Source: Nitrospinota bacterium | GTDB lineage: Bacteria > JADFOP01 | Length of the DNA stretch: 52,494 nucleotides | Assembly (NCBI GenBank): GCA_022562795.1 | Contig: JADFOP010000010.1 | Coordinates: forward strand, 1 to 52,494 | Reading direction: 5' to 3' | Shown here: piece by piece, positions 1-52,494 of the stretch | Position numbering within the stretch: the first letter of the stretch is position 1 | Layout of the letters: each line of letters opens with the position of its first letter | The notes under the pieces: model-generated | Databases searched by the model: none | What the model was told of the DNA's origin: nothing | The model's input: only the letters and a program-made list of their open reading frames with translations | Program-made: the position numbers and the translations under genes

Positions 1-886
1 TGTAGTTCTTTCGCAGGAAGGCACTGGCCGAACCACCGAGGTAATCAAAGCTCATCGAATCGTCAAATATGCCGGTGTGCACGTAAACCAGCTCACGCCC
101 TCCGAGCTGGGAGAGGAGATAACGAAAGACGGAGGGATCGTCAGGATGGCCTTCCATATTGACATAAGCGCCGGGTGAGAGGCGGATGCCGACACGATTG
201 CTTCCGGCTTTGGCCACGACCGCATCGACCACCTCAAGGGCGAAGCGAGCCATCCGTTCAGGGGACCCCCCGTAGGCGTCCGTGCGGCGGTTCGTGTGAT
301 GATGGAGAAACTGGTCGATCAGGTAGCCGTTTGCCCCGTGGATTTCCACACCGTCGAAGCCTGCCGTCAGTGCGTTGCCCGCGCCCTGCGCATATGCTTC
401 CACCAAGCCTGGGATTTCGCCGATGTCCAGGGCGCGAGGTGTTGCGTATTCAACATCGGCACGAGGAACCCGTCCGGTCAGAGGTACCGCGGAGGGGGCA
501 ATGGGCAGTTCGCCGTTGAGATAGATGGGGTGAGAGACCCGACCAACATGCCAAAGTTGCAAAAATATCTTGCCACCCCTTGCGTGTACCTGCTCCGTCA
601 CCTGGCGCCAACCTTCTATTTGGGCTTCGTTGTAAATCCCAGGGGTGTTAGGGTAACCTTGGCCATCAGGCCGGACGATGGTGGCTTCAGTGATGATGAG
701 GCCCGCATCCGCCCGACGGGCATAGTAGGCAGCCATTTCCGCCGTCGGTACTAGGGCATCGTCCGCCATGCTCCGGGTCATGGGCGCCATGGCGATTCGG
801 TTTTCCAGATTGAGCGAGCCAAGCTGCAATGGGGAAAACAGATTGGAGTAGACTTCGCTGGTCGTCGTTCCATTTGTTGCTGTCAT
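1..886 (-). CDS. Old Yellow Enzyme-type alkene reductase, 3' end beyond window
   Basis: NADH:flavin oxidoreductase of the Old Yellow Enzyme family (NemA/xenobiotic reductase type). The family uses FMN to reduce activated C=C bonds or nitro groups in the cytoplasm. About 295 residues lie in the window and the C-terminus is cut off by the left edge. The N-terminal barrel opening (LFSPLQLGSLNLENRIAMAP) is typical, as are the core motif EIHGANGYLIDQFLHHHTN near residue 180 and the following DAYGGSPERMAR. The start is the ATG at 886, overlapped by the TGA of a 24-codon ORF. The TetR gene lies upstream on the same strand, and an operator at 1232-1253 suggests induction by electrophilic substrates. 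The substrate is inferred from the family only. Confidence 0.93.
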   Translation of the reverse strand, partial: MTATNGTTTSEVYSNLFSPLQLGSLNLENRIAMAPMTRSMADDALVPTAEMAAYYARRADAGLIITEATIVRPDGQGYPNTPGIYNEAQIEGWRQVTEQVHARGGKIFLQLWHVGRVSHPIYLNGELPIAPSAVPLTGRVPRADVEYATPRALDIGEIPGLVEAYAQGAGNALTAGFDGVEIHGANGYLIDQFLHHHTNRRTDAYGGSPERMARFALEVVDAVVAKAGSNRVGIRLSPGAYVNMEGHPDDPSVFRYLLSQLGGRELVYVHTGIFDDSMSFDYLGGSASAFLRKNY

Positions 887-957
887 AGTCCCAGCCTCCC
901 TTCTTTACGCTGGAAGTTCTCGTTGGTGAGCTCTAGGGTCTTCGCGTGTTCTGGCAT
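883..957 (-). CDS. 24-residue peptide resembling a thioredoxin N-terminus
   Basis: Short ORF with a strong ribosome-binding site (AGGAG, 9 nt before the ATG at 957). Its TGA overlaps the ATG of the reductase as ATGA. The product begins MPEHAKTLELTNENFQ, which resembles the first beta strand of thioredoxins, then ends after eight unrelated residues. It may be a remnant of a truncated thioredoxin or a coupling leader peptide. Translation is plausible from the ribosome-binding site, but function is unknown. Confidence 0.45.
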   Translation of the reverse strand: MPEHAKTLELTNENFQRKEGRLGL

Positions 958-1270
958 GATGTTGTTCTCCTTTCTGTTCAGGGCGATCATGGATGCCGCA
1001 AAATTTGTGAAAATTTCTGGACGGTTATGACGAGACCGCATAGGTAACAAGAGCCCGAAAGGTCGTGAATGAAGGAAATTAGCAGGGTACTAGGCCTGAT
1101 GAAGGAGCTTCCCGCTTGCACGAAAATCCCTTGGCCAACTCCCAGGCGGAAGTTCTTCCGGTCCGTTGTTGAAGCTTTCTCTATCATCGCAGGGGTTCCT
1201 TGCTGGATATTCCTCTGTATATCCCTACATGTTTTATCAACCGGTTGGTAAAACATCCGGTTAAAAAAAC
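958..1270. other. Intergenic region between tetR and the reductase
   Basis: About 310 bases downstream of the TetR stop and upstream of the 24-codon ORF. It holds the operator at 1232-1253, close to the TetR stop. I see no convincing -35/-10 pair. An 89-codon open frame on the minus strand (987-1256) runs across the operator, resembles nothing I know and lacks a ribosome-binding site, so I do not call it. Confidence 0.5.
1232..1253. promoter_or_regulatory. Operator O1 for the TetR regulator
   Basis: Inverted repeat TTTTATCA-N6-TGGTAAAA with one mismatched pair. The central six bases ACCGGT are themselves palindromic, and flanking G and C extend it to 24 bp (1231-1254). The half-sites and spacing match O2 at 1874-1895 in front of tetR. 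It lies between tetR and the reductase and is the likely site controlling the reductase transcript. Confidence 0.75.
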
Positions 1271-1858
1271 CTACACCTGGTAGCCTTCCAAAAGATGCAC
1301 CAAGTGGGACTCCGCATGGGCTAGCACCTCGGGGTCCCGTTTGGTCTTGGCCAGGAGAATCGCCCCTTCGAGCGCGGAAACGATGAAGGACGCTGTAGCA
1401 CGAGGGTCCATCGTTTCCCGGTACACTCCCGTCTCAAGACCGCGCTTAAGCACTCCCTCAATCACGCTCTCCCATGCCTCAAAGAAGTGAGTCAAGCGGG
1501 TGCGGAAATCCTCGTCCACATCGGCCATCTCCAAGGCCAGATTCCCCAGAGGGCAGCCGCCAGCACAGTAACTCTCTTCCATATGCCCCCGGATGAGCTG
1601 CAGGTAGTCTCGAAGTTGCTCCGTCGGGTGGCGGTCGTCGTTGAACCTCGGGGCAAGAATGTGGTTGATGGCGTAGGTGGCCATCCGGTCCAGCAGCTCC
1701 AGCCCTAGCGCTTCTTTGGTCGGAAAATAATAGAAGACATTGGCCTTCTTGACGCTAGCGGCCTTAGCGATGGCGTCTACGCTCGTGGCCCTGAAGCCGT
1801 TGGTGTGGATCAGCTGCTGGGCTTCTGCCAGGATTTTCTCTTTGGTGCCGGTGGTCAT
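1271..1858 (-). CDS. TetR/AcrR-family repressor
   Basis: TetR-type regulator, about 195 residues from the ATG at 1858. The N-terminal helix-turn-helix is clear (GFRATSVDAIAKAASVKKAN, then VFYYFPTKEALGLELL). The C-terminal ligand domain contains YCAGGCPLGNLALEM, a cysteine-bearing segment that could sense electrophiles, though that is inference. An upstream in-frame ATG at 1882 lies inside operator O2 and only a few bases past the -10 box, so it would give an almost leaderless mRNA. The ATG at 1858 has GAGG 9 nt upstream and is preferred. Paired operators suggest self-repression and control of the neighbouring alkene reductase. Confidence 0.9.
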   Translation of the reverse strand: MTTGTKEKILAEAQQLIHTNGFRATSVDAIAKAASVKKANVFYYFPTKEALGLELLDRMATYAINHILAPRFNDDRHPTEQLRDYLQLIRGHMEESYCAGGCPLGNLALEMADVDEDFRTRLTHFFEAWESVIEGVLKRGLETGVYRETMDPRATASFIVSALEGAILLAKTKRDPEVLAHAESHLVHLLEGYQV

Positions 1859-1873
1859 TTGCTGAGCCCTCGT

Positions 1874-1895
1874 TTTTACCATCTGAATGGTAAAA
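1874..1895. promoter_or_regulatory. Operator O2 over the tetR promoter
   Basis: Perfect inverted repeat TTTTACCAT-CTGA-ATGGTAAAA. Written as TTTTACCA-N6-TGGTAAAA it has the same half-sites and spacing as O1. It overlaps the -10 box of the tetR promoter (1892-1897), the usual geometry for autorepression. Confidence 0.8.
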
Positions 1896-1920
1896 TAACA
1901 CCTTGGACGAAAATTGTCAA
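1892..1920 (-). promoter_or_regulatory. Sigma-70 promoter of tetR
   Basis: TTGACA at 1915-1920, a 17-bp spacer, and TATTTT at 1892-1897, read on the minus strand. The expected start point lies a few bases before position 1882. Confidence 0.7.
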
Positions 1921-2058
1921 GGGGAAAAATGAAAAAAATTACTGCCGTTTATATTTCAATGGATTACATGGGAGGCGAGGGGGCATAGAAAGGAAATGGA
2001 CACATTAGAAGTGCACTATATCCTTGCGAGGTTAAGGCTTGGTCCGCCCTATTGCCCC

Positions 2059-3468
2059 TCAGGCATCCATTCCCATAAAGAGATTGTTTAAAGACTCCGC
2101 TAAGGTTGGATGAGCGAAGACGCCGTCACGAATGCGAGTGTACGGCACGTTGCCCATCATCGCCATCTGTATGACAGACATGACCTCGCCCCCCTCTACC
2201 CCTAGAACCGCGCATCCTAGAATTTGGTCCGTCTCGGCGTCTACGACCGCCTTCATAAACCCCCTGGTTTCATCAAATTCCAGCGCCTTTGCCACATGAC
2301 TCATCGGAAGCTTGGCCACACGGATGCTAAGGCCTTGCTTCCGGGCTTCCGTCTCGCTCAATCCCACCCGGCCCAGTTGCGGGTCTATAAAAACCGTGTA
2401 TGGAACGAGCCGACCGTTAACGGTCGCATCGCCTCCTTCGAGAATATTCGCTCGCACGATACGGTAATCATCATAGGAAATGTGGGTGAACGCCGGGCCG
2501 CCATTGACATCCCCCAGGGCATAGACTCCCGATACGGTCGTTTCCAACCGTTCGTTGGCCTTAATAAACCCTCTTGCGTCGGTTTCGATTCCGGCGGCTT
2601 CGAGGTTCAACCCTTCTGTATTGGGGGCCCGGCCTACCCCAACGAGCAGGTGCGAGCCCAGCACCTTCGTTCGCTCAGATGGCGTTTGAAATTCGAGCTC
2701 AACCCCCCCGTTGTCTGAACCCGCCCGAGCGCTGAGAACCTCGGCGTTCAAGTGCACCTCAATTCCGTCTTCATTGAGGATTTTTCGCACTTCCTCTGCG
2801 ACATCCGGGTCCTCACGGCTAAGCAACTGCTCCCCTTGCTGAATAATCGTCACCTTACTTCCAAACCGACGGAACATCTGTCCGAACTCCAACCCGATGT
2901 AGCCTCCCCCCATAACCAGTAAATGCTCGGGCAGCGTGTCCATTTCCATAATGGTGGAGGAATCCAGGAACGGGACCTCGTCCAACCCCGGGATAGCCGG
3001 AACTACCGGTCTCGCTCCTGTATTAATGAAAATCTTCTCCGCAGAGAGCCTACGGTTCCCACCGTTGTTTAATTGAACCTCGACGGCATGCGAATCGACG
3101 AAGGAAGCCTTTCCAAAAATCAGCTCCAGATTATCCGTCCTTTCAAGACCTCGTTGCGACCCGCCTCGAAACATCTCCACTATGTTTTGTTTGCGCTCGC
3201 GAACTCGCGCCATATCGACCGACACGTCACCCGTATTTACGCCATACTCCGCCGCGCGCCGTGCTAAATAGGCAACGCGTGCACTGGCGACCATCGTCTT
3301 CGTCGGCGTACAGCCGACGTTTATGCACGACCCGCCGACGTGTCCGCTCTCAACAACCGCCGTTTTCCATCCGGCATTGGCCAGGGCCGTCGCTAGCGGT
3401 TTCCCAGCTTGCCCTGTGCCGATAATAACCGCCTTGCATTCCTCAAAAGTCTCGCTTAAAGGGCTCAT
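2059..3468 (-). CDS. MerA-like FAD/NAD(P)-dependent disulfide oxidoreductase
   Basis: Pyridine nucleotide-disulfide oxidoreductase of the MerA/dihydrolipoamide dehydrogenase class, 469 residues, the usual length. Visible parts are the FAD-binding GTGQAG near residue 17, the redox disulfide [13 protein letters not shown] (Cys48, Cys53), the NAD(P) Rossmann motif GGGYIGLEF near residue 190, the second FAD motif [10 protein letters not shown], and the C-terminal HPTLAE His-Glu pair. The C-terminal vicinal cysteines of true mercuric reductase are absent and no mer genes are nearby, so mercury reduction is not supported. It also lacks a dehydrogenase complex partner here. A promoter candidate lies at 3560-3588. 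Confidence 0.88.
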
Positions 3469-3832
3469 GAGAAATCCTCCAGCGCCCGCATCCGAAGGTC
3501 AGAACGGGCAATTACTTTGGCTAAATGAAAGCGTAGGCAAGAAAGATGCGTTGTTAAGAACTATATCCATTGGAACTGAACGGCGCAACGACTTTCGTTC
3601 TCCAACGATAAATCGTCGCGGCAAAACAGCCCCCTCGTGAGCTTGCACCAGTCACGATAGCTACAACCCCTCCCTCGTCGCCAGGGCTCGCACTTCCGCC
3701 CTCAGCGGGCCTCATCGAGGAAGCCGCGGGCGTGGAGATTCAAATATAAGGTTGTCGAGGGAAAGAAAATATGGGTGTGGAAAGGAAGGCTGGGAGGCTA
3801 GAGAGTGTGGCGCTGGAAACTTAAGCTTACCG
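3469..3832. other. Intergenic region between the MerA-like gene and the capD remnant
   Basis: No gene seen. It holds the promoter candidate at 3560-3588 and a small palindrome ACGAT-AA-ATCGT at 3605-3616 about 17 bp beyond its -35 box. No clear terminator for the capD remnant. Confidence 0.5.
3560..3588 (-). promoter_or_regulatory. Candidate sigma-70 promoter of the MerA-like gene
   Basis: TTGCGC at 3583-3588, 17-bp spacer, TATAGT at 3560-3565 on the minus strand. The -10 is good and the -35 weak. Leader of about 85 nt. Confidence 0.45.
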
Positions 3833-4648
3833 TTATACCCTTTGGACCTGCGGTTCCAAGAATAGGGGTTCCGGGAGGCGTTGGGACATGAGGGAGCTAA
3901 ATATCTCTCTGCTGGGAGTATACTCCCCACCGATGGTTTGAAGGAGGGAGAGGGTTTCGGCGACATCTCCGACCTGGGCGGCGTCGAGCATGGCATCGAG
4001 GGTCTCGATAAGCCCCTCTTCCCACCCGTTGCCCCTAACGACTAAAATCTTCTCATGCTCCGTCGGATCCATCCCCTCCCCGTCAACCAACAGCTCTTCG
4101 TAGAGCTTCTCTCCGGGGCGAAGGCCCGTGAACTCGATATCGATATCCTTGCCCGGTTCCAGCCCGGAGAGCCTGATCATGTTCATAGCCAAATCAAGTA
4201 TCTTTACGGGCTCCCCCATGTCCAAGAGGAATAGTTCCTTCCCCCTCCCCATGCTCCCGGCCTGCAGGACCAGGCCTGTCGCCTCGGGGATGGTCATGAA
4301 GTAGCGGGCCACCTCCGGGTGGGTCACCGTTAGGGGCCCCCCCTCGGAAATTTGCTTCTCGAATATCGGGACGACGCTCCCCGAGCTCCAGAGCACGTTG
4401 CCGAAGCGAACAGCGATAAAGGCCGTTCCATTGGGCTCGATGGCGTGAAAGACCCGCTCGGCGGCTCGTTTGGTCGCGCCCATCACGCTCGTAGGCCGGA
4501 CCGCCTTGTCGGTAGAGATCAATACGAACTTCCTGGCACCGTATCTGGCGGCCACCTCGGCAGCCACACGCGTCCCCAACACATTGTTTTTCACTGCCTC
4601 CAGGGGGTTCATCTCCATCATCGGCACGTGCTTGTAGGCGGCGGCGTG
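3833..4648 (-). pseudogene. C-terminal fragment of a CapD/WbpM-type nucleotide-sugar 4,6-dehydratase
   Basis: Homology runs from HAAAYKHVPMMEMNP (codon ending at 4648) to the stop at 3833. It includes STDKAVRPTSVMGATKRAAE, where Met and Lys replace the usual Tyr-x3-Lys as in this dehydratase subfamily, then GNVLWSSGSVVPIF and TGLRPGEKLYEELL. Full members have N-terminal membrane helices and a Rossmann GxxGxxG. All of that is missing, so the product cannot bind NAD and is probably inactive. The open part could start at GTG 4627 or ATG 4621, coupled to the FecR stop. The break is at 4648/4649, where the sequence changes to a FecR gene. Confidence 0.85.
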
Positions 4649-4932
4649 ATTTCCGCCGCGCCCGTATCGGTCTTGATCTCATCCCCTTTAAATAGAGGGT
4701 GGTTGAGCTCAGTGACCTGACGCCACTCCCCCGTGGAAGGGCTCACCTGGCTTCGGACCATGACCGTCCCTTCAACCTTGGTGATAGTAGCGTAAGGCAT
4801 CTGCTGAGCCAGGGCGCTAGGAGGGAGAGAGAGAAGGTGCAAACAGACAAAAACAGCTAAGCCTATAGCGCCAGCGATTGGGGATTGAAATCTAATTATG
4901 GCTCTTTTCGATTGGGAGGTAAAAGAGCGCAT
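4618..4932 (-). pseudogene. N-terminal fragment of a FecR-domain exported protein
   Basis: 104 residues. A hydrophobic export signal (residues about 15-42, ending LPPSALAQQ) is followed by the start of a FecR domain: ITKVEGTVMVR, then LFKGDEIKTDTGAAEI. Homology stops at that isoleucine (4649). The last nine residues are read out of frame from the capD fragment. FecR-domain proteins of this kind are often several hundred residues and occur in exopolysaccharide loci, where CapD-type dehydratases also occur. A sigma-54 promoter lies about 90 bp upstream. Most of the gene is missing. Confidence 0.75.
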
Positions 4933-5024
4933 CTCACATCTCCTTCAGCAGAGATAACCGTTCAGTTCGATAAATCACAAGGAACCAGTTCCTACTGCTT
5001 CCTCTGTTCAACGCAACTCAATAA

Positions 5025-5039
5025 GCAATACTCGTGCCA
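5025..5039 (-). promoter_or_regulatory. Sigma-54 promoter of the fecR/capD remnant
   Basis: On the minus strand TGGCAC-N5-TTGC, an exact -24/-12 element with GG-N10-GC spacing. The start point would be near 5013, about 80 nt before the FecR ATG. It needs RpoN and an enhancer-binding protein, neither encoded in the window. Confidence 0.75.
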
Positions 5040-5391
5040 TCTCGTAACTCTATCAATATCAAGCGTATTCTCCCTTTTGAATATGCTAATTATGCGTCAA
5101 ATACGCGCCGCCGTGTCAAATTGATGACAGAACTTTGCGATGGTTATTTTAGGATCCAAGCATTCCGTGGAGAAGAATTTGCGTGGGGGTGACTTATCGT
5201 AAACACAAGTCGGAACCCCAGGTTTTTCGAGTGAAGCAGGGATTGAGAGTCACTAAGTATCTAAGAAATATACCTTTTAATTATAGATGGATACACAATT
5301 TTTGTTAAAGTGTTACTTAAAATAATGGTCGGAGCCATATTGGGCAGAGAGTTTATGCCCAGTCTCGGCTAGTCGTCTTTTAATGGCGTCG

Positions 5392-5420
5392 TTGCGTGCC
5401 AGGAAAAAGACTGTTACGAT
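5392..5420 (+). promoter_or_regulatory. Sigma-70 promoter of the aldo/keto reductase operon
   Basis: TTGCGT at 5392-5397, 17-bp spacer ending with an extended -10 TG (5412-5413), then TACGAT at 5415-5420. Leader about 20-25 nt before the GTG start. Confidence 0.6.
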
Positions 5421-5445
5421 ATAAGAGCTTGGGAGGAAAATCACT

Positions 5446-6402
5446 GTGGAGTATAGGTCGCTCGGCCAGTCGGATCTTGCCATTTCAATCCAGGGTTTTG
5501 GCTGTTGGGCTATGGGGGGCAAAGGGTGGGGACCTGTTAATGACGAAGAATCCATCGCGGCCGTCCATCGAGCCAGGGACCTCGGTGTCAACTTCTTTGA
5601 TACGGCCGACGCCTACGGATTCGGCCACTCCGAAGAGATCCTGGCCAAGGCGCTGGGAAAAGACCGCAACGGGCTCGTGGTAGCCACCAAGGGCGGCCTG
5701 GCTTGGGATGAACGGGGCCGTATACGCCACGATTGCAGCCCCTCTCACTTACAGATGGCCCTCGGGGATAGCTTAAGGCGGCTCAGGGTTGAGCGCATCG
5801 ATCTTTATCAGATCCACTGGCCTGATCCTTTCGTATCCGTGGAGGAGACCATAGGATGGGCCTTTGACCAAGTGGAGGCGGGATATATCCATGCCGTCGG
5901 GGTCTCCAACTACGATGTGGACCAAATGAAGCGCGCTCTGGCCGTAGGCCCGATCGTAAGCCTCCAGCCGCCTTACAGCCTCCTTGAGCGTCAAATTGAG
6001 GAGGCCACCCTCCCCTTCTGCCGCGATGCGGCAATCGGTGTGGTCTGCTACAGCCCTTTGGCCATGGGGTTGCTCACAGGGAAATTCGGTCCAGACAGCA
6101 CCTTCACCGGCTGGAGGGCCACCTATGAGAGTTTCCAGGGAGAACGGTATCGGGCCAACCTTCGGGTGGTCGAAGCCCTGAGGCCCTTGGCGGAGAAGCG
6201 GAGCCTCACCGTCGGTCAACTCGCCCTCGCCTGGGTCATGAGGCAGCCAGGGGTTTCCAGCGCCATTGTTGGGGCTAAACGCCCCGAGCAGGTCGAAGAA
6301 AACGTGGGGGCCGTGGAGACGAAGCTCGACGAGGCGGAGAGCGCCGCCATCGTTGATATCGTGAACCATGAGCTCTCCTCCTTGGGAGAAGGAGGCCGAT
6401 GA
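5446..6402 (+). CDS. Aldo/keto reductase
   Basis: NAD(P)H-dependent aldo/keto reductase, 318 residues with a complete TIM barrel. The catalytic tetrad is visible: Asp and Tyr in FFDTADAYGFGHSEE (around residues 52-57), Lys in VVATKGG, and His in IDLYQIHWPDP. The cofactor-binding C-terminal part (SSAIVGAKRPEQVEEN) is intact. The start is GTG 5446 with GGAGG 9 nt upstream. Its stop overlaps the next ATG as ATGA, so it is translationally coupled to the HAD gene. The substrate cannot be told from sequence. Confidence 0.93.
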   Translation: MEYRSLGQSDLAISIQGFGCWAMGGKGWGPVNDEESIAAVHRARDLGVNFFDTADAYGFGHSEEILAKALGKDRNGLVVATKGGLAWDERGRIRHDCSPSHLQMALGDSLRRLRVERIDLYQIHWPDPFVSVEETIGWAFDQVEAGYIHAVGVSNYDVDQMKRALAVGPIVSLQPPYSLLERQIEEATLPFCRDAAIGVVCYSPLAMGLLTGKFGPDSTFTGWRATYESFQGERYRANLRVVEALRPLAEKRSLTVGQLALAWVMRQPGVSSAIVGAKRPEQVEENVGAVETKLDEAESAAIVDIVNHELSSLGEGGR

Positions 6403-7088
6403 AGTGGAAGGAGCGGACCTCTACGATGATAGAAGCGATCATTTTTGACATGGACGGGTTGATGGTCAACAGCGAGGAGCTTTGGGAAGAAACCGAACGG
6501 CTCTACTTCGAAAGCAAGGGCCATACTTACAGCAGCGAGTTCGACGGCCTTCTCATGGGACGCAAGAAGGAGGAGAGCGCAGCTGTCATCAAAGAGCGGC
6601 TTGGGTTGGAAGACTCCATTCAGGCGATTATCGCCGAGCGCTACGACATTATACGAAAGCTCTGCCACGAACGATTGGAGCTTATGCCCGGGTTTTCGGC
6701 GCTGTTAGAATCCCTCGTGGAGCGCCAAGTGCCAATCGCCCTTGCTTCGTCTTCCCCGATGGACCAGATCCACTTCGTCTTAAACCGGTTTGACCTATAC
6801 CGTCATTTCCCCATCATTGTCTCCGGAGACATGGTCTCCCGTGGTAAACCCGCTCCCGATATTTATCTCATGACTGCCGAGCTGCTCGTTAAAGAGCCTT
6901 CGGTTTGCCTGGCCCTGGAGGACACCATCAACGGGGCCCGCGCAGCGAAGGCTGCCGGCATGATCTGCCTCGCGGTCCCAGACATGCGTCAGAGGGGGCT
7001 CGATTTCTCCATGGCCGACGCCGAATTTGCAAGCCTTACGGAGCTCGACGCCGACACTATCCTATCGTTCCAGCCCACGGCGAGGTGA
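6399..7088 (+). CDS. HAD-superfamily phosphatase, beta-phosphoglucomutase type
   Basis: Haloacid dehalogenase-like hydrolase, subclass with a helical cap inserted after motif I. Motif I is IIFDMDGLMVNSE (nucleophile and acid Asp near residues 17 and 19). Motif II is the Ser in ALASSSP, motif III the Lys in SRGKPAPDIY, and motif IV ALEDTINGARAAKAAGM. Likely a small sugar-phosphate phosphatase or mutase. The ATG at 6399 overlaps the upstream TGA and has AAGGAGG very close. The ATG at 6426 fits the family N-terminus better but its AAGGAG is 12 nt away, so the start is uncertain by nine codons. Middle gene of a three-gene cluster. Confidence 0.9.
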   Translation: MKWKERTSTMIEAIIFDMDGLMVNSEELWEETERLYFESKGHTYSSEFDGLLMGRKKEESAAVIKERLGLEDSIQAIIAERYDIIRKLCHERLELMPGFSALLESLVERQVPIALASSSPMDQIHFVLNRFDLYRHFPIIVSGDMVSRGKPAPDIYLMTAELLVKEPSVCLALEDTINGARAAKAAGMICLAVPDMRQRGLDFSMADAEFASLTELDADTILSFQPTAR

Positions 7089-7089
7089 C

Positions 7090-7620
7090 GTGATTACGGA
7101 CAAACCCTTACGCTATTGTCCCTACTGCGGATCCTCCCTGAGACGAAGCCTTCTCCCCGGTGACCCGCGAGCCCGCCTCGTCTGCTCTTCCTGCGACGCC
7201 ATCATATATGAGAACCCCCGGCCCGTGGTGGCTGCCGTTATAGAGGAAGGCGGCAAGGTGCTCCTCGCCCGTAGGGCAAAGGGGGCCCGCGCGGGGAGGT
7301 GGGATTTGCCCGGAGGGTTCGTGGAATTGGACGAAACAGCTGAGGAAGCCCTGGCCCGAGAGGTCCGAGAGGAGGTGGGCTGTGAAATTCGCCTCCACGA
7401 GGTGCTAGGAGTGTTCCGCGAGGCGGCAGGCACCTACGGACCCTCCCTCAATATCCACATCAGGGCTTCACCACTGGGCGAGCCTCACCCGACGGACGAG
7501 GTGAGCGAAGTCGGCTGGTTCGGCCCGGACGAACTGCCTCCAGCGGAGGAGTTCGCATTTGAGAACGACATCGCGGCCCTAGAGCGCTGGAAGGCCCTTC
7601 CCCCCCTGGAGGAGCCTTAG
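7090..7620 (+). CDS. Nudix hydrolase with N-terminal zinc ribbon
   Basis: 176 residues from GTG 7090, one base after the HAD stop with GAGG 4 nt upstream. The N-terminus has two cysteine pairs (RYCPYCG at about 10-13 and LVCSSCD at about 32-35) that form a zinc ribbon, followed by YENPRPVV, as in NudC-like and ADP-ribose pyrophosphatase-like proteins. The Nudix box runs from GGFVELDETAEEAL through AREVREEVG, with all catalytic glutamates. It probably hydrolyses a nucleoside diphosphate derivative; the substrate is unknown. The TAG stop overlaps the stop of the convergent ClC gene. Confidence 0.92.
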   Translation: MITDKPLRYCPYCGSSLRRSLLPGDPRARLVCSSCDAIIYENPRPVVAAVIEEGGKVLLARRAKGARAGRWDLPGGFVELDETAEEALAREVREEVGCEIRLHEVLGVFREAAGTYGPSLNIHIRASPLGEPHPTDEVSEVGWFGPDELPPAEEFAFENDIAALERWKALPPLEEP

Positions 7621-9371
7621 GCCTGTGTGGCGGTTCGCCGCAGAATCTCCTTGTTGTAAGCCTCGATTACGTCTTTGCGCCGAACCATCGCTATGACCCG
7701 TGAGGGCTCCTCGGGGCTCACGACAGGGATTTCCTCGATGTTTTTCTGGCCGAACTTCTGAAATACCAAGTCCAAGTCGTCTTCAGGCGTAACTGTGATG
7801 AGCCCATCGGTGGTGGCGATGTCTCTGGCCACTATGAGCGGTCCCAGAGCGGCGACGTCCTCCATGAGAACCATCCGGAGGTCTTGAAGGCTGAAGATGC
7901 CCGTCATATTGCCCTTACCGTCCACCACGGGGAAGTAGGAACAGGGGCTGCTGAGGGCTTCCTCCAATAGGGTCGACAAGGGGGTACCCTCGTAGAAAGT
8001 GTGCATCCGATCGGTCATGACCTCGTTTACCCGGAGGGCTTTCATCACGCTGACCTCTCGGCCCGCTACGATGGACAGCCCCCGGCGGGCGATCTTCAGG
8101 GTGTAGATGCTCTCACGGCTGAGGGAGGTCGTAACGATGGTGGCGATAATGCAAGCGACCATGAGAGGAAGGATGATGGTGTAAGAGCCCGTCATCTCGA
8201 AGACGATGATGATGGCGGTGATGGGGGCGTGGGTGGTAGCGGCCACCACCGCCCCCATGCCCACCAGCGCGTAGGCCCCTGAGGTGGCCGTTATGGAGGG
8301 AAAGAGGCGATGGACCAAGGTACCGACGGCCCCGCCCGTCATGGCTCCTATGAAGAGGGAGGGGGCGAAGATGCCGCCCGACTGGCCCGAGCCGATGGTG
8401 AGGGATGTGGCCAGCACCTTGATGAAGACGAGGGTCAGTAACAGCAGGAAGGGAGCCTGCTCCCGGAGGGACAGGGTGATGGTCTCGTAGCCAACCCCGT
8501 AGATGTGGGGGAAGGCCAGGGCTATCGCGCCGATGAGCAGCCCCCCGATGGCGGGTCGAGCCGCCTCGGGCAGAGGCGAGGCATCGAAGAGGTCCTCGCA
8601 TCGGTAAAGGAGATAGATGAAGAGGTAGGCCACCAGGCCGGCCGCAAGGCCAAGGATGAGATAGGGGAGCAGCTCGAAGGCATGGACGAGACGGTAGGGG
8701 GGCGCCTGTAAGGCGGGAAAGTCTCCGAGGAAGTGGCGGCTTACGACGGTGGCGACAACACTGGAGATGACGATGGGGCTGAAGCGGGCCAGAGCGAAGT
8801 CGCCGAGGATAATCTCCACGCTGAACATAGCTCCGGCGATGGGGGCATTGAAGGTGGCAGCGATGCCCGCAGCAGCCCCGCAGCCGACGAAGGTACGCAT
8901 CCGCTCGCCGCTGACCTTGAGGAGCTGGCCCAGGGTCGATCCGATGGCCGATCCGATCTGGACGATGGGTCCCTCGCGGCCCACGCTGCCCCCGCAGCCG
9001 ATGGTCAGAGCGCTGACTAGGGCCTTTACCCCTACGACCCGCGGCCGAATGACCCCTCCTCGCATGACTACCGCCTCCATGACCTCTGGCACCCCGTGGC
9101 CCTTGGCCTCTCGGGCGAAGAAGTAAATGATGGGGCCAACGACCGCCCCCCCAATGGCGGGAGCCAGGAGCTTGTGGTACCAGGGAAGGGCCCAGACGAA
9201 CTCGAGAAGGTTTAAGCCGGGTCCGAAGAAGAGGCGCTGAAAGAGGCGTATGAGGAAGCGGAAGCCAACAGCTCCCAGGCCGCCCAGAACTCCTATGACC
9301 ACGCCACATAAGACCATTACCGTATGTTCGGTGAAGCGGGTTCGGACAAGGAGGCGGTCGAAACGGGGCAT
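7617..9371 (-). CDS. ClC-family chloride/proton antiporter with CBS domains
   Basis: 584 residues: about 430 residues of ClC membrane core and a C-terminal pair of CBS domains (about 445-575). Ion-pathway motifs are KGHGVPEV (in place of GSGIP), GSVGREGPIVQIG with the gating glutamate of exchangers, and GQSGGIFAPSLFIGA. The gating Glu argues for Cl-/H+ exchange over a channel. The CBS pair probably binds adenine nucleotides and tunes activity. It stands alone on its strand, convergent with the Nudix gene (stops overlap by 3 bp). Inner-membrane protein. Confidence 0.93.
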   Translation of the reverse strand: MPRFDRLLVRTRFTEHTVMVLCGVVIGVLGGLGAVGFRFLIRLFQRLFFGPGLNLLEFVWALPWYHKLLAPAIGGAVVGPIIYFFAREAKGHGVPEVMEAVVMRGGVIRPRVVGVKALVSALTIGCGGSVGREGPIVQIGSAIGSTLGQLLKVSGERMRTFVGCGAAAGIAATFNAPIAGAMFSVEIILGDFALARFSPIVISSVVATVVSRHFLGDFPALQAPPYRLVHAFELLPYLILGLAAGLVAYLFIYLLYRCEDLFDASPLPEAARPAIGGLLIGAIALAFPHIYGVGYETITLSLREQAPFLLLLTLVFIKVLATSLTIGSGQSGGIFAPSLFIGAMTGGAVGTLVHRLFPSITATSGAYALVGMGAVVAATTHAPITAIIIVFEMTGSYTIILPLMVACIIATIVTTSLSRESIYTLKIARRGLSIVAGREVSVMKALRVNEVMTDRMHTFYEGTPLSTLLEEALSSPCSYFPVVDGKGNMTGIFSLQDLRMVLMEDVAALGPLIVARDIATTDGLITVTPEDDLDLVFQKFGQKNIEEIPVVSPEEPSRVIAMVRRKDVIEAYNKEILRRTATQA

Positions 9372-9560
9372 GAGGAGTTCCCTGAATTCAATTAGAGGGG
9401 CTATAAATATAAAGAATTACGAGGTGTATTAGCCCCTTAAGATTTGAGGGCTGACACAGTATGCCCTCTTCTCAGAGCAAAAATCTCTCCAATTTGGGAA
9501 AGCATAGAAACCTTTGTCAAGGGCTTGAATTTCAGACACTCTAGAGGGGCCGTCAGCGGG

Positions 9561-9941
9561 CTAGAGTCTGGTCTGGATGGTCTCATGGATCCGCGTCGAG
9601 ACGGGCCGGTCTCCAATGAGGCCAACTCGAATGGCCACTTGGGTTGTCGTTTCAGTAAGATATTTTACATCAACGCGAACGTCAGCACCGTTCGCCCTCT
9701 TGGCCATAATGGTCCCTTTCAAGGCGTCCCTCCTCTCGCCAACCACCGGCATCTCAAGGGATTGGAGGGAATCATGTGCGGCAATCCAAACGGCATCGTA
9801 CGTGGCGGGATATGTGCGTTTAAGTTCTCCCTTAAACCATGCGTAGGTGCCGGCCCCTAATCCAGCGCCCGTGGCGAGGACCGCCACTGCGCACCCTGTA
9901 GATAACAGAGCCACTAGAAGGACAACGCTAATTCGACGCAT
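9561..9941 (-). CDS. Small DUF3568-type lipoprotein
   Basis: 126 residues. The signal peptide ends in a lipobox (ALLSTGC), followed by a glycine-rich helix AGLGAGTYAWFKGEL and a soluble alpha/beta domain. This layout matches the DUF3568 family of small bacterial lipoproteins of unknown function. It is probably anchored in the outer membrane or periplasmic face. It has its own strong promoter at 9994-10022 and is therefore separate from the act operon that ends just upstream. Confidence 0.8.
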   Translation of the reverse strand: MRRISVVLLVALLSTGCAVAVLATGAGLGAGTYAWFKGELKRTYPATYDAVWIAAHDSLQSLEMPVVGERRDALKGTIMAKRANGADVRVDVKYLTETTTQVAIRVGLIGDRPVSTRIHETIQTRL

Positions 9942-9993
9942 CTTAGGCTACTCCTTACTCAACCGATGAAAGGCGCTCTAAAAAGGCCGCCTA

Positions 9994-10022
9994 ATCGTAT
10001 CCGTCCGACGTCATTCTGTCAA
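9994..10022 (-). promoter_or_regulatory. Sigma-70 promoter of the small lipoprotein gene
   Basis: TTGACA at 10017-10022, 17-bp spacer, TACGAT at 9994-9999 on the minus strand. It lies about 50 bp downstream of the actF stop. Confidence 0.7.
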
Positions 10023-10068
10023 GGCATGAGAATATATAGGGAGGGGTTGGGGTTACGCCTCAACGGCA

Positions 10069-11121
10069 CTATTTTAACGCGTAATGATTTATTACCTGGT
10101 CTCTGTTCACAAATGTCAATACAAAGAGAAAGGTCATCATCACAAATTCCAACACTAGGACCGGCATTTGAATTGTTAATAATGGAAGCAAAAATACCAA
10201 TCGCTCAATAAATACTCCTGAAAGAATAACGAAAGATAATACGAGAACGAGGAAAGGACTCGACTTTATCCGAATAAACAGGAGAGAAAGGAAAGGCAGG
10301 GGAAATAGTACAGCTAAAATTATAAAGGAAAGGGTCAGAAGGGTGGGGTCCGAAAACCGCCTTACAAAGAAGGTTACCTCTTCCGGAAGGTTTCCATACC
10401 AGATAACGAGGTATTGGGAGAAAAAGAAGTAGGCCCACATTACACAAAAAGCAAATAAGAGCGTAGCGGCATCTTTATGGGTTTTCTTTAAGGCCTGCGT
10501 TTGATCTGGATCACGTTCTTTTAATAGGAAATAGCAAAAGATGCAGGCCAGAGCCGTTCCTGTATAAAGCGCTTCTACAAAGAAATATCCACCGAAAAGT
10601 GTGCTATACCATGGATATTCCAAGGACATAACCCAATCAAATGCCGCCAGAGTTTGTGAAGTAACAAATGTGAACAAATAGAGTAACGCGTAAAAATATT
10701 GCTTATCCCCATCTCTAAAAACCTCTATAGCGAATTTTCTGGCAAATAGGTAAGCCAAGAGCAAGAATGATAGATTGCGCAACATGAAAAATTTCTTATT
10801 CAACCAGATGCCTTGGTCGCCGGCCCAGGGATAAATGTCAAGCTGGACGCCGAAGAGAAGAAATAAGAAGAAGATAAGCAGAAGCAGTGGATGCAACGAG
10901 AGCAATTCTTTTTTAATCGGTAGAATCCATTTTGCTTTTGAGAGCTGCGCGACTGCGGCCAACGCAACAACCCCCTGAAGAAGTGTAAGCCAAAACAATA
11001 ATATAAATAAGAGAGAGCCCTTTTTCTCTGGCCCCCAAACGCTCTCTATCAAGACTATAAATAGAAGAGCCGAAAGAAAAACTCCTGCCAGCCTCCCTAT
11101 CTTCATTTCCAACCTTTTCAT
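10069..11121 (-). CDS. actF: Alternative complex III subunit ActF (integral membrane)
   Basis: 350 residues, around ten hydrophobic helices. It shows the ActF signatures FDWVMSLEYPWYSTLFGGYFF and FFSQYLVIWYGNLPEE. In alternative complex III (quinol:electron-acceptor oxidoreductase) ActF is the smaller homologue of ActC and lies in the inner membrane. The ATG overlaps the ActD stop (ATGA). Last gene of the act operon; no clear terminator follows it. AT-rich codon use like the rest of the operon. Confidence 0.92.
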   Translation of the reverse strand: MKRLEMKIGRLAGVFLSALLFIVLIESVWGPEKKGSLLFILLFWLTLLQGVVALAAVAQLSKAKWILPIKKELLSLHPLLLLIFFLFLLFGVQLDIYPWAGDQGIWLNKKFFMLRNLSFLLLAYLFARKFAIEVFRDGDKQYFYALLYLFTFVTSQTLAAFDWVMSLEYPWYSTLFGGYFFVEALYTGTALACIFCYFLLKERDPDQTQALKKTHKDAATLLFAFCVMWAYFFFSQYLVIWYGNLPEEVTFFVRRFSDPTLLTLSFIILAVLFPLPFLSLLFIRIKSSPFLVLVLSFVILSGVFIERLVFLLPLLTIQMPVLVLEFVMMTFLFVLTFVNRDQVINHYALK

Positions 11122-11558
11122 TTCGGGTCTCCATCGTCAACTATGATAAGGAAGTTATTTCCGCATTCTTTTGGGGAAATGATCTTTTTGAGACTGGGAG
11201 ACCTTGAAAGAATGAGAAATCCGAGAAACGTCGCCACAACACCGAAGAGGATCGTCAGTTCAAAAGCGATGATGATAAATGGGGGTATCGAGACAATGGG
11301 CTTGCCTCCGGTAATCAGCAAAGGCCATCTCAAAACCGTGTAAATAGGAAAAGCAAAGCCCGTAATGGTGCCGCTCAGGGCTCCAAAGAATGTGAAGAAC
11401 TTTAACCTACTTGGACGAACTTCAAGAATTTCATCGACTTCATGAACGTGTATGGGTGACAGCACCGAAATATCCTTTTTGGGAACACCTTCGCCAACGA
11501 GGTTTTCCAATTTAGCAATAAATTCCGCTTTGTCTTTATACGAATATTCTCTGCTCAC
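11118..11558 (-). CDS. actD: Alternative complex III subunit ActD (DUF3341)
   Basis: 146 residues. A short cytoplasmic region (about 1-55) with the typical EVDEILEVRPSRLKFFT is followed by two transmembrane helices (about 55-75 and 95-118) and a short charged tail. This matches ActD, a small membrane subunit with no known cofactor. It overlaps both neighbours by 4 bp, so the genes actC, actD and actF are translationally coupled. Confidence 0.9.
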   Translation of the reverse strand: MSREYSYKDKAEFIAKLENLVGEGVPKKDISVLSPIHVHEVDEILEVRPSRLKFFTFFGALSGTITGFAFPIYTVLRWPLLITGGKPIVSIPPFIIIAFELTILFGVVATFLGFLILSRSPSLKKIISPKECGNNFLIIVDDGDPK

Positions 11559-12853
11559 CCTGCTTGCTCCTTTATGTCTGTTATTGCTAGTACGGGCAGT
11601 AGTTTTGCAAAGAGAAGGAATAGTGTAAAAAAGATGCTGAAGCTCATTATCGTTATACCGATTTCCACAAAACTGGGAACGTACGTCCCCCAGGAGTACG
11701 GATCAAAGTCTTTGGCTAACGATGTTACAATAATGATAAATCTCTCCAGCCACATTCCGACATTGATAAAGATTGAGATAATGAAGAGAAAGACGAGGTT
11801 TGTCCGGAATCTTTTAGCAAAAAGCGGCAGGGTCACCACACAATTACAAAATACCATGAGCCAGAAAAATGGGGCGTAGTGTCCGGCTGCCCGATATGTA
11901 AACAATCTCACATCATAAATAATGCCACTATAATAGGCTATACCAAACTCTATAATGTAAGCATAGGAGACTATCAGCGATGTAAACAATAGTATTTTCG
12001 CTAGATCATCAAAATGGTCAAGGGTTATATATTTCTCTAACGAGAACATCTTCCTCATTGGGACAACCAAGGTGATCACCATCGCCGTTCCAGAAAAAAT
12101 CGCTCCAGCTACGAAATATGGGGCAAAGATGGTGGTGTGCCAGCCGGGCAGAATACTCATGGCGAAATCCCACGAGACGACTGAGTGAACCGACACGACC
12201 AAGGGGGTAGCAAATGCGGCGAGGAAGAAATAGAGCCTATTGTAGTGAAGCCATTGGGAAACAGACCCTTCCCACCCGAGGGATAGAGTGCTGTAGATGG
12301 CCTTTCTCACCCCCTTGGAGAACCGTCTGACGATAGCCAGGTCGGGGATCAATCCCACGTAAAAGAAAATAACACTAACCGCAAGATATGTGCTTACGGC
12401 AAAAACATCCCAGACAAGAGGAGAGCGAAAGTTCACCCATAACTGGCGCTGATTTGGATACGGGATGAGGTAGTAAAACAACCAGGTGCGGCCAAGGTGA
12501 ATTAATGGGAACATTCCCGCTACTACCAGGGCGAATAGCGTCATTGCTTCGGCGGACCTGTTAAAACTGCTTCGAAATCGGGCTCGGGTAAGGAATAGGA
12601 CGGCCGAGATCAATGTGCCGGAGTGGGCAATCCCTATCCAGAATACAAAGTTTGTAATATAGACACCCCAACCAACTGGGTTTGTAATTCCTGCTACACC
12701 CATGCCTGTCATTATTTGATATCCCCAAAGAGCTAAACCTATGAGAATAAAGGATGAAGTAGTCCCCAGGGCAATCCAGTAGAGCCGGCTGGGTTTTCTC
12801 ATTGCGGCAAGGACGTCTAAATCCAGCCGCTCTCGGTATTCCGGTAATTCCAT
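11555..12853 (-). CDS. actC: Alternative complex III subunit ActC (NrfD-like quinol-binding membrane protein)
   Basis: 432 residues, NrfD/PsrC family with about ten transmembrane helices. Recognisable stretches are FWIGIAHSGTLISAVLFL, PLIHLGRTWLFYYLIPYPNQ, and SVHSVVSWDFAMSILPGWHTT. The family member in alternative complex III forms the periplasmic-side quinol oxidation site and contacts ActB. It starts 22 bp after the actB stop. Confidence 0.93.
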   Translation of the reverse strand: MELPEYRERLDLDVLAAMRKPSRLYWIALGTTSSFILIGLALWGYQIMTGMGVAGITNPVGWGVYITNFVFWIGIAHSGTLISAVLFLTRARFRSSFNRSAEAMTLFALVVAGMFPLIHLGRTWLFYYLIPYPNQRQLWVNFRSPLVWDVFAVSTYLAVSVIFFYVGLIPDLAIVRRFSKGVRKAIYSTLSLGWEGSVSQWLHYNRLYFFLAAFATPLVVSVHSVVSWDFAMSILPGWHTTIFAPYFVAGAIFSGTAMVITLVVPMRKMFSLEKYITLDHFDDLAKILLFTSLIVSYAYIIEFGIAYYSGIIYDVRLFTYRAAGHYAPFFWLMVFCNCVVTLPLFAKRFRTNLVFLFIISIFINVGMWLERFIIIVTSLAKDFDPYSWGTYVPSFVEIGITIMSFSIFFTLFLLFAKLLPVLAITDIKEQAG

Positions 12854-12875
12854 TATTCCGCCATACCTCTGTCGC

Positions 12876-15674
12876 TCAGGTCTTTTTCGACAAGTAGTGC
12901 ACCGCCGGCTCCACTCCTAAATCTTCAAATATCCGGTGGGACCGTTTTGAGTGGGCCAACTCGTACACGCGTGATTTTCGGTCTAGAATATTTCCAAAGG
13001 CGATTGCCTTCGTGGGGCAGGTCTGGGCGCACGCAGGCACGACCTCTCCATCTCGAACCTTCCTGGAGTCATCCTTAGCAAGATCCTTGGCCACTCTAAT
13101 TCGTTGTACACAAAAGGTGCATTTTTCCATGATTCCCTTTGTTCTAATCGAGACCGCGGGATTCTGCATTTTATCCAGGGGCTCTGGCCAGTCCTGATCG
13201 AACCAATTGAACCGTCTCACCTTGTATGGGCAATTGTTCGCGCAATACCTTGTGCCGACGCACCTGTTGTAGATCTGCGCATTGAGCCCCTCGGGATTGT
13301 GATATGCCGCAAATACGGGGCATACCGGCTCACATGGTGCATTGTCACAATGCTGGCATAACATGGGCACCATATTTGTTCTATCGTGGGCGTCTTTATG
13401 TTGTTCGATCCTAATCCATGACATTTCTCTTCCAATTAAATGCTCTTTCTTGCCGACGATGGGAATATTGTTTTCAATGTAGCAGGCTGCAACGCATGAG
13501 GAGCAGCCGGTGCAAAGGTCTAGATCGATAGCCATTGCCCAGCGATAATCTTTATGTTCATGCTTTGCATATAGCGTAGATATTGCATGTTTAGCGTGAA
13601 CAGGGTAAGGAATTACTCCCTTTCCTTCATGTGCGATCGAACCTGAAAGAATTGGCAATTTCTCGGACCGGCCGGTCTTTGAAATTTTAACACCCTCGAG
13701 GTAAGAAATGATCTCCCCGCTTCTTCTATCTGTTTGTATTAAGATTGAGTCCACCATACCTTGATGGACTGTATAAACCCCTTCCTCCAACCCTTCTTGT
13801 ATTTTCACCGGCAGTTTTACAGACATCTTGGAAGAAGAAATTTGAAGCTCATCTCCATCCCTTAATTTATCCTTGCGGGCCGTCTTCTCGGATATCGATA
13901 CCCACTTCCCATAAGAGATGGTTGTTACCGGGTCGGGGATTTCACTGAGCAGCGGAAGATCGGCGCTTCTGCCGTCGAACGACCGTATTGAAGGTGTGAC
14001 TAGGAGGACTGGTTTCTTCATTACCTCAGGCAACTTCAAACTTTTTAAATGATCTTTCAGGCTCCCTTCCTGGAGTTTAACCTCGTCCTTGTCAGCTGTC
14101 TCTTCCAGGTACCCCTTGTTCAATATTTCTTCTATAAAGCTCTCTCCATAACTCTCTTTCCACTCATTCAATACGTATTCCTGATAGCTTGAGAACGTCT
14201 CGTCCTCACTGCTCAGCTCCATCAACTGCAGCAGAATGTCCCCTTCGGCAAGAGTATTATGTAGAGGTTTTAGAACGGGCTGAATTATCGTTTTGATATT
14301 ATATCTTGGCTCGGCATCTCCCCAAGACTCCAGGGAATGAGACAGGGGGAGGATTACATCACACACTTCCATCGTCTTATTGTGCAATTCAGACATTCCG
14401 ACCCTTAATTGGGCTTTCATCAGGTCATTCTTGAATGATGGGGGGAGGCTAGAGACTGGATCGGTCCTGGAGATGAAGATGACTCCAATATCTTCATCCC
14501 GGAGATCTTCTGAAAGCTCTTCGATATCGAGCATGGTTCCAACATTAGAGTAATTCTCGCCCTTGGAGAAATCGATTAGAGAACTTTTCGCCCCGGTGGC
14601 CCATTGAATCAATCCAGTTAAAACCAGCGCGTCTAAACCAGACCCCTGCCTGGCTGAGATTCCGCCCGTCAACACTAACGGGCTCTTTGCTTTATCAAAA
14701 GGCTGAGCTAATCTATTCAATCCATCGGGCGTTATCCCCGTTTTGCGCGATATTTCTTCAACCGGCAAATTAGGTATCAAGTCCAATAACTCTTGAGAAA
14801 TCATCTCCCTGATGAGACCCTTTTCTTTTATATAGTTCAACAAGAAGAGAAGCAGATAAACTTCACTCCCAGGATTTAGGACAAACCTTTCGTTCGCACT
14901 CATACCTGTTAGCGAGAGGTGAGGCTCAACATGGAACCACTTAAAATTGTTCCGCCTTTTAGCCCTTGAAAATTGGTTGGAATTGTTTACTGGACTTATA
15001 TAGGTCTCGAGAATGTCAGCCCCAAGCGTAAGCAGGAAATCCGCATTTTCTATATCATGCGACGGGATCTCTTTTGTCGCATAAAGAATCCCGTTGGCCT
15101 CTCGAAGCGCAGCATAGGAGTAAACCTCAAATTCGGGCAGCCTTTCTATGTCCATCTCAATAGTAAAAGTATCTATCAACTCTGAAAGAGAGCCGGTCGT
15201 TCTACCCGATAAATATACGTTTGTCTGGCCCTCGTCGTCCGATTCTTCCAACGCATCCAGAATCTTTAAATATGCTTCCTTCCATGTGGAGACTTTTAAT
15301 TTGCCGCTGCCATCACGAATAAGGGGTTCTTTAAGTCTTTCTGGATGGTAGAGACGGGTCAATGACGACTGGCCCCGGATACAGAGGGTTCCATCGTTAA
15401 TCGGATGCCCTGAGAGCCCTTCTAGCTTTACTGGATATCTTTCATAGCGGTTGTTGGTAGTTAGTTTTTCATGGACTTTCACCGTTAGGCCGCAATTCGC
15501 CGGACACTCGGTACAGGTCGAGTTATAAAAAGCAGGTTGCCCAGGAGCCAGGCCATCTTCTGGAGGAATCACATGGGGAATGAGTTTTTCCGTTCCTTTC
15601 TGCACACCGCATGAAGCAACGAGGGCGGTGCCTGTCGTAGCCCCGAGAAGCTTAATAAAATCCCGTCTCTTCAT
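12876..15674 (-). CDS. actB: Alternative complex III subunit ActB (molybdopterin-fold plus Fe-S domain)
   Basis: 932 residues, periplasmic. The N-terminus MKRRDFIKLLGATTG is a Tat-like signal with a possible lipobox (ALVASC). Residues about 50-700 have the molybdopterin-oxidoreductase fold. The C-terminal ferredoxin-like part (about 745-900) carries four cysteine groups: CTGCSSCVAAC, CQHCDNAPCEPVCP, CVGTRYCANNCPYKVRRF and CTFCVQRI...CAQTCP, which would hold 4Fe-4S and 3Fe-4S clusters. The N-terminal motif CTECPANC plus a later Cys (LCIRGQ) is kept, although ActB proteins studied so far carry no molybdenum cofactor. Electrons from quinol at ActC would pass through these clusters to the hemes of ActA. 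Confidence 0.92.
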   Translation of the reverse strand: MKRRDFIKLLGATTGTALVASCGVQKGTEKLIPHVIPPEDGLAPGQPAFYNSTCTECPANCGLTVKVHEKLTTNNRYERYPVKLEGLSGHPINDGTLCIRGQSSLTRLYHPERLKEPLIRDGSGKLKVSTWKEAYLKILDALEESDDEGQTNVYLSGRTTGSLSELIDTFTIEMDIERLPEFEVYSYAALREANGILYATKEIPSHDIENADFLLTLGADILETYISPVNNSNQFSRAKRRNNFKWFHVEPHLSLTGMSANERFVLNPGSEVYLLLFLLNYIKEKGLIREMISQELLDLIPNLPVEEISRKTGITPDGLNRLAQPFDKAKSPLVLTGGISARQGSGLDALVLTGLIQWATGAKSSLIDFSKGENYSNVGTMLDIEELSEDLRDEDIGVIFISRTDPVSSLPPSFKNDLMKAQLRVGMSELHNKTMEVCDVILPLSHSLESWGDAEPRYNIKTIIQPVLKPLHNTLAEGDILLQLMELSSEDETFSSYQEYVLNEWKESYGESFIEEILNKGYLEETADKDEVKLQEGSLKDHLKSLKLPEVMKKPVLLVTPSIRSFDGRSADLPLLSEIPDPVTTISYGKWVSISEKTARKDKLRDGDELQISSSKMSVKLPVKIQEGLEEGVYTVHQGMVDSILIQTDRRSGEIISYLEGVKISKTGRSEKLPILSGSIAHEGKGVIPYPVHAKHAISTLYAKHEHKDYRWAMAIDLDLCTGCSSCVAACYIENNIPIVGKKEHLIGREMSWIRIEQHKDAHDRTNMVPMLCQHCDNAPCEPVCPVFAAYHNPEGLNAQIYNRCVGTRYCANNCPYKVRRFNWFDQDWPEPLDKMQNPAVSIRTKGIMEKCTFCVQRIRVAKDLAKDDSRKVRDGEVVPACAQTCPTKAIAFGNILDRKSRVYELAHSKRSHRIFEDLGVEPAVHYLSKKT

Positions 15675-15692
15675 GTTATCCTCCAGTGATCC

Positions 15693-16262
15693 TTATTTAT
15701 GACATGTCAAACAATCGATGGATGCCTTTTTTGATCTATGACAGGTGACACACCAACCCATGTTAAGTGAGCTGACTTGCCGGACCACGCTAACATTTTT
15801 TATTTCCCCGTGACAAGCTGAACATTCTAACCCAGCCTTGATGTGCCTCTTATGAGAGAAATAAACGTGATCGGGTAAATTATGCACTTTAATCCATGGA
15901 ACAGGCTGCTTGTTATTCCAATATTTGTGTAATTTTTTTATTTCTGGTCTGTCAGTAGCGATGACACTATGGCACGACATGCATTTCTGAACCGATGGAA
16001 CGCCGGCGTGTTGTGATTGCTCGACGTACGTATGGCAAAACGTACACTGAAGGCCGACTCTCGAGACGTGAATTTTATGACTAAAGGCGATAGGCTGCTG
16101 GGGCGCCTCGCTGGAAGAGAACCAACAACGTGGGTCTATCTTGCCGATGACGCCCTGTATGGGAATCTTCGGGCAGGGCGACAGCCCAGCTCCCAAGACT
16201 AGAAAGGCCAGCATTACCGGCGGCGTAAGAAGCAACAAAGGGATTAGAATTCTTTTCAACAT
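15693..16262 (-). CDS. actA: Alternative complex III subunit ActA (pentaheme cytochrome c)
   Basis: 189 residues with an N-terminal membrane anchor (residues about 5-28) and five CxxCH heme sites: CTFCH, CMSCH, CSACH, CVTCH and CLTCH. Extra histidines (FSHKIH, YFSHKRH) can serve as axial ligands. This pentaheme layout is the ActA subunit, which takes electrons from the Fe-S clusters of ActB in the periplasm. It sits 18 bp upstream of actB and 29 bp after the membrane cytochrome gene. Confidence 0.92.
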   Translation of the reverse strand: MLKRILIPLLLLTPPVMLAFLVLGAGLSPCPKIPIQGVIGKIDPRCWFSSSEAPQQPIAFSHKIHVSRVGLQCTFCHTYVEQSQHAGVPSVQKCMSCHSVIATDRPEIKKLHKYWNNKQPVPWIKVHNLPDHVYFSHKRHIKAGLECSACHGEIKNVSVVRQVSSLNMGWCVTCHRSKKASIDCLTCHK

Positions 16263-16291
16263 TCTAGGCCTTTTCTAAAATGCGTATAAGC

Positions 16292-17668
16292 CTACTTAGA
16301 AACTTCACCCTTTAGGCGTTTTAGAATATAACTCGCAACGCCACTTGCCTCTGACCTGTTAAGACCGTAATTGGGCATTGGAGGATATCCCGGGTCCTTC
16401 TTTGTAGGGCTCTGTATAAAAACGATCAATTCATCCGGATTACTTTCATATTTCGGAAGAACCGTGTTGAAGGGGGGTCCGACCAGCTTCTTGTCATAAA
16501 GATGACAGGCCGTGCAACGGGAATTAAAGATTTTTTCCCCACCCGCCTTGTCATGAACCGCCTCCTCCGACCTCATTTTTTCCGCCTCAGCCAGCAATTT
16601 TTTCCTGGCTTCATCAGCCTGAACGACAAGATTCAAGGTGTGGTCTCTTATTGCGTTCTCGACTGTAATTTGGTCGCTAATGCTAATGACCGAAAACGCT
16701 AGAATGAACAGAATTACCACGTGAACGACTGACTTTGACTTATCGTAAAACATTAATCTCGACTTATACGACGCCCCTTCCTTATGAAGCACGGCATGAG
16801 GTCGAACACCATGTATAAGGATTCCGTACAACAAGTAAAAGATTACCACGAACAACATTATGGAAAGTGAAGTCAATGCAAAGACTTTCGCCGACAAAGC
16901 GATAACGGGCAAGGTGATCAAATTCCACACTAGCATAACCGGCAAGATCGCAATACATGCAAGAGATAGGCCTGCGCAAAACTTTCTGATGAAGGCCCCA
17001 TACTCCTCGTCAATACTATCTGAGTCCTCATAGAACTCAAAAAAATAGAAGAGGGCTGCCCCGCCGGTAATTGCCAAGGAGGCAAATAAAAAAATCTTAT
17101 ATCTTGCTATCACACTCCAAGAAAAAAGTAGACTGTACGGGTCTGGGCGCTGAATAAAAGACCTCTTTTCAAAATCTGTTATCAAAGTCGTACCGCCGAT
17201 GAAGATGAAATAGGCTCCAAAGAGAACGGCCAGGCCCAGAATACCCCAGCAAATGTGGAGTAGAAATTGCTTATCACGCTTTGGGAATGTGTGTTGATAC
17301 ATGTAAATAAGGACTAGGCCGAGCGCTAAAAGAAACAAGGCGGAATTGAAAAAAGTATGTATTGGTAAGCCGGAACCATAAAGAATCTGGGAAAATAGAA
17401 CGGATAAGGTCATCAGAGGCAGGAGACCCAAAATCACTCCAAAGCTCTTATTGTATATGCCGGTCTCAAGCAAATCCTTGGCGAAACGAGAGTAAATGGG
17501 GTTGGGTTGCTTTTTATCCAGGATATTGAAAATGACGGACAATAACGAACTGCCTAAAAAAACACTGATGAAAGTAATATGGAGGAAGGTGACTAAGATG
17601 ATAAGGTATCCGAAGAGCGTGAGTTGATTGGCAGGGGGAGGCAGAACAAGTGATTCAATGCTCGGCAT
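16292..17668 (-). CDS. Polytopic membrane protein with C-terminal monoheme cytochrome c, in place of ActE
   Basis: 458 residues. Residues about 15-345 hold roughly eight hydrophobic helices with scattered histidines (FLHITF, YQHTF, LHICWG). A linker helix (about 345-365) follows, then a cytochrome c domain with one heme site RCTACH near residue 388 and a likely Met ligand in YPPMPNYGL. Classic act operons encode ActE as a small monoheme lipoprotein, and here the only monoheme domain is fused to a membrane protein. It is the first gene of the operon, 29 bp before actA. The membrane part is not one I can name with certainty; a role in heme b or quinone chemistry is only a possibility. Confidence 0.8.
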   Translation of the reverse strand: MPSIESLVLPPPANQLTLFGYLIILVTFLHITFISVFLGSSLLSVIFNILDKKQPNPIYSRFAKDLLETGIYNKSFGVILGLLPLMTLSVLFSQILYGSGLPIHTFFNSALFLLALGLVLIYMYQHTFPKRDKQFLLHICWGILGLAVLFGAYFIFIGGTTLITDFEKRSFIQRPDPYSLLFSWSVIARYKIFLFASLAITGGAALFYFFEFYEDSDSIDEEYGAFIRKFCAGLSLACIAILPVMLVWNLITLPVIALSAKVFALTSLSIMLFVVIFYLLYGILIHGVRPHAVLHKEGASYKSRLMFYDKSKSVVHVVILFILAFSVISISDQITVENAIRDHTLNLVVQADEARKKLLAEAEKMRSEEAVHDKAGGEKIFNSRCTACHLYDKKLVGPPFNTVLPKYESNPDELIVFIQSPTKKDPGYPPMPNYGLNRSEASGVASYILKRLKGEVSK

Positions 17669-17851
17669 TACGAGATTGCCTTTCTAGGAATAACTTCGCT
17701 TTTAAGATACGCCCAAACCGCGATGGCCTCTTAGCAAGGCCTAGGCCCTGTATTGATTCTGTTCAACGGGGTCTCGGCTAATGAGGTTTGCCTTTGCAAT
17801 GTGCAAAATTCGGCCAACGGCGCTTTCCTGTCGGTTGTGTTACAATGAAAC

Positions 17852-17878
17852 GCCCCACAACCCTTTAAATCGTGGGGC
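17852..17878 (-). terminator. Stem-loop after tRNA-fMet
   Basis: GCCCCAC and GTGGGGC pair perfectly (7 bp, 13-nt loop) just past the CCA end of the tRNA on the minus strand. It is followed by GTTTCATTG, which is not a strong T-tract, so it may act as a weak terminator or processing stop. Confidence 0.5.
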
Positions 17879-17884
17879 TTAAGT

Positions 17885-17961
<77 letters not shown>

Positions 17962-17993
17962 CCAATATTAGGCCTTATCAAATTTCCCAAGTC

Positions 17994-18021
17994 AATATAG
18001 CATCCTGCCCATTGCTGTCAA
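17994..18021 (-). promoter_or_regulatory. Sigma-70 promoter of tRNA-fMet
   Basis: TTGACA at 18016-18021, 16-bp spacer, TATATT at 17994-17999 on the minus strand, about 33 bp before the tRNA 5' end. A weak GGCC/GGCC stem followed by five Ts lies just upstream and could end the ftsB transcript. Confidence 0.65.
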
Positions 18022-18124
18022 GAGGATTCTGGCAAAAAGGCCCTCGTGACAGAAGGCCGGTGGCCCCCATAAGGCTACCCTTTCGACCACGCCCCCCCTG
18101 CCAAAAAAGAGGCATGGTGTTGAC

Positions 18125-18550
18125 CTATTCCGGCCGCAAATGGGAAGGAGGCTCGTCTACAAATTCGTAGACGGTCTCCCCGGGCCGAACCAGCCCAAGT
18201 TCCTCTCGCGCAATTTGCTCGATGGTAAAGGGGTCATGTTTGAGCTTATAGATCCGCTCGAGAAGCTCCTTGTTTTTCTGTTCGTAAGAGGATATTTCTT
18301 CAGACGTGGCGCTAACCTTATGCTTCAGTGAGTATACCTCCACAAGGCCTCTCTGGCCGAAGATCGTGAGCAAGACGATGAAGGCCGTGGCTGCTGCGGC
18401 CAACACGAAGACAATTTGGGGCCTTTTGGGGGGAGTAGCAGTCTGGCGGGCGCCACGCCTTTTTACCCGCCCCCTCACACTCGATTTGCCTTCGACCCGA
18501 CGGGCGCGCCGAGGCCTTGTCCGGAGCTTAGACAACATACCAAATAACAT
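18125..18550 (-). CDS. ftsB: Cell-division protein FtsB/DivIC
   Basis: 141 residues. A basic N-terminal region (about 1-43, rich in Arg and Lys) is followed by one membrane helix (about 46-66) and a periplasmic coiled coil (about 70-105: VYSLKHKVSATSEEISSYEQ and on). The family signature DPFTIEQIAREELGLVRPGE follows. FtsB joins FtsL and FtsQ in the divisome. The location just after enolase is common in bacteria. The N-terminal basic tail is longer than in E. coli FtsB. Confidence 0.9.
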   Translation of the reverse strand: MLFGMLSKLRTRPRRARRVEGKSSVRGRVKRRGARQTATPPKRPQIVFVLAAAATAFIVLLTIFGQRGLVEVYSLKHKVSATSEEISSYEQKNKELLERIYKLKHDPFTIEQIAREELGLVRPGETVYEFVDEPPSHLRPE

Positions 18551-18601
18551 AAAGGACCACCTTCCTGGCGGCCCTCCCTCTCATCCGTACTTCGTGTGCG
18601 C

Positions 18602-21248
<2,647 letters not shown>

Positions 21249-21258
21249 GGAGTAGCCC

Positions 21259-22119
21259 TCAGAGATACTTGCCGATGAGCAGCCCGAGAGATTCCCTAGT
21301 GGCCGGAGGAATGAGGTCCGCGGGAGTCATGATGGCGTGCTTGAGCGCCTCGGAACAAGGGCAGGTTCGTTCGATGGGAAAGCGGGAGACGGCCTCTTTG
21401 ATGATGTTATGGGCGGTGGAGACGTTCTTTCGGACCGTCTCCAAAACCACTTCAATGGTCACATCCTCTTCACCTTCGTGCCAGCAGTCGTAGTCGGTGC
21501 AAAGCGCGATCGTAGCGTAGCAAATCTCAGCCTCTCGGGCTAGGCGGGCCTCAGGGAGGTTGGTCATCCCGATGACGTCCACTCCCCAGGAGCGAAAGAC
21601 CCGGCTCTCAGCGCGAGTCGAGAACTGAGGCCCCTCGATGCAGACGTATGTGCCGCCGTCGTGTACGGTGGCTCCAGCCGCCGAGGCGGCCTCGGCGAGG
21701 ACGGGGCGAAGAGTGGGGCAGATCGGGTCCGCGAAGGTTATGTGTCCCGCCACACCGTCTCCGAAGAAGGTGCTCGGACGCTCGCGGGTTCGGTCAAAGA
21801 ACTGATCGATGATGACAATGTGGCCGGGCTCAATTTCTTCTCGCATGCTGCCGACGGCGCTGACGGAGATAATCCACTCTACGCCCAGCTGCTTCATGCC
21901 GTAGATGTTGGCCCGATAGTTGAGATCGGATGGCAATATACGGTGGCCGCGGCCGTGGCGCGGCAAAAAGACCAACTCGACGTCCCCAATCTCCCCGATG
22001 AGGTAACGATCTGAGGGAAGGCCAAAAGGGGTGTCGACGGTGACTTCTTCTTTGGCACGGAGCCCTTCCATCTCGTACAGTCCGCTACCCCCAATGACGC
22101 CTATCCGTGCTGTCGTCAT
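21259..22119 (-). CDS. mtnP: S-methyl-5'-thioadenosine phosphorylase
   Basis: 286 residues. It splits methylthioadenosine with phosphate to adenine and methylthioribose-1-phosphate in methionine salvage. Motifs are [15 protein letters not shown] at the N-terminus, [27 protein letters not shown], and the substrate-specific [20 protein letters not shown] followed by [10 protein letters not shown], which separates it from ordinary purine nucleoside phosphorylases. Confidence 0.95.
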
Positions 22120-22228
22120 AGCAAACTCCTGAGATGAAAGGATGTTGTTGAGCAGGCCCGGTGGCGCCCCTTTATAACACCGCCCCAGGGGCTAATCAAG
22201 GCTCCGTCCCCGCCCAGGAGGGTGCGCC

Positions 22229-23239
22229 TCAGGCCTGAATCAGGTGTTCGGCGATCTGAACTGCATTGAGGGCAGCCCCTTTTCGGAGGTTATCGGCGAC
22301 GATCCACAGATCGAGGCCGTTTGCAATGGAGGGGTCTTCCCGAATGCGCCCTACGAATACCAAGTCCTGGCCGGCAACGTCAATGGCCAAGGGGTAGGAG
22401 TTAGAGGGGGGGTCATCTACGACCAAAACACCGGGCGCCCGCGAGAGGATTTCGCGGCACTGCTCGGCAGTCAACTTGTAGGCGGTCTCCAGGTTCACCG
22501 ACTCCGAATGGCCGTAAAAGACAGGCACGCGCGCGGCAGTGACGGTCACCCGAATGGAATCGTCCCCCATGATCTTCTTGGTTTCGTTAATGATCTTCAT
22601 CTCTTCTCCGGTGTAACCGCTTTCATGGAAGCTATCTATGTGGGGCAGTACGTTGAAGGCGATTTGGTGTGGATAGACGTGGCTTGTGGGTTTTTCGAAT
22701 TTCAATAGGGTGCGTACCTGTTGCTCCAGTTCCTCAACCGCCTTCTGGCCGGTTCCGCTCACCGACTGATACGAGGCGACCACCACTCGCTCGACCTTGG
22801 CGGCATCGTGGATGGGCTTCAGGATGACGACCATTTGGATGGTGGAGCAGTTGGGATTAGCGATCATCCCATTGTGGGTATTAATCGCTTCCGGGTTGAC
22901 TTCGGGGACGACAAGAGGAACTTCCGGCCTCATTCGAAACTCAGAGGAGTTGTCTATCACCACCGCCCCCGCCTCTACGGCTTTTGGCGCGAACTGCCGG
23001 CTGCGTTCGGCCCCGGCCGAGAAAAAGGCGATATCAACCCCCTCGAAGCTATCATCTGCGAGGAGTTCGACGTCAATTTCCTCACCACGGAAGGAACTCT
23101 GTTTGCCCACAGAGCGCTCCGAAGCCAGCACAATGAGCCGTTCCACCGGGAACTTCCGCTCCTCGAGTATTTTGATCAATTCTCGGCCGACGACCCCCGT
23201 GGCCCCTGCCACGGCCACTATGTATCCCTCGCTACTCAT
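22229..23239 (-). CDS. asd: Aspartate-semialdehyde dehydrogenase
   Basis: 336 residues. It reduces aspartyl phosphate to aspartate semialdehyde for Lys, Met, Thr and cell-wall diaminopimelate. The NADP-binding AVAGATGVVGRELIKILEER is at the N-terminus. The catalytic cysteine lies in IANPNCSTIQMV (near residue 130), with the acyl-binding region SYQSVSGTGQKAVEELE and a VPVFYGHSESVNLET segment. Starts 26 bp after leuB, likely the same transcript. Confidence 0.96.
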   Translation of the reverse strand: MSSEGYIVAVAGATGVVGRELIKILEERKFPVERLIVLASERSVGKQSSFRGEEIDVELLADDSFEGVDIAFFSAGAERSRQFAPKAVEAGAVVIDNSSEFRMRPEVPLVVPEVNPEAINTHNGMIANPNCSTIQMVVILKPIHDAAKVERVVVASYQSVSGTGQKAVEELEQQVRTLLKFEKPTSHVYPHQIAFNVLPHIDSFHESGYTGEEMKIINETKKIMGDDSIRVTVTAARVPVFYGHSESVNLETAYKLTAEQCREILSRAPGVLVVDDPPSNSYPLAIDVAGQDLVFVGRIREDPSIANGLDLWIVADNLRKGAALNAVQIAEHLIQA

Positions 23240-23265
23240 TCGCTCTATCCAACTTTCTTTTCACT

Positions 23266-24348
23266 TCAAACCTTAGCTCCATCTAGAAACTCTAATACCG
23301 CATCGCCCATGCCACGCGTGCCAACCAGCTTAGTGCCGGGCCTGAAGATATCGGCGGTCCGGTAGCCCTCGGCTATGACCGTTGAGACCGCCCGTTCGAT
23401 CATCTCCGCACCCTCGGCGCACTCAAGGATATGACGAAGGAGCATGGCCGCCGAGAGTATTGCCGCCAATGGGTTTGCCTTATCCTGGCCGGCGATGTCA
23501 GGGGCCGAGCCGTGCACGGGCTCGAACAGGCCCACCGAGCCGCCCAGGCTCGCCGAGGGGAGCATTCCGATAGAGCCGGTCAGCATGGCAGCCTCATCAG
23601 AGAGGATATCGCCGAAGAGGTTGCCCGTCACGATGACATCAAACTGCTTGGGGTCGCGCACAAGCTGCATGGCGCAGTTGTCCACGTACATGTGGGTGAG
23701 CTCCACGTCGGCGTATTCCTCGCCCACACGAGCGGCCACCCGTCTCCACAGGGCGCTCACCTCGAGGACGTTCGCCTTGTCCACGCTGCAGACCTTCCCT
23801 GAGCGACTCCGGGCAATCTCACAGGCGAGCCGGACAATCCGCTCGATCTCAAATGTCTCGTAGACCATCGTGCTATAAGCCCGCTCCCCCCCGTCTTTAG
23901 GTTCACACCCTTTGGGCTCGCCGAAGTAGATGCCACCGGTCAGCTCACGGATAATGAGAATGTCGAGGCCCTCTACGACCTCCCTTCGGAGCGGAGAGGC
24001 CTCCGCAAGATGAGAGAAGCAGGTGGCCGGCCGCAGGTTGGCGAAAAGCCCCAACTCCTTTCGGATGGCGAGGAGCCCCGCCTCCGGCCGGTTGGCCTTG
24101 GAGAAATCGTCCCACTTCGGCCCCCCGACGGCGCCGAGGAGCACGGCATCGGACGATCGGCACATCTCCAGCGTCTCGCCCGGCAACGGCTGGCCCGTCG
24201 CATCGATGGCCGCGCCACCGAACAGGGCCTCCTCGAAGTCGAGCTTCAGGCCGAGCTTGACGTTCACGGCCTTGAGGGCCCGAACGGCCTCCCTAACCAC
24301 ATCGGGACCGATCCCGTCGCCTGGAAGGAGGGCAATCCTGGCGCTCAT
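23266..24348 (-). CDS. leuB: 3-isopropylmalate dehydrogenase
   Basis: 360 residues from ATG 24348, preferred over ATG 24369 because [18 protein letters not shown] matches the family N-terminus. The GGGGG run upstream is a modest ribosome-binding site; the upper ATG has none. NAD-dependent oxidation and decarboxylation in leucine synthesis. Motifs are [49 protein letters not shown] and [16 protein letters not shown]. It is divergent from the CBS gene and leuCD, so the three leu genes are split over two strands. Confidence 0.96.
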
Positions 24349-24439
24349 GAGCTCGACCCCCGGAGCCATTGATTTTTGGCCACATAATTCATTCGACCAC
24401 TGCTCCTATCGTGTAAACCAAATAGCCAGCCAGGCTCCT

Positions 24440-24468
24440 ACGATACTAACCGTCATCTTTGAAATCAA
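24440..24468 (-). promoter_or_regulatory. Candidate sigma-70 promoter of leuB
   Basis: TTGATT at 24463-24468, 17-bp spacer, TATCGT at 24440-24445 on the minus strand, about 90 bp before leuB. Four of six matches in each box. Confidence 0.45.
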
Positions 24469-24647
24469 CCCCCCTCGCACTGAGCCGAAGCCGCCCGAGA
24501 AAGGCCAGGAACCCTGCCAAAGCATTGACGCTGTTGCAAAATCTTGACACCTACCTACCTCCATCGCCCGAATTCAATCTGTCCCTAGAGCGAATAAACC
24601 TAATAATATTAAATTGTTAGATGAATTTACCATAAATGTCGTAGCAG

Positions 24648-24663
24648 TGGCACTCAAATTGCT
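24648..24663 (+). promoter_or_regulatory. Sigma-54 promoter of the CBS-domain gene
   Basis: TGGCAC-N5-TTGC-T, exact -24/-12 element with GG-N10-GC spacing. Start point near 24674, about 50 nt before the GTG start. Confidence 0.75.
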
Positions 24664-24665
24664 CT

Positions 24666-24685
24666 TATCCCCCTTAGCGGGGATA
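24666..24685 (+). repeat. Stem-loop at the start point of the CBS transcript
   Basis: TATCCCC and GGGGATA pair perfectly (7 bp, loop CTTAGC). It directly follows the sigma-54 -12 box. Could be an operator in DNA or cap the 5' end of the mRNA. Confidence 0.5.
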
Positions 24686-24722
24686 TCCATAAGGGAGATT
24701 ACCCTGCGGCTGGAGGACTACC

Positions 24723-25274
24723 GTGATTAAGTTCGACCTCTTGGAATTGGATGAAGAGTTCCGGCAATATTGGGGAGAGCAGAAGGCGCAAAAGCTCCTA
24801 GATGCCGACACCCTGCTGGAGCCCCTCAAGAATCTGAGGCTTAACAATTCGGGGCTGGTCTGCGCCGAGGAGACGGACAGCGTAGCAGAAGCCGCCGCCC
24901 GGATGGGCGAGAAGCGAATTGGGTGCACTATCGTAGTCAGGAACGGTAAGGTCACCGGCATCTGTTCCGAAAGGGACATCATCCAGAAGGTCCTCTGCGC
25001 CAGGGCCGATCCATCAGCCGTCCGCGTAGGGGAGATTATGACGCCGGACCCAGAGTGCCTCCAGCCCGACGATGCCGTAGCCTTCGCCCTCCACCTGATG
25101 GACGTTGGCGGCTACCGCCACATTCCCCTGGTCAACGACGAGTACGAGCCGGTTGGCATCGTCTCGGTCAAAGACATCGTTGAGCATATCGTCGTCCACT
25201 TCCCAGAAGAGGTCTACAACCTTCCCCCGCAGCCCTTGCGCCGGGGCTGGGGCGGCTCCCGCGAAGGGGCGTAA
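24723..25274 (+). CDS. CBS-domain pair protein
   Basis: 183 residues. An N-terminal charged helix (about 1-40) is followed by two CBS domains, about 45-105 (EETDSVAEAAARMGEKRIGC, then CSERDIIQKVL) and about 112-172 (GEIMTPDPECLQPDDAVAFA, then GIVSVKDIVEHIVVHF). Such stand-alone pairs bind AMP, ATP or SAM and act as energy or metabolite sensors. The GTG start has GGAGG 6 nt upstream. It is driven by a sigma-54 promoter, which suggests a regulated role, perhaps linked to nitrogen or surface processes. The ligand and target are unknown. leuC follows 253 bp downstream. Confidence 0.85.
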   Translation: MIKFDLLELDEEFRQYWGEQKAQKLLDADTLLEPLKNLRLNNSGLVCAEETDSVAEAAARMGEKRIGCTIVVRNGKVTGICSERDIIQKVLCARADPSAVRVGEIMTPDPECLQPDDAVAFALHLMDVGGYRHIPLVNDEYEPVGIVSVKDIVEHIVVHFPEEVYNLPPQPLRRGWGGSREGA

Positions 25275-25370
25275 GAGCCGTTTCACAACCTGGACCAACC
25301 CGAGTTGGAAAAAGGCCCCAATCAACGTCCTGCTGATCAAGGTCCTCCCATCAGGCTCTCGCGTTGTTCT

Positions 25371-25425
25371 GGCCCCTGGCTTCCCGGACACTCGGACGGG
25401 GTGAAGGAAGCCAGCCGCCAGGGCC
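25371..25425 (+). promoter_or_regulatory. Competing stem-loops in the leuC leader
   Basis: CTGGCTTCC (25376-25384) pairs perfectly with GGAAGCCAG (25406-25414). The overlapping 25371-25380 can instead pair with GCCAGGGCC (25417-25425) with one bulge. The two folds exclude each other. No T-tract follows. It lies about 100 bp before leuC, after a stretch (25321-25383) rich in Leu, Ile and Val codons in one frame. Confidence 0.4.
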
Positions 25426-25527
25426 TCACCAGACCTTCTCATCGATAGCAAAAAAACGAGCAGCATATCGGCCCGTGCACCCAGAGGTCTTGCGAATAGC
25501 CTTGTAGTTTGGGAGAATAACGTCATT

Positions 25528-26931
25528 ATGGCCGAGACGCTTCTCGACAAGGTCTGGCGCGCCCACGAGGTCCGCACCCTCCCCTCAGGGCAGACCCAGC
25601 TCTTCATGGGCCTCCACCTCATCCACGAGGTGACGAGCCCGCAGGCCTTCCAGATGATACGGGAGGCGGGCCTGCCAGTACGCTTTCCGGATAGGACTTT
25701 CGCCACCATAGACCACATCGTTCCCACCGCCTCCCAGTTACGCCCATTCACGGACGCCCTGGCCGAGGAGATGACGGTCCACCTGGTCAGAAATTGTGAG
25801 GATTTCGGCATCCCTCTCTTCGATCTCGAAAGCGGCCGCCAGGGCATCGTCCACATAATTGGACCCGAACTGGGCCTTACCCAGCCGGGAATAACCATCG
25901 CCTGCGGCGACAGCCACACCTCCACCCACGGGGCCCTAGGAGCCCTCGCTTTTGGCATCGGGACGAGCCAAGTGCGGGACGTGCTTGCAACTCAATGCCT
26001 GGCGATTGCGAAACCCAAGCTCCGCCAAATCCTAATAGAGGGGAAGCTCCCTGCCGGCGTCTACGCCAAGGACGTGATCCTGACGATTATCCAGCGGCTG
26101 GGCGTCAAGGGTGGGGTGGGCTACGCCTACGAGTACGCCGGCTCCGCAGTTGAGGCGATGTCGATGGAGGAGCGCCTTACCATCTGCAACATGAGCATAG
26201 AGGGGGGCGCTCGGGTAGGGTATATGAGCCCCGACGAAACGACGTTCGATTACCTCAAGGGCCGCCCCTTCGCGCCGCAGGGCGAGGCTTTTGAGCGCGC
26301 GGTGGCCTGGTGGAAGAGCATTGCGACGGAGCCAGGCGCCAGCTTCGACGACGTGGTCGATTTCGATGGCGGGACCCTTCAGCCGATGGTCACTTGGGGT
26401 ATCAACCCGAGCCAATCCGTGGGTGTGGGCGAGGATATCCCGCACCCTGCCGACGCCCCCGAGGCCGACCGGGATACCTGGGAAGAGGCCCTCTCATTTA
26501 TGTCCTTCGAGCCGGGGCGGCCCATAGAGGCTACGCCCATCGATGTGGCGTTCATAGGCTCCTGCACAAACGCTCGGCTCTCAGACCTGCGCGCCGCCGC
26601 CGAGGTCGCCCGGGGGAGGAAGGTCGCAGAGGGCGTCCGAGCCCTCGTGGTCCCTGGCTCACAGGCCGTGGCCAAGGCGGCCGAGGCCGAGGGCCTCGAC
26701 GAGGTCTTCAAGGAGGCCGGGTTTGATTGGCGCATGGCAGGCTGCTCCATGTGTTTGGGCATGAACGAGGATAAGCTGAAAGGCCGTGAGGTCTGCGCCT
26801 CCTCCAGCAACCGGAATTTCAAGGGACGCCAGGGAAGCCCGACCGGCCGGACGCTGCTGATGAGCCCCGCCATGGTGGCCGCGGCGGCCGTCGCGGGCGA
26901 GGTCACCGACGTTCGGGAGATGCTCCGATGA
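25528..26931 (+). CDS. leuC: 3-isopropylmalate dehydratase large subunit
   Basis: 467 residues, the normal length. Aconitase-family enzyme that isomerises 2- to 3-isopropylmalate with a 4Fe-4S cluster. The cluster cysteines are visible in [13 protein letters not shown] and [13 protein letters not shown]. Other motifs are [23 protein letters not shown] and [11 protein letters not shown]. Its TGA overlaps the leuD ATG (ATGA), as expected for subunits made in equal amounts. The cluster would depend on the Suf system encoded about 8 kb away. Confidence 0.97.
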
Positions 26932-27524
26932 GCTCAGAGGCAGTCCGACGCCAGATAATCGGCCGCTGCATCCCCATGCCCGGCAACGACATAGACACCG
27001 ACCGGATAATCCCCGCCCGGTTCCTCAGAAGTGTAACGTTCGAGGGCCTTGAGGAGCACCTATTCGAAGACGACCGCCGCCAGGCGCCAGACCATCCCTT
27101 CAATCAAGAGTGCTACCGAGGGGCTTCGGTCCTTCTGGTCGGCCAGAACTTCGGGTGCGGCTCATCCCGAGAGCACGCCCCGGAGGGGCTTAGGCGCTGG
27201 GGGATCCGTGGGATCTTGGGCAGGTCGTTCGCAGAGATCTTCATCGGGAATTGCACCGCGATCGGCATCCCTTGTCTCGCCCTTGAGGCCGAGGCTCTGG
27301 ACTGGCTTATGGAGGCGGTCGAGAGGAGTCCGGACCAAGAGGTGGTGCTCGACGTGGAGAACCGACTGGTGCGCTTCGCCGATAGAGCCGTGCCTGCAAC
27401 GATTTCGGACGGCCACCACAATATGTTCTTGACCGGCACCTGGAACGCCACCCTCCTGCTCTTGGAGGCGGGAGATGAGATCGAACGGGTGGCAAATGGT
27501 CTCACCTACGTTTCCGGGTACTAA
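26928..27524 (+). CDS. leuD: 3-isopropylmalate dehydratase small subunit
   Basis: 198 residues. This is the swivel domain that completes the active site with LeuC. Seen: [20 protein letters not shown] and the active-site loop [21 protein letters not shown], then [16 protein letters not shown]. Coupled to leuC by a 4-bp overlap. A three-copy 10-bp repeat begins 3 bp after the stop. Confidence 0.96.
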
Positions 27525-27526
27525 TT

Positions 27527-27557
27527 CGGAAAATCGCGGAAAATCGCGGAAAATCGC
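27527..27557. repeat. Three tandem copies of a 10-bp unit
   Basis: CGGAAAATCG repeated three times without mismatch plus a trailing C, just after the leuD stop. The 10-bp period places each copy on the same face of the helix. A separate 7-bp inverted repeat (ACCGTCC at 27588-27594, GGACGGT at 27624-27630) lies between it and the end of the convergent iorB. Confidence 0.85.
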
Positions 27558-27680
27558 CCCCGCCTGACCGGCCCAAACGGAACGGAAACCGTCCTGGAGT
27601 CGCATTTGCGCCTGGATTATGATGGACGGTCTTAGGAGTAAGCAGCGGGAGAGGGGATTTTGGCCGAGGGGTGTCTGGTA

Positions 27681-29351
27681 TTAATCAGCGCATGGTGACG
27701 AGTCGGCAAGGACGGGAATAGACTCGAAATCCATGACCATCTCCAGAAGCTCGTCGTAGGAGCAGCCTTGCTCGTGGGCTTGGAGGGCGCGGGCGAGGGT
27801 CACCGCCTCTTCGAAGCCGGCCCCCGTGGGCTTGATGATGCTCTGGACCTTGGCCACGGCCCTAAGCGTGAGGGCGTAGTCGCCGTTGGAGGAGCAACGC
27901 TCGTCGAGCTCGACCAAGGGATGGAGGAACTCTTGGATGTAGGAGTGGAAAATCCGCTCGGTGCGGCGCCGGGTTCCGCCGTACCCGCGTATCATCCCCC
28001 CCGCCTGGGCGACGACGCACGCCAGATCGTAGGACTTCTCAAGAAACGCTTTAATATGGTCTGTGTAGGCCTCTAAAAGCTGCTCTTCCTTCCACCTGCG
28101 CCAGGAGTAAGGCCTAAGCCACCTCAGGGCCGACATGCACTTTAGTACAACCATCCCTAACAACGAGGTCGTCTTTAGAGCGACCGAGAGTGAGCGCCGA
28201 GGGGCGTTGGGCTCTTCACCGGATGCTCCCTCAGTGGGCGGCCGGAACCAGTGGACGAGCTTGACGGGCAAGAGCCCGTAAAGCTCTTCCATCTCAGGCC
28301 GGAAATGCTCCCGCAGCCGATAGGGTTGCCCAGCCTGAATGCCGTGGTGGGCCTGAATGCGCTCGAACCGGCGGGGGTCGCTCTTGAGGGCGGCGACCCG
28401 GACAGGGTCCTCGTAGGTCATGAGGTTGGCGGTGTGGCGGGCATAAATCTGGGCGAGGCGGCCGCCTCGGTCGACGGACTTCTCCTCAATCCAGGGGGCC
28501 ACGACCCGGTCTAGGTAAGACTGTGCGTAGGCCTCGTCATGGTATTCGATAAGTCTGGCGCAGGCCACCTCGAGAATGAAGCCGAGCTCCTCGTTATCCT
28601 GAGGCGGCAGCTTCTCCATGAGACGACTGTGGGCCTCTTGCTGCTTGGGGCTGATGGCCGAGATATGATCACGAGCGGCGAGGGCATCGCTCTTGGGCAA
28701 AGAAGGCAGTCCCGCCAACACGTGGCGCAGGCCCGCCTCGAAGGCCCTAAGATTGAGGTCCGGAGCCACCCCGACGACCTTGATGGCAAGCCGGTAGGCT
28801 TCTTCCCGTATGGGCAAGGCTTTAGTAGCAGCCACGGCACCGATGAGGATGGCGTTTACGTGTCGTTCGGCCAACCCCTCAGCTCTCGCTAGAACCCTGG
28901 CATCGAATGTCACCACCCTTCCGGCTAGGCGCTCCAGCAGGGTAAGGATGGTGTCTTCGTCTTGCCGCTCGACGTAGGAGGGCATCTTCTCCAGGACGGT
29001 GTAGTCCCGATGGGTTGAGCCGATGACGGTGGTCTTGTCGGAACTGTACCCCGCCTCCACCGCCCGGCCCAGCTCCAGCATCTCGAGCCCGATGAGACAG
29101 CCGATCTCACCTGGGAACGGGGCCGGAGAGAGGATGGCGTCGTGGAGCTCGGAGTCGGCCAGCTCGGGCACTATCTCAACATAGTAGCTGGTCGCACCGC
29201 CCCGCTGGGACATGCCGGGGATGCCCACCGCGTGGGCCCGATAGTGCATCTGGCGAGCCGCCGCCAGGAGCCATTCGCTGAGGAGAGCTCCCCCCTGCCC
29301 GCCCACGGCGGATATGTAGACGGTGGTCACCTCAGGCGCTAACGCGGTCAT
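27681..29351 (-). CDS. iorB: Indolepyruvate ferredoxin oxidoreductase beta subunit with long C-terminal domain
   Basis: 556 residues from ATG 29351, which overlaps the iorA stop as ATGA. Residues about 1-190 are the gamma-type 2-oxoacid oxidoreductase domain (VYISAVGGQGGALLSEWLLAAA; VGIPGMSQRGGATSYYVEI). The rest (about 200-556) is an additional helical domain with many conserved charged and Trp residues, resembling the DUF6537-type extension; ordinary IorB proteins stop near 200 residues. With IorA it would oxidise aryl pyruvates or related 2-oxoacids with CoA and ferredoxin. An open frame reading further upstream into iorA is rejected because of the coupled start. Confidence 0.88.
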   Translation of the reverse strand: MTALAPEVTTVYISAVGGQGGALLSEWLLAAARQMHYRAHAVGIPGMSQRGGATSYYVEIVPELADSELHDAILSPAPFPGEIGCLIGLEMLELGRAVEAGYSSDKTTVIGSTHRDYTVLEKMPSYVERQDEDTILTLLERLAGRVVTFDARVLARAEGLAERHVNAILIGAVAATKALPIREEAYRLAIKVVGVAPDLNLRAFEAGLRHVLAGLPSLPKSDALAARDHISAISPKQQEAHSRLMEKLPPQDNEELGFILEVACARLIEYHDEAYAQSYLDRVVAPWIEEKSVDRGGRLAQIYARHTANLMTYEDPVRVAALKSDPRRFERIQAHHGIQAGQPYRLREHFRPEMEELYGLLPVKLVHWFRPPTEGASGEEPNAPRRSLSVALKTTSLLGMVVLKCMSALRWLRPYSWRRWKEEQLLEAYTDHIKAFLEKSYDLACVVAQAGGMIRGYGGTRRRTERIFHSYIQEFLHPLVELDERCSSNGDYALTLRAVAKVQSIIKPTGAGFEEAVTLARALQAHEQGCSYDELLEMVMDFESIPVLADSSPCAD

Positions 29352-31504
29352 GAGGGCCCCCCGTCGGTCTCTTCGACTATGTCGGCCAACCCCACGACGG
29401 TCCGCCAAATTGAATGGCTCAGGCGCTCCCAACGAGTGGGGTTGCTCACAACGGTCACTTCGTAAAAGGAGGGGCAGAGCTTTGCCGCTACGGTTATCTC
29501 CCCACACAGCCCGCAGCCGGAGCAGCTAGTGTCCACCATGACGATGGAGTGCTCCCGCAACGGATTGGGGCTATCGGTCAGGGTGAGGGAGGGGCACCCG
29601 TTGAGACTGATGCACGAATGGTCGCCTGTGCAGAGGTCCGGGTCCACCCCGTACTGGGACTTGACCACCCGAAGGCCCTTGGTGAGGTCCTCGCGGACTC
29701 GACGTTCGTCGCGCCGACCTTTGATGAGCTGGCACTCAGCCCGGGACAATAGAACCCGGAGGCCGCCTTGGGGTTGGTCCAAAGCGGCACGGAAGGCGGC
29801 CAGGGAGTCATCGAGGTCGTACGGGTTCACCACCCGCGTCCACCGGACCCCGCACGCCTTCAGGGTGGCTTCGATATCCATCTCGGGGATGGGCTCGCCC
29901 CTGAAATTCATCCCCGTGCTAGGATTAGGTTGTCCGCCGGTCATGGCGATGTGAAAATTCTCAAAAATGACGAGGATGGCGTTGGTGTTGTTCTGGACGG
30001 CATTTATGATGCTGGTTGTGAGCCCCGAGTGCCAGAAGGTGCCATCGCCCATGAAGGAGATAATGGTCTCGTCGGTCAAACGGCTCAATGCCCCAGTGGT
30101 GGCCAGGCCCGATCCCATGGCGGTAATTGAATCGGTGAACTCAAAAGGAGGCAGGGCCGCAAGCGAGTAACAGCCTATGTCGTTCGCGTAGCGGAATTGG
30201 CCCCCCTCGGCCTCTAGGATTTTTAGAGCGGTAAAGATGGGCCGCTCCGGGCAGCCGGTGCAGAAGATGGGAGTCCTGGCAACCAGGGGCTCGGCCAGGT
30301 GATGGGCGGCGACGTCGCGCTGGGCGGCATGCCGCTCGAGGGTAGAGTCAATCCGCTCACGGACCTCGCCGACTGGAAAGAGCCGGGGGCCGAGGATTCT
30401 ACCAATGCGTTCCATGAGGGCTGAGGGCTGAAGCTCGCCTTCCAGGCCCAAGTCATCTTTCCCGATGAAGGTCACCTCTAAGCCAGCCTTTTGCACCACG
30501 CTCCGAATCTGGTCTTCCAAGATGGCGGGCCTGCCCTCCTCGATGATAATGACCTCTTCCTTTCCCTCAACGAACTCGATCAGCTCTTCGGGCACGAGCG
30601 GGTAGAGGGCCCGAAGCGCCAAAATGGGCACCTCCAGCTCGCGGGTGTGGCCGTTGAGCCCCAGCAGATGGAAGGAGCGGAACACCAGATTGGTGAGCGC
30701 CCCGTGCGTGATAATACCTACCTCTTCCCTTCGGCCGGTAAAGAGGCGATTCATGCGATTGCGACGGATGTAGTCCCGCGCGGCGGGAAGCCTCTCTTCC
30801 ACCTTCTCGCGCTCATGAACCATGGAACGGGGCGGCAGGGTGATGGCCTTAGGGTTCCGAATGCTCCGTGAGATGGGGTTCAGGGTGGAGATGGCCGGGG
30901 GGCGGTTCTCGTTGGCGACGAAGCTGCCCTTTAAGTTGCCCACCCGGGTGGGCAAGACATATAGGACGGGCATCCGGCTTGCCTCGGAGAGTTCGAAACC
31001 TTCCCTTACCATGCGGGCCATGTCTGCGGGGCTCGCGAGGGGCTCCAGGACGGGCATCCCCGATTTGAGTCCAAACGGAAGCGTTCGTTCGGCGATTGTA
31101 GTCCCCGTGCAGCCGTAGTCTTCACCCACGATAATAAGAGCTCCGCCCGTTACCCCGGAGGCGGCGACGTGGGCCAGGGGATCCGAGGCGACGTTGGTTC
31201 CAACTACCTTCCAGCACACAGCGCCCCGGATAGGGTGCGTGACTGAGGTGAGAAGCAAGGAGGCGGCGGAGGCCTCGTTGTTGGAGACTTCAAAGTAGAT
31301 GCCAAGGTCTTTGAGGACGGGCTGATAAGCGGCGGCGAAGAGATCGAGCAGATGCGCGACCGGGGAGCCGGGGTAGCCTCCAAGGTAACCCACCCCATTT
31401 TCCAGGAGAGCTTTCGTGAGAATGAGCGCCCCGTCGCCCTGGAGGGTTTGCCCCGGACCGAAGAGGAGCTGATCGATTGCTAGTCGGCCTTCGCCGGCAA
31501 TCAC
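29348..31504 (-). CDS. iorA: Indolepyruvate ferredoxin oxidoreductase alpha subunit
   Basis: 718 residues. The N-terminal pyrimidine-binding domain (GYLGGYPGSPVAHLLDLF; EVSNNEASAASLLLT) is followed by a transketolase-C-like middle region and the TPP-binding domain with GDGTFWHSGLTTSIINAVQN and NTNAILVIFENFHIAMTGGQ. The C-terminal ferredoxin-like part has DLCTGDHSCISLNGCPSL and CSGCGLCGEITVAAKLCP, so one or two Fe-S clusters. Such enzymes break down aromatic or branched amino acids by way of the 2-oxoacid. A 300-nt leader with inverted repeats precedes it. Confidence 0.93.
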   Translation of the reverse strand: MIAGEGRLAIDQLLFGPGQTLQGDGALILTKALLENGVGYLGGYPGSPVAHLLDLFAAAYQPVLKDLGIYFEVSNNEASAASLLLTSVTHPIRGAVCWKVVGTNVASDPLAHVAASGVTGGALIIVGEDYGCTGTTIAERTLPFGLKSGMPVLEPLASPADMARMVREGFELSEASRMPVLYVLPTRVGNLKGSFVANENRPPAISTLNPISRSIRNPKAITLPPRSMVHEREKVEERLPAARDYIRRNRMNRLFTGRREEVGIITHGALTNLVFRSFHLLGLNGHTRELEVPILALRALYPLVPEELIEFVEGKEEVIIIEEGRPAILEDQIRSVVQKAGLEVTFIGKDDLGLEGELQPSALMERIGRILGPRLFPVGEVRERIDSTLERHAAQRDVAAHHLAEPLVARTPIFCTGCPERPIFTALKILEAEGGQFRYANDIGCYSLAALPPFEFTDSITAMGSGLATTGALSRLTDETIISFMGDGTFWHSGLTTSIINAVQNNTNAILVIFENFHIAMTGGQPNPSTGMNFRGEPIPEMDIEATLKACGVRWTRVVNPYDLDDSLAAFRAALDQPQGGLRVLLSRAECQLIKGRRDERRVREDLTKGLRVVKSQYGVDPDLCTGDHSCISLNGCPSLTLTDSPNPLREHSIVMVDTSCSGCGLCGEITVAAKLCPSFYEVTVVSNPTRWERLSHSIWRTVVGLADIVEETDGGPS

Positions 31505-31560
31505 GAGATAACCCCCCTCCCATCACGAAGCTCGGCGAGGGCCCGCTCGTGAGGCGTCTC

Positions 31561-31592
31561 TGGGTATGGTTCGGAGATTGTGCGCATACCCA
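31561..31592. repeat. Inverted repeat flanked by direct repeats in the iorA leader
   Basis: TGGGTATG (31561-31568) and CATACCCA (31585-31592) are perfect inverted arms with a 16-bp loop. Identical 9-bp direct repeats AGGCGTCTC flank it at 31552-31560 and 31595-31603. About 60 bp before the iorA ATG. Confidence 0.6.
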
Positions 31593-31663
31593 TAAGGCGT
31601 CTCCCTATCTTGTTGCGCCCAGATCTACCAAGAAAACTGGCGGGTCACATTATCGCTGGGCCG

Positions 31664-31680
31664 GAAGCCGAAACGGCTTC
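31664..31680. repeat. Hairpin in the iorA leader
   Basis: Perfect 7-bp stem GAAGCCG/CGGCTTC with a 3-base loop AAA. No T-tract on either strand, so not a terminator. Confidence 0.5.
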
Positions 31681-31806
31681 AAAACTGAGCTACTCACCCC
31701 CGTCTATCGTTTACAAGGGAGGTAGCCCATGTGGGTTTCGCAACGGCAAACAGCCCCTAAGACGTGTAATTCTCTCAATGCGGTGCAGCCGAAATTACTT
31801 GACGGA

Positions 31807-31834
31807 ATTATACTAGTATGGAGAAAAATGTCCA
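31807..31834 (-). promoter_or_regulatory. Sigma-70 promoter of iorAB
   Basis: TGGACA at 31829-31834, 16-bp spacer, consensus TATAAT at 31807-31812 on the minus strand. It implies an mRNA leader of about 295 nt. Confidence 0.6.
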
Positions 31835-31906
31835 GAGGGAGAGGCGATTATTGTCAATAAAATATATTAGAGAAAAGGGGGATGGCGATCTTGAACAGGC
31901 CCCCCC

Positions 31907-32647
31907 CTAGGTCTTCAGGGGACTCTGCCAGCAGACTTTGCCCACAAAGAAAGGGCCCAGCGACTCAATATACTTGGCAGTTTGTTGGGTTTTTCTCATA
32001 TCCTGGACGAGGCGAGAGAGCGGATGGAGCTCAGGGCCTACCAGGCCCAGGACAAACTCATTGTCATTCTGGTCGAGCCCGAAACAGGCCAGACGAATAT
32101 CAAACGCATGGCCGCCCTGGGAGTAGGTTTTGCCAATCATCGCGTGCTCGCGGAGAATCTTTCCCTGCTCCACTTCAGTGAGTAAACCGAATTCTGGCCT
32201 CCGACGCAATGGGTACCAGATTGCCCAGGGCCACTCGGGGTTGAAGGCATAGCGCCGGGGCTTGACCAGCATCCAGTCTTCAAGATCGACCTCCCGGCCG
32301 GTCGAATAGGTTCTTCCTATCATCGTGAGTTCGGGCTTGCGCTGCAAAGACGAGAATGGCTCGCTGGCCAACACTGACCTCGCCTCGCCAACCAGGACGT
32401 CAGGGTCCTCAGTAATTACGAGCAGGCCAACGCCGAGCGGATCGTTCAGGTCGTGATACAACACGCCCTCTAGGCCGCTCTCGCTAAACGTCTCTTTCAG
32501 GCTCTCGGTATCGGCGCAATTCCCGAAGACGTGGAGCTGACAATAGAGCCGGCGGTCGAATTCTTGCGGAGCTCCATCACCTGGCGCTCCTACCTCTCCG
32601 AGCTCGGGATGGTCGGTCGCCGAGCGGGCCTGGGGGTCCGTCGCCAT
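31907..32647 (-). CDS. Chlorite-dismutase-family heme protein, HemQ-like
   Basis: 246 residues with two ferredoxin-like domains. The C-terminal half has WYPLRRRPEFGLL, the probable proximal heme ligand in LREHAMIGKTY, then FDIRLACFGLDQNDNEFVLGL and LVQDMRKTQQTAKYIESLGP. Aligned by eye on GLD, the distal arginine needed for chlorite dismutation is not in place, so chlorite breakdown is unlikely. The family also includes HemQ, coproheme decarboxylase, which would fit with hemL elsewhere in the window, but subgroup assignment is uncertain. Last gene of the Suf-type row, 148 bp after the Rieske ferredoxin. Confidence 0.82.
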   Translation of the reverse strand: MATDPQARSATDHPELGEVGAPGDGAPQEFDRRLYCQLHVFGNCADTESLKETFSESGLEGVLYHDLNDPLGVGLLVITEDPDVLVGEARSVLASEPFSSLQRKPELTMIGRTYSTGREVDLEDWMLVKPRRYAFNPEWPWAIWYPLRRRPEFGLLTEVEQGKILREHAMIGKTYSQGGHAFDIRLACFGLDQNDNEFVLGLVGPELHPLSRLVQDMRKTQQTAKYIESLGPFFVGKVCWQSPLKT

Positions 32648-32795
32648 TGCTCACCTCCTGGAACTTTTCCCAAGGGTATCACTGGCGGGCGAGGCTGGCA
32701 AGATTATGGGTCACCCACCCTACCCTTTTACGAGCTGATACTAACCACCGGAAATTATTTACGATGTTGAGCTAATTAGGAGGTTTGAAGACGTC

Positions 32796-33110
32796 TTAGT
32801 CGATAGAGACGAGAATCTGGTCGCCTTCGACCTTGACCGGAAAGGTCTCCACAGGTTCGCACGCGGGCATTCTGGTTACAGCTCCGGTGCGTACGTTGAA
32901 GCGGGCCCCGTGCCTTGGGCACTCGATCTCATCATCCCCTATCAGGTCCCCCTCGACGAGAGGGCCCCCGTCGTGGGTGCAGACGTCCTGTATGGCGTAG
33001 TATGTACCGCCGAGGTTGAAGATTGCCAGGGGCTCGCCGTCGACCTCCACTAACTTCTTCTCTCCCGGGCCTATCTCATCGGTCTTGGCGACCTCGAAAT
33101 ACTCCCCCAT
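32796..33110 (-). CDS. Rieske-type ferredoxin
   Basis: 104 residues, one Rieske domain with no membrane anchor. The 2Fe-2S ligands are CTH (Cys44, His46) and CPRH (Cys63, His66), the standard Cys-x-His...Cys-x2-His pattern. Such soluble Rieske proteins deliver electrons to oxygenases or, in Suf operons, are thought to take part in Fe-S assembly. It starts only 6 bp after sufU, so co-transcription is likely. Confidence 0.92.
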   Translation of the reverse strand: MGEYFEVAKTDEIGPGEKKLVEVDGEPLAIFNLGGTYYAIQDVCTHDGGPLVEGDLIGDDEIECPRHGARFNVRTGAVTRMPACEPVETFPVKVEGDQILVSID

Positions 33111-33116
33111 TGCCTC

Positions 33117-33587
33117 TTAAGCCTCCTCGTCATCGCTGGCGGGGGCGGGGTTATCGGCCTGGGCAACGGCCTCGCCCTCCCGACTCCGAGCCAGCATCTG
33201 CCGCTGCAGGTATCCCTTAATCCCAAAGCGGACGGCGTTCAGCCCCAGCGTGGAGCAGCGAGGACGGGTCATGGCCAGCTCACGGCCCAAGATTTCGATG
33301 ACGGCGTCGAGGGGAATCGCCTGCACCTCCTCCAGCGACTTGCCCTCCACCATCTCCATTATCATCGATGTGCCCGCCATGCTGAGAGTACATCCTTCCC
33401 CCTCGAAGGAGACCCCCTCGACGACATCCTGATCATTGATTTTGAGGTAGACCGTCACAAGGTCGTCACAGCCGGGATTGCCGATCCTCTGGACCACGTC
33501 CGCGTCATCCATAGAGCCCCAGTTGATCGGGTCTTCATAGTGCTCCATGATTAACTCGATCTGCTCTTCTCGGCTGAGTTTGTTCAC
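33117..33587 (-). CDS. sufU: SufU-type Fe-S scaffold or sulfur-transfer protein
   Basis: 156 residues, NifU N-terminal/IscU fold. The three key cysteines are in GNPGCDDLVTV, FEGEGCTLSMAGTSMI and RPRCSTLGLNAVRFG. The spacing between the second and third Cys suits the SufU subgroup with its short insertion. SufU normally accepts sulfur from SufS as a zinc protein, yet no sufS is present here. The last 25 residues are an acidic, Ala-rich tail. Confidence 0.92.
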   Translation of the reverse strand: MNKLSREEQIELIMEHYEDPINWGSMDDADVVQRIGNPGCDDLVTVYLKINDQDVVEGVSFEGEGCTLSMAGTSMIMEMVEGKSLEEVQAIPLDAVIEILGRELAMTRPRCSTLGLNAVRFGIKGYLQRQMLARSREGEAVAQADNPAPASDDEEA

Positions 33588-33629
33588 GTCCTCTGCCTCC
33601 TGCCGACTTTTTGTGACGGGCCTCTGGGC

Positions 33630-33965
33630 TTATCCCAAAGGGGTGGGAAGGCCAAGTCGCTGACGGTGCGCCCGGCAGGCCTCCTTCTGGTGGGTCAGGA
33701 TGTGTAGCGGCGCACGGGGCTTCGCCGTGCACAGAAGGATGAAGCCTTCTTCCTGATCAGCTGAATAGTACCGCAGGGAATCTGTGTGGTCGACCTCCCC
33801 TGATAGGAGCCGGCCGGCACAGGTTACGCACCACCCTACCAGGCAGCTAGCCGGCAGGTCATAACCAGCCTGCCAGGCAGCGTCCAGGATGTACTCATCC
33901 TCTGCCACCTCGATGGTGGCCACGGTGACGCCGTCGGTCAGAACGACCGGATAGGTTTGTGCCAC
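33630..33965 (-). CDS. Plant-type 2Fe-2S ferredoxin
   Basis: 111 residues, beta-grasp ferredoxin. Ligands Cys41, Cys46, Cys49 and Cys79 follow the pattern C-x4-C-x2-C-x29-C (ASCLVGWCVTCAGRL and GFILLC). Soluble one-electron carrier. Located between the Dps-like ferritin (6 bp) and sufU (42 bp), so it may supply electrons for cluster assembly or for iron release from the ferritin. The basic C-terminal tail is unusual for this class. Confidence 0.92.
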   Translation of the reverse strand: MAQTYPVVLTDGVTVATIEVAEDEYILDAAWQAGYDLPASCLVGWCVTCAGRLLSGEVDHTDSLRYYSADQEEGFILLCTAKPRAPLHILTHQKEACRAHRQRLGLPTPLG

Positions 33966-33971
33966 GATCGC

Positions 33972-34595
33972 TTATGGGTTGTAGAAGGGCGTGTTCCTGC
34001 TGTATGGTGCCTCTCCCGGTGTGCCCCGACGGAAGTGTCCAGAGGGCCGGACGATGCCATCCCGCTCCATGCTCAGAAGCTCGATGAACCAAGCCTCGTG
34101 CTCGATCTCCTCGTTGAGGATTCGGGCCGCCATATCGTAGGTCCGTGGGTCCTTGCCCGCGGTCATATCGCAGACTTCATTCCAGGTCCGTATCGCGCAG
34201 CGCTCGGCCTCAAGCAGGACTTCCAGGATATTTGCAGCGGTGGGCTCTTCCGGCAGGTAGGCGTCCGGACAGCTGGAGCGGTCGGCAAACGCCCGGATGT
34301 CCCGTGGGAGGCTGCCGCCCAGTTCATAGATTCGGGGCATGATCAGCTCGAAGTGGGCCCGGTCCTCTATGCGGGCATCCTCACAGATCTCCTTGTAGTC
34401 CTCATTACCCGCCAGGTACATCCGGAGGATGGTGTAGTAGTAGTAGGTCGTGAACTCCGCCCCGGCCGCATCGATCAGCTTCTCCACCAACTCCTCAACA
34501 TTCACACCACGGGCCACGATCTGCTCCACACCCACGCGCTGGGTGGTATCACCAGGCTTGACCCGTCCCTTGGCATGCGGTTTCTCCGTAGCCAT
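33972..34595 (-). CDS. Dps-like ferritin (thioferritin/DPSL type)
   Basis: 207 residues, four-helix ferritin fold. Metal ligands are visible as [37 protein letters not shown] and [14 protein letters not shown], a bacterioferritin-like diiron site in a Dps-sized protein. Cysteines at about 108 (SSCPD) and 131 (ERC) could form the disulfide described for DPSL proteins. It would oxidise Fe(II) with peroxide and store iron. It has a GGGAGG ribosome-binding site 7 nt before the ATG. Placed between the rhodanese and the ferredoxin of the Suf operon. Confidence 0.85.
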
Positions 34596-34773
34596 ACGTG
34601 TTCCTCCCTTCTCTCAGCTAGAGTAAGTCAAAACCAGAATGACCAAATGCTGAAGACAGCCGCCCGCGGCTGGCCTGGGCGCTATTGGGGCAGCTCCGGG
34701 CCTAGGGCCTCCATGGCGATATCTCCCGTCAGACAGGTCCGCGGCGGCGTCCTCCGCCCGGCCCTTAGTCCCT

Positions 34774-35640
34774 TTACGGCTTCTCTATGGGCGCCCTTAC
34801 GAGGTTGCCCCACTCGGTCCAGGAGCCGTCGTAGTTGCGCACCTCCTGGTAGCCCAGCAGGTAGGTCAAGACGAACCAGGTATGAGAGGACCGCTCGCCA
34901 ATGCGGCAGTACGCGATGATATCGTCGGCGGGGTCCAGATTGTTCTGTTCCTTGTAGATGGACCAGAGCTCCTCGGCCGACTTGAAGGTCTGGTCCTCGT
35001 TGACCGCCGTCCCCCAAGGGATGCTGGCCGCGCCCGGAATGTGGCCGCCGCGGAGAGCGCCCTCCTGCGGGTACTCCTCCATGTGAAGGAGCTCACCCGT
35101 AAACTCCCCTGGGGAGCGCACGTCCACCAAGGGCTTCTGCCCCTCAAGGTGCTTATCGACGTCCTCGCGGAACGCCCGTATCGTCTCCTCGTGAGTGCTT
35201 GTTACCTTATAGTCGGTGGCCGGGTAGGCGGGGACCTCTTTGCTGAACTCACGCCCCTCGTCGATCCACTTCTGGCGACCGCCGTCCATGATGCGGCACT
35301 TCTCGTGGCCGAAGAGCTTGAAGACCCAAAAGGCGTAGGTTGCCCACCAGTTGCTTTTGTCACCGTAAAAGACCACGGTGTGATCGTTGGCGATCCCTTT
35401 TTCAGAGACAAGCTGCTCGAAGGCTCCGGCATTAACGTAGTCCCGGATGAGCTGGTCCTGGAGTTCGGTCTGCCAGTCCACCTTCACGGCCCCTGGGACG
35501 TGGCCCACTTCATATAGGATGACGTCCTCGTCGGACTCCACTATACGGATTTCCGGGTCATCGAGGTGCTCCTCCACCCACTCCGTCGTCACTAAAACAT
35601 CTGGATTGACGTACTCTTTCACTGTTCTTTCCTCCATCAT
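34774..35640 (-). CDS. Thiosulfate sulfurtransferase (two-domain rhodanese)
   Basis: 288 residues with two rhodanese domains. The C-terminal one carries the catalytic cysteine in [20 protein letters not shown], the loop typical of thiosulfate:cyanide sulfurtransferases. The N-terminal domain (about 10-140) lacks the cysteine, as usual. It moves sulfane sulfur from thiosulfate to an acceptor. It occupies the place in the Suf operon where a cysteine desulfurase (sufS) is normally found. Followed by a 178-bp gap before the ferritin. Confidence 0.93.
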
Positions 35641-35777
35641 GATTTTGATCGGAAATCGGGAGCAGGTTAATCCTTAATCATCTATTCCAAGTTGTCAAGA
35701 ATAAAGTTGACTAAAAAGTTCAAGAAATTTTGAGGGCCTTCTACCGCCCCCCATATTGCTGTTAGAGTATCCGACGC

Positions 35778-37157
35778 CTACCGGGGGATAAGCGCCGCAT
35801 CTACGGCCTTCCGCAGGCGTCGCTCGATGACATCCGCTGTTATGCGCTGCAAGACCTGCTGGAAGAACCCCTCGACGATTATTCTTTGGGCGACATCGGG
35901 CGGCACCCCTCGGCTTCGAAGGTAAAAGAGCTGTTCCTTATCTAGCTGGCTGGCCGTGGCCGCGTGAGTGCAGCGGACCTCGTTGGCCTCGATCTGGAGC
36001 CCTGGAATTGAGTCGGCCCGGGCCCTCCTGTCCAACAGGAGGTTGTTGTTGACCTGATATGCGTCGGTCCCATCGGCCCCAGGGGCTACCCGGATCATGC
36101 CCCGCCAGACGGAGCGGGCTCTGTCGTTGAAGGTGCCTTTATAGAGCAGGTCGGAAGTGCAGTCGCGTGCCTGGTGGTCCTGATAGGTCTCGTAATCGAG
36201 ATGCTGGCGGCGGGTTCCCAACAGGAGGGCCAGCATCTCGGCCCGACCGCCCCGGTCCTGAAGCTCCACTTCCTGAAAAACCTTTGAGAGGCGGCTCCCC
36301 CAAAGCCCCGATACCCATTGGAGATGGCTGTCGCGGCCGAGGTGGGCCCGGTGGGTGGCGAAGTTCCAAACGCTCTGACCCCAAGCCTGTATGTGGCCGA
36401 ACTGGACATTCGCGCCGGGGCCGATGAAGAGCTCCACCCCGCCGACATGGAGGCCGGGGCCCATCCCGTTCTTGGAGGATAGCTCTTCGAGGAGCGTGAC
36501 CTGGCTATTATCCCCGGCGACGACCAGCGTGTGGGAGCTGTCGGCCACCTGCCCTGCGCGGAAGCTGACAACGGACTGGAGGGGGACGTCCACCACCACC
36601 CCCGGCGGAACGTAGAGGAACGTCCCCCCGGTGCAAAAGGCCCCGTGCAGTGCGGCGAACTTCTGCCCCCCTTCCGTAATCTTCCCCGTGAGATAGTAGC
36701 GCTCCAGCAGGTCCGAGTGTTGCCGGACGGCTGTGCCGATGTCGGTGAAGATAACCCCCCGGCGGGCCAAGTCCTCGTTTAGGTGGACGTGGACGGCGGT
36801 GCCGTTGGCGTGCACGACCACGTTCTCGGTGGCCGGCCCGCGTGGGATGGGAAGGGCCACGCCACGGGGTTTGGCGTCGAGATACTTCTCAGGCACATTC
36901 TGAGCCAAGGCCGACGCGAAAGAGCCGATCTCCAGGGCCCGGATGTCGGTCCGCCGCCAGGATTCATCGTCCGCCTTGGGCATGGGCAGGCGGACGAAAT
37001 CCTCCCAGGACGCCTCGCGCCGCTTACGCATCCAGGCCGGCTCGTCGCCCCTGGCGGCCAATAGATTGACGAAGGCCTCGGAGAAAGCCTGCGTGGTCTC
37101 CTCCGAGGCCAGAGATGCGGCGGCGGCCTCCGGCCTCTCCGCCTTTTTTCGGCTCAT
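35778..37157 (-). CDS. sufD: Fe-S assembly protein SufD
   Basis: 459 residues, SufBD family. N-terminal helical part, then the long right-handed beta-helix core and the C-terminal motif ANEVRCTHAATASQLDKEQLFYLRSRGV, which in the family contains the conserved histidine. It forms the SufBC2D complex with SufB and SufC, a scaffold that builds and hands on Fe-S clusters. sufD follows sufB by 59 bp. Confidence 0.94.
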   Translation of the reverse strand: MSRKKAERPEAAAASLASEETTQAFSEAFVNLLAARGDEPAWMRKRREASWEDFVRLPMPKADDESWRRTDIRALEIGSFASALAQNVPEKYLDAKPRGVALPIPRGPATENVVVHANGTAVHVHLNEDLARRGVIFTDIGTAVRQHSDLLERYYLTGKITEGGQKFAALHGAFCTGGTFLYVPPGVVVDVPLQSVVSFRAGQVADSSHTLVVAGDNSQVTLLEELSSKNGMGPGLHVGGVELFIGPGANVQFGHIQAWGQSVWNFATHRAHLGRDSHLQWVSGLWGSRLSKVFQEVELQDRGGRAEMLALLLGTRRQHLDYETYQDHQARDCTSDLLYKGTFNDRARSVWRGMIRVAPGADGTDAYQVNNNLLLDRRARADSIPGLQIEANEVRCTHAATASQLDKEQLFYLRSRGVPPDVAQRIIVEGFFQQVLQRITADVIERRLRKAVDAALIPR

Positions 37158-37216
37158 GGTCGTGCCTGCTCCTTTTCCGGTCGCCTAAGGTGTCTGTAAT
37201 TCTCGTTGAGGGCCGA

Positions 37217-38683
37217 TTAGCCCACGGAGCCTTCCATCTGGAGCTGGATGAGCCGGTTCATCTCGACTGCGTACTCCATCGGCAGCTCCCTCACGAGGGG
37301 CTCGATGAAGCCTCTGACAATCATGTTGGAGGCTTCCGCTTCACTAAGCCCGCGGCTCATGAGGTAGAAGAGCTGCTCGTCGCCGATCTTGCTCACCGTA
37401 GCCTCGTGCGCGATGGTCACCTCCTGCTCGTCGACTTCGATGTACGGGTAGGTGTCCGAGCGCGATTCCGCGTCCAGAATGAGGGCGTCGCAGACGACGG
37501 TGGACTTGGAGCCCACCGCCCCCTTGGCCACCTTCAGCAGCCCGCGGTAGCTGGCCCTCCCTCCGTTCTTGGCGATGGACTTGGATGTAATGACCGACGT
37601 GGTGTAGGGCGCAGCATGGATGACCTTCCCGCCGGCGTCTTGATGCTGGCCTCTGGAGGCGAAGGCGATGGAGAGAATCTCGCCGTGGGCGCCGGGCTCC
37701 ATCATGTAGACGCTGGGGTACTTCATGGTGAGCTTGCTGCCCAGGTTGCCGTCGACCCACTCCATCGTGGCATCCCGGTAGGCCACCGCCCGCTTCGTAA
37801 CGAGATTGTAGACGTTGTTGGACCAGTTCTGGATTGTCGTGTATCGCACCCGGGAGCCGGCCTTACAGATAATTTCCACCACGGCGCTGTGGAGCGAATC
37901 GGTTTCGAAGCTGGGCGCCGTGCAGCCCTCCACGTAGTGGACCTCGGCCCCCTCCTCGGCGATGATGATGGTGCGCTCGAACTGGCCCATCTTCTCGGAG
38001 TTAATGCGGAAGTAGGCCTGCAGAGGGATATCGACCTTGACACCCGCAGGGATGTAGACGAAGCTGCCGCCGCTCCAGACAGCAGTATTGAGGGCGGCAA
38101 ACTTGTTGTCCGCCGAGGGGATGATGCTGGTGAAGTACTCCCGGACGACATCGGGGTGTTCACGCAAAGCGCTGTCCATGTCGAGGAAGATGACCCCCTG
38201 GTCCGAGAGCTCCTTCTTCAGGCTGTGGTAGACGACCTCCGAGTCGTACTGGGCCCCTACCCCCCCGAGGAACTTCTGCTCGTCCTCGGGGATGCCGATC
38301 CGGTCGAAGGTCTCCTTGATGTTATCCGGAACCTCGTCCCACGTCTTGCCTTGGCTATCGGTCGGCCTGACGTAGTAATAGATGTCGTCGAAGTCCAGAG
38401 TGTTCAGATCCCCGCCCCACTGGGGAAGGGGCTTGGAGTAGAAAATCTCCAGGGCCTCCAGGCGGAGTTTTAGCATCCACTCAGGCTCTTCCTTAATCCA
38501 GGAGATCTCCTCCACGACCTCCTTTCTAAGCCCCTTGCTGGAGCGGAAGACTGACTCATCAGGGTAATGGAAGCCGTACTGGTAATCCCCGGTATCCTCT
38601 GACCCCTTCACCGGGACCGCCTGATCGATGGCGTCCTGGATTTTGGCCAAATCCGGCATTCCTTTCATTGATTCAGCAGCCAT
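37217..38683 (-). CDS. sufB: Fe-S assembly protein SufB
   Basis: 488 residues, normal length. Clear SufB signatures are [40 protein letters not shown], the [10 protein letters not shown] segment, and the C-terminal [26 protein letters not shown]. SufB is the subunit of SufBC2D that receives sulfur, normally from SufS with SufE or SufU. The gene order here is sufC, sufB, sufD, not the usual sufB, sufC, sufD. Confidence 0.96.
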
Positions 38684-38743
38684 TTCACCTTTCCTCCTTT
38701 ACGATGTTATGCAGCTTGATGGAAGCGGCGTTTTCTCGTTATT

Positions 38744-39517
38744 CTACGACGCCAACTCCTTGACCATGTCGTAGCCTTTGGCTTCAAGCTCGTGGGCCAG
38801 CTCCGGGCCGCCCGAGCGGACAATTCGCCCGTCCAGCATGATGTGGACGAAGTCAGGTTTGATGTAATTAAGAATACGCTGGTAATGCGTGATTAGCAAC
38901 ACCCCGAGCTCGCTGCTCATCTGCCGGTTGACCCCTTCGGCCACGGCCTGGAGGGCGTCGATGTCTAGCCCCGAGTCGGTCTCATCCAGGACGGCCATAC
39001 GGGGCTTAAGCAGGGCCATCTGGAGAATCTCGGCCCGCTTCTTCTCCCCGCCCGAAAACCCGTCGTTCAGGTGGCGCCTGGCGAAAGCGGTGTCGATTCC
39101 GAGCTCCGTCATCCGCTCAATGATCTCCTTTCGGAACTCCCGCATGGGAATGAGGTTTGTGGTCCGGCCTTCCTCGGAAGGCCCAAGCCGGATCGAGCTG
39201 ACAGCCGTCCGGAGGAAGTCAGCCACGCTGACCCCGGGAACGGCGGTCGGGTACTGGAAGGCAAGGAAGAGGCCTTTTCGGGCCCGCTCGTCGGGCTCCA
39301 TCTCCAGGATGTTCTCCCCGTCGAGCAGCACCTCCCCCTCATCCACCTCATAGGAGGGATGGCCCATAAGGACGTAGGCCAGGGTGCTCTTACCCGAACC
39401 GTTGGGCCCCATGAGGGAATGAATCTCTCCCGCCCGGACCGTAAGGTCGACCCCCTTCAAGATTTGGTTGCCCTCCACGCTCGCGTGGAGGTTACGGATA
39501 ACCAGTTCCGCTCCCAT
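38744..39517 (-). CDS. sufC: Fe-S assembly ATPase SufC
   Basis: 257 residues from ATG 39517, which gives the family N-terminus [23 protein letters not shown]-type ATPase: Walker [17 protein letters not shown] near residue 35, signature [17 protein letters not shown], Walker [17 protein letters not shown], and the Suf-type change from -PD to GLDIDAL. It drives conformational changes of SufBD. The open frame extends upstream into sufR but those 76 residues are not SufC-like. GAGAGG lies 13-14 nt upstream, a loose ribosome-binding site. Confidence 0.95.
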
Positions 39518-39578
39518 ATTAGCTATAATTCCTCTCTCATCAGTCCTATCGGTTTCATACAGCGAACCTCGGGCCAGC

Positions 39579-40238
39579 CTACCCAGAGGCCTCAGCCTCA
39601 CTCTCGGGGGCCGCAACAGCGTATACGCAGGACGTCTGCTCCTCATCCAGGATGCACTGGTGGAGCTCGACCCTGGACTGCAGGAGGTTCTCCAACATAG
39701 TTCGCTCCATCTCGCAGATAGCCGGGTAGGTGGCCACGACCTCATGGTACGGGCAGTTATACATGTTCAGAGTGTAGCCCTCCGGGGCCGGTTCCACCTC
39801 TGTCAAATGCCCTCGCCCGGTCAATTGCTTCGCCAAATAAGCAAGCCGGTCGGCCAGCGGTTGGCCGACAGGCAGGGGCCCGAAGGTGTCGGCCAGCTTT
39901 CTGCCGACACGTCCCAGGAGGTTTCGTAGCCTGGCCTCGCCTTCGGTGGCCTGTATCTCATCGAGCACACCCATAAGGAGCGTTTCGTACTCCCGGGCGA
40001 AGAGCTTGTTGCCCTCGGCGGAGAGAGAGTAAAGTCCCCTGGGCCGCCCCACGCCCCGGCTCTCAATGGTCCGCTCCACGAGCCCCTTGGCCTCCAAGGC
40101 CGAAAGCTGCTGGCGAACGGCCGTGCGGGTCACTCCCAGGGCTTCCTGGAGCTCCTTGATGGTCATCCTGCCGTGGCGCTTGAGGCTCCGAACCAGCGCC
40201 TCGGCCGGCGAAGATTTTCCTATCGCCATCGAACCCAT
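39579..40238 (-). CDS. sufR: SufR-type Fe-S-sensing transcriptional repressor
   Basis: 219 residues. The N-terminal winged helix-turn-helix (about 12-75: [20 protein letters not shown], then [12 protein letters not shown]) belongs to the DeoR/ArsR-like SufR group. The C-terminal part has four cysteines: [14 protein letters not shown] (C-x12-C) and [12 protein letters not shown] (C-x8-C), which can bind a 4Fe-4S cluster. SufR proteins repress the suf operon when Fe-S supply is good. It is first in the operon, next to a strong promoter with an inverted repeat in its spacer (40298-40312). Confidence 0.92.
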
Positions 40239-40293
40239 TGATTTTACTCACGCTTTAAAAGGGCCGTCGGGCTCTTGCCCGTTGCCTATAGAG

Positions 40294-40322
40294 AATATAG
40301 GAGGGAATCCTAATAATGTCAA
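40294..40322 (-). promoter_or_regulatory. Promoter of the sufR-suf operon
   Basis: Consensus TTGACA at 40317-40322, 17-bp spacer, TATATT at 40294-40299 on the minus strand. The 5' leader of about 50 nt contains a hairpin CGGGC-TCTT-GCCCG (40268-40281). Confidence 0.75.
40298..40312. promoter_or_regulatory. Putative SufR operator
   Basis: Inverted repeat TAGGA-N5-TCCTA set in the spacer between -35 and -10 boxes of the suf promoter, where a bound repressor would block RNA polymerase. Assignment to SufR is by position only. Confidence 0.5.
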
Positions 40323-40405
40323 CTCCTTATGCCAAAATTTCTGTTAGGTGGACGCGTCAGCCGTCCCATTACGCTCGAATGGTGTCGGGGTCCGGGGGTC
40401 GCAAG

Positions 40406-40420
40406 TCCGCCTGAGGCGGA
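40406..40420. repeat. Perfect GC-rich hairpin
   Basis: TCCGCC-TGA-GGCGGA between the suf promoter and the end of the quinolinate-synthase-like gene. No T-tract follows on the minus strand, so it is a doubtful terminator; it may be a short dispersed palindrome. Confidence 0.5.
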
Positions 40421-40477
40421 AGGCGAAATCACCAGGCATATTTATCTAGGAATAATAAAGATTTGAGGATGATTTCT

Positions 40478-41656
40478 TCAGGTAACTTCGAACATTCTGT
40501 CTATGGCCAATTTGGCCAGGTCGGCAACGGATTTTTGAATATGGATAACATCTTCATCCTGATAAGGGTCTTTGGGCTCGCAGCAGTCGTCACAGAGAAT
40601 AATCTCCAGCCGATCTCTTCGAAGGGAGTCGAGCAGCTTCTCAAGGGTGTTTTCCTTCATGTAACTACATTCGGCGTCCAACGACACCGGCATGAATTTC
40701 TTCTCGGGGATCTCTTTTCTCAGCCGATAGACCATCCCCTTCTCCGTCGCGACGATGAACTCCCCGGCCGGAGAGACCCTTGCCCGCTCGACCATCTGCT
40801 CGGTAGAGAGAAAGTAGGCCCTCTCGTGGGGGATGATGCCGGCGTGAAGCTTATACAGGCAAGAGGAGGCGCAGCCGCATTCGGGATGAATCATCAATTC
40901 GGCCTCCGGATTCTCCTCGAGGGCGATATCCACGGCGTCTTGGCCAATCTTTTCATGCACGTAGCAGGCGGCTTGGTATCCGTCCTTTTGATACTGATAG
41001 ACCTCCACCAGGTCGGCATCGACCCCCTGCTCCACCGCCTTGGCTTTCATTACGTAACCCAAAAATTTATCGGGCAAGACCAGAATCTTTTTCCCGGGAT
41101 TTTCCGAATTAGCGCGGACGATTATTTTATCGGTGTTCCGCGATGTCGAGATATAATCACTGATGGATTTCGTGTATGGGTCGCTGTTAACGTACGTGAC
41201 CAGCAGACCATCCTCATTTTCCCTCTTCCAGTTCTCAAGCCAATTGTAATCCGTCCCAAATACGAGGGAGCATCCAAGGACCTGGGGAGCGTCGGGAACA
41301 AACACCCGCGTGGCATCCCCCGTAATAATTTTCGCGGTCGCGCCCATGAAATAGACGCTCTCGAAATCAACCCGCCTGGCCCCTGTGTCCTTAACGTAAA
41401 AGCTCAGGCCAAGTGAGTCCCCGACTTTATCGGCAATTTCGTGAAATTCAGGATAGAGATAATTGTGGGCGACGATCGTAGAGTGCTTCTCCCGCGCCAG
41501 GTCGATAATCTCCAAGGCGAGCTCGGCCAGCTCCAAGCATTTCTCCTGCGTGTACCTGCCGGGGTAGAGGTCCTCGGCATGCCGTGAGAACAGCTCATAC
41601 CACCGGCTCGCGAGCCCCATGGCCGACATTGTTAGCAATCCGCTGTGACTGTTCAT
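40478..41656 (-). CDS. Quinolinate synthase-like Fe-S protein
   Basis: 392 residues, NadA family. Recognisable motifs are IVAHNYLYPEFHEIADKVGDSLGL, FMGATAKIITGDATRVFVPD, LGCSLV, MIHPECGC and AECSYMKENTLEKLL. The three cluster cysteines of NadA (in CSL, PEC and the CxYMK region) are all in place. NadA joins iminoaspartate and dihydroxyacetone phosphate to make quinolinate for NAD. This copy is longer than usual and has additional cysteines (CASSC, LCDDCCEP). No nadB or nadC is nearby, so a related dehydratase-type role is possible. Confidence 0.85.
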   Translation of the reverse strand: MNSHSGLLTMSAMGLASRWYELFSRHAEDLYPGRYTQEKCLELAELALEIIDLAREKHSTIVAHNYLYPEFHEIADKVGDSLGLSFYVKDTGARRVDFESVYFMGATAKIITGDATRVFVPDAPQVLGCSLVFGTDYNWLENWKRENEDGLLVTYVNSDPYTKSISDYISTSRNTDKIIVRANSENPGKKILVLPDKFLGYVMKAKAVEQGVDADLVEVYQYQKDGYQAACYVHEKIGQDAVDIALEENPEAELMIHPECGCASSCLYKLHAGIIPHERAYFLSTEQMVERARVSPAGEFIVATEKGMVYRLRKEIPEKKFMPVSLDAECSYMKENTLEKLLDSLRRDRLEIILCDDCCEPKDPYQDEDVIHIQKSVADLAKLAIDRMFEVT

Positions 41657-41804
41657 AGGAAATTCTCGACCGTAAGACCTTAAATCGCCTCGCCTCTCTT
41701 AATGTAGCTCAGCAGCGAGTCGTGTCAACCCCTGGGCCTCCTTGCCGGCACGGTGCTTTACCAAAGGCTTCCGGCCCACAAAAGGCGGCCGCCAAAAAAA
41801 GTTG

Positions 41805-41833
41805 TTGAACCCCCTTGATGCGCGAGACATATT
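41805..41833 (+). promoter_or_regulatory. Candidate sigma-70 promoter of the radical SAM gene
   Basis: TTGAAC at 41805-41810, 17-bp spacer, CATATT at 41828-41833. It would give an mRNA leader of about 305 nt. Confidence 0.5.
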
Positions 41834-41850
41834 TATTTATACTTAAGCAT

Positions 41851-42124
41851 CTTAGTGCCTTGGCAGGCTCTGACTACCTCCAGCGAGGCGATGTTACACC
41901 ATCAAGGGCACTAGGTTTCACGCACCCCTGGACGGGAGGGTTATCTTCTTGGGGGGGTTGGCCCTCACCTTGGGACCGTCCAGGTGCTCAATGAAGCTTA
42001 AAGATATTTAGATTATCTAATCACGGAGGCCGGGTTCGGGGGCTTATCCAACCTCCGGCCCCGCATACTAACCAGCGGTCTTATTAATACGTCCAGCCGT
42101 GCCCCAGTGGAGGGCGCGAGGCCC
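41851..42124 (+). promoter_or_regulatory. Structured mRNA leader, candidate cis-acting RNA
   Basis: Successive stems read on the plus strand. P1: 41851-41862 with 41903-41915 (TAGTGCC/GGCACTA core, one bulged G), enclosing a small CCTC/GAGG hairpin. P2: CCTGGACGG 41927-41935 with CCGTCCAGG 41976-41984, stacked on GAGGG 41936-41940 with CCCTC 41962-41966 and a loop with seven Gs. P3: CGGAGG 42024-42029 with CCTCCG 42052-42057, or alternatively GGCCGG 42028-42033 with CCGGCC 42055-42060. A last hairpin GGGC/GCCC (42112-42124) sits just before the ribosome-binding site. I do not recognise a known riboswitch class, and the cobalamin box is absent. Confidence 0.45.
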
Positions 42125-42147
42125 GACGAAATAAAAGGAGAAGCCCG

Positions 42148-43995
42148 ATGGCACGGAGGATCCGAAAGATAGTTTTTGTGGAGCCTAGCTCCACCCACCT
42201 GCACATTTACAGTCGCGTTACTATCCCTCGCCTGGGCTCCGTCCTCCTAGGAACCATCATGCGGAATCTTGGCTACGATGTAAGGGTCTTCACCGAGGAC
42301 ATCGCGCCGGTTGATATGGACGAGGTCTTGAGCGCCGACATAGTCGGCATCTCCTCCCTGACATCCACCGCCCCCCAATCGTACAGCCTGTCTGAGAAGG
42401 TAAGGGCGGCAGGCGTCACGACCGTCCTCGGAGGCTCCCACGTAACATTTATGACGGACGAAGCCATCCAGTACGCGGATTACGTCGTTCGCGGTGAGGG
42501 CGAGGACGCCTTCGTGGAATTGGTCAAGGCAATCGAAAATGGCAAGGGTTTCGAAAACATTCAAAACCTCTCCTATTTGGACGGTGAAAAAGCGATCCAC
42601 AACCCCGAGCGGCCGAAACTAGAGGACCTGGATGTGACCCCCATCCCCGATTACTCCCTAATTGAAGGCTGGAAGGCTGGGGGGATCGCGTCCATCGCCA
42701 CCTCGAGGGGTTGTCCCTTCCCCTGCACATTCTGCTCCGTGCCGGGGATGTACGGGCGGGGCTTCAGGACCCACTCCATCGACCGGACCATCGAAGAACT
42801 TAAGTTACACAAGGAGGCGGATTACGTCTTTTTCGCCGACGACATATTCAACGCCAACCCCAAGAGGATGAAGGCGCTCTTGCAGAGAATGATCGATGAA
42901 GGGCTCACCACCAAATGGGGCGCGCAGATTAGAACGGAAGTCGCCAACGACCCCGAGATGCTTGAGTTGATGCGAGAGTCCAACTGCTTTAACGTCTACG
43001 TCGGCTTCGAATCCATAAACCCGAAGACCTTGGAGCTCTTCAAAAAGAAGCAGGATCTGGACAAAATCGAGCGGAGCATCGAGCGGTTCCACAAGCACAA
43101 AATACGGATCCACGGGATGTTCGTGGTGGGGTCGGATGAGGACGACGTCGAGACCATCCATGCCACGACCGAGTTTGCAAAATCACGCGACATCGGGTCG
43201 GTCCAGTTTTTGATTATGACCCCAACCCCAGGCTCCCCTGATTGGGACAATCTCTTCAAAAAGGGTGATAAGTACATCATCAGCGACGATTGGAGCCTCT
43301 TCGACGGCCATCACACCGTCCACCAGCCAAAGCGAATGACCCCGTACGAGCTCCAGATAACGGCCTACCATGCTATGAACAATTTCTACACGTGGGGTGG
43401 AATCATAAAGAAGTTCCTTCAGGGTGACATCTGGACCGCCGGGATCCGGCTCTACGGAAAGCGGCTCATGAAGGACTGGTGGAAAGACGAGCGAAACCAG
43501 GCCTACATAGAGAAGCTGAGGAAAGACGTCTACGATGGCGCCGAAGAGCGGGTCAATGGCAACACGGTTGGAATCCCAGACGTCTTCGTCCAAGACGGGA
43601 TGGGAGAGCTCCTTCGAAGTTTTCTCGGAGAGTTGGGTCTCAAGGTCATCCCATTTCAAGCGGAGGCTAGTGAGGGTGAGCACTCCTTTGCCGACACCCT
43701 CGACAAGTGGCGCCATAAGGCCGACTGTCTGATTCTGCCGGTGGTGAAGAAAGCCGCGGATGGCAAGGAGGGGCTCTACCGAACGCTCAACGCTTTAAGC
43801 GAGTTCTTCCAGACGAACAAGGAGAAGCTCCCGCAGATTGTCCACTTCCCCTTCCACGACGGCCAGGGACCCGTCTTCGAGAGCTTCGCCAGGGTCGGGC
43901 TCGCCTTTACAGGAAACTTCCAGAAGATTCGGAATGCGTTCCTCGAGGCCCTAAACTCCATCGAGGCCAAGAGCGCCGAAGAGCAGACGGCGTAA
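42148..43995 (+). CDS. B12-binding radical SAM protein
   Basis: 615 residues. The N-terminal Rossmann-like cobalamin-binding domain (about 5-140: IPRLGSVLLGTIMRNLGYDV; VVRGEGEDAFVELV) is followed by the radical SAM barrel (about 175-400), with the cluster motif RGCPFPCTFCSVPG (Cys189, Cys193, Cys196) and FADDIFNANPKR. A C-terminal region of about 150 residues has no motif I know. Related proteins methylate or cyclise lipids, cofactors or natural products (BchE, HpnP, HpnR types), but nothing fixes the substrate here. Alone on its strand with a long structured leader. Confidence 0.9.
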   Translation: MARRIRKIVFVEPSSTHLHIYSRVTIPRLGSVLLGTIMRNLGYDVRVFTEDIAPVDMDEVLSADIVGISSLTSTAPQSYSLSEKVRAAGVTTVLGGSHVTFMTDEAIQYADYVVRGEGEDAFVELVKAIENGKGFENIQNLSYLDGEKAIHNPERPKLEDLDVTPIPDYSLIEGWKAGGIASIATSRGCPFPCTFCSVPGMYGRGFRTHSIDRTIEELKLHKEADYVFFADDIFNANPKRMKALLQRMIDEGLTTKWGAQIRTEVANDPEMLELMRESNCFNVYVGFESINPKTLELFKKKQDLDKIERSIERFHKHKIRIHGMFVVGSDEDDVETIHATTEFAKSRDIGSVQFLIMTPTPGSPDWDNLFKKGDKYIISDDWSLFDGHHTVHQPKRMTPYELQITAYHAMNNFYTWGGIIKKFLQGDIWTAGIRLYGKRLMKDWWKDERNQAYIEKLRKDVYDGAEERVNGNTVGIPDVFVQDGMGELLRSFLGELGLKVIPFQAEASEGEHSFADTLDKWRHKADCLILPVVKKAADGKEGLYRTLNALSEFFQTNKEKLPQIVHFPFHDGQGPVFESFARVGLAFTGNFQKIRNAFLEALNSIEAKSAEEQTA

Positions 43996-44305
43996 GCGAG
44001 GGGTAGCTTAAGAACAGCGCTCAGACGGTTCGGCTCCCCCATGCCGACACCCCCTCTAATTCTTAGACTGACGCACTGTTTTTGACATGGCGACGGCCCT
44101 TCGGTTTATGAACGAAAAGGGGCTTTATCCTTTTGTTCAGGTTATGAGCATAAGAAATAGACAATCAAAGAGAGGTTGACGAGCACGTCTGAGGCACTTA
44201 ATTTTCAACTGAGTCTAAAAGACACCAACTCGTTCAAAGCACTAACCACCCTCTTGAATTCAAGTCCAGAATTGAAGACTACCAATTAAGGTGATAAAGT
44301 AGGCC

Positions 44306-44345
44306 AATCTCAAGATTTGGCTTATCGGCCAAATTGTTTGAGATT
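44306..44345. repeat. 40-bp inverted repeat over the tRNA-Leu promoter
   Basis: Outer arms AATCTCAA / TTGAGATT (8 bp) and inner arms ATTTGGC / GCCAAAT (7 bp) are both perfect, separated by an unpaired G on one side and TGT on the other, around a 6-base loop TTATCG. The right arm covers the -35 box of the promoter. No T-tract on either strand, so it is not a terminator. Confidence 0.85.
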
Positions 44346-44362
44346 CACAGCATCTTTACAAT
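44334..44362 (+). promoter_or_regulatory. Sigma-70 promoter of tRNA-Leu
   Basis: TTGTTT at 44334-44339, 17-bp spacer, TACAAT at 44357-44362, about 50 bp before the tRNA 5' end. Confidence 0.6.
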
Positions 44363-44412
44363 CCACGGAGCCCTAATTATCGGAACAATCTAAGTCCCAA
44401 TAATCGCATGAT

Positions 44413-44500
44413 GCCGGGGTGGCGGAATTTGGTAGACGCACGGGACTTAAAATCCCGGGGCCGAAAGGCCGTGCGGGTTCGAGTCCCGCCCCCGGCACCA
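44413..44500 (+). tRNA. tRNA-Leu (TAA)
   Basis: 88-nt class II tRNA with encoded CCA. Acceptor stem GCCGGGG/CCCCGGC, anticodon loop CTTAAAA (anticodon TAA, codon UUA), long variable arm GGGGCCGAAAGGCCGT, T arm GGGTTCGAGTCCC. Followed by ACTTTTTC, which may end transcription. Confidence 0.97.
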
Positions 44501-44619
44501 ACTTTTTCAATTACTTGCTGAGTGCCGGGTGGTTAAATTGTCCGAGGAAAGGTTGGTCGAGCATAAGGCTGGGGTGCCCGCCTTGGAATCGCCACTCACG
44601 ACGGACTTTTTGATACGTT

Positions 44620-45285
44620 TTATATATCCGCAGCTCCAACCAAACCCATATCGATTAACCATGGAGGGTCTGTCGGCCCGAAGTCCGAGCCGTAGCTGAC
44701 CCTGGCGGCGGGGCTGCTGAGTGTTGCCCCATTTTCGTCAATAACGGCCCATCTCAGAGAGGGAGCATAATAAACCACTGAAACCGACCTTACGTTCAAC
44801 GTAGGCTGCCCCAACAAGCGCATGAAGAAAAGGGCTATGAAGTTGTGGCGGACTTCGGGGCGCTGAGCCGTGACCCGTACGCTATTGGCATCCGCTTCCT
44901 CGCCGGGCGCCGATGCGGCAAACTTCTTTGTTTGCATATCATAGGCGCCGATTTCGATATCTTCCGAAGCGAGTGTGACCGGAATGCCGCCGATTGCATA
45001 CCGCTGGGCCTGGAGCTGAGCCTGGCCTCTGGCTTCTTCTGGACCGTATCGCAGGTTCGCGGCGGCGGCCAGAGAGGCTGAGTAGGTGGCGTTTCGAAGC
45101 GTGGAGCGGACGACGTAAAGATAGCCCTGATCGGTGACGAGCCCTAAAAATCCGACGAGAGCTACCAGGAGCAGCAACGAGCGTAAGGAATCGACGGCCC
45201 CCGCTCCCTTACCTCTATCGTGAGAACTGGTGAACGCCACCCAGTGCCAGATACGATAAATACTTGAAGCTCTATTACCAATCAT
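44620..45285 (-). CDS. Short TadG-like pilus-associated protein
   Basis: 221 residues. One hydrophobic helix (about 35-55: LRSLLLLVALVGFLGLVTD) is followed by a TadG-like region (GYLYVVRSTLRNATYSASLA, then NLRYGPEEARGQAQLQAQR) clearly related to the two larger proteins upstream. It keeps the IEIGAYDMQTKKF and FFMRLLG segments but lacks the beta-helix domain, ending in a different short tail. Last of four TadG-like genes, 24 bp after its neighbour. Probably a shortened paralogue; whether it works is unknown. Confidence 0.8.
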   Translation of the reverse strand: MIGNRASSIYRIWHWVAFTSSHDRGKGAGAVDSLRSLLLLVALVGFLGLVTDQGYLYVVRSTLRNATYSASLAAAANLRYGPEEARGQAQLQAQRYAIGGIPVTLASEDIEIGAYDMQTKKFAASAPGEEADANSVRVTAQRPEVRHNFIALFFMRLLGQPTLNVRSVSVVYYAPSLRWAVIDENGATLSSPAARVSYGSDFGPTDPPWLIDMGLVGAADI

Positions 45286-45309
45286 TTTCGCATCCCCCCC
45301 GTTGCTCTC

Positions 45310-46617
45310 CTATTGGACGAGAACAGGTCGTACAGTGGCGACATCTATCCCCACGTTCTTGAGGAGCGCCAACTCGTACAAGGACTCGTCGTAATGAACT
45401 GCACCTGAACTATTGAGCGAGACCTCTTCTCCCATTACAGCCCCATAAAAATCGACGGTGCTGCCGTTCACAACATGCGCGTTGGGTGCGTATAGAACGC
45501 CATAGAAATCGACGTTGTGGTTAAGTTGCACATCCTCGTTGGAGGAGGCCATAATGATAAGGTTCTCCGGGTTTTGGCCAGGATTGATGATGTTCGAATT
45601 ACTCACCGAGAAGGTCCCGGTAAGGTAAATGACGGTCGGTCCATCCACCTGTAGCGATGCGCCATTGCTAAGTTCGACCGAGGTGAAGTAGTATCGGCCA
45701 CCGGGTAAAGTGATGCTGTCGCCGCTACTGAGCGCGAGATCGTAAGGCCCCATCTCAAAAGGATCTTTGCCCCCGTCCGTCACAGCCGGGATGTTGCCGT
45801 TGTCGTTGTTCGTAGCTATGTCGCCGAACTCGATGTCGTCCAAAACCGGGCACCCCCCAGGGTTCGTCGAACCGGTTACATAGGAAGAATCATTCAGGAT
45901 AACCGTCTTATCCGGGCCTGGACGGGCATCGCCCTTCACGACCGACACTGAGTTGAGCTCTATGTCTCCGCAGCTGCAGACATCCCCATTTTGACCGGCC
46001 GTGGCGGGGCTGTACGGCCCGAGTTCGGAGTTGTAGCTATCGGTGGTGGACGAGCTGTTGAGGGTTACTTTCTTTTGGCCGATAATGCCCCCTCCACACG
46101 GACCCATCCTGTACGACACGGCCATAACCCTTACGTCCGAGGTCTCGTGCCCGAAAATGCGCATGAAAAAGAGGGAGATGGGGTCATTTCGGTCTTTTGA
46201 ACGTTGGGCCGTAACACGTACGCTATCGGCGTTCGCCTCTTCGGCTGGCGCCAGGACGGTAAACTCCTTGGTCCCTATTTCCCAGGTGCCAAGCTCGATG
46301 TCAGCCAGAACGAGGGCTACTGGAGTGCCGCCGACGTTGTGCTGCTGGGCCAGGAGCTGAGCCTGTTTGCGGACCTCATCAGGGCCGTAAGTAAGGCTTG
46401 AGACGGCGGCAAGGGATGCGGCGTCAGCGGCGTTATGAAGCGTCGAGCGAACCACGAACAGATGACCCAGGTCGATGACGAGGCCTGCAAAAGCGAGTAG
46501 TACAGCGAGAAGAACCGTTACGAGAACAATAACATTTCCCCGTTGACCTAGCAGGCGGGGGAACAACCCCACTTGAGCCAAAGAATTGCTTCTTGAATCT
46601 TTCGTATTCATCTTCAT
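45310..46617 (-). CDS. TadG-like protein with C-terminal beta-helix domain
   Basis: 435 residues. The N-terminal membrane helix (about 26-46, NVIVLVTVLLAVLLAFAGLV) and IDLGHLFVVRSTLHNAADAA identify a Tad/TadG-type pilus protein. Residues about 200-425 are a repeat-rich, Ser/Asn-rich domain ending with VDFYGVLYAPNAHVVNGSTV and VHYDESL, features of the DUF7305-type right-handed beta helix found in pilus-tip or secreted proteins. Very similar to the next gene upstream, with a 74-bp stretch identical in DNA. Likely exposed outside the cell, perhaps for attachment. Confidence 0.85.
   Translation of the reverse strand: MKMNTKDSRSNSLAQVGLFPRLLGQRGNVIVLVTVLLAVLLAFAGLVIDLGHLFVVRSTLHNAADAASLAAVSSLTYGPDEVRKQAQLLAQQHNVGGTPVALVLADIELGTWEIGTKEFTVLAPAEEANADSVRVTAQRSKDRNDPISLFFMRIFGHETSDVRVMAVSYRMGPCGGGIIGQKKVTLNSSSTTDSYNSELGPYSPATAGQNGDVCSCGDIELNSVSVVKGDARPGPDKTVILNDSSYVTGSTNPGGCPVLDDIEFGDIATNNDNGNIPAVTDGGKDPFEMGPYDLALSSGDSITLPGGRYYFTSVELSNGASLQVDGPTVIYLTGTFSVSNSNIINPGQNPENLIIMASSNEDVQLNHNVDFYGVLYAPNAHVVNGSTVDFYGAVMGEEVSLNSSGAVHYDESLYELALLKNVGIDVATVRPVLVQ
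45754..45827 (-). repeat. 74-bp block identical to 47107-47180
   Basis: Perfect identity between the two large TadG-like genes, encoding the stretch around DIATNNDNGNIPAVTDGGKD, while flanking DNA has diverged. Confidence 0.85.
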
Positions 46618-46641
46618 TCCCTCATGACCGCCCTTGTTGAG

Positions 46642-47970
46642 CTACTGGACGAGAACAGAGCTCACCGTGTTGCCGGGGAGAATCTCCACGTCGCTAAGGA
46701 GAGCAATGTCGCCCAGAGATTCGTCGTAATGGACCACGACCGAACTATTTAGAGTGATCTCTTGTGCCATGATGGCCCCATAAAACCCGACGCCGCTGTT
46801 AAGCACAACATGCGCATTGGGCGCGTAGATGATGCCGTAGAAATCGACGTTGTGGTTAAATTGCACATCCTCGATGGAGGAGACCATAATGATGAGGTCC
46901 TCCGGGTTTTGACCCGTATTCACGATCGTCGAACTATGCATTTCGAACTTCCCGGTCACGTACATGACGGTCGGTCCCATCACCGTTAGGGTTGAGGAAT
47001 GGGCAATATCGACCGATGTGAAGTAGTATCGGGCCGGGTTCAGACTAGTGCCACCGGGCAAGGTGAGACTGTCTTCGTTATGGAGCGCGAGATCGTAAGG
47101 CCCATCCTCAAAAGGATCTTTGCCCCCGTCCGTCACAGCCGGGATGTTGCCGTTGTCGTTGTTCGTAGCTATGTCGCCGAGCTCAACGTCGGCCAAAACC
47201 GGGCACCCGCCGGGTTTAGTCGAACCTGTCACGTAGGAGGAGTTATTCATGATAACAGTATTATCCGGGCCTGGATTGGCATTGCCCCGCACGATGGCAG
47301 ATGAGTTGAGCTCTATGTCTCCGCAGCTGCAGACATCCCCATTTTCATTGGCACTGACGGGGCTGTACGGCCCATAGTCGGAATTGTAGCTATCGGTGCC
47401 AGTTGAGCTGTTAAACGTTATCTTTGTCTCGCCGATAATTCCTCCGCACAAAGCTGGCTCATAGTGCGCCACGGCCATCACCCTTACGTCCGAGTCCTCG
47501 TACCCGAAAATACGCATAAAGAAGAGGGATATTGGGTTGTTGCGGGCGCTGGAACGCTGAGACGTGACCCGGACACTATCGGCGTTTGCCTCTTGGTCTG
47601 GCGCCAAAACGGTAAAGGTCTTGGAGCCCTCATCCCAGTTTCCAAGGTCGATGTCGGCCAGGACGAGAGTTACCGGAGTGCCGTCGACAGCGTGATGTTG
47701 GGCGAGGATCTGAGCCTGGTTACGGGCCTCATCGGGGCCGTAGCTCAGGCTTGCGGCAGCGGCCAGAGAGGCGGAGTCAGCGGCGTTCTGAAGCGTTGAG
47801 CGGACTACGAACAGATGGCCCAGATCGATGACTATGCCCGCAAAACCAATCAAAACAGCGAGGACCACCGCAACTATAACGACTACAGCTCCCCCTTCGT
47901 CAGCCAACAGGCCGGGCAACGACTCCCTACGGGACAAAGAATTACGCCTTGTTTTTATCTCTACCTTCAT
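46642..47970 (-). CDS. TadG-like protein with C-terminal beta-helix domain
   Basis: 442 residues, paralogue of the downstream gene. The N-terminus has LADEGGAVVVIVAVVLAVLIGF (membrane helix about 24-45), then DLGHLFVVRSTLQNAADSAS. The Ser/Asn/Thr-rich C-terminal region (about 190-430) has GGIIGETKITFNSS, DVCSCGDIELNSS, VDFYGIIYAPNAHVVLNS and VVHYDESL, as in DUF7305-type beta-helix domains. The 27 bases before and over its start copy the end of tadE, showing it arose by tandem duplication. Presumed envelope or pilus-tip protein. Confidence 0.86.
   Translation of the reverse strand: MKVEIKTRRNSLSRRESLPGLLADEGGAVVVIVAVVLAVLIGFAGIVIDLGHLFVVRSTLQNAADSASLAAAASLSYGPDEARNQAQILAQHHAVDGTPVTLVLADIDLGNWDEGSKTFTVLAPDQEANADSVRVTSQRSSARNNPISLFFMRIFGYEDSDVRVMAVAHYEPALCGGIIGETKITFNSSTGTDSYNSDYGPYSPVSANENGDVCSCGDIELNSSAIVRGNANPGPDNTVIMNNSSYVTGSTKPGGCPVLADVELGDIATNNDNGNIPAVTDGGKDPFEDGPYDLALHNEDSLTLPGGTSLNPARYYFTSVDIAHSSTLTVMGPTVMYVTGKFEMHSSTIVNTGQNPEDLIIMVSSIEDVQFNHNVDFYGIIYAPNAHVVLNSGVGFYGAIMAQEITLNSSVVVHYDESLGDIALLSDVEILPGNTVSSVLVQ
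47107..47180 (-). repeat. 74-bp block identical to 45754-45827
   Basis: Second copy of the identical block shared by the two large TadG-like paralogues; likely a gene-conversion tract. Confidence 0.85.
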
Positions 47971-47993
47971 TCACGCATTACCCCTCTTGAGGT
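47967..47993 (-). repeat. Remnant copy of the tadE 3' end
   Basis: Nearly identical to 49253-49279, the tadE C-terminal codons plus the overlapping start of the next gene. A more decayed copy precedes the gene starting at 46617. It marks the duplication unit that created the TadG-like series. Confidence 0.7.
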
Positions 47994-48044
47994 AAGTGCT
48001 ATCCACCACTGACCAAGGGCTGCAACACTCACTAACCTCCCCCT

Positions 48045-49256
48045 CTACTGAATGAGCACAGGCGCGGAAAGAGTGGGATTGGGATCGGTACCCTCACCCC
48101 CTAGGATAAACTTCGTGGAGGCGAATTCCGTAAATGTGACGTCAATATGGCGATCCGCTTGATCGCCGGTGAGCTTAACGTCCGTGATAATGGCCCCAAC
48201 AAAGCTAATCACATAGTAGAGGGTCCCGGCCGCCTTATCCGTGACCTTGTTAAAGACAGGAAAGACCACTCTATTGCCGTACTGCGATCCGAGGAAAGTT
48301 GTCAATGAGCTTCCCGAGATGCCAGGGTCGCCCTCCAGCTTCAGGCACTTGCAGCCGTCCTCAGGGAGAATTAAGTAATCATCGAAGCCGTACTCGATCC
48401 AAAATTTTATATCGTCGTTTGAATTTTCACCACCGTCGAGGTCGAGGACGCCGAAGTTGGCCTCGCTCTGGATGTGAGGGTAAATGTCTTTAGGGTCGGG
48501 GAGGCCATCCCCATCCCCATCGACCAGCCAGGTATCTCTTACGGCGATGGGCATGAGGATACCAGGCCCTACGCCGATAACCCGATGATCTAGCGTGGTA
48601 ACAGCAACGGCTGCCGCCCCCATCGACTCCCTGCCCCAAATGCGCGCAAAGATCGTGGGCACCGGCCCGGCCGCCGTCCCGGCGGACCGGCGAATCTGAA
48701 CTCGAAGCGTCTCAGGGCCAAGGACGATTACGTCTACGGCGTCCGCTTCGGGGGCCGTATGGTTGAGGCGAAATTGGCCGTCATCTGTGGCGAAGGCCAC
48801 AGCCATAGTCTGAGCATAATCTTCACCGTTGTGAACCAACTCTACTACCCCCGCCAAGGCTCCCGCGTCGGCCGCGTTCTGAAGCTCGCCGCGGACGACA
48901 AAGAGCACGCCAAGGTCTATCACCATTGCGGCAAAACCGATTAGAACAGCGAGGACCACCGCAACTATAACGACTGTAGCTCCCTCTTCGTCAGCCAATA
49001 GGCCGGGGAGCGACCATGAATCAGGAAGTCCAATCGCAACGATTACAGCTCCCCCTTCGTCAGCCAACAGGCCGGGGGGCGACCATGAATCAGGAAGTCC
49101 AATCGCAACGATTACAGCTCCCCCTTCGTCAGCCAACAGGCCGGGGAGCAACCATGAATCAGGAAGTCCAATCGCAACGATTACAGCTCCCCCTTCGTCA
49201 GCCACCAGGCCGGGGAGCGACCATGAATATCGCCTTGTATTTTTATTTATCTTCAT
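48045..49256 (-). CDS. TadG-like protein with repeated N-terminal segment
   Basis: 403 residues. Residues about 15-83 are three copies of a 23-residue unit with core PGLLADEGGAVIVAIGLPDS. A fourth partial copy leads into the real membrane helix (about 95-115) and DLGVLFVVRGELQNAADAGA, the TadG signature. The later part has an aspartate-rich, calcium-loop-like DGDGDGLPDPKD (about 260) and no beta-helix repeat like the two paralogues. The ATG overlaps the tadE TGA, so the genes are coupled. The repeat is exact enough in DNA to be recent. Confidence 0.85.
   Translation of the reverse strand: MKINKNTRRYSWSLPGLVADEGGAVIVAIGLPDSWLLPGLLADEGGAVIVAIGLPDSWSPPGLLADEGGAVIVAIGLPDSWSLPGLLADEEGATVVIVAVVLAVLIGFAAMVIDLGVLFVVRGELQNAADAGALAGVVELVHNGEDYAQTMAVAFATDDGQFRLNHTAPEADAVDVIVLGPETLRVQIRRSAGTAAGPVPTIFARIWGRESMGAAAVAVTTLDHRVIGVGPGILMPIAVRDTWLVDGDGDGLPDPKDIYPHIQSEANFGVLDLDGGENSNDDIKFWIEYGFDDYLILPEDGCKCLKLEGDPGISGSSLTTFLGSQYGNRVVFPVFNKVTDKAAGTLYYVISFVGAIITDVKLTGDQADRHIDVTFTEFASTKFILGGEGTDPNPTLSAPVLIQ
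48970..49214 (-). repeat. 69-bp tandem repeat inside the TadG-like gene
   Basis: Period 69 bp, three complete copies (49008-49214) and a more diverged partial fourth. The copies differ at a few positions only. 69 is a multiple of three, so copy-number change keeps the frame. Confidence 0.92.
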
Positions 49257-49717
49257 TCACGCATTACCGCTGTCGAGGTTATAGTAATTCCCTCTCCCCA
49301 GCCCTCGTTGCCCGCGAACATCTCCAGCAAGGCCCCGAGAGGGGTCATGTATGCAATGTTGTAAGAGATGGCCACCTGGTGGGCCTGAGCGGTGGTAGTG
49401 CCCACAGGAATGATCACGATCGTCTGGCAGATGCCCGTGTAGCCTAGCGAAGGGCTGGTGGAACACGATTCCGTAGGCGATGGGATACCCGCCGGCTCCA
49501 ATATTCGATTGGCTGCCACGGTATAGGGCTCAAAGTCAGTAGCCGAGGCCCGAGCGGCCTCCCGTGAAGCGTTTGTAATAACCTGATGGCTGTATAAGAC
49601 ACGGCCAAACTCGATAATGCCCATCAGGATGATCATCAGAAATGGCAGCACCAGGGCCATCTCAACTGCGGCGGCCCCTCCGTCTGCCGAGACTATGCGG
49701 CGCAACCGCTGCAACAT
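49253..49717 (-). CDS. tadE: TadE-like pseudopilin
   Basis: 154 residues. The N-terminus contains the pseudopilin motif DGGAAAVEMALVLPFLMIILMG, cut after glycine with Glu at +5, followed by the TadE-typical EFGRVLYSHQVITNASREAARA. A minor pilin of the Tad (tight adherence) type IVb system that is processed by a TadV-type peptidase not seen here. Between flp and the TadG-like genes on the same strand; its stop overlaps the next start. Confidence 0.9.
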   Translation of the reverse strand: MLQRLRRIVSADGGAAAVEMALVLPFLMIILMGIIEFGRVLYSHQVITNASREAARASATDFEPYTVAANRILEPAGIPSPTESCSTSPSLGYTGICQTIVIIPVGTTTAQAHQVAISYNIAYMTPLGALLEMFAGNEGWGEGITITSTAVMRE

Positions 49718-49802
49718 GTGCCTTTACCTCCCCTTAAGACTGCGTGGCGTGTAATCCTCTTTGATCTCAAAGACTAGCATCTCATCAACGAAACTCGGGA
49801 GA

Positions 49803-49836
49803 GGAGGGAAAAGACGGACTTTAATCTCTTCCCTCC
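49803..49836 (-). promoter_or_regulatory. Stem-loop between flp and tadE
   Basis: GGAGGGAA pairs perfectly with TTCCCTCC (8 bp, 18-nt loop), 30 bp past the flp stop. No T-tract. Such a structure could stabilise flp mRNA or lower read-through so that the major pilin is made in excess. Confidence 0.5.
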
Positions 49837-49866
49837 CCAAACGCTACGTGCCGCAAGGAGCCGCGT

Positions 49867-50052
49867 TTAGTTCGATGACGGAATCGTCGAGCTGATCACG
49901 GTGTTCACGCCGCCGAACACGCCGTTAAGCGTGGTACCGAGACTCTGAACGGTCAGAATGATGGCGGCTGCAATGAGAGCTACCAGGAGGCCGTACTCAA
50001 CAGCCGAGGCCCCATCTTCGTCCTGCATGAACATCTTGAGGTGCTTCATCAT
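49867..50052 (-). CDS. flp: Flp-family type IVb pilin
   Basis: 61 residues, the normal tiny size. Leader MMKHLKMFMQDEDG ends at Gly14; the mature part begins ASAVEYGLLVALIAAAIIL with the Flp mark Glu-Tyr at +5 and +6. The single hydrophobic helix forms the fibre core. Ribosome-binding site AAGGAG 7 nt before the ATG. Transcribed from a sigma-54 promoter at 50170-50184, with a candidate IHF site upstream. Confidence 0.95.
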   Translation of the reverse strand: MMKHLKMFMQDEDGASAVEYGLLVALIAAAIILTVQSLGTTLNGVFGGVNTVISSTIPSSN

Positions 50053-50169
50053 GGTGTTTCTCCTTCTTTTGTTCCCTGTTTTCCTCTGAAAGGGTTAAAA
50101 TTGCCGGGCATCCCCCGAGGAGCCCGCGCCCTTCCGTTCCCCTTGGTTGGTCGGTAACACATAATATTA

Positions 50170-50184
50170 GCAAGACCCGTGCCA
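50170..50184 (-). promoter_or_regulatory. Sigma-54 promoter of flp
   Basis: On the minus strand TGGCAC-N5-TTGC, exact consensus with GG-N10-GC. Start point near 50158, leader of about 105 nt. Confidence 0.8.
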
Positions 50185-50233
50185 CCACTTATCGTTTCTT
50201 TCCTCTCACAACCCTTTCAGGACAAAAACCCTG

Positions 50234-50246
50234 TAATGAATTGATA
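50234..50246 (-). promoter_or_regulatory. Candidate IHF binding site
   Basis: TATCAATTCATTA on the minus strand matches WATCAANNNNTTR exactly. It is about 50 bp upstream of the flp -24 box, the usual place for DNA bending at sigma-54 promoters. Confidence 0.45.
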
Positions 50247-50359
50247 ACAAAAGAGATTTATTCGTGGCCTTGGCGATGTAGGACCGCCTCAGCGCAGCAG
50301 AGAGCCGGTTTGATATAAGCTGGATTGGTATCTTTTAGTAAACGGGTTGATGATTTGAT

Positions 50360-50377
50360 CAAAGGTCGAGACCTTTG
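50360..50377. promoter_or_regulatory. Palindrome abutting the secretin sigma-54 element
   Basis: CAAAGGTC-GA-GACCTTTG, perfect 8-bp arms, ending at the base before the -24 box. A likely binding site for a repressor or activator dimer. Confidence 0.55.
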
Positions 50378-50393
50378 TGGTACATAATTTGCA
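50378..50393 (+). promoter_or_regulatory. Candidate sigma-54 promoter of the secretin
   Basis: TGGTAC-N5-TTGC-A with correct GG-N10-GC spacing; one mismatch to the -24 consensus. Leader of about 205 nt. Confidence 0.55.
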
Positions 50394-50527
50394 GATTTTT
50401 CCAGCCTGAAGAGAGAGGAGGCCCTTTATCCCATGAAAATGGAGAAACGGGTCGCTGATTGATTGATGATAACCCTAGTTATTACGGTGAGTTCGATGAA
50501 GAATCTAAAAAAAATATTAAAAAACCC

Positions 50528-50556
50528 TTGCCAACATCTACCTATTGTGTTATATA
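50528..50556 (+). promoter_or_regulatory. Candidate sigma-70 promoter of the secretin
   Basis: TTGCCA at 50528-50533, 17-bp spacer, TATATA at 50551-50556. About 50 bp before the ATG at 50611. It lies inside an upstream extension of the reading frame, which supports the later start. Confidence 0.5.
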
Positions 50557-50610
50557 GATACTCAGTACGTTCGCGTTCATGCCCATGGGCCCCGGGCAGA
50601 GAGACCCGGC

Positions 50611-52161
50611 ATGGGTAATTTCTTAATCATCCATCGTGGCCCAAATTCCCTTTCCAAGGCGTTAAAGGGACAGCCTTCCTATAAGACCATCCCAGCGGAC
50701 AGAAGACTCACATCATGGGTCTTTGCTGCCCTGGCAGGCCTTATGCTCCTTGGGCCCTTCACCGCAAACGCCCAATCCCTCAAGCTCCAAGACGGGCTGC
50801 TCCTCGAAGAGCAGGCAGCTCCGATCCAGATTAATATCACCTTCGGAAAGAGCAAGGTCCTCGATAGCACCGAGACCATTCTGCGCGTGAGCGTCACCGA
50901 TACCAAGGTGGCGGATGTCGTCATCATCTCGCCGCACCAGGTCCTCATCAACGGCAAGCGCGCAGGCTCGACCAGCCTTATTATCTGGAAGGAAGATGGC
51001 ACCCACAACGTTTTCGATCTCTGGATAACCCCGAACGTTGAGCTCGTCCGGGAGCGGCTGGATCATTTGTTGCCGAACCAAGACATTGAAGTAGACGCAG
51101 ACCGGGACAAGATTGTGCTCTCCGGCGAAGTGTTCGACATCGAGACCATGGAGAGAGTCATCTCGGTTGTAAAGCCCCATTCTCCTGAATTTATCAACCT
51201 CATGAAGATCAAAGGCCCCCAGCAGGTCCAGCTCCAGGTCCGCATCGCCCTTGTTAGCAGGCCGGCTCTCAGGGAGGCGGGCATCTCCTTCTCCGGGGCG
51301 CGACGGGACGAAGCTGCGGGATTTGTCGACGCGCCGGGCTCCGGTGTCACCGAATTTCTCACCGGCATAAGCCCCGTCATCCCGCCTAGCCCTTTGTTCG
51401 CGGCCTTCCCCGGCGGCTTCGGCCTGTTGCTCTCGCTCTCCAGCGCCGCCCTGGATGACCAGGCCTCGGTCGCGACCTTCCTTAGCCTCTTAGAAAGCCA
51501 GGGCTTCGCCAAGACCCTTGCCGAGCCGACCCTCGTCGCTTTGAGCGGCCAGACAGCCTCCTTCCTCTCCGGCGGGGAGTTTCCCGTAGCCATCGTCACA
51601 GACGATAATATTGACATCGAATTTAAGCCTTTCGGCGTGAGATTGGACTTCACCCCAACAGTGCTCGCCGACGAGACTATCTGGCTCAAAGTGGCGCCCG
51701 AGGTCAGCGAGGTTGACTTCACTCTCGGGACGGAAGCGGCGGTGCTGACGGTACCGGGCCTCAAAGCCCAGCGGGCCGAAACGACCATTATGCTCAAGGA
51801 CGGCCAGACCTTCGTCATCGCCGGCCTTCTGCAAGACAAGATAGACAGCCAAATCCAAAAGATCCCAATCCTCGGCAGCATTCCTATCCTCGGGGCGCTC
51901 TTCCGCCAGGTGCGCCACAGCCGTACGGAGACCGAACTGCTCATTGCTGTGACTCCCCGGCTTGTCAAACCTCTTGGTCCCAAAGAGGTTATCCCCATGC
52001 CGGGCGACGAGGCCGTCTACGACCCCAATGATTTCGAGCTATTTCTCCTCGGCAAGCTGACCCACACAGAGCTAGGCAAGAAGTCAAAGGAACAGAAGGC
52101 CATGAATGAGTTCCTAAAGTCCCAGGCGGGACCTGGCGGGTACTTGGGGTTCATCAGATGA
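50611..52161 (+). CDS. cpaC: Tad pilus outer-membrane secretin RcpA/CpaC
   Basis: 516 residues from ATG 50611. An unusually long basic stretch (about 1-34) precedes the signal helix WVFAALAGLMLLGPFTANA. Then come an N-terminal pilus-secretin domain (about 70-145), a BON-like part (VDADRDKIVLSGEVFDIETM) and the secretin core with VPGLKAQRAETTIMLKDGQT and IPILGSIPILGALFRQ, the type II/IV secretin signature. It forms the outer-membrane channel for the Flp pilus. An upstream TTG (50545) would place the start before the -10 box and is rejected. Its stop overlaps the tadD-like start (ATGA). Confidence 0.93.
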   Translation: MGNFLIIHRGPNSLSKALKGQPSYKTIPADRRLTSWVFAALAGLMLLGPFTANAQSLKLQDGLLLEEQAAPIQINITFGKSKVLDSTETILRVSVTDTKVADVVIISPHQVLINGKRAGSTSLIIWKEDGTHNVFDLWITPNVELVRERLDHLLPNQDIEVDADRDKIVLSGEVFDIETMERVISVVKPHSPEFINLMKIKGPQQVQLQVRIALVSRPALREAGISFSGARRDEAAGFVDAPGSGVTEFLTGISPVIPPSPLFAAFPGGFGLLLSLSSAALDDQASVATFLSLLESQGFAKTLAEPTLVALSGQTASFLSGGEFPVAIVTDDNIDIEFKPFGVRLDFTPTVLADETIWLKVAPEVSEVDFTLGTEAAVLTVPGLKAQRAETTIMLKDGQTFVIAGLLQDKIDSQIQKIPILGSIPILGALFRQVRHSRTETELLIAVTPRLVKPLGPKEVIPMPGDEAVYDPNDFELFLLGKLTHTELGKKSKEQKAMNEFLKSQAGPGGYLGFIR

Positions 52162-52494
52162 GGACGGAAGAGGTGAAAGGTAGTGTGTATCGGGCCGCGA
52201 GCTGCCTCATAGCCTTAGCCCTCGTCGGCGGGTGCGCCTCGAAGCCCAAGAGTGCTTTGAACTCGCGCCCTTCGCCCTCTCCCAACAGGCTGGACCTCAC
52301 CGACATCAGGTCTTACGGTCGGGACCTCAAGCACAAGGGCATCGTCAACAAGCAGCTGGTTGGCTACCTGGTGGGCACTCGCCAGTACGTCCTGGCGCTG
52401 AAACACACCGAGACGCTGCTTAAAAAGGACTCCAATGACGCCGAGCTTCACTTCCTCAAAGGCTACGCCCTCCGGGAGCTAGGCCGCTATGAGG
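52158..52494 (+). CDS. TadD-like TPR lipoprotein, 3' end beyond window
   Basis: At least 112 residues, cut by the right edge. A signal peptide with lipobox (ALVGGC, Cys about 26) and a low-complexity Ser/Pro linker are followed by the start of tetratricopeptide helices (LVGYLVGTRQYVLALKHTET, then AELHFLKGYALRELGRYE). In Tad loci the TPR lipoprotein TadD works with the secretin, which fits the 4-bp overlap with cpaC. Confidence 0.85.
   Translation, partial: MRTEEVKGSVYRAASCLIALALVGGCASKPKSALNSRPSPSPNRLDLTDIRSYGRDLKHKGIVNKQLVGYLVGTRQYVLALKHTETLLKKDSNDAELHFLKGYALRELGRYE

Follow-up and report, generated by a model that had tools for sequence, protein, structure and literature searches.

In solved structures of alternative complex III (ACIII) the quinol site is ActC, and most, though not all, known act operons encode a small monoheme cytochrome, ActE, between ActD and ActF. 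In R. marinus, ActE sits on heme V of ActA, extending the heme wire towards the heme c domain of the caa3 oxidase, to which it is positioned to pass electrons; its N-terminus is intertwined with that of ActB (PMC5928083). Although ActE has been proposed as the point where ACIII meets its acceptor, F. johnsoniae can do without it (PMC8552683), and some operons have no gene for it. Aklujkar et al. (2012) described in Pelobacter carbinolicus a monoheme ActE that, unlike that of other species, has eight predicted transmembrane segments; they regarded it as unique and suggested that eight cysteines line a channel (PMC3543383). Lorencik et al. (2021) cite bioinformatics according to which P. carbinolicus is without ActE and another monoheme protein may compensate (PMC8552683). 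Furthermore, a 2025 survey found that Nitrospirales carry a CydAA' of the OR-N5 type directly downstream of the ACIII genes (PMC12342949). We found no paper that joins these observations, defines the operon clades described below, or traces the membrane part of such a protein to the cytochrome bd superfamily, though the wider literature may hold one.

The act operon of the window and its first gene

The window, the whole stretch of 52,494 nucleotides from a Nitrospinota bacterium analysed here, contains an act operon of the order X-ActA-B-C-D-F, with neighbouring genes about 30 bp apart or overlapping (Table 1). The hallmarks of ACIII are present in the form of a fused ActB, a pentaheme ActA, the NrfD-like ActC and ActF, and ActD. 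The canonical complexes of R. marinus, F. johnsoniae, and R. castenholzii have ActA (with five hemes), B, C, D, and F in the same order, whereas operons of the window's type have no ActE between ActD and ActF, a gene for a membrane-cytochrome c fusion (ActX, or X) before ActA, and a shorter ActB. An ActE-type gene was looked for in the window operon and is absent, ActD and ActF overlapping directly, which bears out the lack of ActE recorded in the initial annotation. Because ActX precedes ActA, whereas canonical ActE is found between ActD and ActF, it would replace ActE in function, not in position.

Table 1. Features of the act operon and its flanks (positions in the window; residue numbers are those of ActX)
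Feature	Position	Strand	Description
ActX (CydA'-like membrane domain + monoheme cytochrome c)	16292..17668	-	458 aa; first act-operon gene
ActX membrane domain, residues 18-328	16685..17617	-	eight predicted helices, N-out/C-out; from hydropathy, loop charge, hhalign
ActX cytochrome c domain, residues 377-450, c551/c552-like	16319..16540	-	Pfam PF00034; PDB profile matches
CTACH heme c attachment, residues 385-389	16502..16516	-	single CxxCH of ActX; invariant among 25 relatives
Met431 in PPMP motif	16376..16378	-	invariant (25 relatives); probable sixth heme ligand, a putative role
His30, aligned with CydA heme-ligand His	17579..17581	-	kept in only 10/25 relatives
ActA-like pentaheme cytochrome c	15693..16262	-	189 aa; PF14522, five CxxCH; 30 bp after ActX
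ActB	12876..15674	-	932 aa; molybdopterin-like domain fused to 4Fe-4S domain
ActC, NrfD-like membrane subunit	11555..12853	-	PF03916
ActD	11118..11558	-	PF11821, 113.7 bits
ActF-like second NrfD-type membrane subunit	10069..11121	-	from position and homology to other ActF; without Pfam match
Promoter-like TTGACA-N16-TATATT (11/12)	17994..18021	-	5' of operon; consensus match only
Terminator-like hairpin, twelve pairs	17852..17878	-	between promoter-like site and operon start; possible leader attenuator of the act operon
DUF3568 (PF12092) protein	9561..9941	-	3' of act operon; lipobox-like N-terminus

The membrane-cytochrome c fusion reported in the initial annotation is real, with the reading frame, the eight predicted helices, and the one CxxCH all in place. 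The C-terminal 80 residues of ActX are a monoheme cytochrome c, and the Pfam Cytochrom_C family matches residues 377-450 with 25.6 bits against a cut-off of 21.3; residues 1-345 have no Pfam or NCBIfam family match. Hydropathy averaged over 13 relatives gives eight helices, and the K/R-rich loops in these relatives are the odd-numbered ones, which implies a periplasmic location for both termini and for the heme. An AlphaFold model made from three sequences had a pLDDT of 54 and was left out of the fold search. Gly39, Pro84, and Pro254 are invariant in the membrane part of 25 relatives. By description only, the P. carbinolicus protein is like ActX, being a monoheme protein with eight helices in an act operon where canonical ActE is missing. 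The statement that such a layout is not found in the well-studied examples holds for the solved structures, but an eight-helix ActE had already been described in Pelobacter (PMC3543383). The proposed cysteine channel is rejected for the ActX family, because no cysteine outside the CxxCH is conserved across it.

Recurrence of the fusion and its exclusion of ActE

The full-length fusion is conserved at the same operon position with 60% identity within the genus ('Nitrospinae bacterium AH_259_B05_G02_I21', L017, whose contig is also L024) and 30% identity in a distant deltaproteobacterial MAG (L018, identical to L025), so ActX is not a chance reading frame. These were the only two full relatives in a contig scan, a small yield that follows from patterns built from three sequences. 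A profile of the membrane part found relatives in 34 of 386 genomes, in neighbourhoods of mainly two kinds, namely operons with X followed by ActA-B-C-D-F, and pairs of genes termed CydAc and ORF2.

Act operons were located by ActD in 112 of the same 386 genomes, and about 100 neighbourhoods were read, the usual gene order being A-B-C-D-E-F. Under a mechanical rule, none of the 12 X operons has a one-heme gene between ActC/D and ActF, whereas ActE is present there in at least 88 of the 98 operons without X (about 110 operons surveyed). The exclusion gives a Fisher p of 1.8e-10, uncorrected for relatedness; X perhaps arose only once or twice on the tree, and the survey counts are not independent. 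X is directly 5' of ActA in all 12 operons, with a gap of -16 to +49 bp, and it still adjoins ActA in L071, where ActA is behind cox genes and apart from ActC-D-F. The survey of act operons suggested in the initial annotation thus recovers the same fusion, each time in an operon without ActE, and the mutual exclusion, together with the constant position of X beside ActA, supports the claim that the fusion takes the place of ActE.

Ten operons have neither X nor ActE under the rule. In L158, L160, and L176 a one-heme ORF lies nearby but was overlooked by the rule or could not be assigned a place; L131, L142, L171, L189, and L193 are truncated or incomplete, L193 comprising the latter half of an X operon. 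The act operons L197 and L198 appear to be genuine cases, with neither gene in the stretch read. The ActD-region frames of L124, L159, and L167 are 392-462 aa long with one CxxCH, and are probably ActD-ActE fusions; such a fusion is reportedly present in Melioribacter roseus. Canonical ActE is found in G002, a genome of the same class and another genus (L179).

As a test of prediction, a full-length X profile was run over 40 genomes of the phylum of G076, and 12 of 12 new full-length matches with surroundings fetched were directly upstream of ActA. No ActE was found in any of these 12 later-found X operons that reaches ActF. Carriers of X belong to at least four phylum-level groups.

Descent of the membrane and heme domains

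Profile comparisons indicate that the membrane part of ActX has its origin in a CydA'-like family within the cytochrome bd superfamily. Alignment by hhalign gives an E of 3.9e-39 between X and the ORF2/CydA'-like family and of 2.7e-13 between X and CydAc, and CydAc in turn matches Geobacillus CydA (5doq) with a profile E of 1.2e-10; the match of Pfam PF01654 to an L019 homologue (E 2.4e-4) is below the family's cut-off. The homology to CydA is therefore one of sequence profiles in series (X to CydAc, CydAc to CydA) and not of structure; when the X profile was run against the PDB, matches were confined to the cytochrome c domain. LMBD1, the sole membrane match of the ORF2/X profile in the PDB, is probably a chance hit, and MscS matches in the initial search were dismissed as noise.

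The CydAc-ORF2 pairs recur as tandems (L020-L023, L076-L078, L080-L085, L087-L089, L091-L093), some of them directly after Rieske and cytochrome b genes. CydAc carries heme c, often matches Pfam Cyt_bd_oxida_I, and has eight CxxCH in L023, L083, and L093; ORF2 is without heme c and has one invariant His (19/19). These pairs look like the CydA and CydA' of OR-N type CydAA' (PMC10839748, PMC12342949), a likeness and not a placement against the reference set. Unlike OR-N CydAA', the operon of the window encodes a CydA'-like partner alone, fused to cytochrome c and upstream of ActA.

In a tree of the membrane domain with CydAc as the outgroup, X forms one clade nested in the ORF2 family (support 98). 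The X operons fall into two groups in a tree of 55 ActB proteins, with seven in the group that includes the window (support 100) and three in the other (support 100), a pattern still compatible with a single origin. An intermediate layout, CydAc followed by X and ActA-B-C-D-F, is found in L019, L073, and L074, and in L075 a CydAc and X pair (7460-10162) has no act genes beside it; its genome carries a canonical ACIII operon with ActE elsewhere (L155). L075 and the three f26 operons (CydAc, X, and act genes) fall outside the derived X-only clade, which suggests that an act operon captured a CydAA'-type pair and that CydA was later lost.

The heme-ligand His of CydA, which we take to be H19 of E. 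coli and H21 of Geobacillus, aligns with His30 of ActX. A His is found at this position in 23/23 CydAc and 19/19 ORF2 proteins but in only 10/25 X proteins, with Phe, Val, Asn, Ile, or Tyr in the remaining relatives. A functional cytochrome bd oxidase would be expected to conserve the His equivalent to H19, and the X family does not. No His is invariant in the membrane part among the 25 relatives, no quinone-site feature was recognised there, and the second redox or quinone site suggested in the initial annotation is accordingly unsupported. We think it most likely that the membrane part holds no heme of its own and acts as an anchor and a surface for docking.

The heme domain of X scores 119 bits with the X model. 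With an ActE model derived from 81 canonical sequences it scores 6.6 bits, and the ActE of G002, itself in the model, 182 bits. Its PDB profile matches are to c551/c552. On these comparisons, ActX is very probably not an ActE with added helices, and its heme domain belongs to another class. ActB has a median length of 942 aa in X operons and 1030 aa in canonical ones, the shortening being mostly N-terminal, with 30 residues before the first shared block against a median of 76. A tie between the shorter N-terminus and the absence of ActE is only suggestive, because some canonical ActB proteins, including that of G002, are also short there.

A proposed electron exit for ACIII

We consider it likely that a captured CydA'-cytochrome c subunit displaced ActE and that electrons now leave the ActA heme wire through it. 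The ancestor of ActX would have been the CydA'-like partner subunit of a CydAA'-type oxidoreductase with a C-terminal cytochrome c, recruited into the act operon and retained there, with loss of the CydA partner in the window's clade. We infer that ActX is a member of the complex, in which quinol would be oxidised at ActC/ActB and electrons would travel along the five ActA hemes. The ActX heme c, tethered by eight helices, would take electrons from the end of the ActA wire and pass them on, the simplest acceptor being the cytochrome c domain of CoxII in the heme-copper oxidase encoded elsewhere in the genome.

A cox operon in the window genome (97% complete) encodes a CoxII with heme c, and the other cytochrome c sites of the genome outside the act operon are in two larger proteins and in a generic monoheme protein of 139 aa, which is on contig C2 at a distance from the act genes. 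In L068, apparent cox genes are directly before X. The 139-aa cytochrome could be the carrier or exit instead of ActX, and the dispensability of ActE in F. johnsoniae means that its absence need not require a substitute.

The relation of the membrane domain to heme-binding proteins of the CydA family, the His30 that the window protein keeps at the CydA ligand position, and the invariant Gly39, Pro84, and Pro254 would also suit an active module that binds heme b or quinone and gives the complex a second site, for quinone or for charge coupling. This is unlikely, given that no membrane His is invariant, that position 30 is His in a minority of relatives, and that the CydAc relatives likewise lack a His at the CydA H186 position; a docking surface could be conserved without any cofactor. 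We regard it as very unlikely that the CydA'-like part is still active through a quinone, heme, or proton site, in which case X-type ACIII would be an ACIII/bd-module hybrid holding an additional energy-coupling site.

If ActX were instead a separate enzyme or oxidase half with another partner, merely co-transcribed with ACIII, the occurrence of CydAc-ORF2 relatives alone or beside Rieske/cytochrome b in other genomes, and of the L075 pair away from act genes, would be expected. That possibility is a poor one, since a CydAc partner was looked for in the window genome and none was found, and X adjoins ActA in 24 operons and excludes ActE. An ordinary ActE cytochrome domain fused to a membrane protein is highly improbable: although ActX is monoheme, predicted to be periplasmic, and mutually exclusive with ActE, and although the Pelobacter protein was described as ActE (PMC3543383), the large difference in score against the ActE model, the different gene position, and the lack of the ActE N-terminal region all argue against it.

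If, as we favour, ActX is a captured subunit serving as the exit, the survey suggests that in whole clades ActE gave way to a different cytochrome, borne on a membrane protein derived from bd oxidases, and that some of the exchange operons are intermediates in which the CydA partner persists. ActX explains some genomes annotated as without ActE, and a layout that, by description, was noted once, in Pelobacter, marks distinct operon clades across several phyla. The modularity of ACIII is thereby made testable, both as to which part receives the exit heme and as to whether ACIII once formed complexes with CydAA'-type oxidases.

Follow-up and report, generated by a model that had tools for sequence, protein, structure and literature searches.

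The window, a stretch of 52,494 nucleotides from a Nitrospinota bacterium, carries a suf operon in which an SseA-type rhodanese and a SufU-like carrier could provide the sulfur input instead of SufS and SufU. We propose this reading tentatively, as about evenly balanced and slightly on the doubtful side. Bacterial Fe-S assembly is described as drawing sulfur from cysteine via a desulfurase, and the organization observed here suggests that Fe-S clusters might be fed by sulfur not derived from cysteine. The pairing of a rhodanese with a carrier that has lost its SufS-docking residues represents a candidate alternative input, which can be tested directly with a few purified proteins.

Organization of the operon

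The operon spans positions 40238-31907 and comprises ten genes, all on the minus strand, which are listed below together with the associated non-coding elements.

40294..40322, minus strand: sigma70-like promoter (TTGACA-17-TATATT) upstream of sufR; consensus match 11/12
39579..40238, minus strand: sufR-like wHTH Fe-S regulator; TIGR02702 80 bits versus a cut-off of 178.8
38744..39517, minus strand: sufC ATPase; TIGR01978 342 bits, above the cut-off of 213
37217..38683, minus strand: sufB scaffold; TIGR01980 712 bits, above the cut-off of 346
35778..37157, minus strand: sufD scaffold; TIGR01981 256 bits, above the cut-off of 222
35693..35698, minus strand: TTGACA element located 53 bp ahead of the rhodanese start; candidate second promoter or operator
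34774..35640, minus strand: SseA-type rhodanese with two rhodanese domains and the active-site loop CRIGERS (Cys245); PF00581
34596..34773, minus strand: non-coding gap of 178 bp upstream of the DPSL gene, 89% conserved with the congener
33972..34595, minus strand: DPSL (thioferritin-type) mini-ferritin; NF040955 297 bits, above the cut-off of 250
33630..33965, minus strand: plant-type 2Fe-2S ferredoxin; PF00111; TIGR02008 78.5 bits, just under the cut-off of 81.15
33117..33587, minus strand: SufU-like protein of a rhodanese-linked NifU_N clade; PF01592, tree and residue tests
32796..33110, minus strand: Rieske-type soluble ferredoxin; PF00355
31907..32647, minus strand: Cld/ChdC-fold heme protein (Cld family); PF06778; model pLDDT 87

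The presence and common direction of these genes, as given in a preliminary description, were borne out by profile matches, and the one further genome of the genus (G001, locus L019; the genome of the window is G000) shows them in the same order. Since the congener keeps this order, chance co-location of the ten genes can be dismissed. Outside this genus the complete set was not found, whereas its rhodanese part also occurs in Chloroflexota.

The intergenic gaps of 137 and 178 bp had been sized correctly. Upstream of sufR, the TTTTGGCATAA-GAGTTGACA box of the promoter is kept in the congener. Before the rhodanese gene, the TTCTTGACAA-TTGG block is also kept, inside a gap with just 59% identity. 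The TTGACA element located there hints at separate transcription of the rhodanese part, but no good -10 was found for it. Within the 178-bp gap, any frame common to both species is broken by a one-base indel, and comparison with Rfam revealed no known RNA. Internal terminators in the operon showed no excess over shuffled sequences.

The SufBCD core

SufB, SufC and SufD all score above their family cut-offs and their active-site residues are intact; a dedicated SufS was not found. Alignment with the E. coli K-12 proteins revealed equivalents of C254, C405, H433 and E434 in SufB and of C358 and H360 in SufD, and the Walker A, signature and H-loop residues of SufC are the same as in E. coli. In the SufB tree, the window protein is placed among Chloroflexota and other SufBs, with deep forks that lack resolution. 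The SufR-like protein did not reach the cut-off of TIGR02702, a cyanobacterial equivalog model; its residues C162, C175 and C204, invariant in 15/15 suf-linked homologues, form a putative Fe-S cluster triad. Since their model scores fall well below the cut-offs, SufR, the SufU-like protein and the Cld-family protein are divergent members of their families.

The SufU-like protein belongs to a rhodanese-linked clade

The product previously labelled SufU is not a SufS-type SufU, as it belongs to a rhodanese-linked NifU-type clade and has lost two SufS-docking residues. Its AlphaFold model (pLDDT 91) shows an IscU/SufU fold, and its TIGR01994 score (75 bits) does not reach the cut-off of 92.5. In the tree, it groups with rhodanese-linked NifU_N proteins, which are split from the desulfurase-linked ones with branch support of 100/99. 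The residue Tyr9, through which SufU docks SufS (PMC10216065), is present in 17/17 desulfurase-linked NifU_N proteins, the genome's own IscU included, and is replaced by Gln in the SufU-like proteins of both the window and G001. The SufS-contact residue Gly41 is Asp in the window and Ala in G001. The His preceding the third Cys, a mark of IscU that the genome's own IscU carries, is Arg in the window and Lys in G001. The Zn-type ligands C40, D42, C66 and C111 are kept. The protein has no 21-23 aa insertion: its second and third Cys are separated by 44 residues, as compared with 60-63 in SufU proteins that bear the insertion. This insertion is also missing in some SufS-linked Chloroflexota SufU. 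Compared with the Actinobacterial/Firmicute SUF composed of Zn-SufU and SufS (PMC10216065), the window system thus shares the SufBCD scaffold, the zinc-type SufU ligands and a SufR-type regulator, but lacks SufS, the insertion, Tyr9 and Gly41.

Rhodanese-linked NifU-type proteins constitute a widespread and apparently unnamed class, occurring in Chloroflexota, Gemmatimonadota, Rubrobacter, Limnochordaceae and Dadabacteria, which our analysis connects to the SseA-SufE pair of M. tuberculosis. This clade does not require the rhodanese, since the genome G267 has a SufU-like protein without it (sufRCBD-SufU-like-Rieske, no SufS, class I desulfurases only), a point that weighs against our reading.

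Cysteine desulfurases in the genome

The preliminary description had noted that sufS is missing from the operon. This is correct and extends further: no class II SufS above the TIGR01979 cut-off was found genome-wide in either G000 or G001, the best matches being IscS/NifS, and SufS is present in 41 of the 45 other SufB-bearing genomes. The genome check for sufS or iscS proposed earlier nevertheless gave a divided answer. Three class I desulfurases, two IscS and one NifS-type, are encoded on other contigs of G000, an iscS-iscU-hscB-hscA locus is located on another contig than the operon, and G001 also has three such enzymes. A cell devoid of any desulfurase is therefore ruled out.

These enzymes could feed the SufU-like protein, which counts against sulfur supply by the rhodanese and makes IscS a serious rival source. 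In this case, one of the class I desulfurases from outside the operon (either IscS, or the NifS-type enzyme) would supply SUF, and the rhodanese would play an accessory part, adding or recycling sulfane sulfur in stress conditions. In addition to the presence of these enzymes in both species and of the ISC locus, this scheme is favoured by one IscS of G000 (C37) that stands alone, apart from iscU, and by G267, where the SufU-like type coexists with class I desulfurases only. However, none of the desulfurase genes lies in or near the operon, and the loss of Tyr9, invariant in the desulfurase-linked proteins, speaks against such a partner. We consider this scheme rather unlikely.

Rhodanese-linked suf operons in other bacteria

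The best PDB matches of the window rhodanese are 1UAR, 8K55 and M. tuberculosis SseA 3HZU (E 1e-109 or better; 5e-110 for 3HZU). Family similarity and the CRIGERS loop, which fits the CRxGx[R/T] motif (PMC12375888), make it a predicted thiosulfate sulfurtransferase; its alignment with SseA is gapless both in this loop and across the 185-201 loop region. A SufE- or NifU-type acceptor adjoins the gene in ~58% of its untruncated relatives. Similarly, in M. tuberculosis an SseA-type rhodanese gene adjoins a SufE/SufU-class acceptor (SseA-SufE, Rv3283-Rv3284), and SseA binds its neighbour SufE and is activated by it (PMC12375888). In contrast to the window, this acceptor is of the SufE type, lies outside a suf operon and was not assigned to Fe-S assembly by the authors; both thiosulfate as the physiological substrate of SseA and a role of SufE-Mtb in Fe-S assembly are doubted (PMC12375888).

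Suf operons with a rhodanese and a SufU-like protein are present at seven Chloroflexota loci (L059, L062, L064, L067, L068, L078 and L081), in the same order as in the window, sufC-B-D-rhodanese-NifU_N protein-Rieske, with sufR in several. The rhodanese-suf link is therefore not an invention of this genome, and the rhodanese part of the operon is an unusual, yet not unique, variant. No literature on Chloroflexi suf operons with a rhodanese was found. Unlike the window, these loci have no DPSL, plant-type 2Fe-2S ferredoxin or Cld-fold gene nearby. SufS and a second, SufS-type SufU occur in 4/7 loci; the three Caldilineaceae loci belong to genomes without SufS, yet keep a SufS-type SufU.

The rhodanese had been described as sitting in the place of sufS. 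Although sufS is indeed missing genome-wide, simple replacement as a general rule is ruled out, since several Chloroflexota operons (four to seven loci) hold both rhodanese and SufS. The broader idea of a sulfur input through the rhodanese is supported by the acceptor adjacency, the SufU-like clade and the genome-wide lack of SufS. A cysteine-desulfurase-independent bacterial SUF, in which sulfane sulfur would reach SufBCD from the rhodanese through a distinct, non-SufS SufU-like protein, is possible but doubtful; it would apply to this genus and, by way of a different SufU, to Caldilineaceae.

The DPSL ferritin-ferredoxin pair is a separate insert

The ferritin matches Sulfolobus DPSL 2CLB (E 1e-74), and its C109 and C133 align with Cys residues of 2CLB, in agreement with the cysteine pair that is conserved near the ferroxidase centre of DPSL (PMC12532284). 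The adjoining 2Fe-2S ferredoxin carries cysteines 41, 46, 49 and 79. Between the two species, 4-fold sites of the ferritin-ferredoxin pair are 93% and 85% identical; for nadA and the remaining genes of the operon, the values are 47-72%. The pair also has a different codon usage. Judged from these sequence comparisons, the pair is a younger, separate, recently exchanged (recombined) insert. Codon bias is unlikely to explain its conservation, as bias at its 4-fold sites is lower than in the backbone and the neighbouring non-coding gap shows a similar degree of conservation. A survey of 11 other genomes with DPSL revealed no link to suf. Elsewhere, DPSL adjoins Fur/peroxiredoxin-like genes. Together with the recent insertion, this neighbourhood argues against the supposed role of the ferritin as a dedicated supplier of iron.

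These two features, along with the TTGACA element before the rhodanese and the link of M. tuberculosis SseA to oxidative stress (PMC12375888), would also fit a cassette responding to cyanide, sulfane sulfur or peroxide stress, in which rhodanese, DPSL and ferredoxin are merely co-located with suf and share its regulation. We find this improbable. In Chloroflexota, the rhodanese lies directly between sufD and the SufU-like gene with no ferritin; hence, the rhodanese-suf link is independent of the insert and probably older.

A possible sulfur route

If the rhodanese is the sulfur input, a donor such as thiosulfate would load sulfane sulfur on its Cys245, from where the sulfur would pass to Cys40 of the SufU-like protein and then to Cys254 of SufB, the cluster being built by SufBC2D. 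The Rieske ferredoxin, whose gene is common in suf operons of other genomes, may assist reduction, and SufR would sense cluster status. DPSL and the 2Fe-2S ferredoxin, inserted later between the rhodanese and the SufU-like gene, would probably act in peroxide and iron protection.

Alternatively, free sulfide could feed SufBCD directly, as in archaeal SMS, leaving another role to the SufU-like protein. An SMS from a desulfurase-free genome uses sulfide, and this system (SmsBC) is, like that of the window, a SUF-type scaffold without SufS (PMC12192291). The genome G267, with neither SufS nor this rhodanese, points in the same direction. However, archaeal SMS has no SufD and no carrier, whereas the window system has SufD, a conserved carrier and, in SufB, the Cys254 at which sulfur enters from SufE, in a genome that contains desulfurases. 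Direct feeding by sulfide thus appears very improbable.

At the end of the operon, the Cld-fold protein scored below the HemQ/ChdC cut-offs (NF042928, 41 bits versus 235; NF008913, 36 versus 253). The closest folds to its predicted model are HemQ/coproheme decarboxylase, and it is a probable link to heme maturation.

A conserved ten-gene suf operon

On the minus strand, ten ORFs extend from 40238 to 31907. According to Pfam and NCBIfam matches, they encode a SufR-like protein, SufC, SufB, SufD, a two-domain rhodanese, a DPSL ferritin, a plant-type 2Fe-2S ferredoxin (Fer2), a NifU_N protein (hereafter SufU-like), a Rieske ferredoxin and a chlorite-dismutase (Cld)-family protein, in agreement with the preliminary description. 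The only other genome of the genus (G001) carries the identical ten genes in the identical order, with protein identities of 72-95%, indicating that the arrangement is conserved and not accidental. The nadA gene lies on the same strand, ending 239 bp upstream. A simple scan revealed a sigma70-like promoter just upstream of sufR and no further promoter-like site on the operon strand inside the operon. The sufD-rhodanese gap is weakly conserved between the window and G001 (59%) apart from one TTGACA-bearing block, which has no good -10 beside it and may be a second promoter or operator.

40322-40294, minus strand: sigma70-like promoter, 11/12 consensus matches
35698-35693, minus strand: TTGACA, within the conserved block of the sufD-rhodanese gap

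The Rieske ferredoxin is a common suf-operon gene, present in 13 of the 22 SufB loci read besides the window, and the SufR-like protein has three cysteines invariant over 15 suf-linked homologues. The Cld-family protein is modelled with a Cld/ChdC fold (pLDDT 87); its best matches are HemQ and coproheme decarboxylases, though curated cut-offs for HemQ are not reached. Its relatives adjoin a hemH-like gene at two loci (L161 and L163, by eye) and lie within ORFs of 574-629 aa at five others (L158, L159, L160, L162 and L166), with an aldo/keto reductase N-terminal domain in both ORFs tested; this fusion may be a pointer to function.

SufS is absent but other cysteine desulfurases are present

The window's genome (2.15 Mb, 97% complete) and G001 contain no protein above the SufS cut-off (best 178 of 475 bits), while SufS exceeds it in 41 of 45 further genomes that carry a strong SufB. 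SufS is thus lacking genome-wide, which is a rare state. The operon is a new SUF variant. The earlier claim that sufS is missing holds for operon and genome alike, but other desulfurases exist: the genome has eight Aminotran_5 matches, three of which are class I enzymes. Two of these score above the PRK14012 model for IscS, and the third is NifS-type. One IscS belongs to an iscS-iscU-hscB-hscA locus on contig C24 (hscB and hscA assigned from sequence), immediately following nitrite oxidoreductase/nitrate reductase subunit-like genes (L009; NxrB-like, by eye). On contig C9 (L011:6026-7895), a serine-acetyltransferase-like gene directly precedes the NifS-type gene, forming a cysteine-making and cysteine-using pair.

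The main rival explanation is that IscS/NifS supplies this SUF system. Its strongest evidence comes from genome G267, where a sufR-C-B-D-SufU-like-Rieske-SufT locus (L173) encodes a SufU-like protein 48% identical to that of the window. A search of G267 found neither SufS nor a recognisable SseA-type rhodanese, and its desulfurases are class I only, under the IscS cut-off. The SufU-like clade is therefore not everywhere dependent on the rhodanese. The best single explanation, which we hold tentatively and at not quite even chances, is nevertheless a path in which sulfur would pass from the rhodanese to the SufU-like protein and on to SufB.

The rhodanese and its proposed SufU-like partner

The nearest solved structures to the rhodanese are Thermus thermophilus rhodanese (1UAR) and Mycobacterium tuberculosis SseA (3HZU), and its active loop CRIGERS agrees with the TST motif CRxGx[R/T]. 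SseA has low-micromolar affinity for the neighbouring SufE, which activates it about fourfold; in the same paper, thiosulfate is considered unlikely to be SseA's physiological substrate, and SufE-Mtb may have a role other than Fe-S assembly (PMC12375888). The SseA loop reported to contact SufE aligns with the window rhodanese without gaps.

We annotated 20 of the best rhodanese neighbourhoods from a 386-genome survey, together with 80 named loci taken from the genome collection. Of 100 rhodanese loci, four are truncated beside the rhodanese; in 56 of the remaining 96, a SufE-type or NifU-type protein lies near it, nearly always directly downstream. Rhodaneses of this type are tied to suf genes at twelve distinct loci, Chloroflexota nearly throughout; of the 386 surveyed genomes, only G000 (the window's genome), G001, G062, G333 and G203 have this rhodanese next to sufB. 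Four loci (L059, L062, L068, L081) read sufD-rhodanese-SufU-like, then SufS-SufU-Rieske; in L050, L051 and L077 the rhodanese closes an operon containing SufS; in L060 a SufE-SufT fusion follows it. Three Caldilineaceae loci (L064, L067, L078) read sufR-C-B-D-rhodanese-SufU-Rieske, and SufS over the cut-off is absent from all three genomes (best about 220 bits). In L038, L039, L040 and L058 (family f73 and Dadabacteria), the rhodanese is followed by a SufE-type plus a SufU-like protein.

The NifU_N tree separates desulfurase-linked SufU/IscU, including the Caldilineaceae SufU, from rhodanese-linked proteins (support 100/99), and the window protein falls on the latter side. Diagnostic SufU features were taken from PMC10216065. 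The window protein has no SufU insertion of 21-23 residues, and since Arg (Lys in G001) instead of His precedes its third Cys, it is, judged by this residue, no IscU-type scaffold. Tyr9, which contacts SufS and is strictly conserved (PMC10216065), is kept in 17/17 desulfurase-linked proteins versus only two rhodanese-linked ones and is Gln in the window; Gly41, a further contact, is replaced by Asp (Ala in G001). Zinc-type ligands Cys40, Asp42, Cys66 and Cys111 are retained, and the AlphaFold model (pLDDT 91) matches IscU and SufU structures. Rubrobacter-type rhodanese-linked SufU-like proteins (L065, L066) have lost the Asp ligand as well as the second and third Cys, so that a single Cys remains, as is the case for SufE.

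A ferritin-ferredoxin cassette within the operon

Chloroflexota suf operons share the rhodanese/SufU-like input module with the window; however, there the two genes are adjacent, whereas here the ferritin-ferredoxin pair lies between them. Among the genomes searched, this cassette and the full ten-gene set are restricted to this genus; the rhodanese part is not unique to it. DPSL was not found near sufB in 11 other DPSL-bearing genomes.

Between the two species, identity at 4-fold degenerate sites is 47-69% in sufR, C, B, D, SufU-like, Rieske, Cld and nadA, against 72% in the rhodanese, 85% in Fer2 and 93% in DPSL (excess in the DPSL and Fer2 pair, Fisher p about 7e-16, sites treated as independent). 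Codon bias is an unlikely cause, since A/T is commoner at these sites in DPSL and Fer2 than in the backbone. The gap before DPSL is also conserved:

34596-34773, minus strand: 178-bp non-coding gap, 89% identical in G001, much better conserved than most other gaps

This GC-rich gap is predicted to form stable folds, has no Rfam match, and may be a piece of an exchanged tract or a leader. From these sequence comparisons, we infer that the cassette is a later insert, lately exchanged within the genus.

Elsewhere, DPSL genes neighbour Fur-like and/or peroxiredoxin-like genes (both cases examined, by eye from sequence), and DPSL proteins prefer H2O2 and take part in oxidative stress responses (PMC12532284). 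Together with the distance from sufB in other genomes, this makes iron protection at least as likely as iron donation, and the proposal of a dedicated iron source loses ground.

Other features of the window

An alternative complex III operon-like block (10069-17668, by eye) has a GC content of 42-49% versus 54-63% around it and was possibly acquired horizontally. A series of TadE/TadG-like paralogues occupies 44620-49717, in which the ORF at 48045-49256 carries the short tandem protein repeat LLADEGGAVIVAIGLPDSW.
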